A stretch of 64,000 nt of DNA from Corynespora cassiicola (lineage: Eukaryota; Ascomycota; Dothideomycetes; Pleosporales; Corynesporascaceae): NCBI GenBank assembly GCA_022059125.1, contig JAEUWY010000002.1, positions 1,922,001 to 1,986,000 on the forward strand. The letters run 5' to 3'. This document shows, piece by piece, positions 1-64,000 of the stretch (positions within the stretch are counted from its first letter, which is position 1; each line of letters opens with the position of its first letter). The notes under the pieces were generated by a model. The model saw nothing but the letters and a program-made list of their open reading frames with translations. It was not told where the DNA came from and did not search any database. A program made the translations under genes and the position numbers.

Positions 1-730
1 CCCTACTATGAATCGTAAGCTTCTACTTGACTGATCCTTGGGCCGCACTAATGACATGCTAGCATCATCTGCATCATCGATATTCTCGGCAGCATCCCCG
101 TCTGGCGTGCTTGTTCCACGTACCACCTCACCTTTCTACCTGTCCAATTCGCACTACAACTCTACCTTACAATCTCCCAACCTAGCATCATCGCCGGCCC
201 TGTCCCATACCTATCCTGAAACTCTCGATCATCCTACTGATTTTTCTCTGGCACGATACACAAACTATGCACAGGGCGAGCAACGTCTGGCTGAAGTTCG
301 ACTTGCCAAGTGGGCAACCGATCTTCAAAGGAGCATTCGCAACGAACGCGAACGATTTGAAGAAGTCCAGCGCAGCGAAAGGGCAAAATGGCTACTGGAG
401 CGCGTTGGTGAAGAAGTAAAGAACGGAAATATCGTCACTTCCCCAAGCGGATCGCCTAGGGCTGAGTGGGCCGTCGTAAGGCGAGACGGCAAAGAAGTGC
501 ACAAGGCTATGCCAGTGTATAGGAAAGCTGGTGTAATGGACTCACGGGACCCTTTGGGACTTTGCGAATTCAGCGACGAGTTCAGGAAGAGAGGTTTCGT
601 ACTCGTCAAAGTCCTGGGTGGGATGAGCGTCGCCGGTGCTGTGGTGGTCGCCGTCGTCAAGGCGTGTGGCGTCGAGACCGGGCTTCCCGAAGGTGGCGTA
701 TGGAGCTGGTTGATTGGCAGTGGAGAGTGA
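1..730 (+). CDS. Uncharacterised protein with C-terminal membrane segment (3' part)
   Basis: The reading frame is open from about 63 to the stop at 730. A probable intron at 15-62 (GTAAGC donor, CTAATGAC branch-like sequence, CTAG acceptor) joins it in frame to a short upstream exon that contains ATG at 8. That exon is open back to base 1, so the gene may begin at 8 or outside the window. The roughly 225-residue product has a Ser-rich N-terminus, then a charged helical stretch rich in Arg/Glu/Lys with coiled-coil character, and near the end a hydrophobic Gly/Ala/Val run (VLGGMSVAGAVVVAVV) that looks like one transmembrane helix. I do not recognise the family. It reads as a conserved-type fungal hypothetical anchored by its tail; no catalytic motif is visible. 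Confidence 0.6.
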
Positions 731-1040
731 GGTTTTGTGGTCATACCCCCTCTCGGAGGCTTGGTTTGTGCGGTTTGTTTTTTCAGTATTCCGGGCGTCT
801 TGGTATGATATACCCGCCGATGAGCTGTGTGTCTGGTTTGCCTACCCGACTCTTATGTATATTCATTTATACCTCTCTCAATATTCCATGTGTCTTGTCA
901 GTCCTTGCGTTGGAAGTTTATGAATCGTGATACTTGATTACGCCCCAGGTTGCCTACACAGCGCTCTTGACTATCTTCAAAGTCTCAAACTTGTGAACAG
1001 TTCAACCGGTGATATACAGAGTGAACGATTCCGAACGTTT
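731..1040. other. Intergenic, convergent 3' ends
   Basis: This stretch lies between two genes that converge. It is pyrimidine- and T-rich after the first stop, as expected for a 3' UTR. I see no gene or RNA in it. Confidence 0.5.
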
Positions 1041-4000
1041 TCAGTTACCTAGTAAGTTAACCCAGGTCCCAGGCCACAAACTCATCCTTTTCTCTTTGGT
1101 CTCCGACGATACAGTGCTACTGGCATCCTCGTCGTCAAACACTACGGCAGTGCCGATGTTTGGTGATAGATATCTGTAGTTGGAGTGCCGGAACTTTTTC
1201 CGATATCTACCTTCGCGAGCCAGGAATGAACGGGCCACGATATGATCAATGTCCTCCTATTCATTTATTTGTCAGAAGTGATGTTTCCAAGCTTCTTGTA
1301 CTGGAATGATGAGGCTGAAGTTGAGAGCTTTGAGTCTGGTGGTTGGGCCCTATGAGCCACTACGACTGACCAAAACCGTCATATTTCTGATACTGGAACC
1401 ATGGGAACAATACCATAATTCGATAATAAAGACTTTTCAAAACTCACAGGAGTAAGAGTAGGATCTAGCAAGACCGTTCCTTCGGTCTTCTCGTACCAGT
1501 GCCCAAGGTTATCCAGCTCTTCGACTTCAACAAGATCACAACTGATGATGAGGGATTCCTTCTCCGAGCTGCGGGTCATGCGTGACATATCGACAGGCGC
1601 CACTTGCGGCTTGTACGTATCTGTAACCGACTTTAAGCATGTACTTCCAAACCATAAGGAATATCCCCCCCCCCCCAAGAGACAAACTCACCACTGAAAA
1701 ACTGCGCATGTACCGGCTGCGCCCCAAAAAACCACGTCTGTCCCGATCCTTGTGACCGTTAGCACGCTCTCATCTACAATAATCTCTACCCTCTCCCCCA
1801 TTCCCACTCCCGGACAAAGCATCCCCACTACTCCAACACAGAAAATCCACATCCCCTCTATCCAATGAGCTAAAGAGAACCCTCGCTCGACTCCCATGCA
1901 CGTACGTACCTGTCGTCCGCACATACGTCGGCCTCCACCCACACCCACACAACGACCTGTACAAGTCCGCCTCCGCCGTCGACGCAGGCGGCTGCCAAAA
2001 CAGCGTGCCGCGCAGCACATTGCCCGCGGAGCCAATCTTCTCGAACCGCCCGCTCGCATCGCGGAACGGGCGTCTGCGCTCCTCGAACACGGGCTTGAAG
2101 CCCGAGCTCGCCAGGTAGTTTGCGAGCTGGTTGGCGGGGCCGCGCGGCTCGTTGGCGTCGGGCTCGTTCCAGCCCGCGCGCGGAGGGAAGATGATCACGT
2201 TGGGGGTTTTGAAGTCGTAGATTTCGGTTTCGGAGACGGCGGCGCGGCGGGGAGGGGGGTGGTGGCGGTGGTGTGGCGGCGGTGGCGGCGGTGGTGGTGG
2301 TGGTGGTGGCTCTGGGGCGTGGGGTGGGTGGTCGCCCCAGATGTCGTGTTCGTTCATTTCGGACATGTTGTAGGATTGATACTCGCCGTTGGGGTCCAAG
2401 GGCTCGTGAGGATCTGACTGGCTGGCGGTGTAGCCGTCGCATACTGAGGTCCCAGATGAGGAGTGTTGGTCTTGGTTCATGTATTGGAAGACGTCGTGTT
2501 TGCCTGGGGCTTTGCCTGGAGTTTTGCCGGCGCTGGGGGCTTTTGGGGCCATCTTTCTCTGACGGTTGGCTATGTGGGCGTTGTAGAGCTCGACGTAGTG
2601 GTCAGCCTTCTTTTGGGTTTGGGAGAGGCTTTCTTGGCTGGATTGTAGGCGGGCGTCGTACTCAGCTCGTAACTTATCCTCGGCTTCTATCTGCTGTTCC
2701 TCGTGTTTCTCGCTGAGCTGTTCGATGTCTTCCCTGTTTCTCTGGAGGAGCTTTTGGAGCTGCAGGTCTTTTTCTTTCCGGAGCTTTTCCAATTGGTCGT
2801 CTTTTTGCTGGAGAATCCTTTCCCTCTCTCTCGCCCAGTCGTCTTCCTTGCGGCGTTCGTCTTCCCGAAGACTAGATATCATGTCTATTAGCCTGTCTTC
2901 AACCTTACTTGCGGTTTCTGTAGCAGCTGCTATCGATGCATTGCGCTTTATGCTTTCATCAATTACAGTCTGCTCTTGAGCCTTACGTTCAAGCAACTCT
3001 TTCTCCTCCTTCCACCGTTCCTCTTTACGTAAGCTCATCTGTTGCAACTCTTGTATAGTATTTCTCATTTCGTCAAGCTCTAGTCTCTCTGCTTTTCTCC
3101 GTTGCTCCTCCTCTTCGTCTTTCTTGCGACTTTGTTCTCTCTTCTTATCCTCCTCCTCTCTTCTGGCTTTTGCTTTCTCCAGCTCCAGCTTACCCTGTTC
3201 AAGGCGTCTCCATTCATCAGAAATTCCGGGTTGGTCATGGTAGTTGTTATAGTACCCGTTGTAGAGGTTCCCATTCAGCAATTGCGCTGGCATGACTGGT
3301 AGGTATTGTGGGTTTTGGTTTCTCCCATCGTAAGGCACATTGTTTGACCCTCTTGCGCTTGGTAAGCCTGTGGGTAAACTTGTATGCCGAGGTGGTTTGT
3401 TCCCGGAACGCGATGTTGAAGCCTGGCCACTACTACTGGTGTTAGGGTTTCTGACTTCTCGGGATTTTTTCTTGGATTTCTGTTCCCCCCGCGTGTCATC
3501 AGAGCTGTAATCATCATCTCTTCTATGACGTATCGGGGTTTCTTCCGCAAAAGCAACTTTTGGGGCATCTTGTGTAGTTGTTGGTCTTTTGCTGGGCTTA
3601 GACCTCGCACTGCTCCCTTCGCCTATACCATTCTTAGACGCTCCTGATATCTTGGATGAAGGCACCTGAGGGTCAAATTTTATGAAGATGCCTTTTTCAT
3701 TTCGCTCAGTAGTGACTCCCGGGTAGAATTCTGACTTTGAACTTTCTCCAACTTTCACTTGGGGATGGGCTGGAGGTGGCAGACCCAGAATTGAGGGTGA
3801 CGGTGGTATGATCGATTCGTGGACTTCTGGTGCTTTTGAACCCTTTTCTTCTCCTTTGTAGTGTGCACCATTTGGCTCCAGTATTTCCTTTATGCGATTG
3901 CGACTGTGAATTCGTCCCTGGCTCGAGGGCTCATGTGGTGCACCAGGAGGGTCAGGGGCTAGCACAAGAGTCTCGTCTCGTCGCTGAAGGTTAATAGGTT

Positions 4001-5624
4001 CTTTGAAAGTGCTGTTTTCTGATGTTCCGCGGTATAAGTACTCTTCTTGTCGTCTTCTTGGCCGTCCTCGACCGTTTCGACCCCGGCTAGGGCTTCTTTC
4101 GTCTGTATTTGTTGACTCTTCGTCTTCCTTCAATTGGTTGATGATATTGTGCACTCTCTTTCTTACATTGCTATCGTATATTGTCCGCATATTCCAGGTT
4201 ATGTCACGAATTGGTCCAGGATCTAGGCTGGTCCATGTACTGAAAAGCTCGTTGACTACCGTCCCCTTGACCTCGGGCGTGGTCTGGAGTTTTATCCAAA
4301 GATCTTCAGGTGTCTCTTCAGTGATCTCGTCTTCTTCGCTATCCGAGTCCCATTGCTCTAAATCACTCGTATCCACTGTCTTCACACGACCACTCTTCCG
4401 CTTTGCTTGTTGATGTGACGAAAGGGAAGCCAACGGTCTGTGGAATATCAGATTGTACATCCATGATGCAGTCTCACTGTGAGTCTCATTCCAATCAGCA
4501 AAATGGATTCTGCGCTCTGTTCCACTATTCTTGAGGCGCTTCTCGGCTTCTAATAGCTCTCGGATGACATATCTGTTTACTTCCACCCAGTTACCCGCGA
4601 TCGCACATTGTTTCCGCAATGCAATTATATCATCAGCGTCGCTTGATGGATCATTTTTCTTCTTTTTTGTTTTTTTCTTTGGTCTAGTGCTTCATTAGAA
4701 TGAATTTATCATATTCCTTTTTGGAGCTTACCTTTTATCACGTTGTTGCTCGGCGGACGCAATTCGGAGCACGTTTACCATCAGCCTGAGAGGCGCTTTT
4801 ATGGACCGAAATATAGAAGTAACATCGCCCATGTTTTCTTCTTTGAATAATCTCTTGAGCCGGGTTGGGTTTTGGCCACGGCCAGAGGCCTCGATTTCGG
4901 TCTCATAGGGCTTTGCGAGCCCATACAAGCGGGATAGAACTTTTTCAACTTTACGCAGAAACTGTGTCGTGATGATCTGATGAAATTCATGTAGTAAAGG
5001 TTTAAGATGCTCCTTCAGCTGTTGACAGAGATCGGCCAGGTCAGTGAAGTGCTTTGCGACTGTGGTAATGGCGGGGATATAGAGTGAGTCCACAAGACCC
5101 GAGCAAATATCATAAAGCGTACGCGATAGTAAAGAGCTACGAGTGTTGATATTTTCAATTTTCTCCAAAACAGCATCAGAAATCGGCAACATGATAGCAA
5201 GATGTCTTCGAGTATGCTGTTGTGCCCAATAATGCATAGCATGAGGTTTGGGACCTGGCTTTTGTATCCTTGTCCTGTTGCCCCACCCAGAAATCGATTT
5301 CTCTGTTACCCTGTAATTTCTTCCGGTTACGTCCCGCGCAGAAATTAGGGGCTGGGTAAGCTGGAGCCGAATCCTGCGCGGATTCTGAACCCTGTACAGC
5401 AGGCGAATCAAGATGCGAGGCTGCTTATCGGTTCTCTCCTGTAACAGACGCCCGATGCAGCCAAGATAAGTGCCACAGGGCTTTTGTTGGCTCCTTCTGT
5501 TTTCCGATGAATGAGTTGCAGATGAGGAGGCTGGGACAAGGCCCCTAGAGTTATATTATTTCAGATATTGTGATGAGATTATACCCATTAAAAGGTCTTG
5601 AGCTGCCTCGAATGATGTTTCCAT
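1041..5624 (-). CDS. Large coiled-coil protein with poly-Pro tract, function unknown
   Basis: This is a spliced gene. I read exons at 1041-1256, 1448-1620, 1692-1748, 1910-4683 and 4732 to about 5440, with canonical splice sites and matching phases. The 5' end is less sure: ATG at 5624, a short intron 5545-5584, then a frame that fits the main exon only if a one-base shift lies near 5440-5450. The product is about 1300 residues. It has a helical N-terminal region, a basic KKK-rich linker, an acidic low-complexity stretch, a long Glu/Arg/Lys coiled coil (about 2600-3250), a 12-residue proline run near 2290, and a conserved-looking globular C-terminal part containing PPRAGWNEP and TWFFGAQPVHAQ. 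I recognise no enzyme motif. It lies head-to-tail downstream of the lipase gene, but nothing shows that they work together. A mutated partial copy lies at 11.69-11.83 kb. Confidence 0.7.
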
Positions 5625-5702
5625 TCAATAGGGCTCCAAGCCCTCATAGTAAAACATCATCTTCCACAATGTGTCGTTTCCGTTCATATCTAGCATTGGG
5701 AG

Positions 5703-7023
5703 CTATTTCCCAGCCTGTTTTTGCCCCCATGCCCTCATAGCCGCGTCCATAACCGAGGTTCCATCGCCGGAGGAAATGAACTAAACGTATCAAAAGAGAT
5801 CAGTTCTCTGGAAATTCATTGAAGACCAATACATACCTGATGTGAAACTTTCTGGTGCACTGAGTCCTTCACAGTGCCAACTACATGGCCAGAAACAATA
5901 CCATAGTTGAGGATTCCATCGCCTTGCTTCAAATCACCAAGGCGGATGACAGTCTTGCCACTGTTCTACGAATATTGTTAGCAAAGCTAAGCTATTCTCG
6001 GAGTATCTTACTTCATTATCCATCTTGTCGTTTGACCAATTCTCCATCATTAGTTTCAGTGTGTTTGTGATATCAATATATCCAGTCATTTCGGGGTTCA
6101 AGAACCTGCACATTCGACAGTGGTCGGCATTGATTGCCATACCATCGTCTCCTGCAAGTGTCGCAGATTCTTTTGTGACTACCAGCCCAAGATCTTTCTT
6201 TTTTCTCCAGAAAGTTTTTTTCGTTGACATTGTCTCAAAAAAGCATGCAACTTGAATGGGTGAGAGCTCCTTCGAAGTGTAGCGCCTTCTTAGCAACTTA
6301 TGAAAGTCATCCGTGATCATCTGGAGTTTCACGGACCTCTTGTCAAGGTCCTTGATTGTTTGGTCATTGCTGTCGCCAAAAAGCCCTAGAAATTTTTCAG
6401 CTAGTTTGGCCCACACAATTTTGTCTGCACCCTTGAATGGAGTTCCTAAGAATATTGTACCACATGTACTATTGATGACTTCCTGTCGTTGCTCGTTTGA
6501 GCTAGACTGACCTGACAAGCCATTTGCAACTACTAATCCTCCGAGAGAATGTGCCACAAATATTATGGGTCGTTTTTGCTATGTAATAATCAGTTGGTTA
6601 AGAGATATGGTAGATTTGGGCGTCTTGCCGTGCCAGTTTGTTTTCGAAGATTACCTAATCTGACCAATAGCGAAGTCGAATTGTCATCTATTGAAGTGTG
6701 TGCTATGAGGTCCGGTTTGATCAGCGGATAGAATGTTGCGAATTCAGTATAGTATCCGAAGCTGAAAATCCGACTGTTTGGTATTGTCTTGGGCAGGAGG
6801 TCTTTGGGCCAGAACACCCGCTCCTCTTCGTCGTCCAGGTCAATGTCTTCCCAGGTCTTCCTCGGATGGCCTCGCAGTCCGTGAACAAAGACAATGCTAT
6901 ATTGTTAGCACTTTCATGGCGTATTTAGAAAGTAACCTACTCGAACTTTGCCTGTTCGCCACTATCCCATAACTCGTTGAGCCCGTCATTCATCATGTCA
7001 CTGGTATTATCCTCTGCGTCCAT
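5703..7023 (-). CDS. Alpha/beta-hydrolase (SesB/DUF676-like lipase) with C-terminal amyloid-like motif
   Basis: I read five exons: 6941-7023, 6629-6896, 6012-6578, 5837-5965 and 5703-5780 on the minus strand, 374 residues, all phases consistent. The intron 6579-6628 uses a GC donor. The fold is a serine hydrolase: FVHGLRGHPRKTW oxyanion strand near residue 30, nucleophile elbow AHSLGG with Ser128, the family motif FLGTPFKGAD, and INADH with Asp269/His270 as likely acid and base. This family includes fungal lipase-like effectors linked to heterokaryon incompatibility. Residues 307-374, encoded by the last two exons, are not part of the hydrolase. They carry an Asn/Gly-rich segment (NYGIVSGHVVG, 326-336) that resembles the N-terminus of the divergent NLR gene. 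No signal peptide is visible. Inference: the executioner half of an NLR-triggered pair, with an enzyme domain tethered to an aggregation motif. Confidence 0.85.
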
Positions 7024-7819
7024 CGATGCTAGCTAAAAGACTTGCCAACCAAATCTTTGAGAGAATCTGGTAGTAGGTAAATACGGACTATCATTGAAAC
7101 GTTCGCGTTTTACATCAAGCGGGGTAGGTGGCAGCATATGCCGGTTCTAGCTTCGCTGACCCTTGCAAAATGCGTGCGTTCGCGTGCATACACGACGATT
7201 GTCCGTCTTACATGCATGTATTTGGAGTTCAGCCTTGCCATGGAGTTTATCATGAAATTTTTATCGGCATTTGAGCTAGATTTAGATATGATAGATTCCA
7301 TCTCGTATTTGACTGGCTACCACCACAGCCGCTTACGTTACATCAATAGCAATTCGCGCCGTGCGCCTGCAGCCTGCTATTATTGCCCAGCTTAGTTGAT
7401 TCTACCGAGGGATAGAGCTTTGGCCGGCTTCACGTGTTGGTTGGATGCGACAATGCGTGAACTGTGGGTCTATTCTGCAGGGTGAAATTATGTCGCATCA
7501 GTAGTGTGGGGGCGAAGAGCAACAAAGAGTGGTTCTCAAGCCACTTGACTGACCGGAAGGCAAATTTCCCTGTCCATCCACTTGGGTATTTAATTCAATG
7601 ATATGCGATTATTACGCGCCGGACCTTCTGGCTGTGCCATAGCGACACGCATGTATCCATGGCTTACGCCCACTCTCAATCCCGAGTTGGAGCCTATATC
7701 GCAGCGCATTCTCACCCCGCACATCCATCCGCACCTTTACCAGTCAAACTAGTATCACCCCTTCAACTTATGATGATGTAAATATATCAATACACCATTG
7801 TCAACTTTTGTTTCTACAA
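7024..7819. promoter_or_regulatory. Shared upstream region of the divergent lipase and NLR genes
   Basis: About 800 bases separate the two divergent start codons. Small reading frames are present but none looks coding. The layout means both genes must take their promoters from here, so joint regulation is possible. I could not assign specific factor sites. Confidence 0.5.
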
Positions 7820-10800
7820 ATGGCTGCAACCTTTCCCAATACCATAGCGCAAATTGGTAGGCAGATTGACCTTGGGTCTGTCCAGCATGCCGGTGACAAT
7901 GTTGCCAGTCCGAACTATGGTCAGCAGGTCGGCGGACATATCATTGGTCTCGATCGGAGCGTCATGAGTAGGTCTGTCTTTCTTACTCATAAATATCTGC
8001 TTACGTTGCTGAACAGACTTCACAACAAATAATGACTTCCATATGGCACCTGGGGCAACTTTGAATGTTAGCAGTGGAGGTACATGCTTCTTTTTGAGTG
8101 GTCTATTGAATAGAGCTGATCTGAAATCAAGCTTTCGAACAACGAGAAGCTCTTAATGCCTGGCTCAACAAAGATACAGATCTAGACTTCGAACATATCC
8201 ACCGGTCTAATATTTCGCAGAGACAAGAAGGAACAGGGTCTTGGCTTCTTGAGCAAAAAGAATTCATATCCTGGCGTGACAGCTCGCCCAGAACACTATG
8301 GTGCTACGGGATTCGTAAGCATGCTATCTTTTGCACAAGACAAACACTCACCTGTAATAGCTGGTTCGGGAAAAACATTCATGTCGTAAGCTTTCTGACG
8401 CACGTGTACCTTTCTCAGAAATAATTAAATGCAGATCAATTGTGATTGAACATCTCGAAGAAATTTGCAAGCCCGATACTGCTTGCCTTTTCATATTCTT
8501 CGATCATCGCAGCAAGGCTGTCCCGACTGTCCAGAGTCTCCTGTTTCATCTACTTGGGCAATTGGTTTCAAAACGAAATGAATTGTCTGATGTAATTCAA
8601 CGCCTTCACACCGAATACAAATTTCGAACAACATTACCCAGCCGCAATCGTCTTATACGAGATATGAAACAAGAAATGGAAAGTTTCAGGAAAATCTGGC
8701 TAGTCATAGATGCTTTAGATGAATTCCAGACGCAGATTTCGTCGAGCACAAGGATAGCCTTTCTGAAAGCAGTCTATGAACTTCCACACACCATGAGCGT
8801 TTTCATCACATCTCGAGACGCAAAGCCTTCACACCAGGTATCTGAGTCTCTCTACACGATTGAGATTGCTCTACACGAGAAGGATTTAAATGAATATGTT
8901 GAAAGTCGTATCAGAGACTGCTGCGATGAAAATTCGTATCTTGCGAAATTAGACGTTAGGACTGTGGTGCGAAAGATCTCACAGCATGCTCGAGGGATGT
9001 TCCTACTGGCGCGTCTTCATATGGATAATCTAGCCAGCCAGCGAACAGATGCCGGTCTAAAAGCCTCCATGGAAACTTTACCTTCAACTATCAATGGAAC
9101 TTATGCGGAGTCAATGCAACGAATCCCGAGCTCAGACAAGCTGTTGGCTGAGCAAATCATTCTATGGACGGCTTTTTCCATGAGACCTCTAACAATGATG
9201 GAGCTTTTGACCGCATTATCAACAAAAGAACATATGAAAAATACTTCTTGCTCCAAAGATCACATAATTGACGAAGGTTGCATCGCATCAGTATGCGCCG
9301 GTCTGGTTATGGTGGACTCAGAGGCCATGCCTACCACAGTTAGATTGGTCCATCCTACAGCAGAAACTTACTTTCGAGAAAAGTACTTTGCACAGAATTA
9401 CGCTCATACCGTCATGGCGCACACTTGCATCTGGTATCTTCTCTTTGAGGATTTTGCCATACAGACGGAAGAGGAGTGTCAGACCAGCTGTAAGCTCAAA
9501 GAGTTTCCGCTGCTTCATTATGCAGCTCTCAATTGGGGCAATCATGCTCGATATTCACAAGGTGATGATACCGTGAAAATAATCCTTCAACTACTAAATC
9601 GTAGGGGGAACCTTTCTTGCGCAGCTAAAGTCATGGACCTGACCAATGAAAACCTCTTTTCGCCGCTTTGGATGGCGGCATATTTTGGCTTGGAGACAGT
9701 TGTGGAAGAACTTTTGTCAACCGATTCTGATTACCATCTTGCTGCAACCAAAAATGGAGAGACAGCCATGCATGCTGCTGCGGAGTATGGGCATGTTGAA
9801 GTGGTAACCAGGCTGCTTTCAAACTGCCGTGTGGAACCAGATATCCCTAATATTTCCGGAAGAACACCCCTTTCGCTCGCTGCAGAGAACGGACATTATG
9901 TAGTCGTTCGTAGTCTTCTCCTCTCTGGAAAAGTCAATCCTGATTCGAAAACCCACTGCGCCGTCTATGAGGGCCGAACGCCATTATCTTGGGCTGCTGG
10001 AAATGGCCATCTTGATGTTGTCGATCTGCTCCTCGAGACAAGAGGAGTTGATGTTGATTCCAAAACATCTGGAGAGACTTTTCGCGGACGTACACCACTC
10101 ATATGGGCGGCAGCAAACGGCCACAAAGATGTGGTAGAACTACTTTCGAACAAAGGAAGAGCCAATGCTAGCTTGAAAGACTACCAAGGATTCAATGCTT
10201 TGTTCTGGGCCACCCAGAATGATCATGGAGAGATTTCAAGAATGCTAAAAATCGGTGGGTCATATGATATGGGTGATGGTACGGAGAAGAACGGCGAAGT
10301 ACAAACACTTGAGGTGTTAAAGGTGATGGGGTTCGATTTCGATTACCAGGATTATGATTCCAAGGATGAGGACGGACGAACGAACATTTCATACCAAGCG
10401 GAAAAGGGAGACACAGACCTTGTCGACTGCTTGCTGGGACTCGGTGCAGATCCCAACGGTACGGATGGAAACGGAATGACCCATTTGATGTATGCCTCAG
10501 CAAACGGTCGCACTGCATCCGCGAAGCTGCTTCTAGAGCAGAAAGCGATGCCCGATCTTAGATGTCATCTTGGCCGTACAGCCTTATCCTACGCTGCAGA
10601 TGAAGGTCACAAAGAACTAGTAGAGCTTCTTCTCAAATTTTCTACGGGGCTGGATCTCCCGGATAATTACGGCCGAACCCCGTTGTCCTTTGCGGCACAA
10701 AAAGGGCGCAAGGAGGTGGTGGAACTTTTGCTCGAATGGTCTGATTCCCCTGATTTTCCGGACGAAGATGGCCGAACGCCACTATCATATGCGGCGGAGA

Positions 10801-11153
10801 AAGGACACGAAGAAATAGTAGCGTTAATGATAGCATTGGGTGAAAAGGTGGATATCGATTCCCAATCCCAGGGGATACTTGGAGGTCGAACGCCTCTCTC
10901 CTGGGCTGCTGGTAGCGGCGAAGCGATGATTGTGGAAACACTTTGGGCGGCAGGCGCAGACGTGAACCTCAAAAATAGTGACATCTACCTTACAGCTAAA
11001 GAACCCAAAGAGTGGGCCAGGATGAAGGGGCACGGACATGTCGTCAGATTTCTCGAAGGAACAGGTAAATTAAGAGAACCCAGTGAGGATGATTGGCTGT
11101 TTAGCCTGGGAGGTACCAATGCTGGGGATATTTCTATTGGGGATCTTGATTAG
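7820..11153 (+). CDS. NLR protein: amyloid-like N-terminus, NACHT NTPase, ankyrin repeats
   Basis: Exons 7820-7967, 8017-8079, 8132-8314, 8361-8385 and 8435-11153 splice in phase to 1045 residues. Residues 1-70, from the first two exons, are Gly/Asn-rich and carry NYGQQVGGHIIG (32-43), matching the C-terminus of the divergent lipase. A linker with FEQREALNAWL and RRQEG-like ISQRQEGTGSWLL follows, then the P-loop GIPGSGKT (130-137) and Walker B LVIDALDEF (about 229-237), typical of fungal NACHT STAND proteins. From about residue 540 to 1020 there are at least ten ankyrin repeats with GRTPLSWAAGNGH-type cores, several nearly identical. Known family role: ligand sensing by the repeats opens the NACHT domain, which oligomerises and seeds a downstream effector through the N-terminal motif. 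The partner assignment is inference from motif and location. Confidence 0.9.
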
Positions 11154-11340
11154 CTTGTAGCTCTGGGCTTGGTCTTCTTTATTGTGCTTTCTGTCAAGGG
11201 TGTCTCAGATTATTCTCTATACTTATTGAGTTGATGAAATCACTTTCTGCACTGGTGTACTTCTTGCTATTTGCTAGCTTATATACTATCTGATAGGCGA
11301 TCTTGTGCGATTCATTTATTCTCTAACATGATATCTGTCA

Positions 11341-11402
11341 TTTATTTAGGCTACAACTTTGATGCGGTCTCTTTCTTTTGCAAATTCTCTTAATTCGCTT
11401 TT
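11341..11402 (-). pseudogene. Relic of the C-terminus of an acyl-CoA ligase gene
   Basis: The minus strand reads SELREFAKERDRIKVVA then stop. The intact ligase at 32232-33906 ends KRELRELAKKETASKL then stop, and the two DNA stretches are clearly alike over about 45 bases. Nothing further upstream of the copy matches. It looks like the last 20 codons of a lost paralogue that no longer encodes the peroxisomal SKL tail. Confidence 0.4.
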
Positions 11403-11695
11403 AGGCCACTTGTGGCTGCTGGGTTACTTGGATGGCAGCAGAACGTGAGGCTGCGACTTGTTACTTTACACATATGGCATTTGTTCATCTGTGATCTATT
11501 TAGCAAGTGCATTTTTCTATGATCGGACTGCTCATGAATGCGGCGGAATCGCGAGTCTGATTGACTGTAGGCAGTACCGTCGCATCCCAAAGTGCTGGAG
11601 AAAAAGTGATACTTTACACTTATAAGCTAGTGGCTATTGAGATGTTTTCCTAAAGCTTTGCTAGTGCCAGATAACTCTTTAAAAAATTTCAATGG

Positions 11696-11830
11696 CTGGA
11701 GATGTGGGTGTTATAGAGCTTATCGAAATAAGTAGCTTGAGAGAGGTTTGAGAGAAGCTTTCTTACAGGCGGGCGTCGTACTTGATTTATAACATTATTC
11801 TTAGCCTGCAAATTTTAGTCTTTATTTTAA
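11696..11830 (-). pseudogene. RIP-like mutated copy of part of the coiled-coil gene
   Basis: The sequence parallels 2573-2690 of the coiled-coil gene in the same orientation. Shared blocks include a 15-base match, GGCGGGCGTCGTACT, and aligned flanks such as ATGTGGGTGTTATAGAGCTT against ATGTGGGCGTTGTAGAGCTC. Most differences are C to T or G to A, which is what repeat-induced point mutation produces in ascomycetes. A second weak match is GACCTCGGGCG near 11975, also found at 4268-4278. It cannot encode a protein. Confidence 0.6.
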
Positions 11831-13314
11831 TACTGTTTTTTTAAGTTTACTGTTTTTTGAAACTTTATGTAAACTAGAAACATACCTCTCTATCCCAAAT
11901 TCCAATGTTTCGAGAGTGTTCTGCCACGTCTTATCGTTATATTACGTGATTATCTCTAATACCTTTTTGGGGACCTCGGGCGCGTCCAGAGCTACCACCG
12001 CCACACCCTTCCACCCTTTTGCGTAGCGTTGCGACATCGCGCAATGCCTTCTTGATCCTTCGCTTCATGTATTACGCGCAACGCATATGCTATCGCCATT
12101 CCCTCGAGTCGCTTCATACATGTGATTCTCGCGATGCCCCTACGCTAAGCCTACGTCGCGCAGCTCATTCGTCGACCTCACTACCTTCGCTCCATAGCAT
12201 TGATCGTACCGCGCAGTTACATAATATAGCATGGTCTCACGCACAACCTGTCCGTCTCATAGTTAGGGCGAGGGCTTGGGAGAAGTGTCTCCTCTCGTGG
12301 CCAAGCGACGATGCGAAAATGCTGCGATCCGCCAATTCCTCGAGACCAAGAGACCTTGCGCAGCGTTCCTCTGTTGATCCAAGTCAATGCCTGCGGCAAT
12401 GAATCTCTTACCGGACCCAGGGCCTCTATTATGCAGAGAAATAGCATTGTCAGATGGTACATCACGGAAATTCGGGACAAGCATGAGTGGAAGACGTTGA
12501 GCATCTCCATCGGTACGGCATCTAGAATGTCGGCTAGCACAAAAATGCGGGCGCCAATGGCGAGTAAAGAGAGAGGGGGCGATTCTGACAATTTCCCACG
12601 ACATGTTGACCTACGCGGTGTCAGCTATGACTATGCATGGAATCCAGGAACTCAAGTGCGTGTGCGTGCGTGTGCGATATGTCGACTACGATCGCAAAGC
12701 TGTCAAATAGTTCGAATTCCTTGGGGTGGTATGCTTTTTGCACCAATCTATGATTCTAGCAGGCTTGTATGAGGTTTGATGAGGAACTTCACAAATGGAA
12801 GAGGTTGTGAGGCTGCTGTCTCGAACGCGTAGTAACATATTAATGTCACCCTTTGATGATGATGTTAGGGCCTAACTACAACAATCATCCGTCTTTGAGG
12901 CCATTCCGCTTCAGAACCACGACGGCCACAAACCACAAGATCGAGCCTGAAGAGCATCTTGATGGCACTTTTCTCTCTCCTCTTTTTATCTTTTCACTTG
13001 CACATATCGGTGCCCTCATGGAGATTGTTCTGCCGCTTCTGGCTTTCCTGCCGTCCATGGGATTCCTGTTGCTAATTAATTAATTGTATATAACAAATGG
13101 TGATCAGGATGCTCTACTTCCTTGTTATTATCACCTCTTTTTTCCTTTCGTCTATGGATACAATGGCATTAGTCGCGCTACCTCATTGCTACTGTTCTTT
13201 ATAACTGCCTACACTTGACTTTCTAGTCTTATCGTAGGCCTGAACCAATACAGCCAGCTTGTGAATTAATCGAGGGTAAGATCTAGCTATCGACAAGCGG
13301 AGTCAAACAGCTTT

Positions 13315-14319
13315 TCACATTGAGAACTTGTTATTATGTAAATACGTATAATCCTTCATTGCCTCAGTCACCCACACGCTTAACTGTGTGCCCAATTCCT
13401 CACCGAACTCTTCTATCCATTTGGTCTTTTCCTTCTCAATATTGATTTTCGATGACGTTTTGTCCTTACGTACACCGGTAGATGTTTCAAGGGTAGCCAT
13501 AAACTCTTTGTGTTGCGCATTACAGGCTTGAGTTGCAGCAATCTCTTCAGCCGAAGAAGTCGCGGTCCAGGTGAACTTCAACTTCGAGGGGTCGAAGCCA
13601 ATATTCTTGCTGAAGCTGATGATCAAATTTGGATCTGTCATTATGTCGTCTGCGTCTAGAACAATCCCGCGTATACCAAATGCTTTGATATAGCAGTCGT
13701 ACAGAGACCGTGTCCAGTGATAGGTGTTGACTATGGCGGCTTGCTGCAGGACTTTTGTCTTGCTAGATTCTGGACCGCCAATTACACGGCAATAGGAAGA
13801 AAAGGCCAATGCCGGATGTCGGATGAGAAATATCGGAAAGCATTGCTTTAAAAAGTCGTCCGGCAACAACGTGTTGTTCAACAGAGTACGCTCATTTTCT
13901 AGTTGTCCCGCGCGAGAAATCGACCATGGAGCCTCTTGCTCTAGGTTTGTGCCAGAGAAGAAGCAATATTGGGCAACTGGATCCGCAATCGATATGGTGT
14001 GCTCTCGAAAGAAGGCCATCTTTCCTGCAGTCTCGGCGCAATTAACGTACTCCATCAGTTCACTCAGTCCTTCTCTGTATCTCCTCTTTAAGATTTTTTG
14101 CTCATCTTTCGACCAGTCGCAGACTCTTCTCGCTTGGCCCCGATCATCGAACTGCAATTTGATTGCTGGCGTGAAGATATGGTTTGGTATGTGTGACACT
14201 GATTGCGAAAGAATATTGGGCTGCTCGTCGATGTTCAATATTTTCAGAAGGAGATTGGACGCAGTACGCGGGTGCGAAAAAAGTGCCAGGCTACGGCAGT
14301 CTTTTGTTGCTGTTGACAT
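13315..14319 (-). CDS. Sulfotransferase-like P-loop protein
   Basis: A single exon of 334 residues starts at the first true ATG (14319). The N-terminal sequence LALFSHPRTASNLLLKIL is the phosphate-binding loop seen in fungal sulfotransferase-family proteins (compare HPRSGT in classic PAPS-binding sulfotransferases). FLIRHPALAFSSYCR in the middle corresponds to the second cofactor-binding segment (RDPR-like). The C-terminal quarter is helical and charged. Such proteins often sit in fungal metabolite clusters, where they may sulfate a product, but many have unproven activity. It is the left-most gene of the metabolic cluster and is transcribed towards the decayed region. No signal peptide or membrane helix is visible. 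Confidence 0.75.
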   Translation of the reverse strand: MSTATKDCRSLALFSHPRTASNLLLKILNIDEQPNILSQSVSHIPNHIFTPAIKLQFDDRGQARRVCDWSKDEQKILKRRYREGLSELMEYVNCAETAGKMAFFREHTISIADPVAQYCFFSGTNLEQEAPWSISRAGQLENERTLLNNTLLPDDFLKQCFPIFLIRHPALAFSSYCRVIGGPESSKTKVLQQAAIVNTYHWTRSLYDCYIKAFGIRGIVLDADDIMTDPNLIISFSKNIGFDPSKLKFTWTATSSAEEIAATQACNAQHKEFMATLETSTGVRKDKTSSKINIEKEKTKWIEEFGEELGTQLSVWVTEAMKDYTYLHNNKFSM

Positions 14320-14795
14320 TTTCAAGTATTTCTGACGCCGATAAATTAAACCATTAGTCCCAACACCGGAACAGCCTTTTTATACCCTATATCGAGCATC
14401 TTTACATGTTTTCTTTTATCATACGTGTCTGATGAGAAAAGAAAATTGAATGGGCAACTGACTTACTTTTAAAGGATTAATTGTTTTTTCTTGAATTTGT
14501 CCAATACTTTAATATACCACACAGCTCAGCTGCAGGTTAACAGCTCTTTCTTCTTCCTGTTAAATTCTCTTATATTCCTTTGTCTCTACTATTTACAATC
14601 ATAATTTCATTGTCGCTCAGCATGCCTGAGAAGAAAGGGAATTGCCAGCTTACGAGACCTCGCTAAATTTGAATAATGAGAGGAAGAAGAAACTGTCACT
14701 CTTAGATATCAATATTCCATTCCAATACATATCTGGCACAATCGCATGTTTTTTCGATATAGAATGCATTTTTTTGGCAATGGAGACACGGTACA
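14320..14795. other. Intergenic
   Basis: This AT-rich gap holds the upstream region of the sulfotransferase-like gene and the 3' flank of the UGT gene. I see no coding or RNA signal. Confidence 0.5.
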
Positions 14796-16696
14796 TCAAA
14801 TCCCAAAACGATCTAAGAAAGCAGAAAGATGTTCCCTAGCTCTTCCGCTCGATTCTGACCAGGCAAGTGCAAGCTTGTCCCCTACGTCTTCAGAATTCTT
14901 GCGCTTCCTTTGGCCTATAGCTGTCTGTGTCGCAAGAATGACTTGTTCAACTTCGATCCTCCACTCGTTGGTACCCATGGATAACTCCGCGCTAGGCCGA
15001 GGTCCTATTACAGGACAACAATTTGATCGCATTTTTGTAAGCTCGAACCCAACATCAAGATTCCGAGCCATGTGAGCAATGTTCAAGGGTTGGTCTACGG
15101 CAAAAGGCCAGCCAATCCTATTGTAGATCAGCAACGTCACTTGGATATTTTGATTTTCATACTGACATGGGAACGCCCTGGGTAAGCGCCTCTATCACAC
15201 CATTTGCTCCTCCGTGTGTGACGAACCACCCACATGCCTGAAAATTTCAATAGCCGTTATTATAATTGAGGGCGTAGGAGATATTATTTCTCTGACATAC
15301 CTCATGGGCTAGGACCGCCTGTTGTGGGACGAAAGGTAAAATGATCCCATGTCCTGAGTTTTCATATTTCCTCTTCATACTATCAGGCAGACTTGCACTA
15401 GGATAGGCTTGAGCAAGTATCTAGATCATATGTCAGTGAGGGAAAGCTTTGAAAACTGATGGTCTGCATCTTCTACTTACGAAAGGATGCTGGTGATTAC
15501 TCAGAGTATGTAGCAATGTGTCTAGGTCTTCTAACGATAATGGCCTATACAGAATAGGTTAAAGGATTTTGTTAAATGTATTTCACTGGGCCATTTTCTT
15601 ACCAATGCTCTGTTCCAAAGCTGATGTAGAAGACACTATGCTTCCCGTGCGACGCCAAGCATTCGTCCAAGAATTGCATAGCTGTAGCTCCACAGCAATT
15701 TGGAGCTGTTTCAATCTCAACTTCAATCGCTTTGGCAGAGAACTCGCGAGTCCCGGGAATTAGCGGAACCATGGGGCCAACATGAAAGGTTCTTCGACTT
15801 TTATGGCTGAAAATCCAGGCAGATATTGCATCGAGACATTTCTCACTGTCATATTCTGGAGCACATGTTGTTAAAAGGCCGTCTGATTTCTCCGCAAACC
15901 TAAATTGTCAGTGATAAAAATCATAGTCAATGATCGATCCATCTACCTTGTCATCATAGCCTCGGCAATCCGAATTTTCGATGCCTTGTCCCCCAAATAT
16001 TGAGGGTTCAACTCATAACAAGTCATTGGAGGCATTCCTGGAATCCTTATGCAATCATTGCAATCATGTCCCTGACGATTAATAGGCTCTCCAGACCTTC
16101 CACCGCTGATGGAAGGGCCACACATATGGATAAAGCCGGCAGAAAATGCCATCATCCATTGAATAATAGGTGGAGGCGATGGCTCAGATCGAATGATCTC
16201 TAGCCATGATAGTTGGAAGCCCTTTAGTTGTAAGCTTAATTATCGAATACACCCAGGAACTAGAGCCTCAATTACATCCAAAATTACAAGCGAAGGCTTA
16301 GAAGCCATTGCTGTTTGTGACAACTTGTAGCTACACTGGACTGGCTCCTGATTGGTGAGAGCTTTCCAGGAACGCCGGAATGAGTCGTCCAGTGTCTCAC
16401 TCTTTCCCTCAAACATCTGTAAGCCGACAATTCTACCGTTGATATAAGCATAAAAATCAATAAAGGGTGTAATAAAATCGATAAACACCTGATAATATGT
16501 CTTACCTGATTTTAGAATTAGGTCTTGAGCTTTCCACATCTGTGCTTCTCGAAACCTCCTGCGTAACCCTTTCCACAGTCTCCCCCAGACTGGCAACGAG
16601 AATTGTTATGATTACATCTCGTGAAGATGCTATGCGGGAGGCTAGAATGCACATTGACCGCAAATGACCTGAATACTGTATTGAGTTTACGATCAT
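14796..16696 (-). CDS. UDP-glycosyltransferase (GT1 family)
   Basis: Eight exons can be read on the minus strand: 16506-16696, 16276-16432, 15947-16221, 15603-15899, 15481-15544, 15301-15420, 15167-15237 and 14796-15117. They give 498 residues with all phases agreeing. The N-terminus carries YSGHLRSMCILASRI, the acceptor-side Rossmann start of fungal UGTs. The C-terminal donor-binding half has FYISFGTEHWP, then FVPQQAVLAHEACGWFVTHG (the UGT signature, His in THGG), followed by GVPMIGWPFAVDQPLNIAHM. The family transfers a sugar from a UDP-sugar, usually glucose, to small hydrophobic acceptors. There is no C-terminal membrane anchor, so it is probably cytosolic. It diverges from the first FAD monooxygenase, suggesting joint expression. 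Confidence 0.88.
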
Positions 16697-17111
16697 GCTG
16701 TGAGGAAATTCCTACATACTCCAATTTGCTTTGCAAGATAGAATGATGTGTCGAAGCGACATGACGGAAGTTGCCATATTTTCTGAAATGGATATCATTT
16801 TTCTGAAGACTGATTTTGCAATACCTGAAAGCTTTAAAAAGACAGATCAAAATTTGGAGATGTGTAGGTTGATAACCGCATAGGTTTGAGCAAGAAAGCT
16901 GAGTGCTCCAATTAAAGTACATTAATACGTGCATATGACCGTAATGGGCATGACGCGTGATCTGCCAACGCATGCAGGCTTTCTCATATACTATTTCAGA
17001 AATGGAAGCGCTTATTTGGCCAGCGTATTTGTAGAGGCACAGAGAAATGCCGCCAAAAGTTGACCATCTTCCATCACACTTCCAGCGCGCTTGCTCCATA
17101 ATTTGCGGGCA
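16697..17111. promoter_or_regulatory. Divergent promoter region between UGT and FAD monooxygenase
   Basis: About 415 bases lie between the two divergent starts. It must hold both promoters; no specific sites could be assigned by eye. Confidence 0.45.
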
Positions 17112-18603
17112 ATGACTCTTGAATCTAGACCTGAGCTAAAAGTTGCAATCTGGTACATTATTCTGGATTTTCTTTTTAGAAATTCAGCTAACAGTTGGTA
17201 GTGGAGGTGGAATTGCCGGTTTGACTGTCGCAGCTTTCCTTGCCGAACGTCCTGATATACAGGTTCACGTATTCGAGAGCAAACCTGAAATTCGAGCGAT
17301 TGGCTCAGGAATTGCCATATGGAAAAGATTTTGGGATATCATTGAGAATTTTGTGGATTTTGAACAGCAATGTATTCACCGTGGTCTAAGAGTCCAGTCA
17401 TGGTCAGAAGGTAAGTCCAAAAAACGTATTCTCTCGTTTTTATGTCTTCCTTATACAGCTCTCACTGAAATTTCTGCAACTCCAGTGAATGGCCCAGTTC
17501 TTCGAAAAGCCGATAGCATTGAAGGTGGACACAACTTTTCCAAAATACCACATGGGCCCCGACTTATCCCTCGAGATGATCTTCTCGACATTCTTCGCAT
17601 TCACGCCGAGGCTAAAAGGTGTTATATAAACACGAACAAAAAAATGACTTCATATGCACAAGGCAACTCGGGGAGAGTAATCCTATCCTTTGAAGACAAC
17701 ACTAGCTTCACGGCTGATCTCCTTATTGGTGCTGACGGAGTTCATTCACGTGTGCGCCAGCATATGTTTTCAGGAAACAACGTCTTATCGCTTCCAAAGT
17801 TCAGCGGCCAGTTCGCGTACAGAATGAGCTGCCCGCGTGCTGAAGTTGAGAAACGATATCCCGATAACGTAGCGCTGCATGGGTTCAAGATTGTAAGTCA
17901 CCCGGCCAATTTAATAGCTCACTAATGCGACTGACAATTGGCGCAGTGGTGCGGGAAAGGACGACACATAACATCCAACACCGTCCGAGACGAAATTCAG
18001 ATGACAGCGTACGATAACGTTTTCGACGCCGACGGAGTTGCTCCTTCATTCAACGGCCCATGGGTTGCCGAGGTGCCCGCAGCGCAAATCGCCGAGCGTT
18101 ACGCCGATTGGGAGGCAGACCTGGTCAACCTCCTGCGAGTCCCAAAGACTGCATCGCGATGGGCAATTCACGTCGTAACCCCACTCCCAACATTTGTAGC
18201 TGACCGCGTGTGCCTGATCGGTGACGCAGCGCACGCCATGACTCCACACCAAGGGCTTGGCGGTGGTCAAGGAATAGAAGATGCATATATCTTGGCACGA
18301 CTACTGCAGAATCCATTGACCACTGCGTCGGTTTTGCCCCAGGTACTGAAGATCTATGATTCTATTCGCCGACCAGCCTCCCAGGCCGTAGCCAACCAGT
18401 CGTTTACTAACGGGCTGACCTACGGATTCTTGGATACAAGGTTTTGCGGCGCCAAGCTGAGGGAGATTGGAGAAGAAGTAATCGAAAGCTGCTTCTGGCT
18501 CCTAGAGGATGAGGGTGCAGAAAAAGAATGGTTGAAAGCAAAGTCGCAATTCAATGCCCTGCTCGAAAACCCGAATTTTTTTTCATTGTCACACACATTA
18601 TGA
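17112..18603 (+). CDS. FAD-dependent monooxygenase, salicylate-hydroxylase-like (5' end uncertain)
   Basis: The main exons are about 17190-17410, 17486-17892 and 17947-18603, with clean introns 17411-17485 and 17893-17946. The product has the N-terminal dinucleotide motif GSGGGIAGLT, the DG motif GADGVHSRVR and the GD motif CLIGDAAHAMTPHQGLGGGQ, as in class A flavin aromatic hydroxylases of about 430 residues. ATG at 17112 gives MTLESRPELKVAI, just what should precede VGSGGG. However, the available donor (GTACAT at 17153) and acceptors do not join the frames, leaving a one-base mismatch. Either the first intron is unusual or a single-base lesion has hit the start. The rest is intact. Likely reaction: NAD(P)H-dependent hydroxylation, possibly decarboxylative, of an aromatic substrate in the cytosol. 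Confidence 0.78.
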
Positions 18604-18924
18604 ACAGTGGTCAAGATGATATCTAGGGAGTCAAATAAAATGCTTTACACTGCTGCCGGATTAAAACTCGATCGTGTAGTGCTCCCATGTCGGCACTATT
18701 AGCCTATCATCAGTTGGAGCAGATGCCCTTTAATACTGGGAGGTTCTTACATAATTGATGATATATATATGTTTAAGCAGCTATCCCCGGCCATCGGCTC
18801 TCTAACTATATAGTCATATCTTCGCCAAAAATACATACTATTGAACATTTGCCATTTCCTCTACACCATATCAGATCATTAGATCTTTGAAAAGAGCCCG
18901 GATTGCCATTGCTACTTGAGCACC
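18604..18924. promoter_or_regulatory. Intergenic/promoter of the PhyH-like gene
   Basis: An AT-rich gap ends in the start context CACCATGG at 18921-18928. A TATA-like ACTATATAG sits near 18806. No gene is visible. Confidence 0.4.
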
Positions 18925-19836
18925 ATGGCTTCTTACCAAGTCCAATACATCGACGTACCAGAAGAGGAGCGGAATGTTCGCATGCCCAGCGCAGAAACGG
19001 TCGGTGCTGCAGTCTCCATCATTCATCGGGATGGCATTGTAGTCATACGAAATGTTGTCGACAAGCCCTCAATCGCAAAAGTCAACTCAGTGCTCATCGA
19101 ACAATCCGAACGACTGTCACAAGATCCATCCACACATTTCAATCAAGACAAGGCTGCCCGCAATATCTCACAACAACCACCTACCACCCCAGAGCTCATG
19201 TTTGACTCTATCTGGGCCAACCCCTTCGCAGCAAGCATCAGCGCAGCGATTCTAGGTCCAAATCCACGGGTGCATTATGTGAACGGAAACACGGCACTAC
19301 GCTCAGAAGAGAGACAAACTGTCCATGCAGACCTTGACCACAACCATCTGCGTTTTCCTTTTGCCTTGGTGGCAAATTACTATCTCACTGACACATGCCC
19401 GATCAACGGCGGAACCGAAGTGTGGGTCGGAAGTCACCGTGACACGAGCATTGCTGATCATGTCGAATCTCGCGATGCACCGGGAGGACTATCAAGTATC
19501 AAGCCCAGTCTTGTTAAGGAAAGGATGGAACAAGCCCCGCCTGTGCAGATTTCGGTCAACGCGGGCGACCTCGTACTTCGGGATGTGCGGTTGTGGCATG
19601 CTGGGATGCCCAATCGCACTAATAATCCCCGCATCATGCTCGCATTTCTTATTTTTCCTTGGTGGTACCAGACACCCATGAAAATAGTGCTTCCAGCGAC
19701 AGCCAAGCCGTTGCTGAGTAGATGGACCGAGGAAACAGGGCTGGAGTTTGAAGTACAGTGGCTGGAAGAGGGTGAAAAGCCCGCGAAATTCTTTGTAACT
19801 ACTGCCTCCGCCAATAGACAGCTGGTCTATGGCTGA
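18925..19836 (+). CDS. Phytanoyl-CoA dioxygenase (PhyH)-family Fe(II)/2OG oxygenase
   Basis: A single exon of 303 residues. I chose ATG 18925 because its context, CACCATGG, is a strong fungal start and the protein begins in the usual place. The iron-binding triad is visible: His134 and Asp136 in VHADLDHN, and His225 in LRLWHAGMPN-like sequence, followed by Arg in NNPRIM, which would bind 2-oxoglutarate. GTEVWVGSHR between them is the typical PhyH loop. Fungal PhyH proteins in clusters hydroxylate, desaturate or open rings in small metabolites. No targeting signal is obvious. It lies between the FAD monooxygenase and the beta-glucosidase on the same strand. Confidence 0.85.
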   Translation: MASYQVQYIDVPEEERNVRMPSAETVGAAVSIIHRDGIVVIRNVVDKPSIAKVNSVLIEQSERLSQDPSTHFNQDKAARNISQQPPTTPELMFDSIWANPFAASISAAILGPNPRVHYVNGNTALRSEERQTVHADLDHNHLRFPFALVANYYLTDTCPINGGTEVWVGSHRDTSIADHVESRDAPGGLSSIKPSLVKERMEQAPPVQISVNAGDLVLRDVRLWHAGMPNRTNNPRIMLAFLIFPWWYQTPMKIVLPATAKPLLSRWTEETGLEFEVQWLEEGEKPAKFFVTTASANRQLVYG

Positions 19837-20135
19837 GCAATACAATCCTACAGCGCTTAACTGTCTCAAAGCGACACTAGTGATAGAGATGCATATCATG
19901 TATGACCAAGTGGAATAATTTAGCAAATGACCCATCCAATCCAAAAAGGAATTATCATACATGCATGCATGAGCAAAAACCACAGAGTTTTCTGTGTTTA
20001 GTATTAGAAAACATGTGAGGTAATTTGAAACAAGACTTGTTAGCAAAGTTCCGCGACAGAATCACGACAGCCGAATTTGGAGGACAGGTCCAAGAATTCA
20101 CTGAAGCCTCCCTTCGCCCCACGAGATCTATCACA

Positions 20136-22885
20136 ATGGCAGACATCGATGTCGAAAAAGTACTTTCGCAGCTTTCAATTGCTGAAAAATGTGACATCAC
20201 ATCTGGTAGAGTTTCTCTATCCTATTGTGATTTTGATTTCTGTCGGCTGACTCGATTCAAGGACTTGATTTTGCCCACACGCTTCCTATCCCACGTCTAG
20301 GCATCCCACCACTAAGAACCAGCGATGGCCCTAATACAGTACGCGGTACACGCTTCTTCAATTCAACTCCAACAATATGCCTTCCAGCCGGGCCTGCGCT
20401 TGCAGCGACTTGGAACAGAGCGTTGCTCCAAGACATTGGAGGCTTGTTAGCAGACGAATCGATTGCTAAAGGGTCACATGTATTATTGGCACCATGTGTA
20501 AATATACCGCGATCGCCACTAGGAGGGAGAGGTCATGAAGCATTCGGGGAGGACCCTCTTCTCGCTGGTGTGCTTGCAGGGCATATGTGCATTGGTATCC
20601 AAGAAAAGGGCATCATTGCGACGCCAAAACACTTTTTGTGTTCGGATCAAGAGCAGGGTTGCTTTAGTATGAACTGTATTGTCACTGAACGTGCACTACG
20701 TGAGATGTACCTGATGCCTTTCATGTTAGCTATCAAGATTGGCGATCCAGGAGCTATCATGGCCGCATACAACAAGATCAACGGGGTTCATGTTACCGAA
20801 GACAGGAGAATCCTCCATGAAATCTTAAGAGAGGAGTGGGGTTTTCGCGGGTTGGTCATGAGCGATTGGTATGGTCCCCCCTCTTTCTTAATTCCATTTG
20901 TGCCCTATCACAACGTTGGACAGAAACTTGCCCAAAGCTTCTTTCATTATATCTCTATCATGATCTTGGCTAACTATGATGATGACAGGCATGGTCTCTA
21001 CGCGACTACATCTCCTATACGAGCGGGATTGGACCTTGAGATGCCAGGCCCCAATCAGTGGAGGGGTAAAAGTCTAGCGCATTCGCTCTTGGCTAATCGA
21101 CTGAGCATCCATGACCTCGACAACTGTGTACGGCGTATTCTCAACATGGTCAAAGAAGCCGAACGCTCCAGGATCCCCGCAGAGGCACCCGAAATGCCTC
21201 TCAACCGCGAGCAAGACCGTCAACTGCTCCGTCGTGCAGCAGCAGAGTCAATCGTACTTTTAAAGAATGAGGGGAACATACTTCCACTAGATCCCAAGAA
21301 GCCTATTGCGGTGATTGGTCCCAACGCGGCTATTGCAGCATATAGAGGAGGTCGCATAGCCCATCTTCGGCCTTACTATACAGTGAGTCCTCTGGAGGCC
21401 ATTCGAAAGAGGAGTGAAAGTCCCGTCAGCTTTTCCCAGGGGATCTACAACCACAAAGAGAGACCCCTCTTAGGCCATCAGCTTCGTACTAGCACCGGCG
21501 AGCTGGGATTCGACATGTACATCTATACCGAGCCGCCGAATGCCCTGGATCGTAAGCCCGTAGATCACTATGAGTTCCTTAATTCCTGCGGGTACTTTCT
21601 CAACTATGAGAACCCAGACCGGATCGATGGTGAGAACTGGCATGTAGATATATCGGGCCGCCTTACAGCCACGGAATCAGGCCCATATGACTTTGGCGTT
21701 AGCGTTCAGGGCACTGCGAGCCTTTACGTGGACGGAGAGCTAGTAGTAGACAATACTAAAGATCAGCAATTCGGCGAAGGATTCTTTCGTGCGGGTACGG
21801 TGGAAAAGGTCGGCACTGTCAAGCTCGTTAAGGGGCAGACATACGATGTGCTTATCCATTGGGCTGGAGCTCACACTTCAGATCTTATTAAGAATTCTCC
21901 TCTTACATTTCACCCGGGAGGTATTCGCTTAGGGGGATGTTACCAAATGGATGTTTCGGCCTCCATTCGAGCCGCCGCAGAACTAGCGGGACAGGCGGAG
22001 CAGGTGGTTCTCCTCGCTGGTTTGATGGGTGACTGGGAGAATGAAGGCGCAGATAGGCCCAGCATGGACCTTCCAAAACACACCGACGACCTCATCAATA
22101 GCGTTCTTGACGCGAACCCCAAGACCGTGGTTTGCATCAGTTCAGGAAGCCCAGTGACAATGCCATGGGCGGATCGCACGAGTGCCTTGCTACACGTGTG
22201 GTATGGCGGTAACGAGACGGGGAATGCCATCAGCGACGTACTCTACGGCGATGTCAACCCGTCAGCCAAGCTACCGTTGTCGTTCCCGATACACTTGCGC
22301 GACAACCCAACATTTTTGTGCAGTCGAGCGGAGCGACGGCGCATCTTGTACGCGGAGGATGTTTACGTCGGATACCGCTTCTATGACTCAATGGAGAAGC
22401 CTGTCTTGTTTCCATTTGGACATGGGCTTTCTTATACAGATTTTCGTCTCTCGGATCTTCAATTCCAGGTTCACGGTGTCCGCGACAAAGCCATTATCGA
22501 GGTGCTAGTCAATGTGGAAAATGTAGGCTCTTATGACGGAGCCGAGGTTGTGCAGGTGTACATTGAGCCTCGGGATCCGAGTGTTGGACGACCGACTAAA
22601 GAACTAAAGGGTTTTGAGAAAGTCGGTGTCGTCAAACAGTCCGAAAAAACAGCCACAGTTTTGTTGGAGCTCAAGTATGCATTGGGATTCTGGGACGAGG
22701 CGGAGAATCGCTGGGTCTGTGAGAGTGGGGATTATGAGATACTTGTAGGAACAAGTAGTAGAGGAGAGATCCGAACGGGTCGCATCTCACATATGCACAT
22801 GGTATACGAAAAAGCGGTGAATGTCCCGATAACGTTGGCTGTCAGGATCGATCGTCTGTTGAATCGCCCGCAGAGGGATGCGTAA
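20136..22885 (+). CDS. GH3 beta-glucosidase with PA14 domain
   Basis: Exons 20136-20205, 20262-20868 and 20989-22885 give 857 residues. The order is GH3 N-terminal barrel, C-terminal GH3 domain interrupted by a PA14 module (about 21490-21900), and a fibronectin-III-like end. The nucleophile Asp lies in GLVMSDWHG, spliced across the second intron. GDWENEGADRPSMDLP holds the probable acid/base Glu, and GGRGHEAFGEDP the substrate-loop residues. It starts MADIDVEKVL with no signal peptide, like intracellular PA14-type fungal beta-glucosidases, so it probably cleaves glucosides inside the cell. The neighbouring UGT and ABC transporter suggest a glycosylation/deglycosylation cycle or use of imported glucosides. 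A truncated paralogue lies at 31445-32115. Confidence 0.92.
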
Positions 22886-22914
22886 GGGAACGCGGTCATG
22901 ATTTCTAGGCTCCA

Positions 22915-23220
22915 TCAGCTGTCACTTCCACTATCAAATCTAGAATCAACGCTGGTAACATTACCGATGAGTGACGAGATGGTAATATTGTATGCGTTTA
23001 CCGTGGCCAGGTCTTTCTGTATCGAAACCACCTTACACATCTCTTCGTTCAGGTCCTCGTCTGGGCCGACGATTCTGGGATTTTTACTCAAGTAGTAGGC
23101 CCGGCACAAATTGAATTCGATGATGCGCAACAAAGGGGTTTTGAATAGGGCTTGGCCCAGTGACATGATTATCAATAGGGCGCCGCATCCCCAGGCTGTG
23201 CGATATCTTGAAAATGACAT
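22915..23220 (-). pseudogene. N-terminal fragment of an MFS-type transporter
   Basis: From the ATG at 23220 a 101-residue frame reads LLIIMSLGQALFKTPLLRII, one hydrophobic helix, then CRAYYLSKNP and EEMCKVVSIQKDLATVNAY. That resembles the first helix and following loop of fungal MFS drug transporters (TP..RL.E...CR.YY). The frame ends after a further short hydrophobic part, and no later transmembrane segments follow downstream, where the GH3 gene ends. I read it as a truncated relic rather than a small protein, though a short membrane protein cannot be excluded. Confidence 0.5.
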
Positions 23221-23409
23221 GGTGTGCAGGAGATGTAGAGGACGATCCAACTCTGCGGAGATGAAATATCCGAGGGTGTACGCTCTCACGTGATGCGGCG
23301 GCCATCTGCGCGATGTGCATCTGGCCCGTCAGACTTTGGAACCTACACTAAGATAACACACCTACTGAATGATTATTCAACACCAGCGTCCACCTACATA
23401 CAGCGACTT

Positions 23410-24743
23410 ATGGAATCCCATCAAAGGCCTATATTGATCATCGGTGCCGGCATTGCTGGACTTGCCCTTGCCCAGGGATTAAGAAAGGCATGTGCCACTT
23501 TTCAACTTTGATGGCGCGAATTCACGATAATGACCAAAGAACCAGAAGGGAATCCCGTTCCTCGTCTTCGAAAGAGACATATCTTCAGATAGCCGCCCGC
23601 AAGGATGGGCCCTCACGATTCACTTCAGTCTACAGCTATTGCTGGATTTTCTCCCGGTCGATATTGCCAGCCGCTTGCATACAACCCAAATCGACCCTAA
23701 TGTTAAGCATGACAAAAGTCATTCAGTGTTTTTGAATTTGGAGAGCTGCTCACCCAAGTGGTCTCTTCCTCCAACGTACGGAAACCGCATGCGAGTCGCT
23801 CGCGGACGGCTTCGCACGCTACTAATGGAGGGGCTTGAAGAGCGCGTTCTATGGGGAAAGAAATTGCATTCCTTTGATATTGGATGCAATCAAGTTACTA
23901 CCAGTTTCGAAGATGGGACTGTCTACACCGGGGAACTTCTCGTTGGAGTCGATGGCTGCCACTCGACCGTTCGCTCACTCATGTATGGGCCAGACCTATC
24001 TCAACCCAAGCCTATCCCGGCCTGTTTCCTGGGAACCCAAGCTCTGGCCACACCGTCACAAATGAAGCCACTCCTTGCGTTGGACAAGACCTTGTTTCAG
24101 GGCAGCCACCCTTCGAGTCCTGTGTGGATGTGGTTTTCGGTCATGGATCGCCCGGATCCGACTGCGACGGCTGGAGGAGCATCGTTTTGGCGCGTCCAAA
24201 TCTGCCTTTCGTGGCTTTCGCCTGCCGGAAACTCAGATGTTCCCAAGGACAGTGAGGGACGTGTCAGGCTAATGAGAGAAAAGTCTAAAGACTTTCACCC
24301 GACCTTCAGAGACATCTTCCTTCACATTTTGGGTGACAGCCACGGACCCATTGTCAACGTACCTTTGGAGTTTTGGTGGCTGCCTCAAGACGAAAAACCA
24401 AGCACATTGCAAGATCGCGTATTCTTAGCGGGTGATGCAGCACATACCATGCCGTTATGTTCGTTTCTCTGGGTTCTTGTTGCGTATACAGAAGTCGCTG
24501 ACGTCCGCAGATCGTGGAGAGGGGTTCAACCATGCCCTCATGGATGTACACCACCTCATCAAAGTTGTAGTTTCTCTACTTTCTAAACAAAAAGGTCAAG
24601 AAAACCACATGGAGAACTACGAAGACGAGATTAGATCGCGCGGTCGACAGGCGGCACTAATGTGTCGCGATGCTTGCCTCGAGGTCCATCAACTAGACAA
24701 ACTCGGGGACCACTCAGTAGTTCGCCAAAAGGCCTTCCCGTAG
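23410..24743 (+). CDS. FAD-dependent monooxygenase 2
   Basis: Exons 23410-23487, 23549-24458 and 24511-24743 give 406 residues. The first intron (23488-23548) begins with GC instead of GT: AAAG|GCATGT. The join then yields LRKGIPFLVFERD, exactly the expected second strand of the FAD domain. Motifs: IIGAGIAGLALAQGL at the N-terminus, VGVDGCHSTVR (DG motif, with G.DG) and VFLAGDAAHTMPLYRGEGFNHAL (GD motif, spliced with a GTTCGT donor). The sequence SSDSRPQGWALTIH is typical of a subgroup acting on fungal aromatic or polyketide metabolites. It differs clearly from the first monooxygenase, so it is not a recent duplicate. Same strand as the ABC transporter that follows. Confidence 0.85.
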
Positions 24744-25243
24744 AAAACTTTGAGGCTGTATTGGTCTTTTTTCTATTTTATTTTCTTGATGTTCCTTCTT
24801 CTCTTTGTCTTTTCGGGCTGTGCGTATATACGGATTCATCTCCACATTACGTGCCCCTTTGCCTCATTCGCCCATTTTGCTTTCATACACTCCTTACGAA
24901 AGAAAACTTGAGGCCCACAGGACCACCACGCTTGGTATCCGAACTGATCTTCAGGAGTTCGTTGCCGTTGGCCTGATTCGCTCCGTGAGATCGCAAAATT
25001 CTGGGGCTTGTCGAACGGGCAGCTGAACGATCTGTGCAGTCTCCTTTCTGGCATGATCACCAAACCACTGACATATTTTTCTTGCTACCGACAGGCCAAA
25101 ACATTGTTGCGCTGGCCAAAGATAGCAGCTGGAACTTTGGCCATGAACTCTAATTGTCATTTCCCATGAACTGCCTGCTAGGCGAACTTGCCTTTCCTTC
25201 TTAACTACGTATAATAATACCATGATGTAGTCACGCATTTCGC
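24744..25243. promoter_or_regulatory. Intergenic/promoter of the ABC transporter
   Basis: Five hundred bases with no coding signal. It contains a T-rich 3' flank of the monooxygenase followed by the upstream region of the transporter. Confidence 0.45.
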
Positions 25244-28200
25244 ATGTCAGGAGCGAGCACCATGTATATTTTTCGGAGCTGGTACGACCTCGTTCAGGCG
25301 GGGCAATTTATCTTCGGGGTTACTTTGAGCGTCCCTGCGTGCGCGCACCTTTTCCGCTGGCTTCAACGATCGGATCTCCGGCAGTCAGCTCACGAACAAG
25401 GACGTCGATATCAAGATGAAGATGGCGAGGCCTCAGAAGAGTCGACACAAATGTTTGCGGATCGTTTTCAGCGAGCCGTTTTTGCGGCTTGCGCCTTCAT
25501 TGGAAGTCTTTCGTCTTTTGCACGCGTCATGTCAGCCCCGCGCATGACGGAATCGCTCGAGGAGGTGTTCCAGTTCGGGATTTGGGTGAGTACCATCTCC
25601 TTCTTTCTCCTTGAAAGCCAAATGAGGAATATCGGCCGCCATTGTTAAACACAGGGCTAATATAAATGATACAGACAGCTTTAATGCTACAATCACTAGC
25701 CTTATTCACTGAACCATCGGCTCCACGCCGTTTTAACGTCGCCGTCCTAGGCAGCATCAATTGCCTAAATATAATTTGCGCACTTTCGATAGGAGTTTAT
25801 CTCCACTCAATTCAGTCCAAATCTGCGCAATCCAGAGATCGCATTCTTGTAACCACCGAACTCGTATCAGCCGGGCTGGCCTGTCTGCACGGGTTCTTGC
25901 TGCCACGCCGACCAGATGTTTTCTGGAAAGGAGCTCTTGTCGATCGGCGATCTACAAGCTCCATTTTCGGCCTCGTTTTCTTTTCGTGGCCCTGGTCTGC
26001 GCTACGCTCTCTCTCTCGAAACCCAGCGCTCGAGATCCATGGTCTTCCTGAGCTGGATTTCACCACGCGCTCGCTTCATTTGTTTCAACGTTTCCAGCAG
26101 CAGCGATTTATGAGAGAGGAGGATTGTCCGCTTTGGAAACTACTTCTGTTTTCCTACTCCCGGGCGCTCTTCGTGCAGTTGAGCCTCACTGTGTTTGGAT
26201 CTGCTATCAGCTTCGCACCACAAATGATGTTGCTTGGCATTCTGCGCGCCATGGAAAAAGACAATGGCGAGGAGAGAAATCTCGTTACTTTAGCTGCATG
26301 GGCCCTCGGTCTAGGCCTCAGTGCTATCGCCACTGCTTTAGTGGAGAAGTGGACCGTCTGGCTCTCGAGCATGGATCTGGGCGTCAAAATGCAGAAGCAA
26401 CTTACCATGGTTCTTTTCGACAAAATGCTAAGAAGCAAAGATTCGAGGATGGCAACTGAGAAAACAGAAAACGAGGATGAAGATGTAAATGAAAGCGGCT
26501 TCAATATCATCAACCTCGCCGCTCTGGATACGCAACAAGTCGGAAACTGTATGCGCGACATATATCGCGGCTATGAAGCGCTCATTAAGCTGAGCATAAC
26601 TTCTGCTCTAATCCAGAAGCTCATGGGGTGGCAGAGTCTTGTCGCTGGGTCTGTCGTAATGATCCTACTTCTGGCCGCCAACGCAAATATCACGCGGAGG
26701 TATGCGCGTGACCAATATGGACTAATGGCTCACAAGGATGCACGTATGGCTGCCGTGACTGAAGCTGTACAAGTAATCTTTCAAATCAAGATTTCTGGCT
26801 TAGAACACAGTTGGGAGTCTCGCATTCTTGAGCAGCGACAAAGGGAACTTGACTCCTTGTGGGTTGTGAGTCAATGGAATATCGCAGCAAGGGCCATTTG
26901 CGCTGTGACACCTATCATAATCTCAGTTCTGGTCATTTCTATGCATGTTTACGTTACGGGGAGCTTGAAGGCTTCGACGGCATTTACTTGCCTGTCGATT
27001 TTGGGATCTATCGACAGCACACTGGACGCTCTTCCCCAACTACAATCCGGCTGCGTTGGTGCCTTAATCAGTCTAAAGCGTCTACAGAACCATCTCTATA
27101 CGCCCGAGAATCATTTTCCTTCAACCCCAGATGAAACAATTGGCTTTGACAATGCCACTGTTCGCTGGCATGGATCCGGACCAGACGGCTTCTCTCTTCG
27201 AAACCTGACGCTTTCTTTCCCCCCTGGCGCGATCAGTATAGTTGAAGGTCCCACAAGATCTGGCAAAAGCCTGTTACTTGCTGCCATCCTAGGAGAGTGC
27301 GAACTGGTGCGCGGTAACATTGCGACACCCTGTTCTTCCACCGGCTTGCCCGCTGACATCGATCACGCTTGGCCGATGCCATCAGCCATAGCATACGTTC
27401 CGCAAACGCCCTGGATTGAGAACGCTACAATCATGAAGAACATTATATTCGGCTCTCCGATGCAGACACGGCGATACAAGAAGGTGCTGCAGGCCTGTGC
27501 TTTGGAAGCTGATTTGGCAGCTCTGGAGCATGGCGACCAAACCGAGATTGGACCCAAGGGTGTAAACTTGAGTGGTGGCCAACGATCCCGGGTCGCGCTG
27601 GCGCGCGCCCTCTACTCCCGGGCTAGCGTTATGGTTCTCGATGACATCTTCAGTGCAGTCGACGCGCGGACCGCTCGGCACATAGCTAACCATGTGTTGG
27701 GCGGTTCTCTCACCAAAGCGCGCACTGTGATATTGGCATCGAACCACCTCTCCCTTTGCAGCCCATATGCTGATTACATCGTCTCTCTTTCTGGAGAAGG
27801 CCAGTACACGTGCGCGCTTGCGGAAGACTTTGTTCGCCCAGGGCTAGAGGATGCTCCCTACAGCACCAATGGTTTTGCACCGGCACGTAGTCATGAGATG
27901 AGCACAGAAGCTATATCGATGCACTCTCGCAAGCCTTCCTCACTTTCGGTGCTCTCTTTTGATCCAGCCGCAATGCAGGACTCTGACGAGGCGGCTATCG
28001 CTCCCAAATATGTTGAAGATGAACACCAGCGAACCACAGGTCTACAGCACAAGACTCTGGCGCAGTATCTACAAAACATTGGAGGCCTCTGGTTTGGACT
28101 GTTTGTACTGGTAATGTACATAGGACAGGTTGGTACGCTTTTAGGACAGGTATGGCCTCCCTTTCTGGCAATGGATCTTGTGGTGATACTAACTTACTCA

Positions 28201-30465
28201 TAGTCGTGGTGGGTTGCTCGTTGGGCAGAGCAGAGCGAAGAGAACCTGGCCAGTACAACCATGTCGAAAACAGACAATGAAGCAAGTCTCAAATGGTATT
28301 TGGGCTTCTATGTTGGTCTAGCGACCTTGGCTTGCTTTGCCAGCACCATGCAACAGTATCTGACATATTCTTCGACGATTTATGCTGCAAGAGGGCTGTT
28401 CCGTAGGCTTTTGCACGCGGTGCTGCACGCTCCTATTGATTTCCTCAATCGCAATCCTTTGGGTCGAATATTGAATCATTTTTCAGCCGATACCGCCATC
28501 ATCGATGGGCAAGTTGGTCAGATCTTGGGCGGCGCCCTGACAAGCGTTTTGCAGCTGATTGCCATCATTGGGGTCGGGATCGGCGTGAGTTGGTGGATAC
28601 TCCCCGTCTCGGTGCTAATGCTTCTCCTGTGCGCACACAGTGCGCGTCTCTTTTTCGAAGCGGCCCGTAAACTCAAACATTTGGACAATATCAGTCGCAG
28701 TCCCGTCTTTGAAAGTTTCTGCTCTACCATGGACGGGCTGCCAACAATTCGTGCACTGCGCCTTCAAGAAAGGTATATGAACAAGTTTGCTGCTCAGGTC
28801 GACCAAAACACACGCGCGCTGTGGAATCTATGGCTTGTAAATGCTTGGTTTGGGTGTCGCATGGCACTCATAGGGTCTGCGTTTGTGACCATAGCCACGC
28901 TAGTCATTGTATCCATGCCCAACATCACAGTCGCGACAACGGGGTTCGCTCTAGGTTTCCTCCTCCGTTACGCCGACGTCGTTTCGACATTCATACGCAG
29001 CTTCATAAACCTCGACCTTGCGCTTGTAAGCACAGACCGTGTAATCGAGTATACACAAATCACCAGCGAGAAGTATGACGGCCGGATGCCACCTGCAGCC
29101 TGGCCAGAGCAGGGGCATGTCAACGTGTCGAACCTTGTGGTCAGGCATGGTCCACAACTACCACCTGCGCTCAATCACATTAGCTTCCAGCTTCTCCCAA
29201 ACGAGCGCGTTGGCGTTGTTGGCCGTACAGGTGCAGGCAAATCGACACTCGCCAAGGCCTTCTTTCGGATGCTCGAGGCAGAGCAAGGCAGCATTACACT
29301 TGACGGCATCGACATTGCTAGCTTGGCCTTACAGCAGCTCCGCCAACGCCTATCCATCATCCCGCAAGACCCGCACTTATTCTCCGGTACCGTGCGCTCG
29401 AACCTCGATCCGTTCGGCTCCCACGACGATACAGATCTGATGCGTGCTTTGGACTCTGTCCACTGGTCAGGATGCATCGGTGGCCTCATCGATCAAGGAA
29501 CCACGCCCTCGGAGTCTGCAGCGCCCTCAAATTCCAACACTTCACCCACCCCTACCAACGCATTCTCTCCGCTCGATCACCCCATCCTCGAAGCCGGACA
29601 CAACCTCTCCCAGGGCCAGCGCCAGCAACTCAGCCTCGCCCGTGCCATAGTTGACCGCCCCAAGCTCCTCATCCTCGACGAGGCCACCTCCTCGATGGAT
29701 CCGGCCACCGACGCCCTCGTCCAAGCGTCAATCCGCGAGCTCTCGGCCAGCGGCTTCGCATCTATGCTCGTCATTGCGCACCGCATCAACACCGTCTTGG
29801 ACTTTGATCGAATACTTGTGCTAGATCGAGGGCAGGTGGTGGAATGGGGGAGTCCGAGGGAGCTATTGGCGAGGGAGGGAGGTTGGTTTAGGGCGTTGGC
29901 GGACGAGTCGGGAGATTTGGGGGGATTAGAGGAGGAAGGGGGGGAGGTGGTGGTGGTGCATGAGGTGGGGTTCGTGCAGGAGGAAGAAAGTGGAACCGAT
30001 ATAGTGACAGGAGTAGGAATTCATGAGGCGCGAGAGGTGCGAGAGATGGGGTTGTTGCATGAGGAAAGTGGAATCGACGTGGTAGCAGGAGCAGGCGTTC
30101 ATGAGGCACGAGAGGTGCGAGAGATGGGGTTTGTACAAGAAGAGAGCGGGTTCGCGACAACAAGAGGGGTCCATGAGGCACACCAAGTGGAACAGATTGA
30201 GGTGGCTGGAGAGAGAAGTACCAGTGTTGTTGGGCGGGAGGTTTCTGTCGGAGAGGGTGAAGGCGATGTGCTGGACGGGATGGTGATTCAATCCGATACT
30301 TTGAGAGGAGATGATAGCATGAGGATGACTCACAGTTCGAGCGAGGTGATTAACTCGGGGTCTAACAGGTTGTTGAGGGTTTCGAGTAACGGGTACGGTC
30401 ATCGGGAGTATCGATATTCGTATTCGACCACGCACATTAACCACGAGTCACAAGAAGATGATTAG
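25244..30465 (+). CDS. ABC-C (MRP-type) exporter with unusual repeat-bearing tail
   Basis: Exons 25244-25585, 25675-28149 and 28204-30465 give about 1692 residues. The layout is an N-terminal membrane region, TMD1, NBD1, TMD2, NBD2. NBD1 has Walker A GPTRSGKS, signature LSGGQRSRVALARAL and Walker B MVLDDIFSAVD. NBD2 has GRTGAGKSTLAKAF, LSQGQRQQLSLARAI and LLILDEATSSMD. Both sites look competent, though NBD1 has Asp where the catalytic Glu usually is, as is common in ABC-C proteins. The family exports glutathione-, glucuronide- or glucoside-conjugated and other organic anions across plasma or vacuolar membrane. The last roughly 180 residues after NBD2 are not usual for the family: acidic, with an imperfect repeat (29958-30190) around VHEAREVREMG. 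In this cluster it probably moves the glycosylated or oxidised product. Confidence 0.92.
29958..30190 (+). repeat. Imperfect tandem repeat in the ABC transporter tail
   Basis: Three to four units of about 24-27 codons, each starting [VI]HEAREVREMG and followed by a variant of [FL][VL][QH]EESG. The DNA copies are close to identical over GGCGCGAGAGGTGCGAGAGA-type blocks, so the expansion is recent. Confidence 0.75.
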
Positions 30466-31444
30466 GCGTTCGGACAGGATATATCATATACTTTTTGTAT
30501 TGTTAGATGTTTTGATTTCTGGTTATGAGAGTCATAGTGATTAATTGTGATGGTTTTCTTGTATACTTGGGTTACTTTAAACACCGGCTAGTCATTAAGA
30601 AGGAAATCAATATTACTGTGATCAATTTTTGTTTTACCTGGAATATATCCTTTTCTATTGTACAACCTACCTGGAAATATGATACAGATGTTGAACATAC
30701 GGGATTTTATTATTGACTATGTTGGAATCAGGTGGGGACCCACACCTCAAAGTGACACACCAAAACGACACTGTACTAGTGATTGCAGGTAAACCATTAA
30801 TTATTGCAAGTTTTGAAAACAATTAGTATGTTTTGAGTGGCTTTTGTGACCTGCTAAAAACAAAAGTTGACGCAGACGTCTAAAGAAGGCACTTGCTCTA
30901 TCAGCCACAGCGAGCTTTCCACTGCGTAACTTCCTTGGAACCACAGGCGGCCCGGAAGCTGACATTGCAGCATTAGTCTTTGCAACGTTTCATTGCAAAA
31001 TAAGAAATATGTTATGCATACATGTCCTATCTGCAGGATATTGCAGGGAACTGCAGGCTAGAGCAGGGCTCGCTCCTTGGTATGCACGCCAAGCCATGCA
31101 GCTACTCGACGCGATCCGGGAAATGTAACCGTGGTTAGAAACACTCCCAGATAGCCGCTTGGGTGGAATTCGTTGGATCTACTACACTGCATTTAGATTC
31201 TAAGCTAGCCCAGTCAGACTGAAAGTGTAGACTAGCGCATTGCCAGTGATTCTACATGCCCACAATGTGGGACATGAGAAACGGGACATACAATTCATCG
31301 GAAAGCGAGGTTTTACCCTTAGATCTTATTGACCTCCAGATAATACATGAAAGACCTTCGTAACCGTTGTCACATGAGTGCAAACTTGATACAGCTCTCC
31401 CATCAGTTATCCACTAAGTCTGGGACTACTTGTTCCATCCAGCT
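30466..31444. other. Intergenic, AT-rich
   Basis: Nearly 1 kb between the ABC transporter and the GH3 remnant. I see no gene, only scattered short frames, and the AT-rich character of the decayed parts of this region. Confidence 0.45.
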
Positions 31445-32115
31445 ATGGCCGATATCGATGTCGAAGATGTGTTATCGAAGTTGTCGCTCACAGAGAAATG
31501 TAATCCTCTCTCTGGTATGTAAAATCTTCCTGCAAACACATGCTACACGGAATCAAAAATCCATCGGGAAAGTTTCCAATCACGTTCCCTATCCGCCTGC
31601 AGGATAACCCGGCGTTTCTCTGCAGCCATGCCGACCACAACCAAGTGCTTTACGCAGACGATATATATGTCGGCTACAGATTCTATGACACGGTAGACCG
31701 CGAGACTCTCTTTCCTTTTGGCCACGGTCTATCGTACACACAATTCGAGATGGGCAATATCGAAGCGTTCGTAGAGGGCGACGTTTTGCTTGTGAGCTGC
31801 ACCGTCAAAAACGTTGAAGGTAGGGATGGCGTAGAAACAGTGCAGGTCTACATATCCCAAAGCTCACCAAGCATCAGATGTGCTGCCAAACAACTCAAGG
31901 GTTTTGAGAAGGTGGGGGTGAGAGCGGGAGAGACGGAGCGGGTGACGTTGCGCTTGGATTTGTGGAATGCTACGGCATTTTGGAACGTTGATAAACACCA
32001 GTGGGTTCGTGAACAGGGCGATTACAATGTGATGATAGGATGTTCCAGTAGAGGCCGTTTTGGACACGCCCTGTTTTCCCCACCGAGCACAGAAAAGCGG
32101 GTAAGCGGGAAGTGA
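31445..32115 (+). pseudogene. GH3 beta-glucosidase remnant with a large internal deletion
   Basis: It starts ATG at 31445 with MADIDVEDVLSKLSLTEKC, almost the N-terminus of the intact GH3 gene, up to the same first-intron donor (CTCTCTG|GTATGT). After about 25 bases the sequence jumps into the C-terminal part, NPSGKFPITFPIRLQDNPAF, through YVGYRFYD, LFPFGHGLSYTQFE and LKGFEKVGVR, to a stop at 32115. More than 600 codons, including the catalytic barrel and PA14 module, are missing. The C-terminal frame of about 185 codons is still open, so the loss is fairly recent or the piece is under weak constraint. It cannot be an active glucosidase. Confidence 0.85.
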
Positions 32116-32231
32116 TAAATAAAATCACGGTCGATACCTTGCGTAACACTTAATAGCTCTTATGGATAAAGAGGTGGTTTTGTGCAAAAGGGTTTTTGGC
32201 TGAATATACGACCTTAGGCTATAGATTCAAG

Positions 32232-33906
32232 TTACAGCTTCGAGGCAGTCTCTTTCTTTGCCAGCTCCCTTAGTTCTCTTTTGAGAATCTTTCCACTTGG
32301 TGTCTTTGGAATAACATCAAGAAACCTTACTCCACCTTCCAGCCTCTTATACTTTGCCAGTTTTTCTTCCACCCACTTCAAAACCTCCGTTTCACGAAGT
32401 CCATTTTCCTGCCCCCCTTTTCTGACGACATATGCCCTCGGCATCTCGGAGTCTCCCATAGGGCTCCTGATCCCAATAACCGCCACATCCAGAATCTGCG
32501 GATGATCTAACAATACCCCCTCAATCTCCGCTGGCGCAACCTGAAACCCACGCACCTTAATCATCTCTTTGATTCTGTCCACCACATACCACAGCCCCGT
32601 TTCCTCTGCGCAAAACATGATATCGCCCGTGCGAAAGTACCCCTCAGCATCAAAATCGCGTTCGCGCGGCACGCCCAAGTACCCCGCCACAAGATTCGGC
32701 GCCCGCACGGCGAGCTCTCCGCGCACGCCAAACCCAGAAATGTCATTCCCGCGCTCATCCAGCAACTTGACGTCCGCATTGGGCAGGAACTGTCCGACGC
32801 TGCCGCTCGCATCGTTATCCGGGTAGTAAAACATGGAGCCGAAGCAGCTGAGCTCGGTCATGCCCCACATCTGCGTGAAGGGCGCGGAGGGCGGAAGTAA
32901 AGCCTGGAAGCGCGATTGCATGGATGCGTCCATGGGGGCGGCGCCGACGGCGGCAGCACGGACAGTGCTCAGTTTGGATTGTTTCTCTGGGGTGGTGGAT
33001 GGGTGCGATACCATGGCTGTGACGAGGGGAGGGACCAGAAGCAGATCGGTTATGGAGAAGCGGAGGCAATAGTTTAGGAAGGCGGAAGCTTCGAAGCGAC
33101 GCATGATGTATTGCTTGTGGCCGGACCGGAGGGGAGTGATGTGTGTTCCGGGGGCGGTGGCGGCGTGGAACATTGGTAGGGCAACGAGGCGTGTGAGAGG
33201 GTACGGGCGTGGGCGGTGCTCGTAGACGAGTGTGTGTTGGGCGATAAGATTGTAGTGGGAAAGCATGGCGGGCTTGGGAAGGCCAGTTGTACCAGATGAA
33301 AAGAGATACATTGCAATGGTTTCTTTACTTGTTTTCTCAGAAGAAAAACGGAGCCAGTCTTGCTCCCCGTGCTCCAGCAATGTGGTCCACGGAGAAATGG
33401 AGGATGATGAGGAATTATCTGAGCTGATGGATAGAACTCGGTTAGTGGGTATGTTGACCATTTTGGATGCAGATAATACAGTTCCTATCAATTCAGGCTC
33501 AGTTATGATGAATTTGGCCCTGGTTGTTTCAAGGGCATGCTTGAGTTCGTTTGCTGTATAGCTTGGATTAGTGCCGGTCATTATACCACCGAATGCAATA
33601 ATTCCAAGAGTCAGAATTGGGTAGTATATGTTGTTGAACGAGTGCAAAAGCACTGTGTCGCCTTTTTCTAATCCCGCATGTCGAAACCCTGCAACGAGCT
33701 GTCGGACAAGAATTTTGCTTTGGGCGGCTGAGATGACTTTTGATGGATTAGAAGCATCAACGTAAAGCTATTTAACCTTAGCTCCGATCTGAGGTATTTG
33801 GTAGAAGTCTTACAGGCTCATTCTCGTCATATTCTGGGCCAGCACAAGCCCAGGATAAAATATCAGCTGTAGGAATCGACAATTTCTCTTTCGCAAGGAA
33901 AGGCAT
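32232..33906 (-). CDS. Peroxisomal acyl-CoA/4-coumarate-CoA ligase-like enzyme (ANL family)
   Basis: Two exons, 33814-33906 and 32232-33767, give 542 residues. The adenylation motifs are clear: LFSSGTTGLPKPA (P-loop-like A3), QMWGMTELS (A5), GYFRTGDI (A7), VDRIKEMIKVRGFQVAPAEI (A8) and TPSGKILKREL with the catalytic Lys (A10). The C-terminus is SKL, a canonical PTS1, so it should act in peroxisomes, like many fungal 4CL-type ligases. It activates a carboxylic acid, such as a cinnamic, benzoic or fatty acid, as acyl-AMP and then acyl-CoA. There is no carrier domain, so it is not an NRPS fragment. A relic of the C-terminus of a paralogue is found at 11.34-11.40 kb. Confidence 0.92.
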
Positions 33907-34229
33907 CTCGAAAAGGGCGCACGAAAGATGCGAAGATGATTGCAGAAAATAAGCTTCTGCTTCGTGTCTTAAATTTGCTTTTCATGAAATAAGCTTATGG
34001 CATGCTACTGCTGACAAAGACCTATAGTTTTAGTTGCTGCTAGGGCTGACCCGATCAGCGCTTTCTAAGGAAGACCGAATCGATCGATTTGGGTAATGGC
34101 AATCTTGATACTAGGCTCATTTTAGAGAAGCTAAAGTTGGAAATGGTGTCAACGTATCATTAAGTTGCAGGATGAGAAGTCGTTAATATCACGGATAAAG
34201 TCTGGGAACCTAATCGAACCTGGTTGATA

Positions 34230-34990
34230 TGGGCATCACCACTGACCCCACCATTTTTGTGGACCTTTTCCATCTCTATTTCTTCAGGAAAGGGTTCGAG
34301 CAGGGAACACAAAGTATCCTGCCATCTATTCCGCGTAAGATTACCGAAATACGCGCATGTATACTCCCAATAAGCAGGATATCACCCCGAAATATCCTAA
34401 TCAATAAGCCCGACAATCTCCTCGCCACGGACCATAATATTAAAAGGGCTCAAATCACAGTGTGTAAAAACTGGAGGAGGCCAGTCTCCGTCTTGCTTTT
34501 GAATCATGGCTTTCAGATAATCCACTTCGTGTTCACTTACATGGGGACCGATCTGTGAGGGTTCCAGGTCTTGTCTCGGCCAACGATGGAATTTTTGCAT
34601 GGTATTGAGTAGTCCAAAACGGGGTTTCCCATGAGGAAGTCGTGGATCATACATTGAACCGCCATTGCAACTCTCAACTCCTGTTCCGGGTGGCGGCTTC
34701 AAAGCTCTTAGTTGTGACACCATGTTCTTGAGCTGCAGGAATATTCTTTCGCAAGCAGGTTCCGAAGGCTTTTTCATAGCGCTTGCCAACTCTTCGCCTT
34801 GAATCCGCTCCATGACGATGTAAGCTTAGCCTTTGTGAAGGGAGGAGCAATGAACTTTTGGAACGGGAATCGACGTATGCTCTGCGACACACTTCATTGT
34901 CTCTGACAGGTGTACGGAAAATCCAGTCTTAATGATGATTTGATCAGACAACAGCCTTCAGAGTCCATACAACTTGTGAAATTTAGCGGT
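34230..34990 (-). pseudogene. Aminoglycoside-phosphotransferase-like kinase, disrupted by stops
   Basis: The minus strand encodes, in one frame, TGFSVHLSETMKCVAEHT, then VMERIQGEELASAM, then FTHCDLSPFNIMVRGEEIVG, the catalytic HxDxxxxN-like loop of fungal APH/choline-kinase-like proteins, and finally YPAYWEYTCAYF, the conserved DFE-following segment. It is interrupted by TAA at 34826-34828, TAG at 34397-34399 (where the family has Trp after ID) and TGA at 34382-34384. All three fit single C-to-T or G-to-A changes. The upstream end near 34940 has a further stop. No intron arrangement removes these stops, so this is a dead gene with RIP-type damage. Confidence 0.8.
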
Positions 34991-35878
34991 CGTATGAAGT
35001 ACCACCAGGGTTAGATATCGGGTTAGAAACGTGTTGTTGATTGCTAGGCCTTCGCTGCCTTCTTAAACTTTCTCCCAACGGGCTTTATGCTCGCGATAGA
35101 ACACCTTTTCTAAACCAGGAAATCTGAATCCAAACGCCATTGTGCTCTGGAATAACCTCCCCGTGTTCTATCGATATCTTCGCCTATGTTTATTTACTAC
35201 GATGTCATGTACCACTCTCCCGACTAGCCGATCATGTAGTATTTCTTCGCTCGCTAAAAAGTAGTTCAAAGCCAACAATTGCCTGATACGTATTCTGCTT
35301 GAATCCCTTTGCCAGCTAGCATCAAACCATAGGTGAGAGAAAGGGGGTTTTGTCGAGTAGCAACCGATAGGATCAGTAGCCTCCCTGCCAAATCACTATG
35401 GGCATATATGTGAGAAGATTAATGTAATTTCGAAACGTTCGGCGATGTGAATATACCGAGTGGGAGGGTAGACGTGTGTGAGTAAGGGAGGCTTCACGAC
35501 GTGAGACGTACCTAGGTACCTAGGTGGTGTGCCAAGACGATCTTGCCCTAGTCCCAAAACGGCCACAAAACTATATGCTCTTTAAAGTCCCCGGAGCCAT
35601 GTCCTACCAAGATACTGATCGTCCTTGTTGCAAATATATTCCCTAGAAGTTATGAGATCTATGCAGAGGAAGTAATCACGATCAACTGGAATCGTTGGCT
35701 AGATTTAGCTTGGGTGGTTTATTATGCTAAGCCGCCGCATCTTTTAATTGGTTAGTACCGCAATAGCCTTATCTATTGCAATATCCCTTGGAACTGACAA
35801 TGGCAGCATCATATCATTCGCCACTAGAAGATTGAAGAGTGTTCAATTACAAAATATCTTTAACGCAATTTCTCTATC
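34991..35878. other. Intergenic; contains a 16-bp perfect palindrome
   Basis: No gene seen in about 890 bases. At 35510-35525 the sequence ACCTAGGTACCTAGGT is a perfect palindrome made of two identical 8-base palindromes. Such CCTAGGTA repeats are common in filamentous ascomycete intergenic DNA. The right end is the promoter of the 2OG oxygenase gene. Confidence 0.5.
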
Positions 35879-36929
35879 ATGACGGCCCTTCCAGTGGTTG
35901 ACCTCAAGGCCACCAGCGCCATAGAAGCTCTCAGCGAGCGCCTAATGGAGATTGGCAGAGGACCTGGCTTCTTTTACCTGGTCGGTCACGACATCCCGCC
36001 GGAGCTCATCGAAACAATGTTCAGCATCTCCAAAAACTTATTCAAACATTTATCTGATGGAGAGAAGTGTCACTTCGCCGGCACCAGTGGCGAACCTGGC
36101 TACTCAGGCCCTGGAAAAGAGAAACTCTCAGGCCTAGGGCGTGGAGATCTCAAAGAATCATACCATTTCAAAACATTGACCGTCTTTCCAGACGCCGACA
36201 TGCCAGTAACACTTCAGAAATCTCGCGAGCATTTTCGCTCCTTCAGCGCCGAATGCGAAAGAGTGGGACATGTACTGCTTCAAACGTTCTCAATAGGACT
36301 AGGTGTAAATAGTGCCCAGCGTCCCAACATATCAAACAGGATCTGACATCCTAAACAAGCTTCCGAAGCAATTCCTCTCCAAATCGCATACCGGAGAGCA
36401 AAACCGCTTCCGCATGCTACATTATCCACCTGTCACTGCAGCAGCGCAATCCAAAGACGATGTTCTAGTAGCCGAAGACGAGGACATCCGCGCTGGTGCC
36501 CACAGCGACTACGGATCTCTCACGCTACTCTTCCAAGAACCCAGCGATGCTGGCGGCCTGCAAGTATGGTACAACAGCGCCTGGTTGAACGTCCCTTACG
36601 TTGAAAAAGCGATCGTGGTCAATATCGGGGACGCGCTTGAATTCTGGACAGCGGGGCGGTTGCGGTCAACGATCCATCGCGTGACTTTCCCGGCCTCGAA
36701 AGGGCCAGCCGGGAGTCGATACAGCATCCCTTTTTTCATGACGCCGGATGACGACGCTATTTTGGAACCGCTTTTGAGCTCTGATGAGCGGCAGCTGAGC
36801 GATGCTGGCCAAGAGTTCAATTTTGGCGAATTGGCCAAGGTCAAGGGGTACCAATCTTTGGAGCCCGTGTCGGCAAAGGAGCATAGGCTTCGACGTGAGG
36901 CAAACATTGGTAGCAGTAAAAAGGCATAG
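35879..36929 (+). CDS. 2OG-Fe(II) oxygenase, isopenicillin-N-synthase-like
   Basis: Exons 35879-36302 and 36340-36929 give 337 residues. It starts MTALPVVDLK, the N-terminal DIOX_N pattern (lP.iDl). The iron ligands are His196 and Asp198 in AHSDYGSLTLL and His254 in STIHRVTFP, with RYSIPFF supplying the 2-oxoglutarate-binding Arg/Ser. NIGDALEFWTAGR between them is the usual strand. Members hydroxylate, desaturate or cyclise small molecules; many are in fungal metabolite clusters. It is the right-most cluster gene, next to the phosphatase that begins the conserved block. The start context (ATC ATG ACG) has no in-frame alternative nearby. Confidence 0.9.
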
Positions 36930-37430
36930 TCCTACAAGAGTCTAGTCTGGCATCATCGTTTATCACCACTATTTATGCATTATATTAAGACAGCTTCCTT
37001 GCTATTTGTTTCGACTCTGCCAGAGCTGACAGAGGATCAGCAATCCGTCGAGTGACCTGGCCGGACCAGCGCGGAAGCGATCTGACAAGCTCATCAGCAG
37101 CATATCACGCGAAGGCTTACTTGGAGGCCTTATTGTTCCTTCGGAGAGCGATCCAATCTACATCCCCTCTGCCAACACACCAACGCAAAAGTCGTCGGTG
37201 AGATGAACAACACATGCGTTCCATGCGAGAACCGATCACGGAGAAGAGAGAAGTCATGAATTGTGCCGCATCCATACTCAAACAGTAGTGATATCCCACA
37301 ACCCATCTGCACCCTTTTGGCCTAATAAATTTGCAGGTGATAAGCGAAACTGTTGTCCGCTGCCATAAAAACGCCTCGGACGCCACGCTGTACGAAATGT
37401 CCACAAACTCCGCCCAACCCCAAATTGCTC
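36930..37430. other. Intergenic, convergent
   Basis: This region lies between the converging oxygenase and phosphatase genes. Short frames on the minus strand do not look coding. Probable 3' UTRs only. Confidence 0.45.
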
Positions 37431-39196
37431 TCATGTGCGATCAGCAGCTTGGGGTGGAACAACCTTACCCGCGTCAACGATGATCTGGTGGTTAATGCGA
37501 GCTTTGGTGTCTCCATATTCCAGACGCTTCCACGTGGAGATGCGAGCTTGGTTTGTATCGACTTCCCATACCCTGAGACGGCGGTGGTAGCCACCATAGC
37601 CTCCGTAGCCACCGAATCCGCTACCGCCAGCGTAACACATCCAAAGGTCACCTTCACCAGAGGCAGGGTCCTTGGACATCATGCAGTAGTCATTGACATG
37701 ATCGTGCCCGCAGGATACTGCCGAGACGCCCTGTTCTACCAGGGCATCTTTGAAGTGAGTGTTGAAGCCGGGAGCAGTGACACCCTCCTTCCATTCCCCG
37801 ACAAATTCATTATTCCTGTCGGCATATTCCGGAAGTGGGATGTGTATGAAAGCCATGTTGAGGTGCTCATGGCTATAGCGACTGTGCGCATCCTTCAGAC
37901 TCTCGGCTGTGTTTTTGAACCAGCTGATCTGATTGGGCTTGAGCCAGTCGTAGCCCTTGAAATGGGCTTCGTCAGGTGAGTATGAATGGGTGTCGAGCAG
38001 ATAGATGGTCAGTGCCGAATGCTTGGTGCTGTGGGCGAAGACCTCGACGTAGTAATTGCCAACACCTTCAATGGTGTTGGGGCCGGCCTCGGAAAGCGAA
38101 TAAGGCAGCGACTCGTAGAGTGACATTTGAGCTTTACGACTTATAGAGCCCTCGTCGTCGTGGTTGCCAAAAATGGCAGCATATGGAATCTTGTGCTCGA
38201 TTAGGAGGCCAGCGATCTTGAAGATGGCCTATTGTATTGTTAGCATGCGCCGACTTGCAATATGCCCTGGACTCTTACGCTTTGCACATCCGGTGAGGTG
38301 TCCCCATTGACTTGATCTCCAGATAAGACCACCAAGTCTGGCTTCTCCTCATCGAGGAGCCTCTCGACAAATTCGAGAGTCCTTGGATCTGCGTCGCAGT
38401 GGCCACCGTTGTGCTCCTTTGGCTCAGGGTCTCTGCAATGGCCTACGCCCGTGCTCAAGTGAAGATCCGAAACCTGCATGATCTTGAATTTCCCATCTTT
38501 TCTGATGCGTGGCACTGGCTTTTCGATCTTGTGGGGTTGGCCTCGTCGGATGCTCAAACGAGGCTCCTTGTGGTCATCTCCCGTGTCTAGATGCAACGCC
38601 CCGCTCTGCACCAATTCCCATCCTGGGCGTGGTTCGACGGCATCTGCTCCAAACAGAAGATCGACGGCAGTCACCACTCTCTTGGAGTCGCTAGCATGAC
38701 GCTTGGTCGACCTCTTGAGCCAGACGCCAGCCGGGCGAGATTCCCACTTCTCAGAAGCCTGGGCCTTTTCATTCATAGCAGGGTCTAGCTTGCCCGTGCG
38801 CACATCAACAATGACCTTGTCCTCATCAGTGAGCTCCTCCTCCTTCTTGCGCTTGATGTGGACATAGGCCCTGGTGACCCAGCCGGAGCCGAGATACAGG
38901 TCCTTTTCGACGCGGTGCCACAAGTCTTGGTCGAGCTTGCAGCTGGAAATGGGATTCAAGGTGGAACATGTCTGAACGGTGATATCGGTGATGACGAGAC
39001 CTTCGTGGTGGAGGGGGAGGTGGCTGTGGATGGACTGGGGGAGGACGCGGTAGCGGTTATCGAGGAAGAATACAAGGAAGAAGACAACGAGAGTCAACAG
39101 CCCAAGCTGGACGCCCGTACGGACCTGCAGAAGGGGTCAGAATGCGAAGCCACGGAAGCGTGGTCTTGACGGGGTGCGTACAATTCGGCGTGTCAT
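37431..39196 (-). CDS. DCR2: Dcr2-like metallophosphoesterase
   Basis: Exons 39182-39196 (15 bases, MTRRI), 38279-39124 and 37431-38228 give 552 residues. Residues 1-30 hold a membrane helix (LGLLTLVVFFLVFFLD) with a basic N-terminus, a signal anchor. The calcineurin-like phosphoesterase metal motifs follow in order: QVSDLHLS, VVLSGDQVNGD, AAIFGNHDDEG and, at the end, SCGHDHVNDYCM. Yeast Dcr2 is a phosphatase acting in cell-cycle entry and on the unfolded-protein-response kinase Ire1; the same role is likely but not shown here. The mini first exon is needed to get MTRRIVRT, which agrees with the frame of the TM segment. It diverges from the methyltransferase gene with under 300 bases between starts. 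Confidence 0.9.
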
Positions 39197-39485
39197 GTTG
39201 TGCTGGCATGAAGCCGCGATTACATTCGACTGGAGGCTAGTAGTGCGTCCACGAAGGAAGCATGGCGCAAGCCGCCGAAGAAGACTTGAAGCGCGACCGA
39301 GGGGGGAGGTGCCGTCAGGGAGTGAATGTGGAGGGCGTGGGTAGCTGTCGCGGATGGCCGTATAGCGGCTCGGTCTTGGCTCCCCAGCGGCTTGGGTGGT
39401 GCGACCGGGGGCGACAGGCGGGCAAGGCGGGCTCTCCTCCGCCGCCGCGGCCTCTTTTCCTCCTGCATGTGAAGCGATGCGCGCC
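39197..39485. promoter_or_regulatory. Bidirectional promoter (phosphatase / methyltransferase)
   Basis: 289 GC-rich bases between two divergent start codons. No TATA box is obvious; GC-rich bidirectional promoters are common for fungal housekeeping genes. Confidence 0.45.
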
Positions 39486-40886
39486 ATGTTTTCTTCGCGC
39501 TCCGCAAAACTACTGCGCCCGGCCGTCGCGAGGCCAATTGCTCGCCGGGGCTTTGCCAACAGTCCCTGTACACGACGCGCTTTCGCAGGTACGCGTTGCA
39601 ATTGCTCGTGGTGGGCCAAAACTCTTGCTAACTGCCACTGCCACCCACACAGAGGGCGACTACGTGCTTCTCCGCAGCAAAAACGACTCCTCTCAAGATG
39701 GCACTCTCGTGAGACTGAAAAAGGACAAAGTCCTACATGGACACCGCGGCGCTCTCGCCCACAACGACATCATCTCGAAGCAGCCTCGACAGGTGGTCCA
39801 GACGCACAAGGGCACCTCAATTCGCCTCCATGAACCCACCCTTGCAGAGTACGTCCGGCTGACTCCGCGCCTCGTCACTCCGGTGCGTCCTGCCGTTGAC
39901 ATGCGCGTCAGCTATGCTCAGCACAGTCACAAATAGCTGATTGGCACCAGATATATCCATCCGACACCAACTTGATCGTGTCCCTACTTGACATCCATGT
40001 TGACCATCCCCCACACATCCCGACCACTGATCCTCCCCTAGAGATCCTCGAGGCCGGTACTGGACACGGCGCCCTCACTCTGCACCTGTCGCGCGCAATC
40101 CATGCCGCAAATCCCCGTCCCCCGCCCGACCCGACACACGCGACCGAACAAGACTCTGAAGACGCCGTCTACCTGGGAGAAACCATAGCAGAGCCGAGCC
40201 TAGACGTGTGGAAGAAGAACAGACGGGCCATCGTCCACACGCTGGACATATCCAGCAAGTACTCGGCCCATGCGCAGAAGATCGTGCAGGGATTCCGACA
40301 TGGCATGTATGCCGGCAATGTCGACTTTCATGTCGGGGACGTATCGGCGTGGATCGCAGAACAGAAGGAGTTGAGGAACACCAACGAGGCTTTTCTCTCG
40401 CATGTCTTCCTAGACCTCCCGAATGCGACGAACCATCTCGCAAACGTAGCACCTGTGTTGCACGTGAATGGACTTCTGGCAGTCTTCAACCCCAGCATCA
40501 CTCAGATTGCCGAGTGTGTAGACCTGATCCGCGAGCAGAAGCTGCCGTATGTGCTCGATCAGGTAGTTGAACTGGGCGCCAGCTTCGTCCGCGAATGGGA
40601 TGTGCGCGCTGTAAAGCCTCGTGCGGGCTCCAAGAAGGTAGAAGTACAGCCAGACACGCCGGCCGGCGAGGGCGCGACAGACGCGCCCGGAGCCCAGGAG
40701 GCGCGCGACGGTGAGCTGGCACAGGACCTTGGCAAGCAAGAGGACAAGTGGGTCATGGTCTGCCGCCCCAGGGCCGGCCAGCAGATTGTAGGCGGCGGCT
40801 TTCTGGGCCTCTGGCGGCGGATGGAGGGACCTGAGCGCCCAGAAGCGCAGTCTCCAAAGACGGACGGCGGGTCCAATTCGGGCTGA
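39486..40886 (+). CDS. Mitochondrial Trm61-like tRNA m1A methyltransferase
   Basis: Exons 39486-39588, 39653-39882 and 39951-40886 give 422 residues. The first 34 residues are rich in Arg, Ser and Ala with no acids (MFSSRSAKLLRPAVARPIAR), a clear mitochondrial presequence. The next exon is a small beta domain (EGDYVLLRSK), as at the N-terminus of TrmI/Trm61 proteins. The SAM-binding motif is ILEAGTGHGALTLHLSRAI; DISSKYSAHAQKIVQGF and HVFLDLPNATNHL follow, the latter in the position of the D-x-P catalytic segment. The family makes 1-methyladenosine at position 58 (or 9 in some organelles) of tRNA. A low-complexity Ala/Gly/Glu insert sits near the C-terminus. The assignment to mitochondria is inference from the presequence. 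Confidence 0.8.
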
Positions 40887-41171
40887 TAGCTGGAGCCATA
40901 GGCATGTAGAATATGTACAAAACCTGATGACAAGAGTCTATTTTTGCTTCCCACCGACAGCGGCAGTTGCTTTTTCGTCTCGTCCACTCGACAACAAATT
41001 CCTCCGAGCCATGTTCGGCATACGCTCGACGTGGGTTGCGTTGTATGGCGGTGATTGGCCCACAGCACGGACGCAGGTCGCTGCTGCGCGTAGCTAACCG
41101 CTCTTTTTACATATATCTCCGCCCACCACCTCACCCTCCCCACCCCCACCTCACCCAACACCCCTTCGACA

Positions 41172-41899
41172 ATGAGCGGCGCGGGCGAGAACCGGTGAGT
41201 TTCCCACGCGGCCGTCGATGGCGCATGCAGCCCGCTGATTCTGCCAAGTAGCTGGCGACGGTCCGGACAAGCCAACCGTCAGAACCAGGACCGCTCTTCG
41301 GGCACGAACACGCCGACCAGAGATGGCGGCCGACAGCAGGCCATGGGCGCCCTCCAAGGCAATGTCTGGGGCAACGCCAAGGGCAAGGCTACTGGCGGCG
41401 CCGACAGGCCTGCCGCGCAGTCCACCCCGGTTCAGGCTGAGCACCATGCGCCCGTGAGGGACTTCAATGCGGGCGAGGTCAAGGAGTTCTTGAAGAAGAG
41501 TATGTTTCCCGCTATTTGTGCGCGCGCGGGTATGGCTGGAGCCTGTCGCCACGGCCCCCTGAGCTCCGCGAGCATGCCATGAAGCTGAAGGCTGACATGC
41601 TACAGGATATCTCGAGAGCACTGGAGGTACGACGACGACAAACCATGGCAGGTCTAATGTCGGTTCTAACGGCGCATCCACAGGCCAGGCTTCCGTCTAC
41701 CACAAGGTCGAGGGCGACTCGGTGAACAAGAGGAGCAGCGGCGCATGGGGCTCTCGAGGTGTGTGGGCCCAGGCGTGTCTCCCTGGGCTGAAGTACTCAC
41801 GCGGCAGCAGGCAACATGTCCCATCTCATGCCCGGCGGGCAGGACTTCTTCACGCAGCTCAAGAAGCAGCTCGCGACCCTCGACGGCAAGACGGCGTAG
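41172..41899 (+). CDS. Small conserved-type fungal protein, function unknown
   Basis: Exons 41172-41194, 41252-41499, 41606-41758 and 41811-41899 give 170 residues. The product is hydrophilic and mostly disordered: N-terminal RRSGQANRQNQDR, then GNVWGNAKGK, FNAGEVKEFLKKRYLES, YHKVEGD and the end AWGSRGNMSHLMPGGQDFFT. The GNVWGN and QDFFTQLKKQ blocks look constrained, and the four-exon structure is phase-perfect, so I am confident it is a gene. I do not know its function. It has no membrane helix, signal peptide or catalytic motif. It lies between core genes on the same strand. Confidence 0.8.
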
Positions 41900-42000
41900 C
41901 GGCACGGGGCGTGTCCAACACTCTATTAAGCGTCATTGTACGAGCATTGCGGGAGTTCTCAGGCCGTTGCATTTCGAATTCACTGGCGGTCGTTTTGCAG

Positions 42001-42033
42001 GTCTGGTTCGGGGTCTGGTTCGGGGTCTGGTTC
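42001..42033. repeat. 12-bp tandem repeat
   Basis: The unit GTCTGGTTCGGG occurs twice fully and once for nine bases, in the intergenic region. Confidence 0.85.
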
Positions 42034-42471
42034 AAAATCACATGGCGTTGGCGGGACGGCGGGCGTGACGTTCAAAGCTACCTTTCGTGTATTCCGATTC
42101 ATGATATTTGGAGCGATACCCATCTGGGCAGCCACCGCGGTGGCGGATCAGCTATGCTAGAAAAGTATCCTAGGGTTCATAGGGCCTGGCCGCGCTCTGC
42201 CCCCACCAACGGTGATGCATGCGTGTAAAATGACCAGCGGCGCACTACCGCTGTTGTTGGACCAACAGTTGCCATGGGCCCATGGCATGTTCTCTCCGGA
42301 GGGTGTGCGTCGGCATCCCGGAAAGGGGGGCAGATTAAGGGCCGGGATGGCAGAGTTAACATAGTTGAGATGGCGCACCCGCGTCTCCATGACGGCGCTG
42401 GGCCTTATCCTCGTCAACAAACACACGCACCGGAGCAGCCGTCGCTGGCCCAACTGTTCGCTTCTCCACGC

Positions 42472-42539
42472 CTCGCCCTGCCAGCGCACTCGCATTGCGC
42501 CCTCGCCCTGCCAGCGCACTCGCATTGCGCCCTCGCCCT
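42472..42539. repeat. 30-bp tandem repeat
   Basis: A 30-base unit that begins CTCGCCCTGCCAGCGCACTC is present twice exactly, followed by eight bases of a third copy. It is upstream of the next gene. Confidence 0.85.
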
Positions 42540-42943
42540 CCTACACGCCACCCCCGGCGACCCGCATAGGCGATTTGTTTTCTCCGGCTGCCACATCCGC
42601 TTGCATTGCGCATCGGCCAAGCCCGGAGCCACCGCAATCACATTTCGTCGACCGCCTCGAGCACCGCACGTCAGACCCCCTCTGCCCCGCCCCCTTTGGG
42701 CCCCGACTTTCTTTTGTGAAGCTTGTGAAAGGCGAGCCGCCCTGCCTTTCACCTGAACGCCTCTCACAATCACGCGCCCCCCAGCCAAATGCCCACAGCG
42801 TCCCGCCGCTCACCTCCCCACAATCTCCCAGCTTCCGACTCCGACCACCACCACCGTGCGCACGCCGCCGCTGCCAGAGCACCACGCCCGCCGTTCCGCT
42901 GAGCCCATACAATCCTCCACACACACACACACACGCCTCCGCC

Positions 42944-44210
42944 ATGTCGTCGCCGCCGCAGACTCCCTCCCAGCGGCCGGCCTCCTCGCACCGCCGCCAC
43001 CCCTCGAGCCTCGACCTCTCCCAGCAGACCCCCCCACGGCGGTACTCGATGAACCGCCGCTCCTCCGGCTACTCGCCTGTGACGCCGCGCTCCACGCATG
43101 GATTCGAGCACGACTCCTCGGCGCTCAACATCGACGGCGGCGATGGGGGGCTGGGGAACCTGGCTGACGAGCTCGGCGAGTTCTACGACGATGACGACGA
43201 GGTGGCCGAGGGCGACTTCGACGAGATGGACCTACCCCGCGAAGACATGAACGGCATCGGCGTAGCAATAGACCACGACGGCTCCACCGGCCCGGCCTCT
43301 GTGGCCGGTTCCGTGGGCGCCAATGGAGTGCGTGACAGCGGCGTTGCCCTACGGTCGTCCTCGCCTTCCGTTGAGTCGAGGGCCACGCTCAGTCCACAGG
43401 CCGCCGCAAAAGCAAGGAAACACAATCGAGCTCGGTCGCTTTATGACGGATCAGACTATGGCGACGACTCTGATTTCGAAGCCAACGAGGGCATCTCGGC
43501 AGGCCTCGAGGCCCGCATGGCAGCAATAGACAGCCTCGCCCGGCGAGGCCTGGAGGAGAATGGCAGCGCTTCAGACCAGGTTGTCAAGCGGACAGCAGAC
43601 CAACTGCGCGATCTGGGAAGTCAAATTGCCATAGAGAATGGTGCGACGAGGTATGCGCTAGTCTGCCGCCTTTAGTACTATGGGACTAACCTTCTCGTAC
43701 AGATTGAAAACCGCCTACGATGCCCTGGGCACGCATTTGAACCATCAGTCGCGTACCCTCACTTCTCTCACGGCCTCATTCTCTGGGCCCCGTGCCATAA
43801 TGCCCGACCCAGACGCCATCGACGAACTCTTGCCGTTGATCACCACTACGCTCGATTCGCTGCCCCATCCTTCACCCGAACCGCTTGTACATCTTTCGCA
43901 GCTTACTCTCTCGACCCGCGAGCTACTCCAGCACCTCTCCAACGTCTCCGATACTCTGCACATGAGCAGGCAATCAACCATGAATGCCACTCGGCGACTG
44001 AAGAGCTCAAAAGACCAGCTTGGCGAATGGAAGCGGGATCTTGACCTGCAAGAAGAGGGGATTCGGTGGATCGAGAAGGGAGACTGGGACCGCAAGGTGC
44101 GGGAACGTGAGGCCAAGGCGGCGTGCGGGAGTGTAGTCGACGGCTTCGAAGAGGTGTGTGGACAGTGGAGAGCAAGGCTTTGTGAGGGCCTGGGTGTTGC
44201 TAGTGCGTAG
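42944..44210 (+). CDS. Conserved-type fungal protein with disordered N-terminus and helical C-terminus
   Basis: Exons 42944-43650 and 43703-44210 give 404 residues. The first half is Ser/Pro-rich, with acidic patches (EFYDDDDEVAEGDFDEMD) and RARSLYDGSDYG. The second half, from about SAGLEARMAAIDSLARRG, is helical with a regular heptad pattern and ends in GIRWIEKGDWDRKVREREAK. The layout suggests a structural or scaffold protein, perhaps chromosomal or cytoskeletal, but I see no defining motif. The start is fixed by an ATG right after a CA repeat and in frame with the whole first exon. An upstream extension of the open frame exists but is not protein-like. The gene follows a core gene on the same strand. 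Confidence 0.78.
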
Positions 44211-45586
44211 ATTGCCACGCACATGAGTGTCAGTATGTTCCCCATGTATGGATGGTCAAATTCTAGACGACCAATTCTCGGGGGGGCTAAAAGGGGGGAG
44301 GGACTATGAGACAAAAACGAACACAGCCCGACTATCCAGGGCAACACGAAAGACGAGAAGCTCGAAGAAAGCATCAAACGATCTTCTCCAACGTAGGATC
44401 TCACAAGATCGAAATATCTTCTGGCATCAATCCCGGTGATTGCATTTGTATGGTAGGGAATTGGCATGGTAGGAAAGGGTCGACCAAATCATTTCACGGA
44501 GTTCAATCTTGATGGCGGAGGTTATACAGGATGGAATGGCTTATTTCCGGGGAGCAATGGACAGCTCTCCGATACACACACACACACATACACAACAACA
44601 ACCTAATACCCCTATACACCGCGAATCATTGTGCTAGACAGCTCTGTGGCGTTGTTTGTTCTATCTTAGGTTGATTGGGGCTTTGTGGGGTTTCTTTTGT
44701 ATATATGGAATGGATGAAGATGAAGGGGAAGATGGATGGATGCACATTCACAATCACATGTGACTGGATCGATAGTTTGGGGTGTGATTTTGGATGAGAA
44801 GAATTGTTGACTTGGTACTCCCAACATGATAAGCATATGAAACCCGTTTGCCACAAGCAGCCATGCACTAATGCTGTCGATGATTGGCCCTGATACAAAG
44901 CAAGCGAGAATTGATATAATAGCTAAGCGGTTCAGAAGATGTCAGCATACTCAATTCAGGCTAACTACTTGAGTATTTTACATCACAAGAGTGAGAACCA
45001 TCGGGTATTGCTCGCATCTTGGTGGGAACAAAGCTGCCTGGAAATGTCGGATATTATAGCTATGATGCTATCTCATAATTGCCCAAACTTCGAATTCTAG
45101 AATATCTTAATACGTCTTTGTTGGTTCGTGTGAAACTTTTTATAATTACGTTTGTCTACTTCTGTTGCCCGCTTTCACTCTGAGATAATCAGATGTATTA
45201 TTTGATCCTGATTAGAAATAGATTCCTATCTAGTTGGACGACTTTGCATCTAAGCAACATGATATCAAGGGAAGAAAAAAGAAAAACCCTCTAAATGCGC
45301 ACTAAATCCTGGACGTTGGCAAGGTGAGACTGAGTGTGAAGAGGCTTGGCTTGTCGAGGCGTCGTTTCACGTGGCAGCGGGTCTACAGAAAAGCGCTATT
45401 CCTAAAATAGCATCGTGTTTATTTTCGTTGTCAACCGAACCGTGCAAGCGGCGGCCTGAAGCGCGTTTCCCATGCATTCGCCGTGCAACCCAACGTTCAT
45501 CCCACCTCTCTCTTCTTAGTAATGTATAATCTACGGACTCTATGAAGTTTTGTCGCACACCAACTACCCTTCCGAATACCTGAACC
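44211..45586. other. Intergenic
   Basis: About 1.4 kb between two plus-strand genes. There is a CA/CATA run at 44573-44590. AT-rich after 44.9 kb. I see no gene or structured RNA. Confidence 0.5.
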
Positions 45587-48500
45587 ATGGCGCCAACCAA
45601 GGACGCAACGCGCGCGCGCATCGATAGCATCAAAGCCGAATTACGATCCATCTCGACATGCACACCTGCGACGGTCGCAGAGCTTCAGGTGCTGCTTACA
45701 GGAAAGACCGAGGAGACGACGGGAAAGGAGAACATACAAGCCAAAGGTCCCCAAGCACGGAGCGCATCAGCGGCAGGCCGGAAACGACCAGCGAGCAAGG
45801 CCTCCACTGCGGATGCCTCGAAACGAGCGACCGTCTCCCTTGCGCCCCGAGAGAGATACATACTCGCGACCGAGACCGCCAACTCGACTCTCAAATCCCT
45901 TGCCGATGCTCTAAAAAGCCAACCATCGCCCCAACCCACCCCGAAACCCAAACCCATCCCCACTGAAGACGATCGCAAGCCTACAAGCAAACGAGGTGCT
46001 GCTTCTAAGCTCGCCTCGGTACCTCAGAGAGCTCTCCAGGAGCGCTCTGCCAGCCAGGTCAACAACTCGCCCCGAAAGCCTTCGGGTAAGCGAAGATCAG
46101 CGTCATGTTCGTCGTTTTTGACACCTGGGCCAGAGCCGGGCTTGGTCGCAACGGCGGAATGCGCGTGCGTCGCTTTTGCATATCTGGGAACATCTGAGGC
46201 TGCGAAGACTGTGGGCAAGGATTCTCAAGAATTGCAATTGGAGAACGGCATCCTGGCCCTTATCGGAAAGCTTGTAGCTCATGGACTAGACAACTTGGCC
46301 GTCAAGGAGCTGCGCAGCTTGAAGAAGAGGCTAGAAAAAATCATCGAGAACGAGACCGAGCAACCTGAGAAGCCACGGATGGGCGGAAAGACGGAGTCCA
46401 GTCAGACAGCTTCGGGCGAAAAGGATAGTCTTGCATCGCTCCTGGATTTTGGAGCAGTTTCCAAGACGAGTCCTACCCTTCCGATTGTTGCGAGTTTTCA
46501 ATCCTACGTTCTGAGGATCATTGCGAGATTGGGACGCCCACGAATCGTCGACGCCTCGTTCGACCACTTGAAGCTGTCGAATCCATCATCCCCCGCCAAT
46601 TTGATATGGCATATTGCCAAAAGTCCAAGCTCCCAGGTCAAGGCGGCGCGGCAACTGGAATCCCTGGCTCAGACTATCCTCCTCTTGTGCCCCAGCATTT
46701 CGAGCTCCGAAGACAACAATCGCCTGCAGCCCTCCCCAGAAATCGTCTTCTCCCTCCAACACTTGGCCCTGAAAGTCAGGCAACGATGGTGGAAGCTTGC
46801 AAAGCATCAAGGAAATATAGAGAAAGAACTTTTGGAGCCTTTTTCTAAATGCCTGGTGGCTTTCTCGAGACGGTCGAAGCTCTCACCTGCGAAAACTTAT
46901 AAACTCGCCGAGTACCTTTACGCCGACATCCTAGGATCCGAAGCCGAATCTGGTCAGTCCACAAAGAACAGTTCGCCGTCCGCAGTTACAGCAGCCAAAG
47001 CTCTTGGATCCCTCGCCCAATCTGCCGGACTCTCTGATGAGGCTTTGCGGTGGCTGGGATCTTCGGGGTCATCACATTCATCTGAGGGATCAGCGGCGAG
47101 GAAAGCAGCTAGAGCTGTTCGCCTCGCAACAGTGTCAATCGATTCTTCGATCAAGGGAACTTCCGTGTCGAATCTGGATGTTGCCATAAAAAATGCGCTT
47201 GAAGCATTAGCTGGAAGTCTCTCTGGATCCGCTTCAGAACTGGATTCTCTCTTCATGGAAGCCAATGCTTTGAGACGGAGTGCTACTCGACTTCTCGCGT
47301 CAAACCAATCGCAGAACGTGGAAGAAGGGTCTTCTTTTGCTTTGTATGAACAGGCAATCCCGATGATCGCGGCTGGTGTCCACTTCTGTGCCCGATTCGT
47401 CGGTCCAGAACTAGCAGCTGATGCTGATATAGCTGCTCAGTCGCGGCATCAAGAGTGCATTACCATGGCTTCGAAGTTTTTCAAGAGCATTCTCGACTCC
47501 TCCCTGTCATGTTGTAAACAGATGAAGATGCCGGATACTCAGTGGAAACCGCTAGATGCTATGTTACAGGACTGCATCTTCATGCTGAATCGCTTTGAGG
47601 CTCATTTTGAGAGTGAGGAGAACACTGGGCATTCGCTACCAGATGACATCCAAGGCGGCTTTGTTAAACTATCGAACGCTTATTGGGCCCTTCATATTCA
47701 ACTCCGCAAAGCAAACGCAGAATCCCATCTGATCTTGGCGGCCATGCAACGATCGACAGACACTCTGAAGATCAGGCCGCTTACAGAAAGAGAATCTGGT
47801 CTTGTAACAATGAAGCTCGAAAGACTCGCGGAGATTTTTGACGATTCAGACAAGATTGAAGACTGTCGCAATACGCTTGGCTCCTGCATGCAAAATCTCA
47901 TCGAAAGCGATGGTTTTCAGGAAATGAACGGCATGGCAGCGAAAGTCCCTGTCCGCCAGATTTTCGAAGGAGAGAGCCCTGCCGGTACAATTGGAAGAGT
48001 ATTGAAGTCCTATCACCGCACGTATACGAAAACCGACGTCGAACAATCTGAAGAGGCCTTCTTCGACGACTCTGGCCTATCTGGATCGGCTAGAGGGGTC
48101 ATTCTCGAATGGCAACTATCCCTGTTTCTTACCGCGCTCTCCAGAAACCGGCCATGGGACACGAACCTGAACTTTTCAGTCCAGAAAATTGCGGAACGCT
48201 TGTTGCATCTGTATCGACCGTCTCAATTTCCCGTGCGCCGCCGGAGGCTACTCGTGATGCTGCTTCATATGGCACAGGCTTACCCCGGCATTCTTCCCGA
48301 AAATTTAATACAGGCTTGCCGGGAGCAAGGCTTCAGCGATGACATCGATTCCACAGAAGATGCAGGGTTGAAACGGTTCAACACCCACCTGCAGGCGCTT
48401 CTGGCCCTCAAGTATTCGATGCAGGATCCAGAACCGTCGAGTTCTACGATACGCACAAGTTTCGCCACGTGGGAATCACTCCTGGACACAAGCAAGTCAT

Positions 48501-51500
48501 GGAAGGACGTTATTGAGCGAGTAGACGACGTCGATTATTGGATACAAGAGATTCAGGCGACTTCGGACTATCTAGCAGCCAAAGGGGAAGAGTATACGTG
48601 CTTACCTGTCCTTCATCTTGTTGTTAGGGTCCTAGAGTTGGAGCAGCACTCTGATCCTTCTCTGCTCATTACCAATCTTTGCTCGCTGGGCCTGCACTTC
48701 CTACGCCTTGGATACTCCGGAAAAGCGGGTTTGGCTTTCGCCAAAGCCGAGTCTTTGATCTCCAGCGGATCCGCATCTACAGAGGCTCAACTGCGCTGGC
48801 ACTTGGGCTATGCAGAATATCTTCTGAGCATTGGCAATTCTGCAAAATGGTAAGATAGAAATCATCTCTACGATGGTACAGACCTAACAAATGATAGCGA
48901 GAGTACGTTGTCGTCTGCAAAGACCATTGCGTTGGGTGATGCTCGTTTCATGAGCCTCGCAAAGCCCTCCACCGCGCTATCAGGAAGAATGCGATACAAT
49001 AGAATTTTGGCCGATGCTTGCTACGTTTATTCCCTCCTGTCGACCAATATTGGCTCCCACAAGGATGCTGCAAAATACGCCAAACAATCGGTTGTGCTTA
49101 ATCGAAGAATATGGGCCGCTCTAGAGTCAAGATCCATTTGCCGCAAAGCTACACCAACTGAAGGAAACAATGCCGACGTGGAGGGGCTTGCTAAAAGCTC
49201 CTTTGACCCTTTGAGCTCTGTTCGAAATGAACAAGGAGTTCCTCTTATCGTGTCAATGACGCACGATGCCTTGAGTGGCTCTGATTTCTGGTCTCTGATT
49301 CCTTCGCTCTACCGAGCTTTGATGCAGCATTCCTTGGTGTATTCTCATCAGGGTCTTTTGCAGGAGGCTGTTTACGTCGCGGAACAAGCCGAAAAGGTCG
49401 CCATGGCGTCGCGGTCTCGATCTTTGACAATCGAAAATGCCAGTCATCGTGCTGATTATTGGTCTCAAAGTGGGAGACCTGAGAAAGCGCAAGCTATTTT
49501 GGATACGATCGACACGTCAAAATCGACTACGCATCTTTCTATGGCGCGTTACTATTCATCTCTAGCCAGATTCCACCATGTCAATCATCAATTCGACAAG
49601 GAGATTTCTGCATACGAGAATCTGGAGAAGTTATTGGAAGATCTCGTGTCGCCGTCATATATCCAAAGCATCGACTCTTTGGCTACCGATGTCAATGCTC
49701 TGGCGGCGCAGATGGCGGATGTCAGTCTTGAGGAAGCGAAGAGCAAACCTGCAAAAGCCACACGGATTCGGAAGCCGACGGTTAGGACCACGGCTAAAGC
49801 AGCTGCCAAGCCTGCTCCAGTTCCAAGGACAAGAGTCGCTGGAAGGGCAGCTGCGAAGACTACCTCAAAAGCTGCACCCAAAACAAATCGCAGAGCCGTA
49901 CAAGCAGTAGCATCCCCGACTCCAAGCGTCGCCGAACAATGTTTGGCTCTCGAACGCCTCCGAGGAGACATGATCTATCGCAGAGTATTGTGCAACTTAC
50001 TTCTAGATAACATCTCCAAAGCCGCCGAGCTCATAGAATGTGCTCAGACAACGTTTAAAGATTTGGAGAAGAATGCCATGCATCTCTGGGCAAGCTTCAA
50101 GACCATTCTCTCACAGAGTCTGAAGCAGCTCGCACAAGATTTTACCCTCAACACCTTGCCGGAATCCACCATTGCCTTTCCCGCTATCTCCGTCAAAGAC
50201 CGCAAATCCTCTGAAGGAGCCCCGACAAAAGCTCGTGGACCAGCAACAGCAACTAAGGCTAGTCGAGGAAAGAAGCAGAGCAAAGAGGATTTTGTCGAAA
50301 CCCTTCAACATGCTCGTGAACGTTTGGTACAAGCTCATGCCTTGTGCGCCAGCACAGGATCCACACACACCTTCCAGCAGGTGTCCATGGCGTTGGGCCA
50401 TGTGACCGTCCTGTTGTCCGCGGTACTTGGTGGAGAGATGCGAGGAATGTCCCACCCACTCTACGCTGCATATCTAAGCGAAGTGCCCAAATCTAACTCA
50501 TTAATGCTTGCCCACGAGTCAATCGAGGTAGAGCAAGAAAACATGTCACGAGAAGAATGCTTGAGTTGGCCGGGATCGGAGCTCAGCAGACGATCTCTAG
50601 GAACGGCAGTGGACTTCCAAAAGGAGTACATTGATATCATCCCGAAGACTTGGACTGCAGTCTCTCTCGCCATGAACGAAGACCGCGATGAGCTATACAT
50701 CACTCGGTATGATAGTGGGGTGACCCCGTTTGTCTTGCGACTTCCAATTGCTCGCCACACTTCCCGGGACATGGACGAGGAAGAATTTACTTTTGAAGAT
50801 GGCCGACGGGATTTTGATGAAATTATTGATCTGAGCGACTTCAGCACGCGAAGCGCAAAAGATATGACAACCCGCGAAGCCAGGCTACAGTGGTGGGCAG
50901 AACGTGAAGCCCTGGATAGCAGACTCCATGAACTGCTGGTCAATATGGAAAATATCTGGCTTGGCGGGTTCAAAGGCGTGTTCTCGCAGCACACCCGCCA
51001 ACCAGCATTGTTAGCTCGTTTCCGGAAGTCCTTCGAGAATATCCTGAACCGTAATCTGCCGTCGCGGAATAAGAAATCGCAACCGAAGAAGCCAAATCTC
51101 GACCCAAGGATACTAGAGCTCTTTATCGGCCTTGGAGATGCAACCGACGAGGATCTTGATCTGGACGAACCACTTATGGATCTGGTATATTTTGTGGTTG
51201 ATATCCTACAGTTTAACGGCGAGCACAATGCATACGACGAGATCGATTTCGACGCGATCGTGGTCGAGACACTGGATGCTCTGCGCGCCTACCACTCCGC
51301 CGCTCAAGTACCAGCGCCTTCTACTGCACATACTATACTGATCCTTGACAAAAACTTGCATTGTTTCCCTTGGGAGTCGCTGCCCTGTCTCGAGAAACTC
51401 TCTATATCTCGTCTTCCCTCACTCGCCGCCCTTCGCGAGCGAATTCTTGCAGCACGGCCTCCTAGTACGGTGGAGGATGTCGAAGCGGGTCACTACATTT

Positions 51501-52261
51501 CGACTGCAAGCGGGGGCACTAGCATATTGAATCCTTCTGGAGATTTGACTCATACTTCGAAGACTTTGAAGCCGCGTTTGGACGAAATGCAAGGCAAGTG
51601 GACGCATATTGCCAACCGTGGACCATCCGAGAAAGAGTTCGAGACCTCGCTCAGAGACAAGGACCTAGTACTCTATTTCGGCCACGGCAGTGGTGCTCAA
51701 TTCGTGCGATCAAAATCAATTCGACGTCTTTATCCTGGTGAGCAATCTGGGAGCGACAGGAAGCCGGGCTGTGCTACTACGCTACTGTTTGGCTGCTCTT
51801 CAGTCCACCTGTCAGAGAACGGTATCTATGAGCCATCGGGCATGCTGGCCTCCTACCTCGCTGCTGGTGCTCCCGCCGTAGTGGGCATGCTTTGGGATGT
51901 GACAGACAAGGACTGCGACCGATTCGCTGTCAAAGCGGGAGAGCTGTGGGGGCTCTGGCCTGAGAAGAAGGAGGGCGATGTCGAGGCACCCAAGACAAGC
52001 AAAAAGGCAAAGGGCAAAGGAAAGGCCATGCAAGTTGCAGAAGAAGTCGAGGGTGCAAAGGGGACCGCCAATGGAAGGAGAGGGAGGAAGAATCGCGCTC
52101 AGATTGACAGTGACTCGGATCAATCGGAGGATGCCGCGAATGAGCGGTGCAGGGGCGTAGGCCTGGACGAGGCCGTTCGAGTGGCGCGGAGTGCTTGTGT
52201 TCTGAGATACCTGAATGGAGCTGCGGCAGTGGTGTATGGGATTCCGGTGTACTTGGAATAG
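45587..52261 (+). CDS. ESP1: Separase (cohesin-cleaving protease, peptidase C50)
   Basis: Exons 45587-48849 and 48898-52261 give 2208 residues, the usual size of fungal separases. The long N-terminal part is alpha-helical repeat-like (TPR/HEAT-type), with basic Ala/Lys/Pro linkers near 45.75-46.1 kb and 49.75-49.9 kb. The C-terminal protease domain has the strand LILDKNLHCFPWESLPCL, the catalytic His (about residue 2017) in LYFGHGSGAQF, and the catalytic Cys (about 2054) in TTLLFGCSSVHL, followed by APAVVGMLWDVTDKDCDRF. A Lys-rich insert sits near the C-terminus (KKAKGKGKAM). Separase cleaves the kleisin subunit of cohesin at anaphase and is held inactive by securin. The gene is a core single-copy locus and anchors this half of the window as conserved. 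Confidence 0.97.
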
Positions 52262-53037
52262 TGGGTAGCCTCTGAATGGTCATGCAATAGCAAATGGTTC
52301 AATGTTTCACGGTCCGACGAGCACGTCTGGGAAGGCAGTATTGGTGAAGTCATGTACGTGTACTAACCCATCTAACCCGTTACTCTTGTTGGTACATTTA
52401 TTGCACCGTCAGACAGACTTTGCCCTGCCATACACTCCGTTTTTGTGTACTTCCTCGACGCCTACCGATCATCGTATTAGCGTTCCAAAGCAAACAGCGC
52501 AGTCACTCCAAAGTCATGCAGCGACGCACATGAAGCGTCGTGTCGGCCGCAGCGCCTTCGCTCGTCGCACCGCTCTCCTGCCGTGCATCCTGTAAGGCAA
52601 CATGGTCCCACGGATCCTCTGAGCTGCGCTCAAGAACACAGTCTGGAGGCACGGACTGTGACGAGTGTGCAGGTTCGTTTGGTTGCGCACTTTGTGCTCG
52701 CGTTTGGGTGGGGTCTTGTGGGCCAGGTGGGTGTGTCGGCTGGTCAGGCGTGTGCTTGGGGGGGTGGATTGGTTGGGGAGGTTGGTGTGTTCTACTGATA
52801 TATTTAGGTGATGTTTCTTTCTCTTTTTTTGCGCCTTTGACCGTTTCTCTTTGCCTTTGCCCTTAGTTGTATCAAGAAAGCTGTCAGTGGTCGAATTTGA
52901 GTCCGAGACGGTGCTGTTCTTATTCAGTTGCGATTCTGCCCTGGAAGACTGTATTCTTTTGGAGGATTTCACGTCGACAAACGAACACTCTCACTACACG
53001 CCTACTTCAGAAAATTACGAATTCGAACTTGTACGAT
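52262..53037. other. Intergenic
   Basis: Downstream flank of separase and promoter of the Nce102-like gene. It has CT-rich then GT-rich stretches (52.7-52.8 kb) and no recognisable gene. Confidence 0.45.
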
Positions 53038-53604
53038 ATGGCTAGCCATACCGTCGACTTTGGTCTCCGTTGCGCACAAGCCCTGTTCGCGGTGGTTGTT
53101 ATTGGTCTGACGGCCACTTTGATCAAGGGACAAGTTACCAACAACTCTCTCCCTGTCGTATTCGGTTATGCCGCCTTCGTAGGAGCTGCGAGTCTAGTCT
53201 GTGCTTTTGTTGGAATTGCGGGCAGCTTTATGGACATTCTACAGAGCATAGTCGGATTGGGGATCGATGCTTTCATTCTCCTCCTCAACTTGGCTGGCGG
53301 AGTGGTATGTCAAGCTCCTATCCATTCTTGGATCCCTGGCTAACTATCTGAACAGATAATCGCGGTGAAATTGAGTGAGTTAAAATGTAGTGATGGGAGT
53401 CCCGAGAGTTGGGACAAAATGGAAAGGAATGATCTCCTCAACGGTGGATCGGCTACCATGGATGGAGTGACGCGACCGGGCTATTACGATGGGAAGCTCA
53501 ATATCCGGTGTAAACAGAACCAAGCAGATGCTGCTTTTATGTTTCTGACCGCCATTGTTCTCATCGCATCTGTCACATCGTCTTACTTGCACGCAAGGAG
53601 ATAG
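53038..53604 (+). CDS. NCE102: Nce102/Fhn1-like four-helix MARVEL membrane protein
   Basis: Exons 53038-53304 and 53356-53604 give 171 residues, the size of yeast Nce102. Four hydrophobic segments are visible: AQALFAVVVIGLTATLI, VVFGYAAFVGAASLVCAFVG, SIVGLGIDAFILLLNLAGGV and AAFMFLTAIVLIASVTSSY. LIKGQVTNNS after helix 1 and the GYAAF start of helix 2 are typical of the family. Nce102 organises eisosomes and senses sphingolipid in the fungal plasma membrane. The loop between helices 3 and 4 (CSDGSPESW and GYYDGKLNIRCKQNQADAA) is also like the family. The short intron splits helix 3 in phase 0. Confidence 0.88.
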
Positions 53605-54403
53605 AGGTACAGTGTGTATAGCCAACTCAAACTACTTTTCTCTTCTTTCAATAATACCCTGGGCAGAATTTTTTTGGATGCGGTACGCGGACACCGAAAC
53701 TTGCGTATGCGCACACGATAATATCTCCGCTCTCGGGTCTCATTTCTTTGAGGTATTCCACGCGAATAATTGGCTTCAGATGTAAGAGAAGACCTTTTAT
53801 GGATAACTCTCAGAATACTACACTGAATCACACACAGGGTCATTTTGCCCATATAATATTGAGCACGGCGTTGATAATTTAGAGGGCTAGTTACAAGAGA
53901 GGTTTGAATCTGCGATGCACTGTCCGGCACCTGCATGCTGATATCTGGAGGCCTCATGGTCGTAGACAAGCAAGATGATGGACTTTTCCATGCATGATCT
54001 GGTCTTGAGTTATGTGCGGGGTTGGCTGTCAGAATACATGTATTAATTTGACTGTGTCATTCACCTGTTATTTGTCATCCGCAGTAAGATGTCTCGTTTC
54101 GCACGGCACGACCCCGTTCATGACCTCTTCATCTCAGCCTCTTCATCTCCATGCACCAAACCGAACGCGGTAGTTTTTACGTTGTGACACTTTCAAGGAG
54201 ATCGGAATTTTCTTGTACTGCCCTCTCGAGGGAGGAAGCACGCCACGGCTATGGGCCCCAAAACCAGTTCGCAAAAGGGCTTTCTATGCCCTGATGACGC
54301 AAAGACGTGAAATGCCTAAGGACCAAACGTATTCCCCGGCAGGTCAGAAAGAGAATCGGAAATCATTCAAGACGTCTGTCGGAATCATCGCCGATATCGT
54401 TGT
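53605..54403. other. Intergenic, convergent
   Basis: 3' flanks of two converging genes; no coding signal found. Confidence 0.45.
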
Positions 54404-55877
54404 TCACCCACGTGGTTCTTCTTTTTCGCGACGATCCTTGCTGATCTTTGCGGCGATCAACGTCAATGAGCCTCCTAGCATGGCCGAACCACCGAACATC
54501 TGAGCGTACAGGAAGTTACCGTTGTTCATTTGGATCAAAGCTCCTGCGATTGGAGCTCCTGTCAGACATGACAATGAGCAGAAAGAGAAGCACATGCCTG
54601 TGCGCACTCCCATTTTCTTGACATCAGTGGTAAAGCTAGCGCATGACGCGGGGAACAAGCTCTGGATGGCGGCCCCAAAGTAGCCATAGACGATGCAGAA
54701 CGCATACAGGCCGCCCAATGTCGAGATACCTGCCCATGAGTAGAACAGGACTCCTGCGCAGAACGCGACAGGTATCAAGGTGTTGACGGGACCGATGAAA
54801 CGATCTGCTATAAACCCGCACAGTACTCGGCCTGGTATGCCGACCGCGTTCATGACCAAAAGCAACGTAAGGGACGTTGACGGAGATATACCGATGATTG
54901 TCGTACCGTACGTGCTGATCTGCAGTTTTGTCAGAACGCCACCTACGCAATCCAAAAGGCGTTTCGATACTCACATAGAAGTAGGCAAAGTACACTGCCC
55001 ACATATTGAAGAACACGCCAATGCAAAAGAAAGTGTACGAGGGATCCTTGAATGCCTCCCATTCCACCAGCGGTCCCTGCTGTCGAGGCGGCAGCCTTAC
55101 TCTTGCAATCGTCAAGATGACGGCCGTGTTCACCAAAACCACAAATCCCATGACTCTTACGGTCCAGCCGAAGCCGACCTTGGTTAGCAACTGCTGGGCT
55201 ATCAGCGGAAAGATGATTCCTCCGGTCGCTCCCCCAGATGCCGTACATGCCATGGCCAAACTCCGTTTTGTTGAGAAGTATGTTGCAACCAAGGACACTG
55301 TCGGACAAAACACCAACCCATCACCTATGCCTTTGCAAATTCCCTGTGCGAGAAATAGCTGCCAGTACTGGGTGGATATGGACGTCATGAAGATGGCTAG
55401 AATCTGGAGGAACGAGCCGAGCCTGAGGACCGTGTGCATGTGACCCCCATCCAGGGCCCGCCCCGAAAAGGTCCCGATGACGTAGATGAGAAAGATTTGG
55501 ACGCTGCCAATCCAGGATATTGCTGATGGCGTGGTGGAGAGGGTGGTTGCGTAGTAAGATTGGAATAGCCCGAACGAGGAAAGGTAGCCCCAGCTGTTGA
55601 TGAGTACGAGGTGGCCCATGAAGACCTGCGTCCACGCACGTAAGCCGCCATCCGGAGGAGGCTCAACGGGTACGGCCGTTGGCTGCGTTTCGATGGCATT
55701 GTTCGAGGTGACTGGCAGGTCCAATACTTCTTGATCCTTTTCGTTTGGTCCATTGGAAAGAATATTCGCTTGTGATGAGTTGCCCGAAATGTTGATGAAA
55801 TCCGACTTTGACGAAGTGTCCGAAGTATCGAATACGTCCTCTCTTGATGAGTTGTTGGAGTCATTGATGGGCTCCAT
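54404..55877 (-). CDS. MFS monocarboxylate-transporter-like permease
   Basis: Exons 54975-55877 and 54404-54919 give 472 residues. I chose the ATG at 55877 (MEPINDSNNSS) because it directly begins the usual Ser/Asn/Asp-rich cytosolic tail; an upstream in-frame ATG would add a residue stretch unlike the family. PPDGGLRAWTQVFMGHLVLI is the signature at the start of helix 1 of fungal MCT-type transporters ([DE]GG..[AG]W). Twelve hydrophobic segments follow, with GICKGIGDGLVFCPTVSLV and GRVLCGFIADRF in the expected loops. The family moves monocarboxylates, riboflavin or unknown organic acids with protons. It is outside the metabolic cluster by about 17 kb. Confidence 0.9.
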
Positions 55878-57593
55878 CTGTGCGAAAGTTTTGAGCGCCG
55901 GGGAGCACGACAGATGCGTTGATGACAAGCGAGAGGGTTCGTAAGTCAAGGATGGAGAGATTTCTGCCAAGGGATGATGCCAGGCCTGGCTACGGGCAAA
56001 GAGCCTCAATTGAAAGAGGACGATGGATGCTAAGATATCATGACGCAGGACAAGAATATGTTTAATCCAAGGCTGATCTCGAACGTCGATGCGGCGATCT
56101 GCCACCCGAGCCGATGCCGATGATAACGCCCGTGCCGGTTGAAAGTTTGGGAATCAAAAAATACTGGACTATTTCCGTTCCACGGACACGACGATCCGAA
56201 ATCGGCGGCCTACTCCCGTCAGCAATCTCCTCGATTCGCAAACTACTGCCTTTGACGAGTTGCTTATGCGTCCACGTGATATCGTCTCTTCGCTTCCGGT
56301 CCGTGCAATTCTTATACTAAAGCCACTAAGCTAGACCACGGAAACTAATCTGAGGTGAGCACAAGCGGTATGTGGACTGCAACTTGATTAAGCTTTTCGA
56401 ATTTTTGAGGCTCGCAGCTCTAAATTAGCACTTCTAGGTCCGCCCTGCATATGTAGGTAATACTAACAACTGGCTTTTTAGGATTTGGATATTACCACCG
56501 GGCCCGGCTATTCTAGGGCGGCCTTTGGGCACCAATGAGCTGACTACACCACCGTCTGTGCATTAGTATACCGATGAAAACCATATTCTTGGGTATCCCG
56601 TATGATGCCACCTTACTGCCCGTCTCATCTGTAACACCCTCCTTAGGCATCATCAATCACGCAAATGATATGCGTGGAAAACTTCCAGAATGCTGTTGCA
56701 CCCAATAGTCTTCGACATTTGCTAACGAAAAACGGTTCCTTAGACTCGGCATTATATCCTCAATGAATAAGCGAAAAAATACGCATACCGAGGGTCATAA
56801 ACTCAGCTACTCGGTCCCCCTCCCCACGAATATGCGACACATGGAAATCACAAACGGAAATCACAAATGTCCCTGTCCCGTCTCGTTATCGTGGCGAAGT
56901 TCGGTGCTACCTATCCGCCGAGGTGTAAAGTCAGAGTAGGATCCCCCGCCTAGTATTCATCTCCTCAATTCACGGCCCTAATCCGGGCAAATGCCCGCAT
57001 CATGGCCTGACGATTGATTTTTTTCGCCCGCATTCTATCCCCGAAAGGTTGCCTTCCGCTTCACATCAGCAATAATATAGCTGTCGTAAGGACGCGATTA
57101 CTATGGATCAGACCGCCAAGGCCAGTCATCTAGGCGGAAAACCCAGACCGCAACTTGAGAACTGTCAAACTACCCTGATCACGCTAGGTAGTTGGCGTGC
57201 CAATGTGGCGAAGTAGAGGTTAGAGGCATGCAAGAATGCTGTTTTGTCCGGGGAAATTGGACCACGGGCCGTTGCCATTGGTCTTCCCGTATGACGCGGC
57301 TCACAGGGAACTACCGTCATCTGGGCCACGATGCAATGACAGCTGTCAATGGCATGTTCCATTGGATCGTATTCGGGGTAGGTGCCCTGAGAGCGTCGAT
57401 GAGTAGTTCTAGACGCCATATCACGACACCAATGGATGTATACGGTAAGACACGTAGCGGATCCGCGGTAAAGCCGCGGCTGGGGGCGGGAAAGAGAGTA
57501 CTAGGGTGTTCTCAGAGTTGGAATAAAGAGCGGAGCACTGCAGGCATTGGCCTTGTTTCAAACCATCGTCGAGCTCAGGAACTTGTGTTCGCC
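55878..57593. other. Gene-poor stretch
   Basis: About 1.7 kb with no supported gene. Open frames before the oxidase start exist but are not protein-like. The stretch must hold the promoters of both divergent neighbours. Confidence 0.45.
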
Positions 57594-58916
57594 ATGTCCA
57601 ACACCACATCTCTCAACAGCATCGCCTTTTGGAGGGATATCAACCCCTACCCAAGTCCCCTCAAGGCTCCCACTGCATCTTCACCCCACATCGTCATCAT
57701 AGGCGGCGGAATTACCGGACTCGTCAATGCCTGGGTTCTTCTGGACCGCGGATACCGAGTCACCGTTCTCTCGAAAGAATGGGCATCGTACGGCAAGTCC
57801 CAACGCCTGACAGCCCAAATCGCCGGTGCCCTATGGGAATACCCCCCGGCAGTATGCGGCGCCCACACTGATGCCATATCTCTCCAACACTCGAAGCGCT
57901 GGTCCATGCAAGCCTATCACATCTGGAATGCCATCGCCTCGCAGCCCTCTCTATCCACACTAGCCGGCGTCCGGATGAAACCCGCCTCATTCTTCTTCCT
58001 CGCCCCGCTCGAGCAGACCCCCGGCCAGCTCTCCAAAATGTACGAACTCTCCTCCAACGGCGTGCGCGGATTCCGTCGCGACCCAACGATCATCGCAGAG
58101 CGCCGCGTGGACCCGGCCTACGGCGCCGTCGACGCCTACGAGCACCTAGCGCCCATCATCGACACAGACACGTGCATGGCCTTCCTCATGGACCTGGTCG
58201 TCGCAAAGGGCGCCAAGCTCGAGACGCGCACCATCAAGGGCGACCTGTTCGACCTGGAGCCCGCGCTGCGCGACGAGTACGCCGCCGACGCCCTCATCAA
58301 CTGCACGGGGCTCGCCGGCGCAGAGGTCGCCGGCGACGCGTCGTGCTACCCCATCCGCGGCGCCCTGATCCGCGTCCGCAACGACGGGAAGCAGTTCCCC
58401 AAGGTCGAGGCCGCCCTCACCATCACCGCGGATCCCGTGCATCACCCGGGCGAGATTGTGTTCCTGGTCCCGCGCAACGACGACATCTTGCTCGTGGGCG
58501 GCATCACGGAACCGGGCGCCGATACGCTGGACCTCACGCTCGAGTCGCCCATCATACGCAGGATGCGGGATCGCTGCAATAGGTTCCTGCCCGGGCTGGA
58601 GAAGGCGGAGCTAGACGAGGAGTACCCGCTCGCTCAGGGCTTGAGGCCGTTCCGCAGGAGGAATGTCAGGGTGGAGCGCGAGCTGAGGGTCCGCACGGTG
58701 GAGGTGGGCGGGTGGAAGGGGGAGAGGCGGGAGCCGAGTCGGATTGTGCATTCGTATGGGCATGGAGGGGCGGGGTGGTCCCTGAGCTTTGGGTGTGCGG
58801 CAGATGTTTTGGCATTGGTGGAAGAGGCGCTGTGTGGGGAGTGGGCGAAGCCGATGGGAGCGGTGAAGGAGGAGGGTAGTACTGCCAGGGTTGGAGAGAT
58901 CAGGGCGAGGCTGTAG
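57594..58916 (+). CDS. D-amino-acid oxidase-type flavoenzyme, peroxisomal
   Basis: An intronless gene of 440 residues from ATG 57594 (MSNTTSLNS). The frame is open further upstream, but that part has no protein-like character. The FAD site is HIVIIGGGITGLVNAWVLLDRGYRVTVLSKE. ALINCTGLAGAEVAGD and YPIRGALIRVRND follow, then at the end HSYGHGGAGWSLSFGCA, the signature of D-amino-acid and D-aspartate oxidases. The last three residues, ARL, fit a type-1 peroxisomal signal, the normal location of DAO. The reaction deaminates a D-amino acid to the 2-oxo acid with release of hydrogen peroxide and ammonia. The 3' half is GC-rich compared with its flanks. D-aspartate oxidase cannot be excluded. Confidence 0.93.
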   Translation: MSNTTSLNSIAFWRDINPYPSPLKAPTASSPHIVIIGGGITGLVNAWVLLDRGYRVTVLSKEWASYGKSQRLTAQIAGALWEYPPAVCGAHTDAISLQHSKRWSMQAYHIWNAIASQPSLSTLAGVRMKPASFFFLAPLEQTPGQLSKMYELSSNGVRGFRRDPTIIAERRVDPAYGAVDAYEHLAPIIDTDTCMAFLMDLVVAKGAKLETRTIKGDLFDLEPALRDEYAADALINCTGLAGAEVAGDASCYPIRGALIRVRNDGKQFPKVEAALTITADPVHHPGEIVFLVPRNDDILLVGGITEPGADTLDLTLESPIIRRMRDRCNRFLPGLEKAELDEEYPLAQGLRPFRRRNVRVERELRVRTVEVGGWKGERREPSRIVHSYGHGGAGWSLSFGCAADVLALVEEALCGEWAKPMGAVKEEGSTARVGEIRARL

Positions 58917-59594
58917 GGCGCTGAGAGTGCATTGGGTGTTTTCATTGGAGTTTTGACATCTGTCTATCCGGAGTTGGGGTTTGGAGGCTTCACCAAGGTT
59001 GTGTATAGCTGTGATGAATTCCCTTTGTTTAGGTTAATTTCTTAATACAGTACGTCGGTCTTGATTCAATTCCGTACACTCGGAGATGAAACTAGCACAA
59101 GAATGGATGCTCTTTCTCTTTGCTGCAACACTAGATAATTTGGACTTGGCAGCGAATGCATTTACATGAGTCAAGCTAGCATGTGAGGCGTGTGCTGTTC
59201 ATTAGCATTTGCTATATAGGCCGGGTATTGATCCACTGACTTTCGTAATTTTCTTTGATCATTAGAATCATCCTCGTGATAGTCCAGCCCTTGAAGCAGG
59301 CCCAGGCTGTGGTGTTCACCGCTCGCGAATTCGATCATTGCGGAGCCACCAAAAAGCTTCCAGTTCACCTCCAAACGTGTGAGAAGGGTGTCCATGTAGA
59401 TTGTTTAGTAGTTTCCAAGTGTCCCAAGGTTCTGGCTCAGGCGCCAATCTACTTTAGAGCTTATCGAGACTAGTGTTGAACGTGACCGCGGGAAGGAATG
59501 TCGGAAATTTTAGGGCGGGGTATGCTTCGACATACCAGGTAGATATTCCAACAACACAACGCGAACCAATCGTGGCGCCCACTCCGGAACTAAG
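58917..59594. other. Intergenic
   Basis: No gene supported. A minus-strand frame at 59171-59395 (HHSLGLLQGLDYHED) is coding-like but isolated and may be a relic. Confidence 0.35.
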
Positions 59595-60550
59595 ATGTTC
59601 GGGGAAACGCAAGACACGCCAGAAATGGAGGGTATCTTCCGTAGACCCACTCATCTAGTTTCTGCAGAAAGAATACGGAACGAAGCTGCCAACCCGTCCG
59701 AAGAACGGCAAGTCAGTCAAAGAAAACCTAATTGTTATATCGCTAATTACTGCTGTACAAGTATATGTCAATTAACTGCCTCAAAACGCGAAAGCCTTGC
59801 CTTGGCTAAATGTATGCAAGAACCCCTTCCTGTGGAGTTACGCACCCGAATATACCAGCATCATTTCGAAGATACCTATGAGTGGGGGACCCCATACATG
59901 GAAACTGGGGATTTCCTGGATGATAGATCCGATTTACTCTGGACAGAAGAATGTAGGAAACAACTCAGAAACGGACGCCCTTCGAAAATTTCCACTTATT
60001 TTACGGACTGACAAGTCCCAACGCTTGTACTTCCAGCATTCGTTGGCCTTGAGACGGCTTCTGGAGCGGCCAGAGGATACATGGCGTTGTGGTCCTTGCA
60101 GCCGCGAGCCAGCTTTTCGTATTGGAATAACCTGAAGACCTTAGAAACCTCCCTTAATACCGATGTCTTACATCTCGGTATTTTCACCGGACAATACGTC
60201 CATTTCATGCGCGTACAGATTCATTCCTGGGATCTTCGGCCCCGCAGCGTACGACTGGGTGCCTCCGGTCATCAAACTCTTCTTCGCAACAAACTGCTCT
60301 CCAAGAAAAAGATGAACAAGGCGAAGACTGTGCTACGAAAGATATTGGATATACCCCTGATAACACATATAAATTTATGCTTCAGCTCAAGGCCGAAGAC
60401 TCGATTGAAGATCTTGAAAATCTGCTCGAGGTGCTGAAGCCGGTATGCCAGGAGGTAAAAGAAAAGGCTGCAAGCACCAAGATTCTGCTCGACTTGAGTC
60501 GGGAGTCTATGTACATCCCAGACGAAGACTTCGACTATTCCGATTTCTAG
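59595..60550 (+). pseudogene. Uncharacterised, spliced or decaying gene
   Basis: Three coding-like blocks on the plus strand lie in different frames: about 59800-59990 (LPVELRTRIYQHHFEDTYEW, like the start of fungal proteins with an F-box-like helix), about 60020-60240 (LVLPAFVGLETASGAARG and ITGQYVHFMRVQI-like sequence) and about 60375-60550 (LKAEDSIEDLENLLEVLKP to a stop). The order and the hydrophobic pattern match a common family of fungal proteins that start LP.ELR..IY and continue P.FVG.E, whose function is unknown. I could not place introns that connect all three cleanly, so I list it as probably broken. Confidence 0.4.
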
Positions 60551-61188
60551 GAGTTGACGAATTCGGCTTCGTGGGAAAAACATAAATTCGGTGGAAGTAT
60601 TGATGTAAAGAACAGCCCATCCCGAATCTCTTATAGTGATGATATATAGATGTATTTTGCAGATGGAAACTGCTAATCATGATCGGGTGGAGATTGATGA
60701 TGATGATGAAAGCACCAATGATTCTGCGGTATATTGGAGTCTCTTCAATATCGTCATCGGAGACGTAATCTTCCCATACTCCAAGTCAGATTCTTTATAT
60801 CCTGAAGGATGCCATGTTTCCGCGCCGATAGCTGTATTGGCGTCTGAGGAGTTTTTATTTCGCAAATTGCATGCACATGGAAAAGTATTTTATACAAATC
60901 TCTTTTCATGCGCAGCGACTGTTATGGCCGACACTACGAATCAGGGAAAAGAAAGATCCAATATATGCCATGACCGTGCAAGCTCGGACTACACATTTCC
61001 AAAACGCCACTTGACGAAAAACAGCCAATTCAAACAAGGAAGCCTGGGGAGAGATGACAGTGAGATTTGATGAGGTTCTTGATATCGTTTTGGTGTTTTC
61101 ATTTGGAAAGAAACAACAACGGAATCGAAAGGAAACGAATCTTTGGGATTGAAAGGATAGATCACGTCGTGTTCTTCATCGATCGCCA
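60551..61188. other. Intergenic
   Basis: An open frame of 144 codons at 60636-61070 has no recognisable features and low-complexity Asp at its start. I do not call a gene. Confidence 0.35.
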
Positions 61189-62850
61189 TTACAACGGTAG
61201 TGCAAGAGCCATCGCACCACAGCCCAATGCAACAGCTATATCGAATGTCGACGTGATTGCTTTGCTGTATACTAGAAGCACCTTTTCCAACTGGTCAGGT
61301 GGATACAAAATACCTAAATTCGATGCCTCACTGTCAACAAGGATCGAAGTATCGAAGCCGGGTATAACTCTCGCGATACCCTTTTTGAGCTCATTCAGAA
61401 AGACAGTCTGAGCTATTGCAACCGCAACAGGAGCCCAAAGCGTCTGGCTGAGCCTAACTATGGCTATTCTAATCGGAACATCGGACATGGGCAATACCGT
61501 CTGAGCTACGAGCGCGCCTGCGGGAACGCCAGCACCGACGCCAATCCCAAAAACAACCTGGTAGCCGATCTGTCTCGCACTCGTAATGTCCGGGGTAAAT
61601 GTCGACAGAATACCTGCTCCAACAGGGGCGAAGGCCGTCCCAAGGAACATGGAAGGATTGTAGTATCCGATAACCTGCGTCGCCACACCCGCCAGAGCAG
61701 CCGCAGCCACAAACGACACTGCCATGGGAGCGACCAAGATGCCCGACCTCAGCGCAGATACGTTCTCAACCGCCTGGAACCAGAGCGGCGTGTACGTGAG
61801 CACAACGAACAAGCAGCCAGTGATGAATCCCGAATACATGGCTCCGAAAGGGATATTCCGATTGCGCACCACATCAGACGAGAAGGACCGCTGCGAGGGA
61901 ACGAACACCTACATGTCCACGAAGCTGAGTACCAGGGCGCGTGCCACGACAAATAGCGCGACGACACGCCCGCTCGACCAGGGGTACACTACACCGCCGA
62001 GCTGCAGCGCGAGCACCAAACACACGAGCGCGGCCATCAAAACGATCGACCCAGCCAAGTCGAACCTCCGCACCAGCGCCAGCTCGCGCGGTCCGCCAGT
62101 GCGCCCCCGACAAAAGGTCCTGCCACCGACGCCAGGCCCATCGCCATGAACACGAAGCCCACGTGCGAGGCGCGCTTCTCCAGCGGGCAGGATGCCACGA
62201 GGATCAGCACGCAGCTGGTGCTTATCCCCGCAGCGCCACAGCCGGCGATGGCGCGGCCGAGGATTAGGGCGAGGGAGTTGGGGGCTACGGTGCAGATCAG
62301 AGAGCCGAGGGCGAAGATGGCGATGGCAAGGTTGAAGATGTGTTTTACGGAGAAGAGGGTGTAGAGGCGGCCCTAGACGAGTTGGAGGGAGGCGGAAGTG
62401 AGGCTGATAGGGATGCTGAGTTAGCTCTGGGTTTGTGGAGGAGTGAGGTGTGATATGTTTGGACGTACAGGTAGGCGGATGTCCACCATGCGATGTCGCC
62501 CAGAGCGTGGAAGCTGTTTGCGATCTTTGGCAAGGCAGTTGCAACGATGGTTTGATCCTGGGTATGTTAGAATATGTTCCTAGTGTGATTCACTTGTGAT
62601 GCAGAGGGCTACTCACCAGTCCATAACGAAATCCTGCGACGCGGAGAATGACGACAATCAGAGCTAGAGGAAGAGGTCTTGCATATTCCGGGTTGTCGTC
62701 TGTATTGCTTAGCTCGACCTCTTTGCTTGGGGTAGACTCTATAGCCACTTCTTTTGCTACAGCGTCTTTGCTATCTTCGGGCGTGGACATTGTCAGTTCC
62801 TCAAATTCCAGGATTGGATAGAAGATGTCTGATTCAAAGCCAGTCAACAT
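61189..62850 (-). pseudogene. DHA2-type (14-TM) MFS transporter, broken
   Basis: Pieces line up with fungal multidrug MFS transporters: N-terminal tail from ATG 62850, then LDQTIVATALPKIANSF (helix 1 and motif), LGRAIAGCGAAGIST (motif B), VAGPFVGGALADRASWRW (motif C), and a long C-terminal stretch (61189-61908) including RNRNIPFGAMYSGFI. Lesions: an in-frame TAG at 62373-62375 in LQLV*GRLYTLF; a deletion near 62070-62085 that joins SWRW to RRFDLAGS in another frame and removes about 60 residues; a second TAG at 61909-61911 before VFVPSQR. The first helix also contains two arginines, which is odd. Introns do not rescue the frame. Confidence 0.8.
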
Positions 62851-63351
62851 AAGAGAGAAATCAAAGAGAAATTAGCCGTCTATTGAAAAGGTCATGGGAA
62901 TCCGCGGCGAAGCTAGATAGCTATGCCACATTCTTTTTCGCACCCGATTGGACGACTTGACCCCCAAAGTCAAGATGCAGATAATCGGAAGTAAGGGCTA
63001 TTACTCTATCTTCTAGACTTCGTGTTGAAAGTTGAGTTCCTGATTTCATCAAATCGTCAGTTGACAACCGTCAGAAGGTTTTTGAACTCTAAACCCGCTA
63101 CCTTGACAGTTGCGGATGTGCGTCTTCGAGGCTACGCCCCACCACCACGCCGTATCAAGACAAAACACAGAGCTAGGCAGTAAATATGACTTGAGATTGT
63201 ACACGCCAGTCCTAACCTTTCATGTGGAGGGCGCGTTACTCAAAACGAGGTGATTAATTCACGACAATTGGTAACAATAACAAGGTTGGGATAAGTTGAA
63301 AATTGGCATATGCCAAAAATTGCTTTTTTATCATTCATTCGTTTTTTTCTC
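62851..63351. other. Intergenic
   Basis: Upstream flank of the broken transporter and 3' flank of the aminopeptidase. No gene seen. Confidence 0.45.
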
Positions 63352-64000
63352 TCAAATATCGTGTCCACACGTGCCAGTGTGCCTCTCCTCGTCATCGAGA
63401 GTCCAGTCAATCTCGGCACGGCCGATCAAGCCACGCTCAGTGACGGTAGCGTTGACAGGGCTCTTGGGGATGATCTGTTCGCCCCTGGTAGCGAGGACGG
63501 AAAGAACGTGAGCAGCAGCCTACGTATATGTCAGTGCTTGTTATATGTGAATGGGTTGATTACGCTTACCTTGGCGTTGATGGTCAGAGTGGTGGGGTTG
63601 GGGTTGTCGATGGTGTCGCAAGCCTGGTGGTAGCAGGGATCCTGCTCAACACCGGTTCCAGTGTGCAGTCCACCTACGGGTTTGCCAATGTTCATGAAGG
63701 ACTGGTAGTCGCTACCACCAGTGAACCTCGCAGCAGTGACATTGACACCGTTCTTGGTGAAGTGGTCGACAAACAACTTCTCGATGGCGTCGGAGCCAGG
63801 GGCTCCGGTCAGGTTGTGAGTGCTGCCATCTCCGTCAAAGACGCCAAAGTAACCCCTCGAAACCATGTCAAAGTTGAGATAGGTCAGGATTTTGTTGGCC
63901 TCGGTGGTGTTAAGGTTCTGGACGTAGTACTTGGATCCAAGAAGACCATTCTCCTCAGCTCCCCACCAACCGAACCTGACCTTGTTCTTGACCTTGTACT
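63352..64000 (-). CDS. M28 family aminopeptidase, C-terminal part (runs off the window)
   Basis: The last two exons are 63570 to the window end and 63352-63519, on the minus strand, with a 50-base GT-AG intron. The sequence reads VRFGWWGAEENGLLGSKYYV (metal-binding Glu-Glu), LNFDMVSRGYFGVFDGDG (Asp ligand), FTGGSDYQSF, and GLHTGTGVEQDPCYHQACDT, where the last metal-ligand His lies in CYHQ and the two Cys form the family's disulfide. This matches secreted fungal leucyl aminopeptidases of the M28 family, which remove N-terminal residues from peptides outside the cell. The N-terminus and signal peptide are beyond the window. The final residues AAAHVLSVLATRGEQIIP are well formed, so this gene looks intact. 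Confidence 0.92.

Follow-up and report, generated by a model that had tools for sequence, protein, structure and literature searches.

A SesB-type lipase and its neighbouring NACHT-ankyrin NLR share a candidate amyloid signalling tag in Corynespora cassiicola

The 64,000-nucleotide stretch of Corynespora cassiicola DNA analysed here (the window) contains a lipase gene and a divergently oriented NLR gene whose products share a short tag, placed at the C-terminus of the lipase and at the N-terminus of the NLR. Because the same tag is found on the lipase and on the adjacent NLR, the NLR may switch on the lipase by templating this tag, perhaps killing the cell. It is probable that the two genes form a receptor/effector module of the HET-S/NWD2 kind, with amyloid templating as the predicted route of activation and cell death as the predicted outcome. 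The features of the locus are as follows.

5703..7023, minus strand: lipase, a putative stand-alone SesB-type alpha/beta-hydrolase (374 aa, 5 exons, spliced model)
7023-6941, 6896-6629, 6578-6012, 5965-5837 and 5780-5703, minus strand: lipase exons in the gene model
5837..5965, minus strand: lipase exon 4 (aa 307-349), phase 0/0, 43 codons, filled by the C-terminal tag
5941-5876, minus strand: core of the lipase tag (LG...GHVVG), within exon 4
5703..5780, minus strand: lipase exon 5 (aa 350-374), with the FISSGDGTS segment and the C-terminal end
7024..7819, no strand: region between the divergent lipase and NLR genes (796 bp, from the gene models), perhaps a shared promoter
7820..11153, plus strand: NACHT-ankyrin NLR (1045 aa, 5 exons, spliced model)
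7820-7967, 8017-8079, 8132-8314, 8361-8385 and 8435-11153, plus strand: NLR exons in the gene model
7865..7948, plus strand: NLR N-terminal tag (aa 16-43), in exon 1
8017..8079, plus strand: NLR exon 2 (aa 50-71), in which the likeness to the lipase fades out

The spliced models (7023-5703 minus; 7820-11153 plus) bear out the divergent lipase/NLR pair described in the earlier note, and the effector gene adjoins the NLR gene across 796 bp, as looked for in an NLR-associated amyloid signalling pair. In the model, lipase intron 2 is 50 nt long with GC-AG borders; the single GT donor tried breaks the frame, and homologues are continuous across the junction (LGN.R..T...RPIIF).

A protein search returned 563 homologues of the lipase at E<=0.001. 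The Pfam matches of the lipase itself, to Abhydrolase_6 and DUF676, are below the cut-offs; DUF676 is matched at E<=0.1 by 117 of the 120 homologues listed. S128 (in AHSLGG), E232 and H270 are invariant across an alignment of 22 rows and are likely to constitute the catalytic triad. Foldseek returned serine hydrolases, and an AF2 model of homologue P0001 provides further evidence for a hydrolase fold. The core of this model is mostly confident and the tail unstructured, residues 302-358 having pLDDT <50 with the exception of two residues, while a helix (359-371) is found in the region corresponding to lipase exon 5. The model of P0001 therefore agrees with the earlier proposal that the tag lies outside the folded effector domain. 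Being of DUF676/Abhydrolase type, with copies elsewhere in the genome that have an NB domain downstream, the window lipase is assigned on its sequence to the SesB-like lipase effectors. The NLR matches NPHP3_N (E 2e-34), NACHT, GPIID_WHD and Ank in Pfam, and contains the P-loop GIPGSGKT at aa 130 and a Walker-B-like LVIDALDE at aa 229.

The pattern common to the lipase C-terminal tail and the NLR N-terminus is I.LG...GD....NYG....GH[VI][VI]G. Its positions are those reported earlier (LG 315, NYG 326 and GHVVG 332-336 in the lipase; LG 18, NYG 32 and GHIIG 39-43 in the NLR), and its placement at the effector C-terminus and NLR N-terminus is upheld by profile search, profile-profile comparison and single-sequence alignment. 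Run against 68 N-termini, a profile of 16 lipase homologues, from which the window lipase was excluded, picks up that of the NLR at E=2e-4, and none of 20,000 composition-preserving shuffles scores as high. The single-sequence alignment of the two segments is matched in score by 19 of 5000 shuffles. Profile-profile comparison, which the earlier note had named as a check, is significant by P-value (hhalign P=2.5e-4; hhalign probability 43%), the rows compared including the window lipase and NLR themselves. A six-frame scan covered 7,582 ORFs, drawn from the window and the fetched loci with 8 window-overlapping loci excluded; the NLR exon is its top non-self match, yet at E=0.41.

The lipase tag has the 43-codon exon 4 to itself, and the NLR tag lies in exon 1 with the likeness extending into exon 2. 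One detail of the original description is weak: the proposed continuation of the likeness (FISSGDGTSV against FHMAPGATLNV) is not clearly retained in the NLR relative P0121, and the supported likeness stops at about the shared F. This metagenome protein is the sole NLR relative that aligns at the N-terminal tag, sharing 42% identity with the window NLR across 95% of residues 1-300; as one relative only, it retains the tag, at 19 of 28 positions. The lipase profile gives P0121 just 2-4 bits, equalled by 151 of 20,000 shuffles. A search of NLR residues 1-70 against 5.8 billion proteins produced 18 candidates, none at E<=10.

On the lipase side, the tag is kept in homologues named from Paraphaeosphaeria, Cirrosporium, Bimuria, Glarea, Leptodontidium, Clarireedia, Halenospora, Nannizzia and Monosporascus. 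With the tail profile, 16 of the 23 best lipase matches score >=27 bits, 15 of those 16 having gone into building the profile. The tail of P0022 has diverged but is significant (E 3e-6), and that of P0020 is not (E 0.5). Five of the 23 (P0011, P0014, P0015, P0016 and P0021) are without the tag, as are P0066 and P0072. The tag-less tails diverge near the intron that precedes the tag exon, their first new residue being V; because this departure fits a read-through GT donor, they were not counted as true losses and are interpreted as probable gene-model artefacts.

Beyond the lipase/NLR pair, the searches run found the tag nowhere else in the 44-Mb genome; when the whole genome was searched with the lipase tail, the NLR exon itself was not among the matches at E<=10. 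When used as a query against its own genome, the P0017 tail found the window lipase only, and the P0022 tail found no match, a result that says little without a positive control. An own-genome match to the lipase tag on C15 (E 0.4), in a frame resembling a chaperonin subunit by eye, was taken as chance. Two PDB chains, both one kind of acylase (E 1.4-1.5) and returned by a sequence search with the tag, were also rejected, as was an internal pseudo-repeat in the tag, equalled by 154 of 200 column shuffles.

Amyloid signalling motifs are described at short NLR N-termini and effector C-termini (PMC9815663), and the fungal NLR-linked families described comprise HRAM, PP, sigma, PUASM and the provisional GDQN (PMC9815663, PMC12261475). 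Lipases that pair with NLRs include SBP, through the PP motif, and SESB, through the sigma motif: in Nectria haematococca, the sigma cluster (Het-eN as NLR, SESB as lipase, and SESA) groups an NLR and a SesB-type lipase with a common motif, as here, and in the PP set of Chaetomium globosum (NLR PNT1, HELLP, lipase SBP) a lipase is likewise among the effectors under an NLR-shared motif (PMC5485727). The sigma motif is about 40 aa long with two submotifs repeated threefold (PMC5485727), and is N/Q-rich (PMC8086366). The HET-S/NWD2 and HRAM1-5 pairs have the same sharing between effector C-terminus and adjacent NLR; their effectors carry a HeLo-type pore-former and as a rule two repeats of 21 aa in which hydrophobic positions are conserved, the HRAM core being G19 and hydrophobics at 5, 8, 10, 16 and 18 (PMC4518210). 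PUASM and GDQN, likewise recently added NLR-linked motifs, associate with PNP_UDP and SesA effectors (PMC9815663, PMC12261475).

The tag might belong to one of these described classes, as an outlier of sigma, HRAM or PP, or to an unpaired class (NLR34, for example) of Wojciechowski et al., making the pair an ordinary one; we regard this as unlikely, if not strikingly so. The PP motif has a conserved central Q, and a GxQxG run as in PP/RHIM does occur in the window NLR, the only one of 19 sequences to contain it; there is no Ses_B (PF17046) match. HET-s_218-289, NACHT_sigma and Ses_B found no match in 17 tails (E<=10), nor in the two window segments (E<=1). The window tag differs from sigma in having no NACHT_sigma (PF17106) match. 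A half-versus-half profile comparison, run on the tag alone, showed no repeat. The window pair differs from the HET-S/NWD2 and HRAM pairs in that the effector is a lipase rather than a pore-former and no repeat was found; PF11558 had no match in 17 tails, and in an ungapped test the HRAM core pattern reached <=3 of 5 positions in the tag, with a mean below that of shuffles. The PUASM (FxGxGxQxxGxGxF) and GDQN patterns occur in 0 of 19 sequences, and the effector here is a hydrolase. The impression in the earlier note that the motif fits none of the known patterns thus holds as far as is testable with Pfam amyloid-motif models and published patterns, which set the tag apart as, most likely, a motif family without an existing label.

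By analogy with its family, the NACHT-ankyrin NLR would sense a ligand and oligomerise, bringing together its flexible N-terminal tags, which may then take an ordered cross-beta fold. This fold could template the matching, unfolded tag at the C-terminus of the neighbouring lipase, so that the lipase would cluster and its hydrolase be activated. The SESB and SBP precedents suggest regulated cell death or incompatibility as the most likely outcome. The tags could alternatively serve as a matched interface for docking, through beta-augmentation or tail recruitment, so that the lipase is drawn to the NLR oligomer and no self-propagating amyloid is involved. Such an interface, which we consider distinctly unlikely, would equally be expected to show this placement and one-to-one matching; two copies of one sequence, as opposed to complementary surfaces, are however a prediction of homotypic templating, and described amyloid signalling motifs are placed in the same way (PMC9815663).

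Templating within a receptor/effector module is consistent with the other SesB-type genes of this genome. Nine further copies lie with an NB domain downstream: five are followed directly, on the same strand, by a NACHT match, one (C2:421486) is in one frame with a NACHT match, and those on C13, C15 and C16 are with NB-ARC-like frames, small lipase-NB distances in the unspliced sequence being read as fusions. Since these nine copies lie with an NB domain, the lipase is a predicted NLR effector domain in this genome. Three stand-alone SesB-type lipases were found, each with a private tail matching the N-terminus of the adjacent gene. Cognate tail/neighbour scores are 42 (window), 41 and 78, reached by 19, 6 and 0 of 5000 shuffles, each lipase having been compared solely with the neighbour where likeness had already been seen. 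Non-cognate scores are 20-31, with no cross-match among the three. The gene next to the C20 lipase encodes a 192-aa protein that lacks an NB domain, and the C23 match spans 11 residues. It is quite possible, while falling a little short of probable, that each free-standing SesB-type lipase is wired to its own neighbour through a different private tag, giving three mutually unrelated motifs that do not cross-match, of which one or more would be a new family occurring widely on the lipase tails of ascomycetes.

The presence of lipase-NACHT and lipase-NB-ARC genes in the genome also accommodates a gene-fission relic, in which a lipase-NACHT fusion split to give the pair, leaving the likeness as a duplicated linker that plays no part in signalling. 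This is very improbable: fission by itself yields no repeated segment, the tag is retained across diverged lipases and is better conserved in P0121 than the flanking region, and two other pairs have unrelated yet matched tags. Chance likeness of two glycine-rich tails is scarcely credible, for although the motif is short and the six-frame E-value unimpressive, the shuffles, the top rank among the ORFs and the two further matched pairs all argue against it.

Few fungal NLR-linked motif families have been described; the window pair contributes a further candidate, which is lipase-linked and comes with a profile that can be used. If each lipase is indeed wired through its own tag, tag diversification would keep parallel templating circuits insulated from one another within one cell. 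With three lipase/neighbour tag pairs in one genome, the avoidance of cross-talk between parallel templating pathways is therefore directly testable with short peptides.

The pair lies within contig C2 of the genome (44.35 Mb, 23 contigs), which, judging from its introns, the NACHT-ankyrin make-up and the species names of homologues, is probably that of a filamentous ascomycete. Both genes are given as spliced five-exon models:

7023-5703, minus strand: lipase, a stand-alone SesB-type alpha/beta-hydrolase of 374 aa
6628-6579, minus strand: lipase intron 2, 50 nt, a probable GC-AG intron
7820-11153, plus strand: NLR, a NACHT-ankyrin protein of 1045 aa

The single alternative GT donor tried for intron 2 broke the frame, and lipase homologues align across this junction in the same way as the model. 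The Pfam alpha/beta-hydrolase matches of the lipase all fall below the cut-off; the NLR contains NPHP3_N, NACHT, GPIID_WHD and ankyrin domains. Elsewhere in the window, two FAD-monooxygenase-like ORFs and phytanoyl-CoA-dioxygenase-like, beta-glucosidase-like and ABC-transporter-like ORFs were seen by eye in a row at 17140-30465, possibly a metabolite cluster, as were two long consecutive separase-like ORFs at 45584-52261 on the plus strand.

The closest lipase homologue, P0001 from Paraphaeosphaeria minitans (63% identity), was modelled with AF2 from a 28-row alignment (mean pLDDT 73). Its hydrolase core is mostly confident, although confidence drops at residues 90-94, 170-177 and 182-197, and the 50 Foldseek matches listed include serine hydrolases, esterases and monoacylglycerol lipases (best E 3e-8; query TM-scores 0.30-0.40). 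Ser128, Glu232 and His270, invariant across a 22-row lipase alignment, form the putative catalytic triad. The tail, residues 302-358, lies almost entirely below pLDDT 50, lacks secondary structure and is followed by a short helix. On the lipase side, this homologue thus bears out the claim of the earlier note that the shared segment lies outside the globular domain.

Across a 17-row alignment, the lipase tails read roughly I-x-[LF]-G-[DN]-[VF]-x-x-G-D-x-[VI]-x-N-[YI]-G-x-[IV]-x-G-H-[VI]-V-G-T-T-x-[ND]-A-V-N. The earlier note had claimed that this C-terminal segment resembles the N-terminus of the NLR, and the likeness held up: among 68 NLR N-termini, a lipase-tail profile from which the window lipase was left out matched that of the window NLR at E=2e-4, a score equalled by 0 of 20,000 shuffles. 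The next match, a metagenome protein (P0121), reached only 3.4 bits, equalled by 151 of 20,000 shuffles. Comparing the 17-row alignment with two NLR N-termini, profile to profile, was likewise significant by P-value (P=2.5e-4, probability 43%), and in a six-frame scan of 7,582 ORFs the NLR exon was the top match after the lipase's own exon (E=0.41). P0121 is the best NLR relative (42% identity over 95% of residues 1-300) and keeps 19 of 28 tag positions, GDNVASPN included. It alone among 67 NLR hits has a recognisable tag, judged by eye on the first 150 residues and by the profile; at least one other hit, P0125, looks truncated before the tag region.

A tail profile built from 16 listed homologues and the window lipase matched 17 of the other 104 listed homologues at E<=1e-3, some over partial length, with tails such as MGDVNF..KI.NN.GVVMGHAYGT. 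A Pfam scan of all 120 found a signalling-motif family, Ses_B, in one member (P0079), among the 25 of 41 families shown. Given these further matches and the single labelled homologue, the tag probably represents a family that is widespread among SesB-type lipases but carries no label. More distant lipases (P0069, P0032, P0049, P0030, P0046 and P0022) carry a related but distinct C-terminal tail, such as MGDVNF...NN.GVVMGHAYGT.

Neither window tag segment matches a Pfam family at E<=1. The lack of an obvious sigma or HET-s match given in the earlier note also held: Pfam finds no sigma match in the tails or window segments and no HRAM match in 17 tails, which in an ungapped test fit at most 3 of 5 HRAM core positions, with a mean under the shuffle mean. 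PP has no Pfam match to the tag, and its GxQxG occurs in one of 19 sequences, the window NLR; the PUASM and GDQN patterns occur in none of the 19. By Pfam and patterns, the tag thus appears to differ from these five motifs; it may yet belong to one of the unpaired NLR motif classes listed in Table 1 of PMC9815663. No description of it turned up among the papers surveyed, and we provisionally take the motif as new within a known kind of signalling.

No further credible copy turned up when the same genome was searched with either window tag or with a related tail. Using three hydrolase domains as queries, which gives lower bounds, we located at least 13 SesB-type places. Three are stand-alone lipases (the window, C23:256432 and C20:15921) and nine occur together with an NB domain. 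Loci with NLR parts are:

C5:1868792, C2:4599408, C6:325911, C6:350377, C4:336889, same strand as NACHT: lipase with a NACHT match directly downstream, unspliced
C2:421486: lipase and NACHT match in one 1796-aa frame
C16, C15, C13: lipase with NB domain, frames read
C10:107695, minus strand: apparent lipase with an NLR C-terminal/TPR-like part

At C10:107695, no NB domain was seen in the 4 kb read (L065, C10:105200-109200), and the locus is possibly an NLR remnant. Genome-wide there are 123 NPHP3_N matches if each exon is counted, and several of them recur with the same score at a second place; the NLR repertoire is large and looks recently duplicated.

The other two stand-alone lipases also have neighbours with matching ends:

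L049 (C23:253500-261500), second divergent SesB-type pair
2924-4015, plus strand: lipase
2403-523, minus strand: NLR-like gene
L050 (C20:13000-21000), stand-alone lipase with convergent neighbour
2838-3980, plus strand: lipase
5615-4937, minus strand: neighbour

The C23 lipase C-terminus (FSSGNISVGRDFSIRRGAQ) and its neighbour's N-terminus (MDQVAADGLSAAFGDISVGRDLTI) have G[ND]ISVGRD[FL][ST]I in common, an 11-residue match with no relation to the window tag; as a genome-scale query this tail found itself alone, and the neighbour has AAA_16 and NB-ARC matches below cut-off. The C20 tail (...NNNGTITNFAQRDMRI...) matches the start of its neighbour (...NNGTSNNFAQRDIHI...), the sole other place it found in the genome (E 0.017). 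With 192 aa, no significant Pfam match and no NB domain, this neighbour could be a receptor that has degenerated, an adaptor, or a tagged protein in its own right; on the lipase's other side, 10 kb (L059) showed no ORF of at least 110 aa. Comparing the three tails with the three neighbours gave 42, 41 and 78 on the diagonal versus 20-31 off it, reached by 19, 6 and 0 of 5000 shuffles versus 314-3192, each lipase being set against only that neighbour whose likeness was already seen, a choice that costs roughly twofold at each locus.

Passages of PMC5485727 and PMC4518210 describe NLR-to-effector relays via a homotypic motif for HET-S/NWD2, HELLP-SBP/PNT1 and SESB/Het-eN, and the parts of the window pair point the same way: the two genes are paired, their tag is common to both and conserved, and in a homologue it is placed outside the fold. 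By analogy, the NLR would oligomerise on ligand and relay the signal through the homotypic motif, one tag templating the other by amyloid, and the lipase would then be activated, leading to cell death.
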